Positions 1 to 36,588 of a DNA stretch of 36,588 nucleotides are shown here, in pieces (the stretch's first letter is position 1; every line of letters starts with the position of its first letter). The position numbers were made by a program, and so were the translations under genes. The notes beneath the pieces are model-generated. The model worked only from the letters and a program-made list of their open reading frames with translations. It was not told where the DNA came from and did no database searches. Origin of the DNA: Verrucomicrobiota bacterium (GTDB lineage Bacteria; Verrucomicrobiota; Verrucomicrobiia; Limisphaerales; UBA9464); assembly GCA_017309115.1 (NCBI GenBank), contig JAFLEF010000063.1, positions 1 to 36,588 on the forward strand, given 5' to 3'.

Positions 1-3000
1 CGGCACTTGCCGCTCCCTCCCCATTTCCACTTGGCGTGGGCAGTACATCCCCTGAATCAATGATTCCAGCGGTGTTGCCGGTAGTCCGGAAGGGGCGGTT
101 GGCATACGAGACGCCACCGAATTTGAGCGAGGCCTGTCCCACGACTACGCCGTTGGTGTTGATGCCGTAGGCGACGCCGGGGCCGTCCGCCGCCACGCTG
201 GCCAGATCCTGAGCTGAGCCGCGTTGGAACCACGCCACGGCCCGATCCACTCCCGACACCTGACTCGATCCCGCGATATTGGTGCCGTTGGAACTCATCG
301 CCAGCGCCTTGCTGGGTCCGGTGCTCAAGTGCGGCAATGTGGTCCAACTGCTGCCGTCATCCAGTCCGACCCGGGCCAAATTTCCGTCGTAGCCCGCCAC
401 CCAAGCCGCCTCATTGGAGGTGCCGCGAAAACTCACCGCTTGCGGGATCAGGGTCGCACTTAACGAGGTGAGATAGACCTGCGGATATTTCCAGACTCCG
501 CCGCTGGTATAGTATGTGCCGTAGTAGTAGGTGCCCGTGCCGACGATTCGCGGATTCACCGTGAAGGCCCCCGAACTGTCTGTGACGCCATTGTTCAGCC
601 CGCTGAACGTGGTGAAGATCGTCGGCGCCGTCTGACTGGCGGTCAGCTCTACTAACGCCCAGAACGGACCATCATAGACCAGCACATCGGTTCGAAGGTT
701 CCGGCCCAGCGCGTACGATGCGCTGGGGATTACCTCGACCCGGAGGACATTGGCCTCGGTGAGACTGTCCGTCCGGGTCACGACCGGCACCTGCACCTCG
801 GTGCTGTTGGCGTTGAAGGTCACGGTATTGGTGCCGCCGGGGACGACCGTGCTCACACTGCCTCCCGTTGCCGCCGCGAAGTAGTAATCCGCCGAGCCCG
901 TGGTGCCGTAGGTGCCCAAGAGATTGCGATAATCCACGGGACTGACCAACTCAGGCACCCCGTTGGTCGGCAAAAGGAAGGAAACCGACAAGGTGTTACT
1001 CAGGGCGGCGGGCGTTCCGGTCCGAGTGAAGCGGAGAATGGCCCGTTTCGCGGACGAACTATTCCGGTCATCGGCCACATCGGGTGTGGCTCCCACCTGC
1101 ACCACCGAACCCAGACTGACGTCATGGGAAGCCCAGGCGCGCGTTCCGGCCTCGAAATTCGTGACGCCGCCCGAGGGCAGCCAAGCCTTAAGCTGGACCC
1201 ACGCGGAAACATTGGTCCCCAGACTCAGGGTCTGGGTGGCCACGCCATTCGCCGGAATGCTCAGGGAAACCATGCCCAATGAACCTGACCCACCAGCCGC
1301 CGTATTCAACACCGCCGCGACCCAAACAGTGGATCCGGTGAGCGGCACCGTCCCCCGGGTACCCGACGCGGAGGTCCGGTGCTCCACCGCCCGGACAGTG
1401 ACCAGCAACTGGTTTCCATTCGTCACATAGCTCGGCCCAAAGGCCACTTCCCGGGCGGCCGTCAGATTGGTCCCTACCCACTGCGGTAGAATCCGCTCCA
1501 CCTTGCCTTGCGGATTGAACCCCGCCGGCAGCTGCGTTAACGCCAATCGGGAAGCCGTGTACGGCGCGGCATAAGTGGGATAGAGGTACGAGAGAGTGTA
1601 GTTGGGCAATGAGTTGGCACCGCCAAACTCAAACGCGTTGAGGGAGTAGGCGTTATCCGAAAGGACCACGTTCTGGGCCGGATTCCGAAATCGAGAGAAG
1701 TAGGCGTCACTGAACCACGTATCGGGCGCAATGGGCCAGATCAGTCGGAACACCGATTCATTGGTCGTGGCTGGATTAGTCGCCAGAAACCCGGCGGCTG
1801 GCCACGTGGTCACCAGGTTGCCCGCGAACGTGATATCGGCTGCGACGCCTTGAACGACAATTCCTTCGGCGAAGTTGGTGAGGTTACGGCCCAACGCCCG
1901 GTTCGGATCCGTGCCCCAGTCCGAGAGCGAGTTGATGTAGAACTCCGAGTAACTGGGAATCAACTGGCGACCGCGCAGTCGGATCAGGTTGGTGTTGAAC
2001 TCGTAATTGACATGACTGGGAAGGGTTTGGTTGGCCGTCCCCAAGTGGCCCAGGTTCAACACATCCAGATAGATCCCGTTACGAAGTCGGAAGCCGTGCA
2101 CCGAACCGGTATCGGTGTTGAACACCGCCCCGCCGTTCAACGCGATATTGGCTTCATGGCGCGATAAAGCGCTGTGGTATCCACGCGACGTATAGGCGGC
2201 CGGATTGGTCCACTGGGTCGGATCAGGACTCGAGAAAACCGCGTACGGGTGTCCCGCCGCGCCAAAGGCGATGGTTCCCAGGCCGCCGTTGACGGTACAT
2301 CCTCGAAAGAGCGCCACCGGAGCCTGCGCCGAGGTGTTGCTGTTGGTCGTGTTGACCGACCCCAAAATCATGGTGCCATAACCTCCGTGGACACTGTGGA
2401 AGTCACTGACCTCCACGTTCTCCACCAACCAGGGCACCGGATCAGGCGTCGAACCCTTGACGTCGTCGAACGTCGTAAAGGTGACCGGAAACGCCTCCAC
2501 GCCGGAGTTGTTTCCCTCGACCAAAGAATAGGGAACCTGGCCCAAAGACCCGAAGTTCCGAACCTTCACATTCTTGATCCGACCAGTCCGGGCCCAAAGC
2601 TCCAATGCGGCGCTTTTATACCCCGTGGGGTTGGCGGCCGATGAAAGCGGTGAATGCCCCGCAAAGTTCCCATCAAACTCCAAGTTCTCCACTTCGATCC
2701 GGTTCAAGTAGTCGCGATACACGCCGTTATTGTCCCGGTAGATGGCCCGGGCATTGGGAGTCGAGTGGGTCGCGGTCCCCAGCAGTACATGTTGCAAGGT
2801 CGCGGAGGGAGGCCATGCGGCGACGTAGTTCGTCATCAGAACGGAGTTGGTCGGCTCCGGCCAAAGAATCAGTCGAGGAAGGGCGCCATTGCTGGCCGGG
2901 ATGCCCAACAACCGGACTACCCGATTGGTATCTCCGCCGATCCGAAACTGATGCTCCGCAGAACCAGGGTTCGCCGCGTCAAGAACCGGGTAGTCACCGG

Positions 3001-3331
3001 AATAGAAGTAGAGCGTGAAATCGGGAAGAGTCGTGGATCGAAGCCAGCCGCTGACGGTCGTAAAGGTGTAGGGAGCAGGATTAGTGGCCTTGGATCCGTC
3101 TCCCCAAGACCATCCGCTTGGCATTACGAAGTTGGTCGGAGCAATCCAGCGACTGGTGGTTTGAGCCGAAACGGTTTGCGCAAGAAGACCGAAAAGGATC
3201 GCCAAAAGAGCTAACCACCGAACTGGCGATTTGAAGAAGAGGTCGGTCGAAGAGGTCGGTCGAAGAGGTCGGTCGAAGAGGTCGGTCGAAGAGGTCGGTC
3301 GAAGAGACTGAGAGAGCAGTTCAGGTTTCAT
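1..3331 (-). CDS. Large secreted repeat-domain protein, 3' end outside the window
   Basis: The minus-strand frame is open from the ATG at 3331-3329 to the window edge, giving 1110 codons without a stop. Residues 9-32 are encoded by a 13-bp tandem repeat. They are followed by a hydrophobic stretch (WLALLAILFGLL, about 39-50) and a signal-peptidase-like VSA-Q site near residue 56, so export is likely. The N-terminal half is rich in N, T and G and reads like a parallel beta-helix/adhesin-type exoprotein. Around residues 810-870 a segment resembles Calx-beta (NTVTFNANSTEVQVPVV, then a TEAN motif). Close to the edge, phrases such as AMSSNGTNIAGSSQ and AYGINTNGVVVGQA resemble HAF-type extracellular repeats. 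I cannot assign a substrate. The signal peptide starts unusually late, so the true start may be a non-ATG codon after the repeat. The reading frame is secure; the function is unknown. Confidence 0.85.
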   Translation of the reverse strand, partial: MKPELLSQSLRPTSSTDLFDRPLRPTSSTDLFFKSPVRWLALLAILFGLLAQTVSAQTTSRWIAPTNFVMPSGWSWGDGSKATNPAPYTFTTVSGWLRSTTLPDFTLYFYSGDYPVLDAANPGSAEHQFRIGGDTNRVVRLLGIPASNGALPRLILWPEPTNSVLMTNYVAAWPPSATLQHVLLGTATHSTPNARAIYRDNNGVYRDYLNRIEVENLEFDGNFAGHSPLSSAANPTGYKSAALELWARTGRIKNVKVRNFGSLGQVPYSLVEGNNSGVEAFPVTFTTFDDVKGSTPDPVPWLVENVEVSDFHSVHGGYGTMILGSVNTTNSNTSAQAPVALFRGCTVNGGLGTIAFGAAGHPYAVFSSPDPTQWTNPAAYTSRGYHSALSRHEANIALNGGAVFNTDTGSVHGFRLRNGIYLDVLNLGHLGTANQTLPSHVNYEFNTNLIRLRGRQLIPSYSEFYINSLSDWGTDPNRALGRNLTNFAEGIVVQGVAADITFAGNLVTTWPAAGFLATNPATTNESVFRLIWPIAPDTWFSDAYFSRFRNPAQNVVLSDNAYSLNAFEFGGANSLPNYTLSYLYPTYAAPYTASRLALTQLPAGFNPQGKVERILPQWVGTNLTAAREVAFGPSYVTNGNQLLVTVRAVEHRTSASGTRGTVPLTGSTVWVAAVLNTAAGGSGSLGMVSLSIPANGVATQTLSLGTNVSAWVQLKAWLPSGGVTNFEAGTRAWASHDVSLGSVVQVGATPDVADDRNSSSAKRAILRFTRTGTPAALSNTLSVSFLLPTNGVPELVSPVDYRNLLGTYGTTGSADYYFAAATGGSVSTVVPGGTNTVTFNANSTEVQVPVVTRTDSLTEANVLRVEVIPSASYALGRNLRTDVLVYDGPFWALVELTASQTAPTIFTTFSGLNNGVTDSSGAFTVNPRIVGTGTYYYGTYYTSGGVWKYPQVYLTSLSATLIPQAVSFRGTSNEAAWVAGYDGNLARVGLDDGSSWTTLPHLSTGPSKALAMSSNGTNIAGSSQVSGVDRAVAWFQRGSAQDLASVAADGPGVAYGINTNGVVVGQASLKFGGVSYANRPFRTTGNTAGIIDSGDVLPTPSGNGEGAASA
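3237..3306. repeat. 13-bp tandem repeat, five perfect copies plus 5 bp
   Basis: The unit aagaggtcggtcg occurs five times head to tail (3237, 3250, 3263, 3276, 3289) and ends with a partial aagag. It lies inside the 5' end of the large minus-strand gene, between its ATG and its signal peptide. Because 13 is not a multiple of three, the translation has a 13-residue period, and gain or loss of one unit would shift the frame. Confidence 0.97.
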
Positions 3332-3754
3332 AATCCGATGCGCCAGTTCACCACTAAATCTGAGCTTAGCAGGACTGTGACTGGGTTGATACCTTCCTAG
3401 GCACTAGAGGGTCAAGCCTTATATTGGATATGCTGCTCTTATTCTTTCTCAATCGGCCCAATTCAGCGTGTACCGATCTGGTAGTCAGTTGATTGCGGGG
3501 AGCAACTTTCGCTGCGCCGACCCCACAACCGGCGCCTCGTGCGGCTTCGGACGTCACCGGCGCCGTGCGGAAACCGGCGGCGACGCCGCGATCTAGGCGG
3601 CAGGATCCGGTGCCCGCAACCTTGGCTGTCGTCATTTGAACAGCGTCTTTTGACGCGAAAGACCCGGAGCGGAAAGGCGCCAGAATTTCTTTCGACAACT
3701 CCCGGCTTGCTAGACTGACGGAAATCCAGCGACGTTTCGGGACATTCGCGTTGC
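3332..3754. other. Intergenic region between divergent genes
   Basis: This stretch separates the large minus-strand exoprotein gene from the plus-strand EIIA gene. It holds the candidate minus-strand promoter listed separately, a GC-rich segment at about 3510-3610, and a small hairpin (gcgtc-tttt-gacgc, about 3645-3658). ORFs that cross it in other frames lack any recognisable motif, and I see no gene in it. Confidence 0.6.
3386..3415 (-). promoter_or_regulatory. Candidate sigma-70-like promoter for the large exoprotein gene
   Basis: Read on the minus strand, TTGACC (3415-3410) and TATCAA (3391-3386) are separated by 18 bp and lie 55 bp upstream of the ATG at 3331. The match to TTGACA/TATAAT is 5/6 and 4/6. 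This is a consensus match only. Confidence 0.3.
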
Positions 3755-4222
3755 ATGAATCTCGGCGATATCCTCAGCCCCCAGCAGATCGTGCCGGAAC
3801 TGAAGGCGACCAACCGCTGGGAGGCCATTGATGAACTCATTGGCGTCCTGGTGAGCAGTGGCCGCATTTCGGTGGAAAACCGCGACGCCGTGACCGCCGT
3901 GGTCAAGAAGCGGGAACAGTCCATGAGCACGGGCATCGGTTTCGGCATCGGGATCCCCCATGCCTCCACCGATCTGATCACCGAAGTGGTGGCCGCCTTC
4001 GGTCGCTCCAAGGCCGGGGTCAACTTCGATGCCCTGGACAATCAACCGGTCCACTTGGTCACCCTGTTCCTCGTTCCCCAGGGTCAGTTCCAAAAGCATC
4101 TCCACACCCTGGCCGGCATCGCCAAGGTCCTGCGCAAGGAGGAGTTCTTGAAGTCCCTCGAGGACGCCCCGGATTCTGCCGCCATCATGGGCATCATCCG
4201 TCATTACTCCGCGCTCCGCTGA
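3755..4222 (+). CDS. PTS EIIA domain protein of the PtsN/fructose type
   Basis: This 155-aa protein is a single EIIA domain of the PTS fructose/mannitol family (PtsN-like). The phosphorylatable histidine is H69 in the motif GIGIPHAS, and the second conserved histidine region is KHLHTL at 114-119. Such stand-alone EIIA proteins usually accept phosphate from NPr/HPr and regulate nitrogen, potassium or carbon metabolism instead of transporting sugar. No EIIB or EIIC gene lies nearby, which favours a regulatory role. The ATG at 3755 fits the family start. argS begins 93 bp downstream on the same strand, so co-transcription is possible. The family call is firm; the partner and the regulated process are unknown. 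Confidence 0.92.
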   Translation: MNLGDILSPQQIVPELKATNRWEAIDELIGVLVSSGRISVENRDAVTAVVKKREQSMSTGIGFGIGIPHASTDLITEVVAAFGRSKAGVNFDALDNQPVHLVTLFLVPQGQFQKHLHTLAGIAKVLRKEEFLKSLEDAPDSAAIMGIIRHYSALR

Positions 4223-4315
4223 TTTTTCCGGCTCCCGCCGCCCTTGCCCCGGTTGGAGCCACCCGACCGGGTCTCCCGTCTTTCCTTAGAAGCCACCGCT
4301 CTCCCGCCCTCCCGT

Positions 4316-6079
4316 ATGCTCCACGTTCCGCTCGAACAACGCCTCCGCGCCGCCGTTGCCGCCGTCCTGCCCGATGCCCCTTCCACCCCGGTCCAAGTGC
4401 GCCCAGCGACCGACGCCAAGTTCGGCGATTATCAGTGCAATTCCCTGATGGGTCTGGCCAAGGAACGGAAGCTGAACCCCCGCGCCCTGGCCACGCAGGT
4501 GGTGGCGCAACTCGACGTTGCCGATCTGTGCCTGCCCGTCGAGATCGCTGGCCCGGGATACCTGAACTTCCGGCTCAAACCCGACGCTTGGGCCGCGATT
4601 CTCGCCGCCACCGCCCGGGGCGAACACCTGTTCTTCCGGCCCGCCGCCCAGCCCAAGACGCTGGTCATTGACTTCAGCTCCCCCAACGTCGCCAAGCCCA
4701 TGCACGTCGGGCATATCCGCTCGACCGGCATTGGCGACTGCCTGCAACGCACGTTTCGGCTGCTCGGACATCGGGTGATCAGCGACAATCATTTGGGCGA
4801 CTGGGGAACGCAGTTCGGCAAACTACTGGTCGGGTGGAAGCAGCGTTTGGATCCCGGCGCCCTGGCGGCCGATCCCATTGCCGAAATGGAACGGCTCTAC
4901 CGGGAAATCAACGCCGCCTGCGAAGCCGATCCCAGCCTTCTGGACCTCGCCCGGGAGGAATTGGTGCGACTTCAGGCCGGGGACCCGGAAAACCTGGGAG
5001 TTTGGAAGGAAATGATTCGCCTCTCCCAGGTTCAGTTTGACTCCATTTACGGCCGGCTCGGGGTTCAGTTCGATCAAACCCTGGGCGAAAGCTTCTACAA
5101 TCCGCAGCTGAACGGCGTGGTTCACGACCTCCTGGCCCGGGGACTGGCCCGGGAAAGTGAAGGCGCCGTGGCCGTGTTCAGCGACGGCACGCTGCCGCCC
5201 AAGGAAGACCCGTTCCTCGTCAACAAAGACGGCGAGTGGGTGGCGGACCCGGCCCTGATTCGCAAGAGCGACGGCGGGTTCAACTACATGACCACCGACC
5301 TCGCCACGGTGGACTACCGGATTCAGACCTGGTCGCCGGACGAAATCATCTACGTGGTGGACGACCGGCAGTCCCCGCATTTCCGCAAGCTGTTCCAAAC
5401 CTTCGCCCGTTGGCAGCCCGACGCGGCCGCCCGAACCCAGCTGCGACACATCGGATTTGGCAAGATTCTCGGCGAAGACGGGCGTCCGTTCCGCACCCGG
5501 GATGGCGGCACGGTCAAGTTGGGCGACCTCTTGGACGAAGCCGTTGAACGAGCCCTGCACGTCGTCACCGAGAAACGACCGGAACTCGACGAAGCCAGCC
5601 GCCGGGAGATCGCCCGGGTGGTCGGCCTGGGCGCGGTGAAGTATCAGGATCTGCTGCCCAATCGGCAGAGTGACTACGTGTTTTCCTGGGACAAGATGCT
5701 CGCGCTCTCCGGCAATACCGCCCCGTACGTGCAGTATCAGTTCACCCGCGCGCAGAAGGTCACCCGCGAAGGGGGCGCCTACGATCCGGCGCGATTGCTT
5801 CAGACCACTCCCACCGAACCGGCCGAACTGGCCCTGATTCGGCATCTGTTGAACTTCGGCCTGACGCTCGAAGCCGTCGCCGAGGAATGCCGGCCGAACT
5901 ACCTGTGCAATTACCTCTACGACCTGGCCGGACTCTACTCCCGCTTCTACGAGCATTGCCCGGTCTTGAAGGCGGAGGAACCCGTCCGAACCCTGCGTCT
6001 GGCGCTCTGTGATCTGACCGCTCAGGTGCTTCAGAAGGGCCTGAACACGCTGGGCATCGAGACCACTGAGGTCATGTAA
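4316..6079 (+). CDS. argS: Arginyl-tRNA synthetase
   Basis: The cytoplasmic class I synthetase charges tRNA-Arg with arginine. The ORF extends upstream to a TTG at 4244, but the ATG at 4316 gives a 587-aa protein of normal family length beginning with the usual N-terminal helix, so I chose it. The N-terminal Arg-tRNA recognition domain covers about residues 5-100 (FGDYQCN). The HIGH signature is HVGH at 130-133 in SSPNVAKPMHVGH. The KMSKS region is the degenerate KMLALSGNTAPYVQY form common in ArgRS. The C-terminal DALR anticodon-binding domain ends in the family-typical GLNTLGIETTEVM. This is a housekeeping gene with no sign of damage. Confidence 0.97.
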   Translation: MLHVPLEQRLRAAVAAVLPDAPSTPVQVRPATDAKFGDYQCNSLMGLAKERKLNPRALATQVVAQLDVADLCLPVEIAGPGYLNFRLKPDAWAAILAATARGEHLFFRPAAQPKTLVIDFSSPNVAKPMHVGHIRSTGIGDCLQRTFRLLGHRVISDNHLGDWGTQFGKLLVGWKQRLDPGALAADPIAEMERLYREINAACEADPSLLDLAREELVRLQAGDPENLGVWKEMIRLSQVQFDSIYGRLGVQFDQTLGESFYNPQLNGVVHDLLARGLARESEGAVAVFSDGTLPPKEDPFLVNKDGEWVADPALIRKSDGGFNYMTTDLATVDYRIQTWSPDEIIYVVDDRQSPHFRKLFQTFARWQPDAAARTQLRHIGFGKILGEDGRPFRTRDGGTVKLGDLLDEAVERALHVVTEKRPELDEASRREIARVVGLGAVKYQDLLPNRQSDYVFSWDKMLALSGNTAPYVQYQFTRAQKVTREGGAYDPARLLQTTPTEPAELALIRHLLNFGLTLEAVAEECRPNYLCNYLYDLAGLYSRFYEHCPVLKAEEPVRTLRLALCDLTAQVLQKGLNTLGIETTEVM

Positions 6080-6110
6080 CGGGCGCCCGGAATTCCCGGG
6101 CAGCCCCGCC

Positions 6111-6143
6111 CATTCGCGTGACTTCGCGTTGATTCGCGGTTCC
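6111..6143 (+). repeat. Diverged copy of a 'ctgcgtt...gcggttcc' intergenic repeat
   Basis: Three iterations of ttcgcg with spacing like that of the repeats at 12102, 18802 and 18924, ending in the same gcggttcc. Here ttcgcg replaces tctgcg. It sits directly after argS. It is probably a divergent member of the same dispersed family. Confidence 0.5.
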
Positions 6144-6162
6144 CCCGGCCTGGTTCCGGCTG

Positions 6163-6192
6163 AGAGTCCGTCTGAAAAATCGGATGGGCTCT
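6163..6192 (+). repeat. 30-bp inverted-end intergenic repeat, copy 1
   Basis: It begins agagtccg and ends gggctct, with an A-rich centre (gaaaaat). The reverse complement of 12067-12096 matches it at 27 of 30 positions. Both copies lie beside a member of the other dispersed repeat family, so the two may travel as one composite element. Confidence 0.7.
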
Positions 6193-6273
6193 GAGCCTGG
6201 GAACACTTTTGGCCACGCGACTTCATTGCCTTACCGAACATTCGCGGTCTATGGTGCGTCCACGTTGCGTCGC

Positions 6274-8025
6274 ATGAAGCTTTTGTTTGCCTCCGCCCTC
6301 GGTTTGGTTGCCGCCAGCCCGCTCTTCGCGGCCACCCCGGTTGACTTCAAAAAGGAAGTCCGCCCCATCTTCGAGGTCTATTGCCTCAAATGTCACGGGG
6401 ACGAAAAGCCCAAGGGCGATTTGTCCATGACCACCCGGGCCAAAAGCCTCAAAGGCGGGGAAAACGGCCCGGGATTGGTCCCCGGCCAGCCCGACAAATC
6501 CCCGATCTACACCCTTACGATCCTACCAGAGGACCATGACGACATCATGCCGCCGAAGGGTGAGAAGCTGTCCAAAGCTCAGCAGGCCACGCTGAAGCAA
6601 TGGATTGAAGAAGGCGCCCCCTGGCCGGACGACGTGAAGCTGCAGCAGCGGGAGAAGGTGGATTTCGTCAAGCAGGTCAAACCGATCTTCGAGGTCCATT
6701 GTGTGGCCTGTCACAAGGAAGGCCACGACAAGGGCGATCTGCGGATGGATGTGAAGGAGGCCTTCTTCGCCTCCAAAGCCATCGTCCCGGGCGACGCCCA
6801 AGCGTCCAAGGTGTACACCACCACCATTTTACCCGCGGATCACGACGATCTGATGCCGCCCAAGAAGAAGGGCGGCCCGCTGTCCGCCGCCCGGACCGAT
6901 CTGATTCGCGACTGGATCGACCAAGGCGCCTACTGGCCGGATGGTCTGAAGCTCGAACAGAAGGAAGCCGATTCGACCAGCACGGAACGCGACTGGAAGG
7001 CCGTCATTGCCGCCATTCACGCGCAATTGGTGAAAAACGCCGCGGCCGAAGCGGCCAAGCACCAGAATTACCGGGGTCAGGTGAGCAAGGAGGTTGGCTT
7101 CGACATGATCGCGATTCCCGGAGGCGAATTTGTCATGGGCAGTCCGGCGACCGAACCCGGCCACAAGCCCAATGAAGCGCCGCAACGGAAGGTAAAGATT
7201 GATCCGTTCTGGATGGGCAAAACGGAAGTGACCTGGAACGAGTACGAACTCTTTCAGTTCCCCACGTTGGAGAAGGGCAACAACGTCAGCACCGAACGCG
7301 TGAACCGCGAGTTGCTCGTCATCGTGGACTTTCCGACTCCGGCCGGCGGGGGCAATCCGTACGTGGGCAAGGAGGCCGATGCCGTGACCCGCCCGACGAC
7401 CCCGTACGTCGAAATGAGCTTTGGCATGGGCAAGGATGGCTTCCCGGCGATCAGCATGACCCATTACGCGGCCGTCGCGTACACCCGGTGGTTGTCGGCC
7501 AAGACCGGCCAGTTCTACCGCCTGGCCACTGAAGCCGAGTGGGAATACGCCGCCCGGGCCGGCACGGAAACGGCCTACTTTTGGGGCAACGATCCGGCGG
7601 CCGCTCCGGACTACGCCTGGTTCTTCGACAATTCCGACAGCAAGTACCAAAAAGTCGGCTTGAAGAAGCCGAACGCGTTCGGCCTGTACGACATGCTGGG
7701 CAACGTGACCGAATGGGTTTACGACGGCTACAAGTCCGATGCGTATTCGATCCTGGGTAACAACAACCCGGTAATGCCCGGATTCGCGGAGTATCCCCAC
7801 GTGGCCCGCGGCGGTTCCTGGGATGACGGTGTGGAAGCCCTGCGGTGCGCCGCCCGGTTCTTCAGCGACGCCGCTTGGAAGATGCGCGATCCGCAACTGC
7901 CGAAGTCCAAGTGGTATCTGACCGATGCCCAGTTCCTCGGCTTCCGCATTGTTCGTCCGCTCAAAGTGCCGGAAACTCCGGAAGAACTGGCCAAGTGGTG
8001 GACCACCTATCCGGCCTTCAAGTGA
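6274..8025 (+). CDS. Secreted di-haem-motif cytochrome c / formylglycine-generating-enzyme-like fusion
   Basis: The ATG at 6274 was preferred to the upstream ORF start because it begins a clean signal peptide (MKLLFASALGLVAASPLFA). Two planctomycete-type cytochrome c modules follow, with CLKCH (37-41) and CVACH (143-147); each ends in a DD-(I/L)-MPPK motif that probably carries the distal haem ligand. Residues about 276-571 form a C-type-lectin/FGE-sulfatase (SUMF1) domain: IPGGEFVMGS, LATEAEWEYAARAG, GLYDMLGNVTEWV, VARGGSW. The cysteine pair used by true FGE just after the GGSW motif is not seen: the sequence runs GGSWDDGVEALRC, with one later Cys. This suggests a binding or structural role instead of sulfatase activation. 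The protein is 583 aa and is followed by a strong terminator. Its electron-transfer partner is unknown. Confidence 0.9.
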   Translation: MKLLFASALGLVAASPLFAATPVDFKKEVRPIFEVYCLKCHGDEKPKGDLSMTTRAKSLKGGENGPGLVPGQPDKSPIYTLTILPEDHDDIMPPKGEKLSKAQQATLKQWIEEGAPWPDDVKLQQREKVDFVKQVKPIFEVHCVACHKEGHDKGDLRMDVKEAFFASKAIVPGDAQASKVYTTTILPADHDDLMPPKKKGGPLSAARTDLIRDWIDQGAYWPDGLKLEQKEADSTSTERDWKAVIAAIHAQLVKNAAAEAAKHQNYRGQVSKEVGFDMIAIPGGEFVMGSPATEPGHKPNEAPQRKVKIDPFWMGKTEVTWNEYELFQFPTLEKGNNVSTERVNRELLVIVDFPTPAGGGNPYVGKEADAVTRPTTPYVEMSFGMGKDGFPAISMTHYAAVAYTRWLSAKTGQFYRLATEAEWEYAARAGTETAYFWGNDPAAAPDYAWFFDNSDSKYQKVGLKKPNAFGLYDMLGNVTEWVYDGYKSDAYSILGNNNPVMPGFAEYPHVARGGSWDDGVEALRCAARFFSDAAWKMRDPQLPKSKWYLTDAQFLGFRIVRPLKVPETPEELAKWWTTYPAFK

Positions 8026-8065
8026 GCTAAAGAACGCTGAAGGCGTCACTGGAATCGGACTCAAG

Positions 8066-8096
8066 AGAGCCGGGGACCTTCCCCGGCTCTTTTTTT
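8066..8096 (+). terminator. Rho-independent terminator after the haem/FGE-like gene
   Basis: A perfect 10-bp stem (agagccgggg / ccccggctct) with a 5-nt loop (acctt) runs straight into seven T residues. It begins 40 bp after the stop codon at 8025. Confidence 0.95.
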
Positions 8097-8198
8097 CCCG
8101 CAGCTCCGGACACCCAGGTTGACCGTACGATAGGCACACCGTTTGCTTACAAACCTTTGACCCCGTCCGATTCCTCAGGCAGGGGTTGGTGTCTCTCC

Positions 8199-11100
8199 AT
8201 GATGTCGCTGCTTCGCTCCCCTGCCCTCGGCGCGCTTTTGGCGCTGGTCACCTCGACCAGCGTTGGAGCCGATGACCTCACCTTCATTCCCGCGGGCGAT
8301 TCCTGGCGTTACTTCAAGGGAACCGAGGCGCCCAGTGAAGGCCTCTCCGAGTGGCGCGAGACTGAGTTCAACGACTCTGGTTGGCTAACCGGCGCCGAAC
8401 CCTTCTTTTACGGCGAACCCCTCCTCGGAACCTCCCTGGACGACATGCTGGGAGGCTACACCTCGGTCTATCTCCGGAAGGAGTTCGACGTCGCCAGTGC
8501 GGCCAATCTGTCCGAGGTCACCTTGCAGGTGCTGTCCGACGATGGCTTCGTCGCTTGGATCAATGGTCAGGAGGTAGCCCGTTTCAATGTGCCGGACGGA
8601 GATCTGTTCGCCGGCTCGACCGCCAATGGGGCCCTCTCTGAACCGCTCTCATTCGAAGCGTATCCGATCAATCAACCCGGGCAGATTCTGCGCAATGGCC
8701 GCAATGTGCTCGCCATCCACGCCTTCAACACGTCCCTGAGCGGTAGCAGCGACTTTGTTCTCAGCGCCTCTTTGGACGGCGTGATCGACAACACACCGCC
8801 CACGGTTGTCCGAATCCTGCCCACGCCCGGAGCCGTCGTCCGGTCCCTGTCTTCGTTCGAGGTGCAATTCAGCCGGCCGGTGGTTGGTTTGGAGGCGGCC
8901 GACCTGTTGGTTGCCGGATCTCCCGCCACCGGAGTGACCGAAGTGTCGCCCGGCCAATTCCTCTTCACCTTCCCCACGGTCACGAGCGGAAACGTCACCC
9001 TCGCCTTTCGTTCCAACCACGGCATCACCGATTTGGCGGTCCCACCCCATCCCTTCGCCGGCGGAGAATGGAGCTACACGGTGGATCCCAGCGCGCCCGC
9101 TCCCGGGGTCCTGCTCAACGAGTTCATGGCCGACAACGAGCGGACGCTGCGCGACGAAGACGGCGATGAGTCGGATTGGATCGAACTGTACAACTCCTCC
9201 ACGGCGACCGTGAATCTCACGGGCTGGTGGCTGACCGACGATCTAGCGGTCCCCAAGAAGTGGAAATTCCCTGCGCTGAGCCTGCCGGCCAACAGTTTCC
9301 TGGTCGTGTTCGCCTCTGGAAAGAACCGGACCGATAACAGCCAACTGCTGCATACCAATTTTCGCCTGTCCAACAACGCCGGCGGCTCGGTCTCCCTGGC
9401 TGATGACTCTGGCCAGACGGTTTCCTCCCTCACCAATTACCCGGCCCAGTTTGACGACATTTCCTACGGCCGAGCCCCGGGTGCACCCAACCTGATCGGC
9501 TACTTCCCGACACCCACGCCGGGAAAAGCGAACTCTGCCTACGGACCTGGCTTTGCCCCGCCGGTGGAGTTCAGCGCTACCAGTCGAACCTACCAGGGAA
9601 CGCTGACCCTCACCCTGACCACCACCAATGCCAACGCCGTGGTCCGCTACACGACGGACGGCTCGCTCCCGACGGCTCTATCCCCGCAATACACGACTCC
9701 GTTGGTGCTGAGCAATGCCGTCCAAGTTCGAGCCCTCGCCACTCAGCCCAATCTGTTGCCCGGACCGGTTCGGAGCGAAACGTTCATCCCCCTCACCGAC
9801 CCGGTGGCCGCCTTTACGTCCGACCTGCCGGTCATGGTCATTCACCACTTTGACCGAGGCCGTCCTTCGGCCAACACCGACACTTTCGCCCACATTCAAA
9901 TTTACGAACCCGACACCAACGGCGTCACCAGCCTGACCAATGCCCCAACGTTGACGTCCCGGGCCACTATCGCCGCTCGCGGATCCAGCACGGAAGGCTA
10001 CGGCAAGGTCAGCATGAAGCTGGAGTTCCAGGATGAGTTGGGCTTCGGCCGGGCGCTGGGGCCGCTGGGATTACCCGAAGATCCGGACTGGGTTCTCTAT
10101 GCGCCTAACAATTTCGAGCCCATCCTGGTTCACAATCCCTTCGCCCATCAGCTCAGTCGGGAGATTGGCCGCTACTCGCCACGGACCCGGTTTGTGGAAG
10201 TCTACTTTGCTCAACGCGGCTTGGGACCGATACCCAGCGCCAATTATCACGGCATTTACGTCCTCGAGGAGAAGATCAAGCTCGACCAGAACCGGGTCGA
10301 CGAACCCCGGCTGTATCCCGGCCAAAATTCCCTACCTGAGGTCAGCGGCGGCTACCTCATGAAAATCGATCGTCCGGATCCGGGCGACAGCGGCTTCTTC
10401 GCCGCCAATCAGTGGTGTCTGTATGTGAGTCCCAAGGAGGAGGAAATGGTCCTCCCGGACCGCGACGGGCAGCGGAACTACCTCCAGTCCTACATGGATC
10501 AATTCGGGAACGCGCTTTACGGCGAAGACTATCGGAACCCGGCGACCGGCTACCGGGCTCACATCGATGTGCCGTCCTGGATCGATCACCACTTGCTGAA
10601 TGTTCTGACCTTCAACGTCGATGCCCTGCGACTGAGCGCCTACTTCTACAAACGCCGCGAAGGAAAACTGCACTTCGGTCCGTTGTGGGATTTTGACCGG
10701 GCGCTGTATTCGACCGACGGCCGGGATTCCAATCCCCGAATCTGGCGGTCCAACAGTCAGGACATGGGCACAGATTTCTTCAACTACACCTGGTGGGACC
10801 GGCTGTTCACGGATCCTGACTTCTATCAGCAGTACATCGACCGCTATCAGGAACTCCGCCGCGGTCCGTTCAGCGGCACCAACCTCTGGCGACTGTTGGA
10901 CGATCTCACCGGACAGGTGTTGAAGGCGCAACCTCGGGAACTCGCGCGCTGGGGCGTCACTCCCCGCGGCGGCGGCTATTCCGGCGAAATCCGATTTCTC
11001 AAGAACTGGCTCACCAACCGCGTCGACTTCATGGATGATCAATTTGTCCTGCCTCCAACCTTCGCCGAACCCGGCGGTCCCGTCGCGGCGGGTCATACCG

Positions 11101-12068
11101 TGGTGCTGACCAGCCCCGCCAACCACCCAATCTATTACACCCTCGACGGCACGGATCCCCGCCGATCCGGCACCGCCACCGGGAACGAAATCGCCGCCAA
11201 CGCCCAGCTCTACACCGGACCCATCGTGGTTCAGGACAATGTTCGCATCGTGGCCCGTTCCCGGAATCCGAACCACACCGCCCTCACCGGCCCCAATAAT
11301 CCGCCACTGAAGAGTATCTGGTCCGGTCCTGTCGCGGAGACTTTCGTCGTCCATCCCATCCCGCTGCGCCTGACGGAAATCATGTACCATCCGACCGGGG
11401 ACGGGGCGGCGAGCGAGTTTTTGGACGAAAACTTCGAGTTCATCGAACTACACAACACCAGTTCGGAGACGCTGGACCTGACCGGCTTCCAACTCACCGG
11501 CGTGATCGAGTTCGACTTTGCGGCCACCAATGCGGTGCGGACGATTGCTCCCGGCGGACGCTTGCTCCTGGTGGAGAACGAAGCGGCATTTGCGCTGCGG
11601 TACCCGGGCGTGGGCCCGGTGGCGGGGCGTTACCGGGACCGTCTGGAGAATGGATCCGGTCGGCTGGCCCTGTTCGGACGGCTGAAGGAGCCCATTTTCG
11701 ACTTCCGTTACCAAGAGACCTGGGAACCGACCACCGACGGCGGCGGACCGTCTCTGGTGCTGCGGGAGGAAAACTCCGGGGTGCTGAATCCCGCTGATCC
11801 GACCAGCTGGCGTCCCAGCAGCCGGCCGCTGGGTTCCCCGGGGATTGCCGATCCCGCCGCGCTGGTGTTGGTCCCCCAACTGGTCAACGACGCCTTCCAG
11901 CTCAGCTTCAAAGGTGAGCCCGGAAAAACCTACGTGCTCCAGCAACTGTCCGCGTTGACCAGCGGTTGGCAGCCCGCCGATTCCAAAGTCGCCGCCGCCG
12001 ATGGGGCGGTGACCTTCAACATCCTGCCGGTCTCCAATCTGCGGCTCTTCCGCGTCCTTCTGCCTTAG
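8199..12068 (+). CDS. Secreted CotH-kinase / lamin-tail-domain exoprotein
   Basis: The 1289-aa protein has a signal peptide (about 1-24, ending SVGA-D) when started at the ATG at 8199; an adjacent ATG at 8202 is equally possible. An N-terminal beta-sandwich of about 170 residues has the ligand-binding look of VTLQVLSDDGFVAWINGQEV. Then come an Ig-like segment, a lamin-tail domain from about residue 303 (VLLNEFMADN, DWIELYN), and a chitobiase-type segment (YTTDGSLPT). The CotH kinase-like domain covers about 530-870, with HGIYVLEEKI and the acidic GPLWDFDRA near 826. A second chitobiase-type segment (YYTLDGTDP) and a second lamin-tail domain (LTEIMYHP, EFIELHN, about 1056 on) follow. CotH proteins phosphorylate surface proteins in spore formers; the role in this lineage is not established. 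The architecture is typical of verrucomicrobial surface proteins. Confidence 0.9.
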   Translation: MMSLLRSPALGALLALVTSTSVGADDLTFIPAGDSWRYFKGTEAPSEGLSEWRETEFNDSGWLTGAEPFFYGEPLLGTSLDDMLGGYTSVYLRKEFDVASAANLSEVTLQVLSDDGFVAWINGQEVARFNVPDGDLFAGSTANGALSEPLSFEAYPINQPGQILRNGRNVLAIHAFNTSLSGSSDFVLSASLDGVIDNTPPTVVRILPTPGAVVRSLSSFEVQFSRPVVGLEAADLLVAGSPATGVTEVSPGQFLFTFPTVTSGNVTLAFRSNHGITDLAVPPHPFAGGEWSYTVDPSAPAPGVLLNEFMADNERTLRDEDGDESDWIELYNSSTATVNLTGWWLTDDLAVPKKWKFPALSLPANSFLVVFASGKNRTDNSQLLHTNFRLSNNAGGSVSLADDSGQTVSSLTNYPAQFDDISYGRAPGAPNLIGYFPTPTPGKANSAYGPGFAPPVEFSATSRTYQGTLTLTLTTTNANAVVRYTTDGSLPTALSPQYTTPLVLSNAVQVRALATQPNLLPGPVRSETFIPLTDPVAAFTSDLPVMVIHHFDRGRPSANTDTFAHIQIYEPDTNGVTSLTNAPTLTSRATIAARGSSTEGYGKVSMKLEFQDELGFGRALGPLGLPEDPDWVLYAPNNFEPILVHNPFAHQLSREIGRYSPRTRFVEVYFAQRGLGPIPSANYHGIYVLEEKIKLDQNRVDEPRLYPGQNSLPEVSGGYLMKIDRPDPGDSGFFAANQWCLYVSPKEEEMVLPDRDGQRNYLQSYMDQFGNALYGEDYRNPATGYRAHIDVPSWIDHHLLNVLTFNVDALRLSAYFYKRREGKLHFGPLWDFDRALYSTDGRDSNPRIWRSNSQDMGTDFFNYTWWDRLFTDPDFYQQYIDRYQELRRGPFSGTNLWRLLDDLTGQVLKAQPRELARWGVTPRGGGYSGEIRFLKNWLTNRVDFMDDQFVLPPTFAEPGGPVAAGHTVVLTSPANHPIYYTLDGTDPRRSGTATGNEIAANAQLYTGPIVVQDNVRIVARSRNPNHTALTGPNNPPLKSIWSGPVAETFVVHPIPLRLTEIMYHPTGDGAASEFLDENFEFIELHNTSSETLDLTGFQLTGVIEFDFAATNAVRTIAPGGRLLLVENEAAFALRYPGVGPVAGRYRDRLENGSGRLALFGRLKEPIFDFRYQETWEPTTDGGGPSLVLREENSGVLNPADPTSWRPSSRPLGSPGIADPAALVLVPQLVNDAFQLSFKGEPGKTYVLQQLSALTSGWQPADSKVAAADGAVTFNILPVSNLRLFRVLLP

Positions 12069-12096
12069 AGCCCATCCCATTTTTCCGACGGGCTCT
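12067..12096 (-). repeat. 30-bp inverted-end intergenic repeat, copy 2
   Basis: The ends agagccc and gggctct are perfect inverted repeats. The reverse complement matches the copy at 6163-6192 at 27 of 30 positions. It overlaps the stop codon of the CotH gene by two bases, so it could act as a transcript-end hairpin, but no T-run follows. Confidence 0.75.
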
Positions 12097-12101
12097 AAGA
12101 A

Positions 12102-12136
12102 AAATCTGCGTTGATCTGCGTCCACTCTGCGGTTCC
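12102..12136 (+). repeat. 'atctgcg' dispersed intergenic repeat
   Basis: Three near-iterations of (a)tctgcg with connecting ttg and tccac, ending in gcggttcc. It is closely similar to the copies at 18924-18958 and, inverted, at 18802-18836. It is non-coding and lies directly after the 30-bp repeat downstream of the CotH gene. Confidence 0.8.
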
Positions 12137-12333
12137 AACGGCAACGTTCCCGCTCAGATCGGAACGCCAACAAACGCGTCGGGAGGGTCCGGCACCGAAT
12201 GATCCATCCGCCTTCCAAATTGACCCCTGCCCCGCTTGTCGGCAGTGTTTGAACGTTATCCCATACTGAAATTCCCGGCCGGCTTGAATCGGGAGAGTCT
12301 CCCGAACGTCCAGCCCGCCAACATCGTATTTTC

Positions 12334-13632
12334 ATGAATTCACCCTCAGCGATCGTGCCGGTGACCCGGCGCCGTTTCCTTTCCACCACCAGCGTGGCCG
12401 CCGTCGGCGCCCTTTCGGCGAGCCGGTTTGCCTTCGCCCAGGCCAGCGACACCCTCAAGATTGCCCTCATCGGCTGCGGTGGCCGTGGCTCCGGAGCGGC
12501 CGCCCAGGCGCTCAATGTGCCCGGCACCAAATTGGTCGCGATGGCTGACGCCTTCCCCGACCGCTTGCAGGGCGCCCTGAAGGGCCTGATCGAAGCCAAG
12601 GGCCCTCAAGTGGACGTTCCGCCCGATCGCCAGTTCGTTGGCTTTGATGGCTACAAGAACGCCATCTCGCTGGCCGACGTGGTCATTCTCGCGACGCCCC
12701 CGGGATTCCGCCCGATGCAGTTCGCCGAAGCGGTGAAGCAAGGCAAACACGTCTTCGCCGAAAAGCCGGTGGCCACCGATGCGCCCGGCGTCCGCACCTT
12801 CCTCGCCGCCGCCGAGGAAGCCAAAAACAAGAATCTCAAGGTCGGTATCGGTCTCCAACGCCATCACGACCCGGGCTACATCGAGACGATCAAGCGAATC
12901 CAGGACGGCGCGATCGGCGACGTCGCCGCCATGCGCGTCTACTGGAACGACGCCGGGGTTTGGGTCAATCCCCGCAAGCCCGATCAGACCGAAATGGAGT
13001 ACCAGATGCGCAATTGGTACTACTTCGTCTGGCTCTGCGGCGACCACATCGCCGAACAGCACATCCACAACCTCGACGTGGCCAACTGGGTCAAGGGCGC
13101 GCATCCGGTGAAAGCCCGCGGCATGGGCGGACGCGAAGTGCTCACCGACAAACGCTACGGCCAGATTTTCGACCATCACATGGTCGAGTTCACCTATCCG
13201 GACGGCAGCATCTGCTTCAGCCAATGCCGCCACCAACCGGGCTGCTGGACCGAAGTCAACGAACACGCCATCGGCACCCGCGGCACCAGCGCGGTCGGCA
13301 GCAACCTGATCAAGCCTTCCGTCGGCGAAGTCTGGCGCTATCGCTCCGAGAAGCGGGTCGACCCGTATCAGCAGGAACACGACGACTTGTTCGCCGCGAT
13401 CCGCAACAACACGCCGTACAACGAGGCGTTCAACGGCGCCCATTCCACGATGACCTCGATCCTCGGCCGCATGTCCACCTACTCCGGCAAGGACGTCACC
13501 TGGGATGAAGGCATCAAGTCCGAGCTCAACTATTTCCCCGACGAACTGTCCTGGAACGCCAAGATGAAGGCGCTGCCGGACGCCGACGGAAACTACGAGA
13601 TCCCGGTCCCGGGTGTCTCCAAAGCTTGGTAA
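12334..13632 (+). CDS. Tat-exported Gfo/Idh/MocA family oxidoreductase
   Basis: This is a 432-aa NAD(P)-dependent dehydrogenase-type protein. Residues 11-36 form a twin-arginine signal (TRRRFLSTTS, then a hydrophobic core ending FAFAQA), so the folded, cofactor-loaded enzyme is probably exported. The Rossmann nucleotide-binding motif IGCGGRGSGA is at about 46-55. The family EKP motif (FAEKPVATDAPG) places the conserved Lys at 144. The C-terminal alpha/beta domain contains the HIAEQHIHNLDVANW segment typical of PVC members. Substrates in the family are sugars, inositols or sugar derivatives; the specific one cannot be read from sequence. A strong terminator follows, so the amidohydrolase downstream is probably transcribed separately. 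Confidence 0.94.
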   Translation: MNSPSAIVPVTRRRFLSTTSVAAVGALSASRFAFAQASDTLKIALIGCGGRGSGAAAQALNVPGTKLVAMADAFPDRLQGALKGLIEAKGPQVDVPPDRQFVGFDGYKNAISLADVVILATPPGFRPMQFAEAVKQGKHVFAEKPVATDAPGVRTFLAAAEEAKNKNLKVGIGLQRHHDPGYIETIKRIQDGAIGDVAAMRVYWNDAGVWVNPRKPDQTEMEYQMRNWYYFVWLCGDHIAEQHIHNLDVANWVKGAHPVKARGMGGREVLTDKRYGQIFDHHMVEFTYPDGSICFSQCRHQPGCWTEVNEHAIGTRGTSAVGSNLIKPSVGEVWRYRSEKRVDPYQQEHDDLFAAIRNNTPYNEAFNGAHSTMTSILGRMSTYSGKDVTWDEGIKSELNYFPDELSWNAKMKALPDADGNYEIPVPGVSKAW

Positions 13633-13647
13633 CGGCCCCTGGCCACC

Positions 13648-13677
13648 AGCCCGCGCCTCCCTGGGCGCGGGCTTTTT
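13648..13677 (+). terminator. Rho-independent terminator after the oxidoreductase gene
   Basis: A perfect 10-bp stem (agcccgcgcc / ggcgcgggct) with a 6-nt loop (tccctg) is followed by five T residues. It begins 16 bp after the stop at 13632. Confidence 0.93.
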
Positions 13678-13700
13678 CATTTCCGCTCCTCCGCCCCACC

Positions 13701-15374
13701 ATGCCGACCCTTCCTCGCTCCGCTTCCCTGATCTGGCTTCTCACGGCCCTGGCCGCTTTCGGTGCCGAGGAAACGCCTCCGCCCTGGCCCGGCGATGCCT
13801 GGCGCGCCGAGCACCGCATCATCGACCTGCACCAACACATCAACGGAACCGAGGACCACGTCCGTCGGGCCGTCCGCATCATGGACCGCGTCGGAATCGG
13901 TGTGAGCGTAAATCTCAGCGGAGGGACCGTCACCCGGAAGTCGGACCAGCCCTCCGCCTTCGAACGCACCAAAGCCCTGACCGAACGCCTCGCGCCCGGA
14001 CGGTTCGTTCACTACTTCAATCTGGATTACACGGGTTGGGACGCCCCGGAGTTTGCCGAGCGCGCGATCCAACAAGTCAACGAAGCCCATCGCCTCGGCG
14101 CCGCCGGTCTCAAGGAATACAAGCGCCTCGGCCTGTATCTGCGCAACGGCCAGGGCGAACTGATCCGCATCGATGATCCCAAACTCTCCGGCGTGTGGCA
14201 GCGCTGCGGGGAACTCGGCCTGCCGGTCAGCATTCATGTCGGCGATCCCCGCGCCTTCTGGCTGCCGTACAATCAGCAGAACGAGCGCTGGAAGGAATTG
14301 AAGGATCACAAAGCGTGGTGGTTCGGAGATCCCAAGCAATTTCCCCCTCGGGAAGAATTGCTCGCCGCCTTGGAACGGGTCGTGGCCCGGCATCCCCAGA
14401 CCACCTTTGTCGGAGTTCACTTCGCCAACAATCCCGAAGACCTCAATTGGGTGGATCAACAGCTCACCCGGTATCCCAACTTCAACGCCGATCTCGCCGC
14501 CCGCCTTCCCGAACTCGGTCGCCAGGATCCCGCAAAGGTTCGCCAACTCTTCGTGAAGCATGCCGATCGCATCTTCTTCGCGACCGACTTCCAGGTGTAC
14601 GATCAGTTGATTCTGGGATCCTCCGGAGACGGCGAACGTCCCACCGACGACGATGCCGCCACCTTCTTCCACAAGGAATGGCGCTGGCTGGAAACCACCG
14701 ATCGGAACTGGCCGCACATGACGCCGATTCAGGGCGATTGGAACATCAGCAGCATCGACCTGCCTCCGGATGTCCTGCGAAAGATCTACTTTGACAATGC
14801 CCGCCGACTGCTCGTGCGGTCCCTGCCCTTCAACACGGTTCGTGCGGTACGGTGCGAACAGGATTTCGTGCCCGAGGGACACCTGAAGAATCCGGCGTGG
14901 AAACGGGCTCCGGTGTTCCGGCTCGAACAGCAAACCCAGGACGGCCGCGCCCGACCGGAATTGTCCACGAGTTGCCGGGCGCTGTGGTCCGACCGGTTTC
15001 TGTACCTTTCGTTTGAGTGTCCCTACACCACGCTGACGGACTTCGGCCCGCGGCAGGCCGAAGAGCGGATTCGTCCGCCCAATGCCCTGTGGGACCGCGA
15101 TGTGGTCGAGGCGTTCGTCGGGGCGGATCCGCAGAATCCCAACCACTACACCGAATACGAGTGGGCGCCCAATGGCGACGCCCTGGACCTGCGCCTGCGC
15201 CGGCCGGAATCGGACTTTGTCTGGAGCAGCGGCATGGAATGGGCCGTCACGGTCGATGACCGCAACAAAGTCTGGCGCGTGGAGACACGGATTCCGCTCA
15301 CTGCCTTCGGATCCAAAGCTCCTACGGCGGGCACCCGTTGGCGGCTGAATCTGTATCGCATCGATCGCGCCTAG
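13701..15374 (+). CDS. Secreted amidohydrolase with CBM9-like tail, cut by an amber codon
   Basis: The ATG at 13701 begins a signal peptide (MPTLPRSASLIWLLTALAAFGA), which decides against the longer upstream ORF. Residues about 40-370 are an amidohydrolase-2-type TIM barrel: the metal-binding DLHQH is at 43-46 and FATDFQ lies near 293, a likely catalytic Asp. From about residue 375 the protein resembles a family 9 carbohydrate-binding or CBM9-like sugar-binding domain (ALWSDRFLYLSFECP, DRDVVEAFV, WRVETRIPLTAFG, RWRLNLYRIDRA). The frame meets TAG at 15372-15374, but the same frame continues with the expected tail of this domain up to TGA at 15453-15455. The gene as read is therefore missing its last 26 residues (see the next entry). 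It lies between two other carbohydrate-active genes on the same strand. Confidence 0.88.
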   Translation: MPTLPRSASLIWLLTALAAFGAEETPPPWPGDAWRAEHRIIDLHQHINGTEDHVRRAVRIMDRVGIGVSVNLSGGTVTRKSDQPSAFERTKALTERLAPGRFVHYFNLDYTGWDAPEFAERAIQQVNEAHRLGAAGLKEYKRLGLYLRNGQGELIRIDDPKLSGVWQRCGELGLPVSIHVGDPRAFWLPYNQQNERWKELKDHKAWWFGDPKQFPPREELLAALERVVARHPQTTFVGVHFANNPEDLNWVDQQLTRYPNFNADLAARLPELGRQDPAKVRQLFVKHADRIFFATDFQVYDQLILGSSGDGERPTDDDAATFFHKEWRWLETTDRNWPHMTPIQGDWNISSIDLPPDVLRKIYFDNARRLLVRSLPFNTVRAVRCEQDFVPEGHLKNPAWKRAPVFRLEQQTQDGRARPELSTSCRALWSDRFLYLSFECPYTTLTDFGPRQAEERIRPPNALWDRDVVEAFVGADPQNPNHYTEYEWAPNGDALDLRLRRPESDFVWSSGMEWAVTVDDRNKVWRVETRIPLTAFGSKAPTAGTRWRLNLYRIDRA

Positions 15375-15455
15375 AATGTCTTCCTCGCCACCAATCCCAC
15401 GCTCAATGGATCCTTCCACACGCCCGAGCGATTCGGTTGGATTGAGTTCCAGTGA
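15372..15455 (+). other. In-frame amber codon and orphaned C-terminal tail of the amidohydrolase
   Basis: After the TAG, the identical frame reads NVFLATNPTLNGSFHTPERF and then GWIEFQ before TGA at 15453. HTPERFGWIEFQ is the usual closing motif of CBM9-like domains in such proteins, so this was part of the gene. The explanation is a point nonsense change (for example from CAG, GAG or AAG), a base-call error, or readthrough. An ATG inside this tail (15376) opens another frame into the next gene, but it gives no signal peptide at its start. Confidence 0.85.
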
Positions 15456-15480
15456 TGCAAGTCTCCCTTCCGCACGACCT

Positions 15481-16884
15481 ATGATCCTTGGTCCAAGAAT
15501 CGTCGCTCTGCTCCTCTGGAGTTCGTGTTGCCTCGGGCCCGGATTCGCCGCCACCACCGCGGAGCTCTGGCTCACCCATCCCGCCGGCACCGCGCGTTTC
15601 GAAAAACAATCCGATCGCCTGGAGTTTCAAGCGTCCGCGCCCATTCAAAACCAGGTGATCACGGTCGATCAGCGCCGACGCTTCCAAAGCATGGAAGGCT
15701 TCGGCTACACGCTCACCGGCGGGAGCGCCCAACTGTTGCTGGCCATGAGTCCCAGCGCCCGGGCCGCCCTGCTGACCGAACTGTTCGCCACCAATGGCAC
15801 CCACCTCGGAGTGAGTTACCTGCGGCTCAGCATCGGAGCCTCGGATCTGAATGCCCGGGTCTTTACCTACAACGATCTTCCTCGGGGCGAGACCGATCCG
15901 GAGTTGACGAAGTTCGACCTCGGTCCGGATCGCACCGATGTCATTCCCATCCTGAAGCAAATTCTGGCGATCAATCCGGCGATCAAGCTCATGGGATCGC
16001 CCTGGTCGCCACCGTCCTGGATGAAGGACAATCAGGATTCCAAGGGGGGAAGTCTGAAGCGCGAGTGGTACGGCGCCTACGCCGGGTACTTCGTGAAATA
16101 CGTCGAAGCCATGCGAGCGGAAGGAATCACGGTGGACGCGGTTACGGTGCAAAACGAACCCCTGAATCCGGACAACAATCCCAGCCTGTTCATGACCGCG
16201 ACCGATCAGGCGGAGTTCATCAAACGGCATCTCGGCCCCGCTTTCCGCAAGGCCGGGCTAGCCACCAAGATCATCTGTTACGACCACAACGCCGACCGGC
16301 CCGATTACCCGCTCACCATCCTGAATGATCCGGAGGCCAAGGCCTTCGTCGAGGGCTCCGCCTTTCATTTGTACGCCGGAAAAATCGACGCCCTGAGCCA
16401 GGTTCACAACGCCCACCCGGACCGCAGCCTGTACTTCACCGAACAGTGGACCGGCGCCCCCGGCAACCTGGGCGGCGATCTGGCCTGGCACGTGACCGAG
16501 TTGATCGTCGGCGCCACCCGCAACTGGTGTCGGACCGTGCTGGAATGGAATCTCGCCGCCGATCCTCAGAACCGTCCCCACACCGATCGGGGCGGCTGCG
16601 ATCGCTGCCTAGGCGCTGTCACCCTGGACGGTGACCAAGTGACTCGGAACCCGGCTTACTACGTTATCGCCCACGCCTCGAAGTTCGTCCGTCCCGGCTC
16701 GGTACGAATCGATTCCACCGCGCATTCCAATCTGCCCAACGTGGCGTTCCGAACCCCGTCCGGCCAAACCGTTCTGGTGGTCCTGAACCGAACCACCTCA
16801 AGCGAGTCGTTCACCATCGAAAGCCACAACCGGTACCTGTCGGCCACCCTGCCCGCCGGCGCCGTCGGCACGTACGTTTGGTAA
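15481..16884 (+). CDS. Secreted GH30 glycosidase (glucosylceramidase family)
   Basis: The ATG at 15481 opens a signal peptide (about 1-24, ending GFAA-T) and is preferred to the ATG at 15376, which overlaps the tail of the preceding gene. The 467-aa protein carries GH30 landmarks: SMEGFGYTLTGGSAQ near 70-84, GSPWSPPSWMKDN, the acid/base Glu at 226 in TVQNEPLNPDN, and the nucleophile Glu at 321 in LYFTEQWTG. A C-terminal beta domain closes the protein (TVLVVLNRTTSSESF). GH30 enzymes cleave beta-1,6-glucans, beta-glucosides or xylans, and the subfamily cannot be fixed here. It follows the amidohydrolase on the same strand with a 25-bp gap after that gene's original TGA, so the two are probably co-transcribed. 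Confidence 0.95.
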   Translation: MILGPRIVALLLWSSCCLGPGFAATTAELWLTHPAGTARFEKQSDRLEFQASAPIQNQVITVDQRRRFQSMEGFGYTLTGGSAQLLLAMSPSARAALLTELFATNGTHLGVSYLRLSIGASDLNARVFTYNDLPRGETDPELTKFDLGPDRTDVIPILKQILAINPAIKLMGSPWSPPSWMKDNQDSKGGSLKREWYGAYAGYFVKYVEAMRAEGITVDAVTVQNEPLNPDNNPSLFMTATDQAEFIKRHLGPAFRKAGLATKIICYDHNADRPDYPLTILNDPEAKAFVEGSAFHLYAGKIDALSQVHNAHPDRSLYFTEQWTGAPGNLGGDLAWHVTELIVGATRNWCRTVLEWNLAADPQNRPHTDRGGCDRCLGAVTLDGDQVTRNPAYYVIAHASKFVRPGSVRIDSTAHSNLPNVAFRTPSGQTVLVVLNRTTSSESFTIESHNRYLSATLPAGAVGTYVW

Positions 16885-16982
16885 CCAAGCAGTCCGATCG
16901 GATGAAACGGTTCGGCGAAGCAGAGTAAGCGTCACGCCAAGTACCTGGGTGCATCAGTGTCGTAGGGATTGAAGCAGAAGCC

Positions 16983-17024
16983 CTGAGGTGGATGGAAACC
17001 GGCCGAGGGAATCCGTAGTGACCC
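16983..17024 (+). repeat. 42-bp direct repeat, left copy, flanking the hipBA-like module
   Basis: It begins ctgaggtggatgg and ends ccgtagtgaccc. It matches 18986-19027 at 41 of 42 positions (single g/c difference at position 19), in the same orientation. Sequence similarity stops abruptly on both sides. It lies 27 bp before the last base of the kinase gene. Confidence 0.95.
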
Positions 17025-17050
17025 GGTAATCCCACCCGCCTTCCCTGGGA

Positions 17051-18337
17051 TCAGGCCGCGATTTTCTGGGCAACTTTTACTTCACTGTGTTCGAAGGCGT
17101 CTGCGAAAGACTCGAGCTCGGAATCAGTCATACCCAACTTCCGCCCGATCTTTCGCCAGGTCACGACCGCCTCAACAACCTCGCGCAGGATCGCCTTACC
17201 CCGACGCGCAGGGATGCGAAAATATGTCGTCACCGACATGAGAGCATCAACCGTCGCCTCGGGACCGGTGTCGGCCGAGATCCACGTCTTCAATTCCCGT
17301 GCCCGATCCGGAAAGGGGTTCACATCGAAGGCTGGCGAGAGACGCCACAGACCGCGGCCAGCGTGGAGAAAACCATGATTTCTCAGGTGATCATCAACAT
17401 TGTTGATCAGAACCGAAAACGCGATCCGCCGCCAAAGCTCCTCAGCATCCTCCTGAACCGCCGCCCCGTTGACCCGAAGCGCATCGACGATTTCCGTGTA
17501 GAAATGATCCTCGCCCGAGGCGGCCTCCACTCCGAGTAACGTCGCCGCCGACGCGTACGGAATGCGCCCGCCGGCACTCGTTCGGTCGAATCGGCGAACC
17601 AGCGCAACAGGTGTTCCATCACTATCTACCAGGCGAGTCTCGGCAGCATTGATACCCGCCTGACGCGCCAACTGCATCGCCAGGACTTCGCCTTTAGTCA
17701 CGGCACGGGCGTCCTGCACGCTGGGAAACTTGCCGATCGCGAGCGAACCGTCGGCATCCAAAACTGAGCATTTCGGACGAAGCCCACCCAAGGATGTTCC
17801 GCGTCCGCGGAGGTAAGCGAGATCAGCGGCAGTCTCACTGGCGGTCTCGACGGCCCGAGAAGCCGCGGCCAGTTGCTTAAGTTCAATCAAAGGAGGGGTT
17901 GTGCGACGACCTGGCTCGTTGGCCCTCTGAAAGACGCCTTCCTCATCGCGGAATCGCAGTGCACCGACTCGGTTGGCATCGTCAACCGCCAGGAGGAAAT
18001 CAACCGCATTCAGTTGAGCTGGACCAAACTCCTTCCCAGCATGCCGCAAAGCCTGCCGTCGCTTCGCGTGATCTCGAACGATGACCTGGCGTCCCCATCC
18101 ATCTGGTTCTGTGTCGGCAACGATGGCATGAAAAACCGATCCCTCGGCTGCCTTGCGGTGGAACTGCGCCCCATTCACCAAGGGAAGGCCAGGTTCGATT
18201 TGAAACCGATGGGGTGCAGCCAGCCAGGTCGCATCGTAGGCGAAAGCCGCATGCTCGCGAGCGCCGCTTTGATCGTAATGAAGCGTACCCACTGGACCCG
18301 GCTCATCGCCTAGGTAAACTTGGAGCGTCCGTTTCAC
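17051..18337 (-). CDS. hipA: HipA-family serine/threonine kinase toxin
   Basis: This 428-aa protein is a full-length HipA-like kinase. The N-terminal couple_hipA region contains VYLGDEPGPVGTLHYD at its start. The HipA C-terminal kinase fold has the glycine-rich GTSLGGLRPKC (180-190), with S182 at the site where HipA autophosphorylates. The catalytic loop NNVDDHLRNHGF is at 312-323 and the metal-binding AFDVNP at 336-341. Family members phosphorylate proteins such as glutamyl-tRNA synthetase and induce dormancy; the target here is unknown. The start codon overlaps the end of the upstream HTH gene by 4 bp, the standard hipBA arrangement. All catalytic residues are present, so it is probably functional. 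The module is enclosed by 42-bp direct repeats. Confidence 0.95.
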   Translation of the reverse strand: MKRTLQVYLGDEPGPVGTLHYDQSGAREHAAFAYDATWLAAPHRFQIEPGLPLVNGAQFHRKAAEGSVFHAIVADTEPDGWGRQVIVRDHAKRRQALRHAGKEFGPAQLNAVDFLLAVDDANRVGALRFRDEEGVFQRANEPGRRTTPPLIELKQLAAASRAVETASETAADLAYLRGRGTSLGGLRPKCSVLDADGSLAIGKFPSVQDARAVTKGEVLAMQLARQAGINAAETRLVDSDGTPVALVRRFDRTSAGGRIPYASAATLLGVEAASGEDHFYTEIVDALRVNGAAVQEDAEELWRRIAFSVLINNVDDHLRNHGFLHAGRGLWRLSPAFDVNPFPDRARELKTWISADTGPEATVDALMSVTTYFRIPARRGKAILREVVEAVVTWRKIGRKLGMTDSELESFADAFEHSEVKVAQKIAA

Positions 18338-18666
18338 AACGATTCAGGAGTTTTCCTAACGCGAACTCGCTTGGGCAAACGCTCCTCATCGAGTTGAAGT
18401 CCGAGGTCATCCCGACGGGCATCGGCGAGGTCGCCGAGTGCCGGCCCAAAACCCAGAACAAACAGCGCCATCGCATAGGCACTCAGCGCCACCGAACCAT
18501 CGCCGCGCTCGATGCGGGAATACGTGTTCAAACCCACCCCCATCCGCTCCGCCATCATAGCCAGCGTCAATCGGCGCTGACGACGCGCTCGCCCCAAGTC
18601 AGCTCCCAGCTTGACCAAGGAACGCCGCACTGCAGGGGGAAGGATATCGTGAACGGCAGAACGCAT
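18334..18666 (-). CDS. hipB: HipB-like XRE-family antitoxin and repressor
   Basis: The 110-aa protein has a Cro/C1 helix-turn-helix at about residues 20-75 (LGRARRQRRLTLAMMAERMG, then NTYSRIERGDGSV). It lies immediately upstream of the HipA kinase with a 4-nt overlap, so the two form an operon. By analogy it neutralises the kinase and represses the operon from an upstream operator. The N-terminal extension of about 20 residues (VHDILPPAVRRSLVKLG) and an arginine/lysine-rich tail (KRVRVRK) are longer than in classic HipB. The function is inferred from fold and position. Confidence 0.9.
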   Translation of the reverse strand: MRSAVHDILPPAVRRSLVKLGADLGRARRQRRLTLAMMAERMGVGLNTYSRIERGDGSVALSAYAMALFVLGFGPALGDLADARRDDLGLQLDEERLPKRVRVRKTPESL

Positions 18667-18726
18667 AATAACGACCTATAGATAGTGTTTAAAAACGTTT
18701 CGTCACCCATGTATGGACATTTAAAC
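18667..18726 (-). promoter_or_regulatory. Probable hipBA promoter/operator region
   Basis: This short AT-rich stretch lies directly upstream of the HTH gene in an otherwise GC-rich region. It contains the inverted pair gtttaaa (18687-18693) and tttaaac (18720-18726), plus ctatctatag-like A/T steps near the start codon. HipB proteins bind palindromes at this place in other bacteria. The exact operator and -10/-35 boxes cannot be fixed by eye. Confidence 0.4.
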
Positions 18727-18801
18727 AGCCCAGTCCAGCCTCAATGAGAAGTCCCTGCAGCTCCCTTAATCGCCCGCTGGCCGAGGCGGAACGATGCATT
18801 T

Positions 18802-18836
18802 GGAACCGCAGATTGGACCCAGATTAACGCAGATTT
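18802..18836 (-). repeat. 'atctgcg' dispersed repeat, inverted copy
   Basis: Read on the minus strand it gives aaatctgcgttaatctg, then ggtccaatctgcggttcc. It is the inverse of the copy at 18924-18958, 87 bp away. The pair could fold into a long hairpin. It lies in the non-coding stretch between the hipB start and the methyltransferase. Confidence 0.85.
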
Positions 18837-18923
18837 CTTTTTTGGTTCTGCCAAGTTCGGGGTCCAGGGGACGTGTTCGATGAACAATTGCGAAGCGGAA
18901 AGGGACGTGCTTTCTGCCCAAAG

Positions 18924-18958
18924 AATCTGCGTTTAATCTGCGTTTAATCTGCGGTTCA
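18924..18958 (+). repeat. 'atctgcg' dispersed repeat, direct copy
   Basis: Three regular iterations of aatctgcgttt ending in gcggttc. It pairs with the inverted copy at 18802-18836. The 18727-19073 stretch around it has no ORF that I can support; it holds these two repeats and the 42-bp direct repeat. Confidence 0.85.
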
Positions 18959-18985
18959 CCTCCGTTGCACGCTGATTCGGTCCGG

Positions 18986-19027
18986 CTGAGGTGGATGGAA
19001 ACCCGCCGAGGGAATCCGTAGTGACCC
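18986..19027 (+). repeat. 42-bp direct repeat, right copy, flanking the hipBA-like module
   Basis: It is the same orientation as 16983-17024 and 41 of 42 positions match. It ends 46 bp before the methyltransferase start. Together the copies bracket a roughly 1.96-kb segment holding only the toxin-antitoxin operon and the inverted pair of small repeats. Confidence 0.95.
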
Positions 19028-19073
19028 CAGAATTTTCGGTGACGGTTTTCGCCCGATCATCGCAGCGTACCCC

Positions 19074-19862
19074 ATGACCGAATGGAACGCGGCCGAGTAC
19101 GACCAGATTGCCGGTCTGCAACTGGCCATGGCCAACGAAGTTCTCAGTTCCCTTCCCCTCTCGGGCACCGAGCAACTCCTGGACGTCGGCTGCGGAGAGG
19201 GAAAAATCACCGCGGCCGTGGCGGCTCGTCTTCCCTCCGGCTCCGTGGTCGGCGTGGATGCCTCCCGCAAGATGATCGACTTCGCCTCGACCCATTTTGC
19301 CGCCTCGCATCCCAATCTGTCGTTTGCCGTCGCTGATGCACGACGCCTGGAATTCGAAGAAGCTTTCGATGGCCTGATTTCGTTCAACGCCCTGCATTGG
19401 GTTCAGGAACAAGATGACGTCCTCCGAGGACTCCACCGGGCGCTCAAACCTCGGGGCACCGCTCGCCTTCGTTTCGTGCCGGCCGGTCCTCGCACCAGTC
19501 TGGAGGATGTCATCGAGGCAGTCGCCCACGCCTCCCGTTGGGCCCACCACTTCCCAGGGGCGAGCCGTCCCTACTTCCATCCGGAACCCGAGGCCTATGC
19601 CGCACAGGCGGAGGGACACGGATTTCAGGTCGAATCCGTCCGCCGATCCGACCACGCCTGGAACTTCGGAACATCCGAGGCCTTCGCCGCCTTCGCCCGG
19701 GTGACCTTCGTGGAATGGACCCGACATCTGCCCGAGACGGCACGCCCGGAATTCATTCAGGACGTCCTAACCGCCTATCGTCCCGTGGCCTGCGACCGCC
19801 CCGGCGAAGAACACTGCTTCAAGTTTTACCAAATGGATCTGGTATTCCGGCGCCCCGAGTAA
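19074..19862 (+). CDS. SAM-dependent methyltransferase, trans-aconitate-methyltransferase-like
   Basis: The 262-aa cytosolic protein has a class I methyltransferase fold. Motif I is LLDVGCGEGKIT (35-46), the acidic residue after strand 2 is in VVGVDASRKMI, and later motifs read VADARRL and ISFNALHWV. The opening MTEWNAAEYDQIAGLQLAMA and the HWV motif resemble trans-aconitate 2-methyltransferase (Tam), which methylates trans-aconitate. The C-terminal EAFAAFARVTFVEWTRHLP segment also fits. The substrate is not proven, so no gene symbol is given. It converges with the RHS gene, with 132 bp between the stops. Confidence 0.88.
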   Translation: MTEWNAAEYDQIAGLQLAMANEVLSSLPLSGTEQLLDVGCGEGKITAAVAARLPSGSVVGVDASRKMIDFASTHFAASHPNLSFAVADARRLEFEEAFDGLISFNALHWVQEQDDVLRGLHRALKPRGTARLRFVPAGPRTSLEDVIEAVAHASRWAHHFPGASRPYFHPEPEAYAAQAEGHGFQVESVRRSDHAWNFGTSEAFAAFARVTFVEWTRHLPETARPEFIQDVLTAYRPVACDRPGEEHCFKFYQMDLVFRRPE

Positions 19863-19994
19863 ACCGGATCACGGCTGAGAGGATATCCACCAAGATTAAA
19901 GGAGCCAAAACCCGCCTGCACTTGGAACGTGCGGATTCTCAGAATTTTTCTCTCAGCTCTCAGCTCTCGACCGGTTTGTGGGTAGGATCCAGGC

Positions 19995-22900
19995 TCAGTT
20001 GCAGTTCACCACGCAGCCCGGATTGATCGGCGAGAGATCGCAATAGTTGGGGAGCGCTCCCGACACGGCTTTGTACACCTCGGCACTACTGGGTCCACCC
20101 TGACCGTCAATCGCCGCCTCCACGCTATTTGCCACAAAGGACCACAGTCCGTACACATCGGCCCCGAGATCACACAACGCCGCAATCTCGGACACCTTCG
20201 AGAGAAAGTTCAGAATGGCGTATTCCGTCGCGGTGACGGTCCCCGAGGGATCGCGGAACCGAATGGGACGATTGGCGGCATAACGATACAGATTGGAATC
20301 CCGGGCGGCGAAGCCCAAGGGGTCCTCGCTCAAGAATCGGCCGAGATCCGGATCATACCACCGGGCCCGGAAATAGATGAGACCGGTAGCCCAGTCCGCC
20401 TCCCGGGCAGCAAAGCCGAACCGTCCCGCCAACTCGGGTCGGGGGCCGGTCGCACTTAGCCGATTACCAAACGAGTCGAACTCATAGCTCGCCACGACCG
20501 TCCCGGCGTCGTCGAGGAGTTCCCGCAACGTGCCCACTTGGTCCAGCAGCGGGAAGAAGTACCCCTCATCGCGGCGCCAAATCGTCCACAGTTCATCCGG
20601 TTTGTCCCCGTAGCAGTATCGGGCCACGGGATCGGTCTCCGTTCCCACGAAGTCCACCACTGGATTCTCTTCCGCGAAATAGGTCCACGTGACGGTTCCA
20701 TCCTGAATCACTGCGATACGCCGATCCCGCAGGTCATAGCGATACTCCGCAACCGGGAGCAACGGCCCCTTCCCCACCGAATGCCAAACCCGGGTCAGAC
20801 GATTTCGGTGATCATACTCGTAAACCCAGTCCTCGGCTTCGCTGAACTTTCGAACCCGATTCCCTTCCCCATCGTATTCGTAATTCCAGTCGCCCGCCCG
20901 CGTCACCCGATTCGCCCGATCAAGGGTCCCCGAGGCGTGTCGATGACTGCTCAGCCGGTTTCCGTTGGCGTCATACGTGTAGGATTCCAAGGCCACCCCT
21001 TCCCGCGTCACACCGGTCAATTGTCCCGCACCATCGTAAGTCAACTCGTCGCGGACACCGCGGGACTGCCGCGCCAGAATCTCCCCGCTGGGATCGCGAG
21101 TGAAGACAAACTCTCCCCCCATCGCCTCGTTGGTTCCGCGCAAGTGCTCGAACGAATTGATCCATCCCCGTGGATCCAGGTCTCCATAGACCGTACTGCC
21201 GATCAAACGTTGCGGAGCCGACAGACGGCGTCGGTCAATCCGAGTCCGTTCGCCCCGCGCATTGAGGGTAAAACCGAATTGGTAGGAGCCATTGGGACCT
21301 CCGAACTGAATCGCTTGGATGTGACCATTCCGGTTCCGGGAGAAGGTCGTGGATTGACCGAGGAACTGGACCGTCTCGACCCGTCCCAGCTCATCGCGCC
21401 CGAGGGACACCAGCCGGACAGGAAGTCCTGGATAGGTGACCCGTTCCTGAACCACCCGGTCAGTCTCTCGATGATACGAGACCAAGATGACTGCTTCGGG
21501 GGAATTCAGTTCCGTGGTACGGCCCGTTGGATCGTAGGCCAGGGAATTCGTGACGACGACGGCGTCCGTGATCGGATCATGCCAGCGCTCCGCCACCATC
21601 CGGTTTTGGACATCATACTCGAAGGTCCGTTTGCGTCCGTTACGGTCCACCGTCTCGATTCGATTCCCCGCGGCGTCGTAGCGATGTCGCCGGCTGAGTC
21701 CGAAGGGATCGGTTTCCACCACCACCCGACCCAGCGCGTCCCGTTCAAATACAAATCGATTTGTTAAGGGGTCCACCACCGCCGTTCGATGGCCCAGGAC
21801 ATCATACTCGAACTGGGTGACCGAACCATTGGCGGCCTCAATCCGGGTGAGTTGAGCCTGGGCATTGTGGGCAAACCGCCGCGTACGACCGCTCTGATCG
21901 GTGTGGGATGCCACCGTGGCCGGACCCTCGGTGGCGTACGTGAACTGCACCATCCCTCCCCGGGGATCCACCTGTCGAAGCAATCGTCCCGCGACATCAT
22001 AAACGAACTCGTTGGTCGCTCCCGTGGGATCAATGATCTTTTTCAGCCAACCCCGCGAGGTGTATTCGAAGCGCTGGCTCGCGCCTCCCGGGAGCACAAT
22101 CTGAGTGGGCCGACGTACCGGTTGATCGTACTCGAAGCGATACACGTCTCCGGAGGGATCCGTGAATGAGGAAATCAATCCGTGGGCGGCATAGCCCAGT
22201 TCGTAGGTTCCCGAAGGAGCCACCACCTTGGTTAGTCGCCCCGCCAAATCGTAGGTCCGCGTGTCGCCCAATCCGGTCGGGAGCGATAGTCGGCTGAGGC
22301 GATTCGCGGCATCATAGGTCCAGGTGGTGGCCCGACGGTTTCCCGGGCGAAGTTCCGTCAACTGGTTCCCCCGATCATCGTAGGTGTACTGCGTTCGGTT
22401 ACCGCGAGGATCGGTCCACGAAGTTTCCCGCTGAGGATGGCGAGCATCGCCATAGACCCGGAGGGTAACGCCACCGAGCGGATCTACTTCCCGCGTCACA
22501 TTGCCCCTGGCGTCGTAGGTGATCTCCGTCCGATGGCCCAAGGCATCAATCGTAGTGCCGGTGAACGAACCCGGGTCCCACGATTGCTGGGTGCGTACGC
22601 CATTGGCCTCCGTGACCGCTATGACCCGACCGGCCGCATCGTATTCCATCTGTCGAGTAGGCCCATTACCCGGATCCTGAATTCGCTCGAGGAAATGCGG
22701 TCGAACACTGGAATAATGGAAGGTTCCACGGGTTCCCGACGCATGTCGTATTCCCACAAGATCCCCTTGCCCGTCGTAGGTGTAGTTGAGCACTACCCCC
22801 TCCGGCCCTCGGATTTCCGTAATCCGCCCCACGGAATCCCGCACCAGTTCCAGTCGGGGACCCAGGGAATGCTGGATGACGGTCGGCGAGAAGGTCACCC

Positions 22901-25868
22901 GATTACCGCTGCTGTCCTGAATCTCCTGCAGTCCCGCCTCCTGCTGATACGTGTATCGGGTACCGCGACTGTCGGTAAGCCGATACGTGTCCGGATTGTA
23001 CGGCAGTCGAATGAAGAACAGCGCGGCTTCTCCGGTATCGGACAACGTGAGAAACGACTGATCCCCTTCCGGCACGGAGAGCGTGTACTCATCCTGACCC
23101 GGATCCGGTTCGAAAACCACCCGCCAAGCGGCCCCCAAGAGTGAAGCTTGTCCCAACTGCGGACGGAACGTGAATCCCAGCCGCCGACCATCCGGCGCAT
23201 TCAAATACACCCGAGTACCCACCCGGAAGGGGGTCGGAACCAGCCCACCACCGCGATTCGGAATGGTCTCCCGCACGTCGGCATCCTGAAGTTGGAGAGA
23301 CCAACCGTATCCGAAGTCCCCCACCCGATCGGCGCGCAGGGAATCGTAAGTGCGCCGGACGGTGATTGGGATACCCGCCAGAGGCAGCTCGAGGTCAGTG
23401 AATTCCACCGCGAAATTCCCGAGTTTGACGCCCCCCGCTACATGCACCAGCAAAGGCTGACTCCAACCCAGACCATTTCGATTCCAGGCATTGACCCGAA
23501 TCACATAGCTGTCGTTGGCGAGCAGCGTGGGATCGAAGCGCGCCAACAGGCCATTCGTGACCCCATTGGTCCCCTCATTCAGCCGAATCCACTTCGGCCC
23601 GGACGCACTGAGATGTTGGAGATTGACGTCGCTGGCCGGGGCGTACTCCACCGACCAGTCCCGCAATTCCTGACGACTGCTGATGCTGCCCCGAATCTCA
23701 GTGATGTGCTCAATTCGGGAATCGGGTGCGGGTGCGGTCAACTCGATGGTCGGCCGCAGATCGGCCTCCTCCACCCGTACGCCTACTACAAAACCCAATC
23801 GTGCCGTGGCTCCCCCTTCCACAGTGAACCGAAGCAGATATCCACCGGCCGGAAGGGTGCTCGCCGGGAATCGACCCAAGAGCCCGCTGGTCACCGGTCC
23901 CGATCCACTCGCCAGCAAAACGTAGTCTGGATCCGCATCTCCCAGGGCCTCGGGATTAACCTGCTCCACCGGGGCATAGTGCACCTGCCACAGACCTAAT
24001 GGCAGCGAACCGCTGATCAAACTGCCCACGAGGTCCGTGTCGGCATTCAAGATCTGGCCGGCTACCGGAGAACTAATCCGAATGACCGGAGCTCCTTCAG
24101 CCGTGGGCTCTCCAATTCCGAGTCCGGAGAGATCGGGCAACGTTCCATCCGCTTCCGCCACCAGAATGGGCAGAACGGTGGAGGCGGTTTGCCCAGTTGT
24201 GTCGATCACTTCCGCCTGAAGTTCGAAGATTCCGGAGCTCGGAGGCGTCACTCGAAATGTTCCCTGCGGCGTCACCACCACGGGCCGGCCACCCGCACTC
24301 GCCGTCAACGAGGCCACGCCAAGATCATCGCTCGCGGTGACCTGTGCTTCGAGTTCCGCACCGACTCGGGGCGATCCCGGCTGATACGACAGAAATACCC
24401 TCGGCGGCCGGTCCACCCCCGCCACCCCAAAATCCAGATTGGTGATCGATTGACCGCCCTCGAGCACGACGTCGTAGTGGGAACTGAGGCGGGGCCGATA
24501 ATGCAGGGCTTCGAACCCAATCAGATCAAACCCTGGAGAAACTCCTTTGTTGTCCCTTGCCACCAGCTTCACAAAGTACACCGGTCCCGAGATGCCGGCG
24601 GCGGCAAAGTCCACGGTCAGATCCGAATTCTCAGTGATCTGCCGGGCCAGTTGCAGGCGGTCCGGCGTGCTCCCCACGTACACGTCCGCCGTCTCGTTGC
24701 CCGATTGATTCAAGGTGAAGAGCGTCAGGTCCGGACCCGGCCCATCGAAGAGTTCCTCCGCAGTAAACTCCACTGTCACTGCGCTGTTCGACGAGACGGT
24801 CATAAAGTCCACATCCGAATACGTACCGATCGGCGCCGCGACCGGGGACGGGGGTGGCGGTCCCAGAATGATTTCTGGACTCACGGATTCCGGCTGGACG
24901 CCCAGCAGCAGCGTTCGCGGTCCCGGAACGGCGTTGCGCCCATACGGCCAGGGAATCGGACCGGTTCCCGCATCCTCCAGGCGAGCAATCCGGTCGGGAT
25001 ACCCATCGGGCGAGACCAGCGGCAAGAGAGAAGGAAAAACCTGGAGCCAACCCAAGCGCCGTTCCAGACACACTCGATAACTGCCCGGGTCCAGTTCCTC
25101 GAACTGATAACGCCCTTCGGAAGTGGTGGCCACAGACGGCTCCAGCGGCCCCCATTCCCCATTCCGGTCCAAGTCCAGGAAGACCCACCAGTTTCCAGCC
25201 CCGGGATGATCCCGCGTCTCGGGATCTCCGTCTTCATCCCAGACGACCCACCCTTCCAGACGGCCCCGGCCCGTCACAGAAGCGAAGCACGGACTGGTCT
25301 GAAGCCGCACCACTTCATCCCAGTCCGACAGCCCATCGCGGTCCGTGTCCACCAACGTCGGATCCGAACACAGCAGCACCACTTCTTCGAAATCCAACAG
25401 GCCGTCCTGGTCGGCATCCCCATGCTCCGGAGTGTGCAAACGGTAGAAGCGCAGACCGTCCGCGGGATCGACCGCGAGCGTCGCCTGACCGGAGAAGGAC
25501 GGGGGCAGATTCGAAACGGCCTCCCACTGGCTGAGGTCCAAACTCGACTGCAGATTCGGAATGACCCCTACCGGAAAGGTCAGTTGAAGCGTTCCCGGTT
25601 CACCCATCATGACGGTGAGCTGCGGAAACGACGCCGCATCCCGGGGATCGGTGCCAAATTCCCACTCCTCCTGGCTGGTGAACGAGTCTCCGTCCGGATC
25701 GAAGACCAGTTCCCAGCTCTGGAGCTGGTGCGAGCGCAACCAACGCTCGGTGGGGTCCTGAGCCAGGCCGACCCTGAGGTTGAATCCCAGGAAGGCGAGT
25801 GCGCCAAGCCAGTACAGCCACCAGCGACGTGGCTGCTGTGGATCGGGAACAGGGAGTGTCGCTTTCAT
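19995..25868 (-). CDS. Giant secreted RHS/YD-repeat protein with variable C-terminal tip
   Basis: The 1957-aa protein starts with a positively charged N-terminus and a hydrophobic export segment (about 15-36). Calcium-binding, thrombospondin-3-like repeats follow (DPDGDSFTSQEEW; DADQDGLLDFEE; DTDRDGLSDWDE). Then an SdrD-B-like segment (DLDRNGEWGPLEP, GRYQFEELDPGSYRVCLE) and Ig-like or cadherin-like stretches precede a long region of YD repeats (about 950-1800; YDAAGRV, YDARGN, YDDRGN and many more). The RHS core motif is ARWYDPDLGRFLSEDPLGF through YRYAANRPIRFRDPSG. RHS shells can enclose a C-terminal toxin. After DPSG only about 78 residues remain, ending CVVNCN, and I do not recognise them as a known toxin. 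No immunity gene follows. It could be an adhesin/shell protein or an orphan polymorphic-toxin relative. Confidence 0.92.
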   Translation of the reverse strand: MKATLPVPDPQQPRRWWLYWLGALAFLGFNLRVGLAQDPTERWLRSHQLQSWELVFDPDGDSFTSQEEWEFGTDPRDAASFPQLTVMMGEPGTLQLTFPVGVIPNLQSSLDLSQWEAVSNLPPSFSGQATLAVDPADGLRFYRLHTPEHGDADQDGLLDFEEVVLLCSDPTLVDTDRDGLSDWDEVVRLQTSPCFASVTGRGRLEGWVVWDEDGDPETRDHPGAGNWWVFLDLDRNGEWGPLEPSVATTSEGRYQFEELDPGSYRVCLERRLGWLQVFPSLLPLVSPDGYPDRIARLEDAGTGPIPWPYGRNAVPGPRTLLLGVQPESVSPEIILGPPPPSPVAAPIGTYSDVDFMTVSSNSAVTVEFTAEELFDGPGPDLTLFTLNQSGNETADVYVGSTPDRLQLARQITENSDLTVDFAAAGISGPVYFVKLVARDNKGVSPGFDLIGFEALHYRPRLSSHYDVVLEGGQSITNLDFGVAGVDRPPRVFLSYQPGSPRVGAELEAQVTASDDLGVASLTASAGGRPVVVTPQGTFRVTPPSSGIFELQAEVIDTTGQTASTVLPILVAEADGTLPDLSGLGIGEPTAEGAPVIRISSPVAGQILNADTDLVGSLISGSLPLGLWQVHYAPVEQVNPEALGDADPDYVLLASGSGPVTSGLLGRFPASTLPAGGYLLRFTVEGGATARLGFVVGVRVEEADLRPTIELTAPAPDSRIEHITEIRGSISSRQELRDWSVEYAPASDVNLQHLSASGPKWIRLNEGTNGVTNGLLARFDPTLLANDSYVIRVNAWNRNGLGWSQPLLVHVAGGVKLGNFAVEFTDLELPLAGIPITVRRTYDSLRADRVGDFGYGWSLQLQDADVRETIPNRGGGLVPTPFRVGTRVYLNAPDGRRLGFTFRPQLGQASLLGAAWRVVFEPDPGQDEYTLSVPEGDQSFLTLSDTGEAALFFIRLPYNPDTYRLTDSRGTRYTYQQEAGLQEIQDSSGNRVTFSPTVIQHSLGPRLELVRDSVGRITEIRGPEGVVLNYTYDGQGDLVGIRHASGTRGTFHYSSVRPHFLERIQDPGNGPTRQMEYDAAGRVIAVTEANGVRTQQSWDPGSFTGTTIDALGHRTEITYDARGNVTREVDPLGGVTLRVYGDARHPQRETSWTDPRGNRTQYTYDDRGNQLTELRPGNRRATTWTYDAANRLSRLSLPTGLGDTRTYDLAGRLTKVVAPSGTYELGYAAHGLISSFTDPSGDVYRFEYDQPVRRPTQIVLPGGASQRFEYTSRGWLKKIIDPTGATNEFVYDVAGRLLRQVDPRGGMVQFTYATEGPATVASHTDQSGRTRRFAHNAQAQLTRIEAANGSVTQFEYDVLGHRTAVVDPLTNRFVFERDALGRVVVETDPFGLSRRHRYDAAGNRIETVDRNGRKRTFEYDVQNRMVAERWHDPITDAVVVTNSLAYDPTGRTTELNSPEAVILVSYHRETDRVVQERVTYPGLPVRLVSLGRDELGRVETVQFLGQSTTFSRNRNGHIQAIQFGGPNGSYQFGFTLNARGERTRIDRRRLSAPQRLIGSTVYGDLDPRGWINSFEHLRGTNEAMGGEFVFTRDPSGEILARQSRGVRDELTYDGAGQLTGVTREGVALESYTYDANGNRLSSHRHASGTLDRANRVTRAGDWNYEYDGEGNRVRKFSEAEDWVYEYDHRNRLTRVWHSVGKGPLLPVAEYRYDLRDRRIAVIQDGTVTWTYFAEENPVVDFVGTETDPVARYCYGDKPDELWTIWRRDEGYFFPLLDQVGTLRELLDDAGTVVASYEFDSFGNRLSATGPRPELAGRFGFAAREADWATGLIYFRARWYDPDLGRFLSEDPLGFAARDSNLYRYAANRPIRFRDPSGTVTATEYAILNFLSKVSEIAALCDLGADVYGLWSFVANSVEAAIDGQGGPSSAEVYKAVSGALPNYCDLSPINPGCVVNCN

Positions 25869-26008
25869 CGAACGATCAGATTTCGAGGTGAATCAGGTGA
25901 GACTCTCTGGGTAACAGTTAGCCCGCCGAATTCCGCATGGGCGCGCAATCAGAAAACCGCTCCTCGGCCTGGAATCTTGCAAACGATTTGGTGACAACTC
26001 ACGAGCTG

Positions 26009-26443
26009 ATGAACGGCCGTCTAAAACTGGGACTCGTTGGGCTGGCGTTGGTCGTACTCAGCTTCGCCATCGCCGGTCGCGCTGGTCGGGGCAGCCCGCC
26101 GGTGGAGTGGACCTATCGCGGAATCGGAACCAACGGCTTCGGCCATGACTGTCTGGTCTACGCCCTTCGCAATGTCTCGCGCGATTCCCTGCGGATGCAC
26201 CTCCGCCACGACACTCCCAGCGGCGCCACCGAATCGGCCGACACCCGACCGGGAGAGGAAGCTGTACTGTTCCTGGCCATTGGATCGAAGTTACCTCCCT
26301 ACCGGATTATCCTAGCAGCGGACAACGCCGCCCATCCCTGGGTCACGCGGGGCATCCAGTGGCTCGAAGGCCTCCAGGGCCGAAACGTGGGCGAGGTCAG
26401 TCGACAGCGATTCGCCCTGACCCTGGAAGTCCCCAAGCCTTAG
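26009..26443 (+). CDS. Small membrane-anchored protein of unknown function
   Basis: The 144-aa frame starts at the ATG at 26009, which opens an N-terminal membrane anchor or signal (LGLVGLALVVLSFAIAG); the upstream ATG at 25937 adds a segment with no such feature. The rest is a predicted extracytoplasmic domain (YALRNVSRDSLRMHLRH, PGEEAVLFLAIGSKL, VTRGIQWLEGLQG). I do not recognise the family. It is divergent from the RHS gene, and its stop codon (26441-26443) directly abuts the stop of the convergent GH9 gene (26444-26446). Confidence 0.65.
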   Translation: MNGRLKLGLVGLALVVLSFAIAGRAGRGSPPVEWTYRGIGTNGFGHDCLVYALRNVSRDSLRMHLRHDTPSGATESADTRPGEEAVLFLAIGSKLPPYRIILAADNAAHPWVTRGIQWLEGLQGRNVGEVSRQRFALTLEVPKP

Positions 26444-28711
26444 TTAGAGCCGGGGAACGCTGTCATCGAACACGTCTACTTCCGGCATGACCACCCAGGT
26501 GTTGGTCAGACCGTCGGCCCACGGAAGCGATCGCATCCAACCTGCCTCGCTGCCGGAAAGGCGCACCGTCCGGGACGCCGTCGCCGTCGTGCCGGGATAG
26601 ATCGCAGCATCTGGGAATCGAAGTTCCAGCGCCACCACCCGACCCGTTGCATCCTTCAGCCAACTGAGCTTCGCCGCCGGATCGCCGGTCAGACGCACCG
26701 ACGTAATGTCCAAGTTCGCGGCGGGCGGTGATGGAACTGGCATGCGCACTCCCAGCTGATTCCGAATCCGCGCCGGCCAGCGGCTGCGATTCCACAGCGT
26801 CAACTCCAGCTCCGCCGGTGAATCCGAGGAGCGCCGCGCCGTAACGAAGAATTCCCGATCCGTCCGCAGTGGGTCGCTGTCTTCCCGACGCGTCTCCGGC
26901 GGTGGAAACACCGGCAGCACGCCGCCGGAACCCTGTCCGTGCGCCAACAACCAGACCAGATTCGCCGTGAACCCCGCGTTGTAGTCGAGCGCCACCTCGT
27001 TGAACTTCGAATCCATCACCACCTGTTCGGGGCGATCCTCCGCCTGCCACTGATACCCTTCCTTGCGCACCACGTTGGTCCGATTGGGGAACTGATAATA
27101 GAAGTCGTGATCGGACGTTCCGGGTACCGGCAGCCACTTCAACCGCTCGCCACACAGGAAAACATCGTTGTGATCCGGACCCGCCAGCAGGGCCCCATAG
27201 AGCACATGCCGGTTGGTTCCCCGATCGTCCGCCTTGCCGGGAATGAAGTGATCGAACCCAGCCCACGCACCATAGGCTCCGCGATGATGCGGATGATTGA
27301 ATGGCTCCTTCCCGAATCCCACCAGGTAGCTGCGGCGATACGGATTCGCCCCGAGCGCGTAGTCCACTGGCGTCCGGCCAGCGGCCCGATACTCCGCCTG
27401 AAGTTCGACGTTGGACCGGCCCTTCTTCCACCAGGTGTTCCCGGAAATCGTCGGCGCCTGCAGCACGTGATCGCTGTAGTACAGGACGATGGCAGCGGCG
27501 TTGTTGGCATGACGGAGACTTCCGTACTCGTGGGCGAACCACTCCCGCAACCGCAAGCCACCGGGCGTCTGCCGATACTCCAGGAAGCGGGTGCAATAGA
27601 GCTGAAGTTCGGCGTGAAATCGCTCATCAGCCGGGGCCAACCGCATCAGATTGAAGGCCGCCAGCTTTCCAAAATTTCCCGCACCAAAATCCTTCCACCA
27701 ATCGTGGTTCGACTCCGCCTGATACTCCTTCAGATAAACCTCCAAGGCGAAGCGAAACCACTCGTCCCCGGATTGCGGATCCCGCGCCCGCCGCGCCCGC
27801 TGAATCCACGAGGCCGCCGCCACAATCTTGTCGAACGGATCCGCCCGATAGCCCGTGACCACCACCTGTCCGTCGGAGCGAAGGGCCAAGGAACGAGTGC
27901 GCCGGATTCGATCCTGGTCTTCCTGCGGTAATCCTTCGACGAGGACCGGACCGGCATTGGCCCGGGCGAAGCGGGTGAGTTTCTCCGCCAGATCGAGCAG
28001 ACGATCCGCCAGTTCGTGCGCCTTGAATGACTCAAAACCCGGGGTGCCTTCCAGTCGGGCGCCGTGCGCCCGGATCACCATGGAACTGGCCGCCATCGCC
28101 GCGGCCATTGCGCCGGGAATGTCTCCGGCCGGAACCGTTCGATTCACCCGGAAGGTCGGACGACGGGTGAGCAGATGCGCCACTTCCGCGGGCGCCCACA
28201 TCGAGTGGACCCGGGGTTCATCCACCCCTTCCCGTCCACCGCAGCCAATGACGACGTCGAGGTCCGTGGCCGGATCCGCGCACTCCGGATTCAGCACACA
28301 CCGGAGGAAGTAGTCGTTCACGTGAATCAAACCGGCGAGCAACTCCTCCATCTGACCGGTCTTCTCCCAAGTCTCCGGATGTTCCACCGCTGACCACGCC
28401 AGGGTCATCGCCGCGAAACTCATCGTGAGATTGGCCGTCCAATGGTCCCCGGCATCAAACCAGCCACCACTCAGGTCGTGTCCCATGTCGGCCCCATCGG
28501 TGAGACAGGCCGGCCCGCGCCACGTAACGCGGTTCAGCGGCGAGAGACGGCCGGATTGCTGGGCTTCATAGAAGTATAGGGACTTTTGCAACGCCTCGGC
28601 GTAATTGAACTCCGCCGCGTGGGCTGAGGGAAGCGTGAGGAGGACCGCCAGGCTTGCGAGAAACAAGGGCGGCCAGCAGCGGACCAATCGGAGAACTCGG
28701 AGGAAGTTCAT
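26444..28711 (-). CDS. Secreted GH9 family glycoside hydrolase
   Basis: The 755-aa protein has a signal peptide (about 1-32, ending SAHA-A) and a family 9 (alpha/alpha)6 barrel. The catalytic base region is DLSGGWFDAGDHW, with D86 and D89. The conserved His/Arg motif is HHRGAYG at 475-481, preceded by DYALGANPYRRSYLVGFG. The acid Glu is E572 in NEVALDYNAGF. GH9 enzymes are mostly endo-beta-1,4-glucanases, some exo-glucosidases. From about residue 610 on, a beta-rich C-terminal region resembles no CBM I can name. Its start overlaps the end of the LacI-family gene by 4 nt, so the two form an operon and the regulator probably senses a cello- or gluco-oligosaccharide. Confidence 0.94.
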   Translation of the reverse strand: MNFLRVLRLVRCWPPLFLASLAVLLTLPSAHAAEFNYAEALQKSLYFYEAQQSGRLSPLNRVTWRGPACLTDGADMGHDLSGGWFDAGDHWTANLTMSFAAMTLAWSAVEHPETWEKTGQMEELLAGLIHVNDYFLRCVLNPECADPATDLDVVIGCGGREGVDEPRVHSMWAPAEVAHLLTRRPTFRVNRTVPAGDIPGAMAAAMAASSMVIRAHGARLEGTPGFESFKAHELADRLLDLAEKLTRFARANAGPVLVEGLPQEDQDRIRRTRSLALRSDGQVVVTGYRADPFDKIVAAASWIQRARRARDPQSGDEWFRFALEVYLKEYQAESNHDWWKDFGAGNFGKLAAFNLMRLAPADERFHAELQLYCTRFLEYRQTPGGLRLREWFAHEYGSLRHANNAAAIVLYYSDHVLQAPTISGNTWWKKGRSNVELQAEYRAAGRTPVDYALGANPYRRSYLVGFGKEPFNHPHHRGAYGAWAGFDHFIPGKADDRGTNRHVLYGALLAGPDHNDVFLCGERLKWLPVPGTSDHDFYYQFPNRTNVVRKEGYQWQAEDRPEQVVMDSKFNEVALDYNAGFTANLVWLLAHGQGSGGVLPVFPPPETRREDSDPLRTDREFFVTARRSSDSPAELELTLWNRSRWPARIRNQLGVRMPVPSPPAANLDITSVRLTGDPAAKLSWLKDATGRVVALELRFPDAAIYPGTTATASRTVRLSGSEAGWMRSLPWADGLTNTWVVMPEVDVFDDSVPRL

Positions 28712-29739
28712 GCGGAAGAGCGCGGAGGAGCCGACGAGGAACGGGCCACCAGCCGGGTGGGCAGTCGCAGGATTTTGGGTCGCAGACCGGGCCGGTCGAG
28801 GCGTTCCAGCAAGCGAAAGAGGGCGACACGACCAAGTTCCACGGGTTGCTGATCCATGCTGGAAAAACCGAGATACGCCGCAAAATCGTAGTTGGCATAA
28901 CCCACCAGGGAGAGATCCCGCGGCACTTGAAGTTCGAGTTGTTCGAGAACCGGCAAGGCTTCCGCGAGCCTCCGGTCATTCGCGGCAAACAGTGCCGTTG
29001 GCCGACGGGGTTGGCTCAAAAGGGTGGTTGCCGCTTGAAAGCCGTCGCCACCCAGGAATGAGCTGCCCGCGACTAACCCTGGGTCAAACTCCACTCCGGC
29101 TCCCTTGAGTGCCAGTTGATACCCCCGCAGTCGATCGCGGGCCGAACTGGTCAGGTCGCCCGCCCCCAGGAACGCGATCCGGCGATGCCCCAGTTCCAAC
29201 AAGTGGGTCACCGCCTGACGAGCCCCGTCCTCATCATCACTGACCACGCAATCCACCTCGGCCGCCCAGGTCCGGTCATCCACCACCACGCAGGGTATGC
29301 CCGCCTTGGCCAGCGTCCCCAGGCGTCCACCCAAATGCTTCAGCGTCTTCTCTCCCGCCAGAATGATCACGCCATCCACCTGATGCTGGATGAGCAGCTC
29401 GAGTTGCCGTCCTTCAAACTCGGCCTCATGGCGGGTATGGCCGAGCAGGACTCGATAATCCTCATCCCCGGCAGCCGACTGAATTCCCTCCGCAATCTGG
29501 GCCACGAAACTGCTGGCCAGTGATGGCAGCATCACCCCGATGGTTCGGGTCCGGCCGCGGAGCAATCCCTTGGCGAGCAAATTGGGGCGGTAACCCAGTT
29601 CCTCCGCCACCGCCAAAACCCTCTGCCGCGTCGCCTCCGAAATCGACACATCCATCCGCCGGTTCAACACCAAGGAAACTGTCGTCGGAGAAACTCCCGC
29701 GGCCCGCGCGACGTCCTGACAGCCAATCTTCACGACCAT
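28708..29739 (-). CDS. LacI-family transcriptional regulator
   Basis: The 343-aa protein has the LacI N-terminal helix-turn-helix and hinge (IGCQDVARAAGVSPTTVSLV at 5-24, then YRPNLLAKGLLRGRTRTIGVMLP). A periplasmic-binding-protein-like sensor domain follows (about 60-330; VDGVIILAG, LGHRRIAFLGAGDLT, PTALFAANDR, DLSLVGYANYDFA). It lies immediately upstream of GH9 with a 4-nt overlap and divergent from the haem/ThuA gene. A near-perfect dyad (29771-29786) sits 31 bp before its start, so it may regulate itself, GH9 and the divergent gene. The effector sugar is unknown. Confidence 0.96.
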   Translation of the reverse strand: MVVKIGCQDVARAAGVSPTTVSLVLNRRMDVSISEATRQRVLAVAEELGYRPNLLAKGLLRGRTRTIGVMLPSLASSFVAQIAEGIQSAAGDEDYRVLLGHTRHEAEFEGRQLELLIQHQVDGVIILAGEKTLKHLGGRLGTLAKAGIPCVVVDDRTWAAEVDCVVSDDEDGARQAVTHLLELGHRRIAFLGAGDLTSSARDRLRGYQLALKGAGVEFDPGLVAGSSFLGGDGFQAATTLLSQPRRPTALFAANDRRLAEALPVLEQLELQVPRDLSLVGYANYDFAAYLGFSSMDQQPVELGRVALFRLLERLDRPGLRPKILRLPTRLVARSSSAPPRSSA

Positions 29740-29770
29740 GAGCTTCTCCAGACCAACGGCGCGATCAACA

Positions 29771-29786
29771 ACTAAAACCTTTTAGT
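29771..29786. promoter_or_regulatory. Candidate LacI-type operator
   Basis: The dyad actaaaa-cc-ttttagt has perfect 7-bp half-sites around a 2-bp centre, the usual size and symmetry of LacI-family operators. It lies between the divergent LacI-family gene (start 29739) and the haem/ThuA gene (start 29922). The binding protein is inferred from position. Confidence 0.7.
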
Positions 29787-29921
29787 AAACCTCAGCGCCT
29801 GACCAACGACGCTTTTCGAACGGCTGCTTCCTGTCCCGGGAAACAACTGTCCGAAACCGGATGTCTCGAGCCTGGCAAGAGAGTGCGTGCAGCCGTCTGC
29901 GGCGGTTGGTTAGCCTGCGCC

Positions 29922-32900
29922 ATGCCTTCCCGGTGGTGGACTTCCCTTCTGGCCAGTCTCGCCTGCTGGCTTTGTCCAGCTGCCGAGACCATCCGCCCAC
30001 CCGTCCACCTGTTGGTACCCGGCTTCACCGTGCAGGAACTCCCGGTGACGCTCAGCAATCAGAACAACCTCCGCTTCGCGCCCGACGGTACCCTGACTTC
30101 GCTCGGCTACGACGGCCGGATTTGGCGTCTGCGGGACACCAACGGTGACGGCCTGGAAGACACGGCGGAACCCATCTGGGACCAACCCACCCTCAGCGTC
30201 CCGTTGGGCATGGCCTGGAGCACGGCAGGACTTTATGTGTCGTCCAAAGGCAAAGTCTCCCTGCTCCGGGATACCAACGCCGATGGCCGTGCGGATACCG
30301 AGGAGGTTATTGCGTCGGATTGGCCGGCCACGGATGTGGCTTCCGGCGGTGTGGACGCCACCGCCGTCACGCTGGATCCGGAGGGCAACCTGTACTTTGG
30401 CCTGCTGGTCGCCGATTACTCCAACCCCTACCGCCTCCGCCCACGGCGGGACCTGAAGGCGGCCGAAATCGACTGGCTCAAACAGGTCGGTCGCTGGAAG
30501 GAGCCCGTTGGTCCCGATGCCGCCAACGACACCTTCAGCCTCTACGACCTCCACTCCCGGCGCGGCACTATTCAGAAGTTCAACCCACGAACGAAGACCC
30601 TGGAGACCGTAGCCACCGGCCTGCGGGTGCCGGTGGCCCTGGCCTTCAATCGCCAGGGCGATCTGTTCAACACGGATCAGGAAGGCGAAACCTGGCTTCC
30701 CCACGGCAATCCTCTCGATGAACTCAACCACATCATTCCGGGCCGCAATTATGGCTTCCCGCCGCGCCATGAAACGTGGCTGCCCGACCTCTCCAGCGAA
30801 CCGCCCATCGTCGCGTTTGGTCCGCAGCATCAGAGCACCTGCGGATTGGTGTTCAACGAACCACGCTTGAAGCCCGACATCCGAAAAGCGAAGGCCGATG
30901 TTCCCCTCCCCGCCTTCGCCGCTCAGGGCTTGTTCGGTCCCGAGTGGTGGGAGGGCGACGCCTTCGTGGCCGGCGAATCGCGCGGCAAGATCTGGCGGGT
31001 GCGGCTGGTAAAAACACCCCACGGCTATGTCGGCCAAAGCCACCTCATCGCCCGACTCAATCTGCTGACGCTGGACCTGGCGATCTCCCCTCAGGGCGAT
31101 CTCTACGTGTGTTGCCACAGCGGGTCGCCGGATTGGGGAACCGGCCCCCAGGGCGACGGAAGAATTTTCCGGATCCGCTATACCGATCCCCAGGCGCCCC
31201 AACCCGTAGCCATCCGAGCCGTGGGCAAGGACCTCGTGCAAATTGATTTCGATCGACCCGTGGACCCGACGGTCACCAATGGGCTCGCGGGCGGTTCAAT
31301 TCGCTTCGGAGCCTACGTCAGCGCGGGCGACGAACTGGAAACGCTCAAGCCTCCCTATGCGGTCGTCGACCAACAGGCTCACGCGCCGGTGGGGCAACTC
31401 CCGGTGCTCCTGGCCGGGATACGCGACTGGGACGATTCTCCACCGCAAACGCTGATTCTACAGACCGTCCTACCTCCCGTGCTGGGGACGTATGCCCTGA
31501 CCCTCCCGAGTGTTAAGGCGCTCGGATCGACCAACGCCCCAAGCCGAGTTGACCTCGACTATGATCTTTCGGGGGCGGAGTTGTGGACCCTCCGAAAATC
31601 ATGGCTGGCACGTTCTCCCAAATTCCTGGTGCCCATCCTGGAGAAACTGCCGGAATCCTGGGAACTCAACACCTCCAGCGGTTGGTTTGGAACTCTGCCT
31701 CATCCCGAATTGGAAACCACCCGAAGCTACTTGGGTCCGTTTGCGGACATCATCGGGAGCACCAGTCCGGCGACCGAAGCGAGGGCCGATATGGTCACGA
31801 TCGAATTCCGACCCCGCCTACCGACTGACGCCCAGGAACTCATTATACGGGCCGAAGCCAAGTTCGAGGTGGACCGGGAGATCACCCACTTGGCGGAAGC
31901 AGTGAAGGTGGCGAATGGCAGTTGGGAAACAGCCATCCCGGCGGACCAATTGTCGCCTGAAAGCGCCCTCAAGGTCTCCGCCCAAAAAGGCGCGGCTCCC
32001 ATTCGCTTCACCTACGCCGATCGCTTCGGGGGCAGGGAGCGGCCCTTGGGGTTTGGGGATTCCCTATTGCCATTCGCGCCCACCAACTCGGCCTCCGCCG
32101 GTGCGGACAGCCGACCTTCCCCCAAGCCGCAGGGCGATTGGGAACACGGTCGCGAGTTGTTCCAGAGCCCCACGCTGAACTGCGCGAAGTGCCACCGAAT
32201 CCGCGGCGACGGTGGCCTCGCCGGACCCGACCTGAGCAACCTGATCCACCGCGACGCCCGCAGCGTCGAACGCGACATTCGCGAACCCAACGCCGCCCTA
32301 CATCCCGACTACGTGGCCTATGTTGCCGAGTTGAAGAATGACGGTTCCCACACCGGCTTCATTCGTTCGCACGAGGACGATTCCCTCCGTCTCGTTGACG
32401 TCGACGGCCAGGACACGGTCATTCCTCGGGCCCAACTCGCGACCCTTCGACCCACTAGCCAGAGCCTCATGCCCACCGGACTGCTGGATGCGCTCCCGCC
32501 TAACGACGTGCGCGACCTCTTGACCTTTCTGTTGTGGGAACCGCCGGTGCGGACCCGAGCGGAAGCCGAACCCGCGCGGCCGACCTCCTTGGCGCGGAAC
32601 GAAGCGGGGCAGTCCAAAGCGCTCCGAATCGTCCTGATCGCCTCCAAGCAGGACCATGGACCCGGCCAGCATGATTACCCGCGCTGGCAGGAAAAGTGGC
32701 TGCGTCTCCTGTCGCAGGCCGCGACGAATGCGGTGGTCGAAAAGGCGTGGGAATGGCCGACCACCGATCAGTTCGCCGCAGCCGATGTACTGGTATTCTA
32801 TTTCTGGAACCATGATTGGTCGCCCGCGCGTTACGCCCAACTCGACGCTTATCAGCGACGCGGCGGTGGCGTGGTCATCCTGCACTCCGCCTGCATCGCC

Positions 32901-33311
32901 GATCGCGACGCCGAGCAACTCGCAGAACGCATTGGCCTGTCCGCGCAACCGGACAAGGTCGGCTACCGCCACATGCCCTTCGACCTGACCATGGTGGCGA
33001 GGAAGCATCCGCTCCTCCAGAACCTACCCGAGACCCTGCCGTTTCTGGATGAACCCTACTGGCCCCTGATCGGCGATCCCGCGCGGGTCACGGTGCTGGC
33101 CACGGGCCGCGTGGACGACACGGACCGTCCATTGATTTGGACCTTTGAGCGGGGCCAGGGCCGGGTGTTCGGCAGCATTCTCGGCCACTACTTCTGGACG
33201 CTGGATGATCCGCTCTACCGCCTGCTGGTGCTGCGCGGAGTCGCCTGGGCCGGCGGCGCGGAGCTCAACCGACTGACCGACGCTGCCCTGCTGGAAGCAC
33301 TGGTCCGATAA
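29922..33311 (+). CDS. Secreted beta-propeller / PVC-type haem / ThuA-like fusion protein
   Basis: The ATG at 29922 opens a signal peptide (MPSRWWTSLLASLACWLCPA), preferred to the ATG 39 bp upstream. The 1129-aa protein has an N-terminal PVC-type dehydrogenase/NHL-like beta-propeller (NNLRFAPDGTLTSLGYDGRI, LRDTNGDG, SVPLGMAW; about 30-430) resembling sorbosone/glucose dehydrogenase-related proteins. A PVC-type cytochrome c segment has CAKCH at 754-758 and GGLAGPDLSNLIHRD. A ThuA-like (trehalose-utilisation) class-I-glutaminase-like domain covers about 900-1120 (LRIVLIASKQDHGPGQHDY, GGGVVILHSACI, PLIWTFERGQGRVFGSILGHYFWT). Such fusions in PVC bacteria are thought to act in extracytoplasmic sugar catabolism; the reaction is not established. 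It diverges from the LacI/GH9 operon and shares its control region. Confidence 0.93.
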   Translation: MPSRWWTSLLASLACWLCPAAETIRPPVHLLVPGFTVQELPVTLSNQNNLRFAPDGTLTSLGYDGRIWRLRDTNGDGLEDTAEPIWDQPTLSVPLGMAWSTAGLYVSSKGKVSLLRDTNADGRADTEEVIASDWPATDVASGGVDATAVTLDPEGNLYFGLLVADYSNPYRLRPRRDLKAAEIDWLKQVGRWKEPVGPDAANDTFSLYDLHSRRGTIQKFNPRTKTLETVATGLRVPVALAFNRQGDLFNTDQEGETWLPHGNPLDELNHIIPGRNYGFPPRHETWLPDLSSEPPIVAFGPQHQSTCGLVFNEPRLKPDIRKAKADVPLPAFAAQGLFGPEWWEGDAFVAGESRGKIWRVRLVKTPHGYVGQSHLIARLNLLTLDLAISPQGDLYVCCHSGSPDWGTGPQGDGRIFRIRYTDPQAPQPVAIRAVGKDLVQIDFDRPVDPTVTNGLAGGSIRFGAYVSAGDELETLKPPYAVVDQQAHAPVGQLPVLLAGIRDWDDSPPQTLILQTVLPPVLGTYALTLPSVKALGSTNAPSRVDLDYDLSGAELWTLRKSWLARSPKFLVPILEKLPESWELNTSSGWFGTLPHPELETTRSYLGPFADIIGSTSPATEARADMVTIEFRPRLPTDAQELIIRAEAKFEVDREITHLAEAVKVANGSWETAIPADQLSPESALKVSAQKGAAPIRFTYADRFGGRERPLGFGDSLLPFAPTNSASAGADSRPSPKPQGDWEHGRELFQSPTLNCAKCHRIRGDGGLAGPDLSNLIHRDARSVERDIREPNAALHPDYVAYVAELKNDGSHTGFIRSHEDDSLRLVDVDGQDTVIPRAQLATLRPTSQSLMPTGLLDALPPNDVRDLLTFLLWEPPVRTRAEAEPARPTSLARNEAGQSKALRIVLIASKQDHGPGQHDYPRWQEKWLRLLSQAATNAVVEKAWEWPTTDQFAAADVLVFYFWNHDWSPARYAQLDAYQRRGGGVVILHSACIADRDAEQLAERIGLSAQPDKVGYRHMPFDLTMVARKHPLLQNLPETLPFLDEPYWPLIGDPARVTVLATGRVDDTDRPLIWTFERGQGRVFGSILGHYFWTLDDPLYRLLVLRGVAWAGGAELNRLTDAALLEALVR

Positions 33312-33477
33312 CCCATCGTCGGGCTGCGGACGCCTTTCCCGAATCCAAACCGCCCGGGGGGCCGATCTTGACCCTCATTCCCCAAGAAACGGAGTATCAC
33401 CCCAACACGAAACTCACTTGGCGGTCAACGAGGCCGACCTCCAACGAGTCCCGCTTCTCCTACAAGTGGCGCGAGAA
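33312..33477. other. Intergenic boundary before the cassette-like region
   Basis: No gene or recognisable signal is seen between the haem/ThuA stop at 33309-33311 and the first ORF of the array-like region. Base composition becomes less GC-rich beyond it. Confidence 0.5.
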
Positions 33478-33807
33478 TCAGTTTCCGGTTCGTTCATAAG
33501 GGAGGGGTGCGAAATTCGCCGAGCGCTCCGGCTCACCGACGCCAAGCCCATGATGTCCGATTGCCAACCGAGGCGCGATCGTCGGGTTCACTGCGTCACG
33601 CCGGACTGAACTCGCGCAGAAACTGCGCAGCCGGACATGATGGCGCCTCCCAATGTGCCTTGACTGCAATGGGAAACAGAATGTCGAACCGACATCTATC
33701 GTCGAGACCCCGCAAATGCTCCCGCACCCCGCGAAAGGCAGTCTGACTTCAGGATCTCGGTTATCATCCGGGACTTCGATTTCAGCGATGAATTGCTCTT
33801 GGGTCAT
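33478..33807 (-). CDS. Doubtful ORF at the distal end of the cassette array
   Basis: A 109-residue frame starts MTQEQFIAEIEVPDDNRDPE and begins inside the degenerate R' core of attC-like site D. The first half looks protein-like. The second half is arginine-rich and runs through a hairpin that is probably a decayed attC site, so the true gene may end earlier or be damaged. No family is recognised. It may be a relic of the oldest cassette in the array. Confidence 0.35.
   Translation of the reverse strand: MTQEQFIAEIEVPDDNRDPEVRLPFAGCGSICGVSTIDVGSTFCFPLQSRHIGRRHHVRLRSFCASSVRRDAVNPTIAPRLAIGHHGLGVGEPERSANFAPLPYERTGN
33534..33655 (-). other. Possible relic attC site E
   Basis: Inverted arms at 33548-33559 and 33632-33643 match at 11 of 12 positions. 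On the minus strand a GCTTGGCGT stretch is shared with the R'-proximal part of site A. The GTT core of a working attC is not seen (GTCGGTG instead). The boundaries are rough. Confidence 0.3.
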
Positions 33808-33931
33808 GCAGCGTCAGAGCTCACCGACCGTCGACGGGACCTGACGCCGGCAGCGAATCCTGCGTCGGATGAAAAGGGGCGGTCGAAGTCAGACCGGGAA
33901 GCGGCAGTTTGTGTGCGGCAATTTGTTCGGC
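33806..33931 (-). other. Degenerate attC-like site D
   Basis: The 126-bp site is homologous to site B: both share a central stretch around GACGC-GG-TTCGCTGCC, and the R'-proximal segments GGTCGGTGA match. The R'' core is GCCGAAC. At R', where B has GTTAGGC, D has GCTGCAT, which lacks the GTT needed for recombination, and the two arms no longer pair well. This is probably an inactivated site. The reading frame of the preceding ORF continues into it. Confidence 0.55.
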
Positions 33932-34255
33932 CCCGGCACTGTCATCCTCTCGCCGTGCATATACAAATCCGTCCAATGGATCCAGCTCGCAAAGCCGCGT
34001 GCCGGAATGCAAGCACTCCTCCTCCGCTGACCGAATTTCATCGTTGCCCGAGGTGTTCGCCAAAATCTCCGTCATGACGCAGGCGGCCCTCTCGCGATCC
34101 TCCTGAGTCGGCTCGCGATCCAGGTAAATCCTTACCACAAGCGCACGTGACTCCGAAAAGCTGACAGCGATAGCGCGAATGGCCGGATAGATTTCACCAA
34201 GCAAAGCTCGCTGAAACCACAGTCGAAGCCAGCCTGGCAGTGCTCCAGAGCTCAT
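33821..34255 (-). CDS. Cassette-borne protein of unknown function (ORF of cassette D)
   Basis: This 144-aa frame opens MSSGALPGWLRLWFQRALLG. Its middle is conserved-looking: SESRALVVRIYLDREPTQED, then CVMTEILANTSG, EEECLH, DGFVYARRE. It resembles a family of small acidic proteins of unknown role that I have seen only as hypothetical proteins; an immunity-like role is possible but unproven. The ATG lies 38 bp after the R' core of attC C, a normal cassette spacing. Residues from about 110 on are encoded by attC D, so the native protein may originally have ended there. Confidence 0.65.
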   Translation of the reverse strand: MSSGALPGWLRLWFQRALLGEIYPAIRAIAVSFSESRALVVRIYLDREPTQEDRERAACVMTEILANTSGNDEIRSAEEECLHSGTRLCELDPLDGFVYARREDDSAGAEQIAAHKLPLPGLTSTAPFHPTQDSLPASGPVDGR

Positions 34256-34293
34256 GCTTGTGTCCAGCGGCCCAATAGAAACGAGTGTCTCAG

Positions 34294-34386
34294 GTCCAAC
34301 GAAGGAATTGACCGACGCGGGCGGTCAGTGGCGTCCGAATTGGAAGGATTCGCGGCCCGCCCGCGTTCGGTCCAGTGATGTTAGGC
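34294..34386 (-). other. attC recombination site C of the cassette array
   Basis: The 93-bp site on the minus strand has R'' GCCTAAC, an exact RYYYAAC, and R' GTTGGAC, an exact GTTRRRY. The inner arms (34310-34324 and 34357-34372) pair over 15 bases with a single unpaired T (plus-strand view) in one arm only, the extrahelical-base signature of attC. The stop codon of the adjacent ORF lies inside R''. Confidence 0.88.
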
Positions 34387-34710
34387 GACGGTTGTCCGTA
34401 AATACTCATCAATGCAACGTCTGATAATCTGCTCAACTTCATCGTAAGGCATCCAGCCTGCGTTTGGACCATGACCATATGACTTGCCGTAGCTGCCGCT
34501 CCGATAAAAGCCCTGCTCCGGTGAACAAATATCTACCGGGTCTGTATCAGGACTCGTCGCAAGTGAAAAGCCCCACTCGTCGTGCTTTGCTCGAAAATAA
34601 AATGAACAACCTCGCACTGCACCCTCGGCCTGAACAGGACAGTGGCCATAGATACGGCCCGAAAACTCCAACTCGGTATCTTGTAGCTGCCGGTCTGGCT
34701 CGATGTTCAT
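34381..34710 (-). CDS. Cassette-borne protein of unknown function (ORF of cassette C)
   Basis: The 109-aa protein (MNIEPDRQLQDTELEFSGR at its start) was taken from the internal ATG at 34710, 15 bp after the R' core of attC B. The longer frame would begin inside attC B itself. Features: SFYFRAKHDEWGFSLAT, GPNAGWMPYDEVEQIIRRCIDEYL. No signal peptide or membrane segment is seen. The family is not recognised. The TAA stop lies within the R'' core GCCTAAC of attC C, which is typical of integron gene cassettes. Confidence 0.78.
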   Translation of the reverse strand: MNIEPDRQLQDTELEFSGRIYGHCPVQAEGAVRGCSFYFRAKHDEWGFSLATSPDTDPVDICSPEQGFYRSGSYGKSYGHGPNAGWMPYDEVEQIIRRCIDEYLRTTVA

Positions 34711-34724
34711 GACGTGCGCGAGTC

Positions 34725-34851
34725 GCCTAACGACGAAGATCACCGACCGCCGCCGGAACCGAGCACTGGCAGCGAACCCAGCGTCCAATGAATCGGCACG
34801 CCCGACCTCGAAACGGGGAGCGGCGGTTCGTGTGAAGCGATCGGATTATAC
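34725..34851 (-). other. attC recombination site B of the cassette array
   Basis: The 127-bp site has R' GTTAGGC (exact GTTRRRY) and a weaker R'' GTATAAT. The inner arms (34740-34753 and 34820-34835) give 14 paired bases, tcac/gtga, cg/cg and accgccgc/gcggcggt, interrupted by two single unpaired bases that both lie in the same arm. The stop codon of the preceding ORF lies in R''. Confidence 0.85.
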
Positions 34852-35241
34852 ATTTTTGGATAGCCACTGCTTCATCTGCCTCCGGCGCTCTCTGGGAAAG
34901 CACCAGAACTCATCTTCGATATCATCTGGAGATAACAAACGCGTCGAATCCCATCTCCCATCTTTCACAGAAATCTTGGCATAGATAAGCCCATCACACG
35001 CTTCGCAATCCGCGTAGATGAGATAACTCCCATCTGGATGCATTGCCGACTCCAAACACTCCACCCTACTACAAGTCATGTCCTCCTCGGACCAGTCGGT
35101 GTCGACGGGGGAGATCTTGCCCTGTTTCCAATGGTAAAGCATGCAAGGGCCGTCCTTGCCCTGCCAAACGGGCGGCAGCACTCGCCCACACCGAGGGCAA
35201 GTCGGCGATGGATCGGGACAATAGTGATCAAAGAATCCCAT
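34846..35241 (-). CDS. Cassette-borne zinc-ribbon-like protein of unknown function (ORF of cassette B)
   Basis: The 131-aa protein begins MGFFDHYCPDPSPTCPRCGR. Cysteines at 8, 15 and 18, and a later CEAC pair (DCEACDG), suggest a small zinc-binding fold. Aspartate-rich loops (SPDDIEDEF) and a basic C-terminal tail (RERRRQMKQWLSK) follow. No known family is recognised. The start codon lies 3 bp after the R' core of attC A, leaving little room for its own ribosome binding site, so translation may depend on upstream sequence. The stop lies inside attC B. Confidence 0.82.
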   Translation of the reverse strand: MGFFDHYCPDPSPTCPRCGRVLPPVWQGKDGPCMLYHWKQGKISPVDTDWSEEDMTCSRVECLESAMHPDGSYLIYADCEACDGLIYAKISVKDGRWDSTRLLSPDDIEDEFWCFPRERRRQMKQWLSKNV

Positions 35242-35243
35242 TT

Positions 35244-35369
35244 GTATAACGCCAAGCTGAGCGACTGCCGCCGGAAACGCAACGTCGAGCGTGAACTGCG
35301 CGTCCGAATTGCCTCCCGGCGTTGAGCGGAGAGGCAGGGCGGCAGTTCGTCTCCAGCGTCTTGTTCGCC
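35244..35369 (-). other. attC recombination site A of the cassette array
   Basis: The 126-bp site has R' GTTATAC and R'' GGCGAAC. The inner arms (35257-35272 and 35338-35356) pair over 16 bases: ctg/cag, ag/ct, cga/tcg, ctgccgcc/ggcggcag. Three single unpaired bases all fall in one arm. The central part shares AATTCGGACGC with site C, which suggests related cassette origins. Confidence 0.87.
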
Positions 35370-35391
35370 TTTGGTCGGCAGTGTTGATCGC

Positions 35392-35721
35392 TCATGAGTC
35401 TGTTTTGGAAGTGAGATGAGTGCCAACGAGAGAAGTACCATCTGGCAGACCACCACACGACTGTCCTGTCCAACGCCAGAGATTGACAATGGGAGTCTCT
35501 ATAGGTGGCTCAAACTCCGCCTCGGGGACAAGTCCTGCTGTTCGATAGAGAACGTTTGTCGTGCGAATCTGAGCTGTGATGAAGCCCTCGTCGAGTCGCC
35601 GAACGTCAACAATCCGAACCTCTCGTTTCACATCCATCGCCACAAACCGTGTGATCGTCCGTCCGACGCGATAGCGACGTTTGCGAAACCAATGCCGAAT
35701 GGCCTGTAGCATTATGCCCAT
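35392..35721 (-). CDS. Cassette-borne protein of unknown function (ORF of cassette A)
   Basis: The 109-aa protein may start at the ATG at 35721 or at the second ATG at 35712 (MLQAIRHWFRKRRYRVGR). It is basic at the N-terminus and then forms a short beta-rich domain (KREVRIVDVRRLDEGFITAQ, TPIVNLWRWTGQ). No signal peptide is visible and I recognise no family. It lies between attC F (25 bp before the start) and attC A (22 bp after the stop), on the same strand as the other cassette ORFs. Confidence 0.7.
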   Translation of the reverse strand: MGIMLQAIRHWFRKRRYRVGRTITRFVAMDVKREVRIVDVRRLDEGFITAQIRTTNVLYRTAGLVPEAEFEPPIETPIVNLWRWTGQSCGGLPDGTSLVGTHLTSKTDS

Positions 35722-35745
35722 GTTTCACAAGACGCGCCGCAATCA

Positions 35746-35838
35746 GACGAACGTCGCTGCTCAGTGACGCGCCGCCAAGCGTGCCCAGAATGGTATCGAG
35801 GCGCAATCGGCGCGTTCACTGGAGCAGTCTGGTTCGGC
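35746..35838 (-). other. attC recombination site F of the cassette array
   Basis: The 93-bp site is the clearest of the set. R'' is GCCGAAC and R' is GTTCGTC, 6 of 7 positions complementary. The arms 35757-35773 and 35809-35827 pair perfectly over 17 bases: ctgct/agcag, cagtga/tcactg, cgcgcc/ggcgcg. Exactly two single unpaired bases interrupt the stem, both in the arm next to R''. This is the standard attC design. Confidence 0.9.
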
Positions 35839-35863
35839 TCTGAAAGATGGCTGTATTTCGTGA

Positions 35864-36328
35864 TCATGACGGACGATTTTGTGACCAGTCCTCCTGCATC
35901 GCTTTCATCGATACGACAGCAAACGCGGCAGAGGAGAGGCCTATAACCAGTTTCGGGATGATCGGAAAATGAGACTGCACGATATAGCTGAACACGGCAA
36001 AATTCCCGAATATCGCAACAGCCCAGCACCCGATTGCGACTCTATGTCCCCGACAGAACACCCGTAGCACAAGGAAAGGGAATCCAATAGCGGCCATACC
36101 CAGTGCGAAGATCGCGAACCCGAGTTGGACCTCCCAATAATCATTCTTCAACCGTCGCTCGGTTTCGATCATCCACGGAATCAGAATACAGGCAGCCGTA
36201 AAAATCAAAGCTCCCGGCACTGCCAAGCCGATCGCCACTCTGCGACTTACCGAACTATTGAGGACCGTCCGCGGCGAAGCGGGGGTTGGGGCGGGGTTCG
36301 TAACTGGGCTGCCTCTGACTGACTGCAT
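35864..36328 (-). CDS. Cassette-borne four-helix membrane protein of unknown function
   Basis: From the ATG at 36328 the frame encodes 154 residues. An N-terminal stretch of about 30 residues is proline/serine-rich, followed by four likely membrane helices: VAIGLAVPGALIFTAACILI, FAIFALGMAAIGFPFLVLRV, AVAIFGNFAVFSYIV, VIGLSSAAFAVVSM. A GTG at 36238 just before the first helix is an alternative start. It would leave about 118 bp for an attachment site and promoters before the divergent gene at 36356. The family is not recognised. The stop lies 26 bp before attC F, so this would be the first visible cassette. Confidence 0.68.
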   Translation of the reverse strand: MQSVRGSPVTNPAPTPASPRTVLNSSVSRRVAIGLAVPGALIFTAACILIPWMIETERRLKNDYWEVQLGFAIFALGMAAIGFPFLVLRVFCRGHRVAIGCWAVAIFGNFAVFSYIVQSHFPIIPKLVIGLSSAAFAVVSMKAMQEDWSQNRPS

Positions 36329-36355
36329 GGGCGGAGCGTATAGGCTGGGCGGTTC
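36239..36355. promoter_or_regulatory. Possible attI/promoter region between the array and the divergent gene
   Basis: If the first cassette ORF starts at GTG 36238, this stretch is non-coding. On the minus strand it contains GTTCGGT (36255-36249), a core like the R' of attC F, 10 bp before that GTG. In integrons the primary site attI and the cassette promoter lie exactly between intI and the first cassette. This is a positional argument only. Confidence 0.25.
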
Positions 36356-36588
36356 ATGAAAAGCACCAAGTCCTATACCATTCATCCCAAGTACCTCAAA
36401 AACGCCCAGGCTCGGCGCCAAGCCCAGAGTCGGGATTTCGCGGCGACCCCCACGCCCCCAACAGGGGCTTCCCCAGGTTCCACGGCCTCCACCGTCCGAA
36501 CCACTCCGCGGGACTTCTCCAATCCCATCGATTACCAGCATCCCTACGAGTCCATGGGCCGGTTCGCTCAGGCGCTGGCGCTGCGCTA
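36356..36588 (+). CDS. 5' part of a divergent gene leaving the window; possible tyrosine recombinase
   Basis: The ATG at 36356 opens a frame that stays open to the window edge (77 residues). The first 50 are basic and then proline/threonine-rich and probably disordered (KSTKSYTIHPKYLKNAQ, AATPTPPTGASPGST). The last visible part, YQHPYESMGRFAQALALR, looks like the beginning of a helical domain such as the SAM-like N-terminus of tyrosine recombinases, but that is a weak resemblance. Its position, divergent from the first cassette, is where an integron integrase is expected. Without the catalytic domain (R-H-R-Y residues and the integron-specific insert) the identity stays open. Confidence 0.55.
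   Translation, partial: MKSTKSYTIHPKYLKNAQARRQAQSRDFAATPTPPTGASPGSTASTVRTTPRDFSNPIDYQHPYESMGRFAQALALR

Follow-up and report, generated by a model that had tools for sequence, protein, structure and literature searches.

The window, by which we mean the whole stretch of DNA analysed here (36,588 nucleotides, the entire contig), very probably carries near its right end a five-cassette CALIN in which one attC has decayed, and which an IS91-family element cuts off on the right. The genome, that of an uncultured bacterium probably from Verrucomicrobiota, is rich in such clusters. The initial annotation had described an integron-type gene-cassette array at this place, and that description is supported here by the scores of a covariance model, by bulges confined to one arm of the sites, by the pairing of cassette ends, and by other contigs of the genome, where an integron integrase (IntI) and an attI-like site are present.

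The model, R1, was built from ten attC sites on another contig, C3, where they adjoin a true integron integrase in the same genome, and from none of the window's own sites; trained on the genome's own sites, it is therefore not a universal attC test. Searching the window plus C3 (45,544 bases), R1 returned five sites in the window, all on the minus strand and spanning 2.0 kb: attC 1 at 35746-35838 (R'' GCCGAAC, R' GTTCGTC; 46.3 bits, E 1e-9), attC 2 at 35244-35369 (R'' GGCGAAC, R' GTTATAC; 67.9 bits, E 4e-15), attC 3 at 34725-34851 (R'' GTATAAT, R' GTTAGGC; 99.0 bits, E 7e-23), attC 4 at 34294-34386 (R'' GCCTAAC, R' GTTGGAC; 44.6 bits, E 3e-9), and the decayed attC 5 at 33806-33931 (R'' GCCGAAC, intact, and R' GCTGCAT; 69.9 bits, E 1e-15). 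The first four coincide exactly with the spacers that had been proposed as attC on the basis of one-sided bulges, and the covariance check suggested for them, when run with this independent model, scored each at E 3e-9 or lower; the fifth is additional. Apart from these, the best matches in the window were two of the five sites read on the plus strand (18.1 and 14.0 bits) and the stretch at 11442-11516 (14.4 bits, E 0.1). Rfam at its gathering thresholds gave no match in the window, and ARAGORN no tRNA.

Upon folding, single-base bulges were found in the 5' arm and never in the 3' arm of the first four sites (2/0, 3/0, 3/0 and 1/0 for attC 1 to attC 4), while the arms of attC 5 have lost their pairing, with 0/0 bulges and no arm pairs. 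Compared to shuffled sequences, the minus-strand DNA folds gave z values of -2.95 for attC 1, -2.80 for attC 2, -1.16 for attC 3 and -3.89 for attC 4, and +0.62 for attC 5 (folded as 33806-33926); attC 3 as a whole thus has no unusual stability, and attC 5 no attC-like fold. The R' and R'' cores reported for the four spacers are indeed present, but those of attC 3 (R'') and attC 2 (R') are imperfect, as is the R' of attC 5, and an R'' ending in AAC together with an R' beginning with GTT occurs in 3 of the 5 window sites, the exceptions being attC 3, which ends in AAT, and attC 5, without GTT. Within each standing site, R'' and R' are complementary at six of seven bases in attC 1, and at four, four, five and two in the others. 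A site on C3 (4430-4522) closely resembles attC 1. To the right of attC 1, by eye and unscored by the model, we recognized what looks like the 3' remnant of a sixth attC on the minus strand (36249-36269), truncated by the IS91-type element. Six of the 7 bases of its R' core GTTCGGT (36249-36255) pair with attC 1 at R'', which is expected of the two ends of one cassette.

Between these sites, on the same strand, lie five short genes. Gene 1 (35864-36238) would encode a hydrophobic protein of 124 residues with no assigned function, from a GTG start that we chose in a frame open up to 36586; no Pfam family passed its cut-off with a longer form of this protein, and PADLOC returned nothing for the gene as 35864-36265. 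Gene 2 (35392-35721; 109 residues, no assigned function) is followed by gene 3 (34846-35241; 131 residues), gene 4 (34381-34710; 109 residues, its start also chosen by us) and gene 5 (33821-34255; 144 residues), the reading frame of which runs into attC 5. The earlier observation that two stop codons lie inside R'' boxes was borne out, at 34846-34848 for gene 3 (attC 3) and at 34381-34383 for gene 4 (attC 4). No known family over the cut-off was found in Pfam or PADLOC for the proteins of genes 2, 3, 4 (this one searched with three extra bases) and 5. Beyond the last attC, a further minus-strand frame (33478-33807; 109 residues), with no Pfam or PADLOC match, may be a more degraded cassette or no gene at all. 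Had the cluster entered at a secondary site for the integrase, a GTT would be expected in the last R'; GCTGCAT has none, but this site is decayed. The left chromosomal flank is a plus-strand gene (29883-33311) for a protein of 1142 residues with ThuA, DUF7133, cytochrome c and GSDH domains in Pfam; it has relatives in the family, and blastn similarity stops within the end of the gene. Conserved synteny of these small frames with spacers other than attC, named in the initial annotation as what would speak against an array, was not seen in relatives: among 11 loci carrying the orthologue of the flank gene, two of which end at the gene or at most 150 bp beyond it, none had an attC match at E<=0.01 and none matched the window by blastn past 33299. 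Of the cassette proteins, that of gene 3 was looked for in 51 genomes of the family and occurred in a single one, its own.

Across the genome, R1 gave 116 matches at E<=1, of which 107 at E<=1e-3 fall in 25 clusters on 23 contigs, a lower bound of at least 107 sites given that 150 of 12,162 candidates were scored. That the spacers are ordinary palindromic intergenic repeats or terminators, an explanation that their being GC-rich palindromes between small genes would favor, we regard as very improbable. Against it, the same family of sites adjoins a true IntI and an attI-like site on C3, and in the folds of 99 sites bulges numbered 158 in the 5' arm versus 27 in the 3' arm (5' arm only in 54 sites, 3' arm only in 8, both in 14, neither in 23). 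AAC and GTT were present in 82 and 76, respectively, of the 94 sites left after five partial ones were omitted. Cassette ends, moreover, match each other. In the 46 cassettes with sites, R'' agreed at a mean of 6.5 of 7 bases with the complementary form of the core that opens its own cassette, versus 5.3 for the core of its own site and 5.4 when partners were shuffled (5.8 being the highest of 2000 shuffles), with the own-cassette match better in 34, equal in 8, and worse, which reverses the test, in 4. On C3 this match was 7 of 7 in all seven cassettes counted, and in the window, taking each cassette as a free circle, it was 6, 6, 6, 7 and 5 of 7; the two ends of a cassette thus pair better mutually than with their neighbors, as in mobile cassettes. 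Finally, a 490-bp stretch is copied at 99.8% inside C46, and the stretches shared between different arrays (C3-C81 and C68-C75 at 94%, C3-C46 at 93%, C46-C108 at 92%) include attC sites, which also argues against simple repeats.

The integrase that these sites would serve lies on C3, a short contig of 8,956 bp in an assembly with an estimated contamination of 3.69%. With 417 and 415 bits to TIGR02249 (cut-off 265) and the IntI-specific insert present, it is an integron integrase; its gene ends at its own TAG stop, and its best solved structure is IntI4 (2A3V, E 5e-86), with an alignment at 44-363 that runs through the insert. Next to it are a divergent array, in which ten or more attC were counted, and an attI-like core, as in a sedentary chromosomal integron, unlike which, however, the genome is probably from Verrucomicrobiota and has its sites over many loci rather than in one block, in a fragmented assembly. 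The common site family and the common cassettes argue for, and do not prove, the window array and this integrase belonging to one genome. According to our reading, IntI from C3 would act in trans on folded, single-stranded attC, excising and reinserting cassettes. A tyrosine recombinase with the integron-specific insert, for which the initial annotation had recommended a search, was found on C3 and not on the array's own contig, which stops at 36588 without an intI. Because the whole contig is without an integrase, the window array is a CALIN as far as it is visible. In line with the definition given in the available text of PMC9668308, it is a group of two or more attC spaced by less than 4 kb that has no integrase, with the right contig end open, and within view it has neither of the marks of a complete integron, an intI at the same locus and an attI by the array. 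The one-strand cassette genes with no intI nearby are likewise those of a CALIN, although some 25 clusters and one IntI in a single genome are not, and the contig end leaves the absence of intI provisional.

That end is also why the array might instead be the visible edge of a complete integron, with intI and attI past the IS91-type element, a reading to which we give a minor share of likelihood. The contig does end inside the element, about 320 bp past the array, and two other loci are suggestive: in G009, at a locus whose integrase frame scores 277.7 bits (over the IntI cut-off, with the profile covered at 3-251 of 315 only), such an element occupies the first R'' core of the attC type, and C10 has the other end of such an element, then a gene-sized stretch and an attI-like core. 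On C10, however, no intI that passes the cut-off adjoins this core. Furthermore, at 10 of the 25 clusters the contig extends by more than 3 kb in either direction and the sole IntI over the cut-off in the genome is on C3, and therefore many clusters are truly without IntI. An 18-base attI-like word from C3, recovered there and on C10, C81 and C86 among 29 loci searched, was absent from both strands of the window, a search that a different attI would escape. We thus continue to favor a CALIN.

The assignment to Verrucomicrobiota is supported by the nearest relatives of the C3 integrase, the sole marker used: the first five listed, at 58-67% identity, are all MAGs labelled Verrucomicrobia. The suggestion that an integron would be notable in this lineage did not hold, as the phylum is named among those with integrons in the portion of PMC8618304 available, and IntI was present in 108 of the 387 genomes of the phylum that we sampled; the array adds another cassette-rich genome to a phylum where, in this sample, the integrase is common. 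Integrons in Verrucomicrobiota are already known, and it is the IS91-type element at the R'' box of attC that is the new aspect.

In the window, the element is a truncated copy with a tyrosine recombinase gene (36270-36588, plus strand), which begins with a truncated left end, is cut by the contig end within the recombinase gene, and abuts an apparent half attC only. Over these 319 bp it is 97.5% and 98.1% identical to copies on C44 and C54, and the first 77 codons of its recombinase (ORF 36356-36586) give a protein 95% identical to that of C44. We considered whether this frame could be the start of an intI and ruled it out, as the close C44 copy precedes an IS91-type transposase. The transposase was read in the relatives, the window ending ahead of that gene, and it scored 307 and 305 bits with NF033538 (cut-off 125) and carries PF04986 and PF14319. 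Of 26 ends of such elements that were examined, from this genome and others of its family, 14 abutted an attC exactly at R'', always reversed (7 of 9 ends of the exact type, 7 of 17 of the variant type), versus none of the 9 other matches to the pattern that served as controls. In all 14 linked ends the first position of the model, at R'', lay at the element, two being imperfect (weak in G008, E 0.08, and shifted by one base in G002:C278), and in every attC-linked copy seen the left end faced the array. An R1 match was absent from the other 12 ends, 10 of them among the 17 of the variant type, and two of the exact type, those of C54 (hairpin score p 0.012) and G009 (a half site by eye). The copies sit between the G and the TT of a reversed R'' box: at the right junction, ATG|TT precedes an R''-type core in all six cases, and joining the flanks restored an R'' core directly after a gene in 5 of 5 and, as judged by eye, a complete attC in 4. 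We infer from these junctions that elements of this kind target attC; the copy in the window cuts the right side of the array, and, lying beside arrays, such elements may help break and move them.

The left end of the element starts with TTGAAC, and the right end has GTTCAAC and an attC-like hairpin, hence circularization would bring back an R''/R' pair with full complementarity. The crossover point of IntI is G|TT, the very junction observed. The element could accordingly move as a cassette, its right end being an attC and IntI inserting it inverted at the GTT of R'' as a secondary site, and the authors of a study on ISCR28, an IS91-like element, weigh a passive shuffling with cassettes in the available text of PMC12772301. 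This possibility we nonetheless find doubtful: the conserved part of the left end, with its GC hairpin, is longer than a cassette would require, no ordinary cassette lying inverted in an R'' box was noticed in passing, and two IS91-family elements on Rhizobium/Mesorhizobium plasmids, which also have a recombinase gene right before the IS91 transposase and a similar plan of the ends, show no attC at their ends by eye. Targeting by the element itself is the reading we retain. A bolder idea, quite unlikely in our opinion, is that IS91-type elements are self-mobile kin of integrons, with an IntI-like recombinase and an attC-like terminus, inserting into attC; if so, IntI and attC would share ancestry with a transposon recombining folded single-stranded hairpins, and arrays would be dispersed by rolling-circle read-through from the left end of the element.

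As judged from its sequence, the recombinase of these elements is related to IntI but lacks the IntI-specific insert. Its best NCBIfam model is TIGR02249, at 145 bits in G002 and 170 in the second element of C46, below the cut-off of 265, and in the C46 element the profile was matched at 4-179 and 240-313 only. In a tree of recombinases, whose rows were a convenience choice with several IntI partial, and from which 8 rows were dropped as short, empty or in odd frames, L059 and L248 in addition having no usable frame, a clade of IntI plus the IS91-associated recombinases was rejected (p-AU 0.008), the group so named having omitted L062, a Cyanobium row labelled Xer that falls among IntI. The split of IntI, L062 and the IS91-associated recombinases from 14 other Xer-type rows had a support of 100/99. 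Should the recombinase indeed be near kin of IntI and the end function as an attC, hypotheses about how integrons arose would become testable.

Other mobile elements are known at attC. According to the accessible part of PMC7923331, group IIC-attC introns insert at R'' opposite to cassette transcription, the same box and orientation as the IS91-type copies here, but they are retroelements, while ours is a DNA transposon with an IS91 transposase and a tyrosine recombinase. The IS1111-attC group (ISKpn4, ISPst6), insertion sequences targeting one attC end in the available text of PMC11187229, differs in having a transposase of the DEDD family and not of IS91. In our literature search on IS91 with attC, which covered papers outside subscription, the sole direct neighbor noticed was PMC12772301, where the part available places attC at the end of, or directly after, the gene of ISCR28 in sul4 modules (data not shown there) and, unlike here, describes no insertion into an R'' box. 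Next to these introns and the IS1111 elements, the IS91-type element would be another, unrelated mobile family with attC as its site. Exact matches to its left end also occurred in 38 stretches of viral contigs, a number that by our own estimate is about the chance level for a 15-base word.

Our attC covariance model, R1, was trained on ten attC sites adjoining the integrase gene of contig C3 of the same genome, which were chosen by eye, aligned, and given a hand-assigned stem, with the sites of the window excluded. Run on the window, it recovered the four attC sites of the initial annotation (35746-35838, 35244-35369, 34725-34851 and 34294-34386), together with a fifth at 33806-33931, all on the minus strand. 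The claim that their bulges are one-sided also held upon folding, as single-base bulges lie in one arm in 4 of the 5 sites; the fifth site is decayed, with GCTGCAT as its R' core and no fold. Over 99 sites, 158 such bulges were counted in the 5' arm vs 27 in the 3' arm, but because these sites are related, and hence not independent, a nominal probability would overstate this asymmetry. In other attC sites, extrahelical bases are established to settle strand choice (PMC2727003). Judged by their sequence, the attC sites of the window are real.

Read from the right, the array holds five minus-strand cassettes, with genes at 35864-36238, 35392-35721, 34846-35241, 34381-34710 and 33821-34255, each paired with one of the five attC sites in the same order, and the location of two ORF stops within R'' boxes was confirmed. 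No cassette protein of the window exceeded any Pfam cut-off or had a PADLOC match; one was searched in relatives, and of the 51 genomes of the family the only one to contain it was its own. These attC sites delimit what sequence predicts to be mobile units. When a cassette is free, its R'' box opposes the core that is located, within an array, at the start of the same cassette. Among the 46 cassettes that remained after filtering for a spacing of 100-1500 bp between adjacent sites and for a GTT in each core, a filter from which the four window cassettes were exempt, R'' matched the core at its own cassette start at a mean of 6.5 of 7 bases, vs 5.3 for the core within its own site and 5.4 for shuffled partners (maximum of 2000 shuffles, 5.8). 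The cassette-start core was the better R'' partner in 34 cases, the worse in 4, and equal in 8. The match was 7/7 in all 7 C3 cassettes counted, and 6, 6, 6, 7 and 5 bases of 7 in window cassettes 1 to 5.

To the left, the array adjoins the gene for a 1142-aa ThuA/cytochrome protein that has relatives in the family. None of 11 loci carrying such relatives (L220-L230) had an R1 match at E<=0.01; nine of them extend about 1.5 kb past the gene, while L227 and L223 end at the gene or just after. In blastn, 9 of the 11 matched the window, and similarity never continued past 33299. Farther left, at 19995-25868 on the minus strand, a large RHS/YD-repeat protein of 1957 aa is encoded.

The genome assembly (7.53 Mb, 111 contigs, completeness 95.3, contamination 3.69) includes the window as an entire contig, C72, and the array is close to its right end. 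In a profile search of the genome, only C3 encoded an integron integrase over the cut-off (TIGR02249, cut-off 265; 417 bits here and 415 when the protein was scanned). Among solved structures it is closest to IntI4 (2A3V, E 5e-86), in an alignment that spans the IntI-specific insert. Integrase-like gene fragments were seen in C46 (L142, 16046-16507), some 600 bp upstream of the array's first attC, and in C29 (L160, 416-655). An 18-base attI-like word, searched in 29 loci, was found in C3, C10 (L170, 2518), C81 (L150, 2974) and C86 (L151, 4413), and is absent from the window. The words in C10, C81 and C86, without an intI over the cut-off, are probable relics of further integron platforms.

Across this genome R1 gave at least 116 matches at E<=1 and at least 107 at E<=1e-3, in at least 25 clusters on 23 contigs, these counts being lower bounds because scoring covered 150 of the 12,162 candidates from the first look. 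Of the 25 clusters, 10 have over 3 kb of contig on either side and 15 are close to an end, so that some of the latter may be halves of a single array. Arrays share cassette-bearing stretches (C3 and C81, 627 bp, 94%; C68 and C75, 561 bp, 94%; others too), and a 490-bp stretch with a cassette, found twice within the C46 array (13960-14449 and 15315-15803, 99.8% identical), is a sign of recent cassette duplication. Within the genus, matches at E<=0.01 were seen in 3 of 5 genomes (111 here, 21 in G002 and 4 in G004). Most likely, the array in the window is a CALIN, an attC cluster lacking an integrase, whose cassettes the C3 integrase could mobilize in trans.

That the array is notable because of its lineage is a weaker point than was proposed, since IntI was over the cut-off in 108 of 387 genomes (80 of 198 genera) sampled from the phylum of the window, taken as Verrucomicrobiota, and a 2021 review already names this phylum among those with integrons (PMC8618304). 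Several sampled genomes had two to five matches; one contig of G068 bears three integrase genes that pass the cut-off, and G367 has five. Among named genomes, the five IntI relatives at the head of the list (58-67%) all belong to MAGs with the label Verrucomicrobia, which is also that of the 3 of 16 IntI-relative loci with R1 matches (L051, L054, L058).

At its right, the CALIN would be bounded by an IS91-type element that, from the positions of its copies, seems to target attC. An ORF at 36356-36586, running off the contig end, shares 95% identity with the beginning of a C44 tyrosine recombinase. In C44 the recombinase gene is split by a serine-recombinase element, and an IS91-type transposase frame comes after it. 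The serine recombinase (L140, 13149-15221; 690 aa) has Resolvase, Recombinase, HTH_17 and Zn_ribbon_recom domains and weak similarity to XisF. In a complete relative (G002:C278) the recombinase has 352 aa and the transposase about 376 aa (NF033538, 307 bits, cut-off 125). The window copy, truncated at its left end, shares 319 bp with C44 and C54 at 97.5-98% identity and adjoins what by eye looks like half an attC; of the 7 bases of its core, GTTCGGT (36249-36255), 6 pair with the R'' of attC 1.

Of the 51 genomes of the family, 21 contain the left-end word of the element, at 40 places in all: 9 exact, 20 with a one-base variant, and 11 with other single mismatches. The last look unrelated, and none of nine such loci had an attC match at the end. 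With E limits of 1e-7, 0.1 and 0.01 in the three R1 searches, 7 of the 9 exact-type ends had an attC match beginning at the GTTCAAC of the element; three of the seven belong to this genome, one match has E 0.08 and another is displaced by a single base. Of the 20 variant-type ends, 17 were examined with sequence past the end, one other being at a contig end, and 7 of the 17 had such a match. The remaining two exact-type ends are those of C54 (hairpin score p 0.012) and G009, where half a site is visible by eye. By eye, most of ten variant-type ends inspected seem degraded and the copy in G021:C16 encodes a similar recombinase start; one of the 17, in G016, resembles plain coding sequence. R'' adjoins the element in all 14 matched ends, and the element therefore points against the cassettes. 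Joining the flanks of the five copies with both junctions (C46, 1,633 bp; C20, 1,674; G043, 2,657; G008, 2,672; G009, 2,664) restored a gene end, an R'' core and the body of the neighbouring attC, in G009 half a site only. The right junction reads ATG/TT followed by an R''-type core in 6/6 copies (these five and C10), and the right end (GTTCAAC, hairpin, ATG) is kept in 7/7 aligned copies. A second, divergent C46 element is placed likewise by eye, with no R1 match there.

The left end of IS91 is usually read as its termination end. As this end faces the array, read-through from it would carry cassettes along. Such an element was seen beside 5 of the 25 clusters (C72, C44, C46, C54, C20) and therefore cannot be the only source of their dispersal. 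Other elements are described as targeting attC, namely IS1111-attC elements (PMC11187229) and group IIC-attC introns, whose insertion is at R'' and opposed to the direction of cassette transcription (PMC7923331); among the papers listed in searches of the open-licence literature we saw no report of IS91-type insertion into an R'' box.

TIGR02249 is also the top NCBIfam model for two element recombinases, at 145 and 170 bits, below the cut-off; in the C46 protein the IntI-insert stretch is unmatched in the profile, and for the G002 protein the top solved structure is again IntI4 (E 1e-28). Two elements on Rhizobium and Mesorhizobium plasmids (L251, L252) have the same gene pair, recombinase and IS91 transposase, and a similar end plan, GTTGGACTAA / TAGYCCAAC plus a hairpin. 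By eye, they show long terminal hairpins and palindromic flanks, with no attC visible at their ends, and they may target other hairpins. The sequences of these two loci suggest that having an attC-like end is common to the element family and that targeting of attC is particular to this branch. A 36-row tree was built from the rows available, several of the IntI ones partial, after eight with short, empty or odd frames had been dropped. A clade of IntI and the element recombinases that omitted L062, a Cyanobium row labelled Xer but placed among IntI, was rejected in it (p-AU 0.008). In the same tree, 14 Xer-type rows split from IntI, L062 and the element recombinases with 100/99 support.
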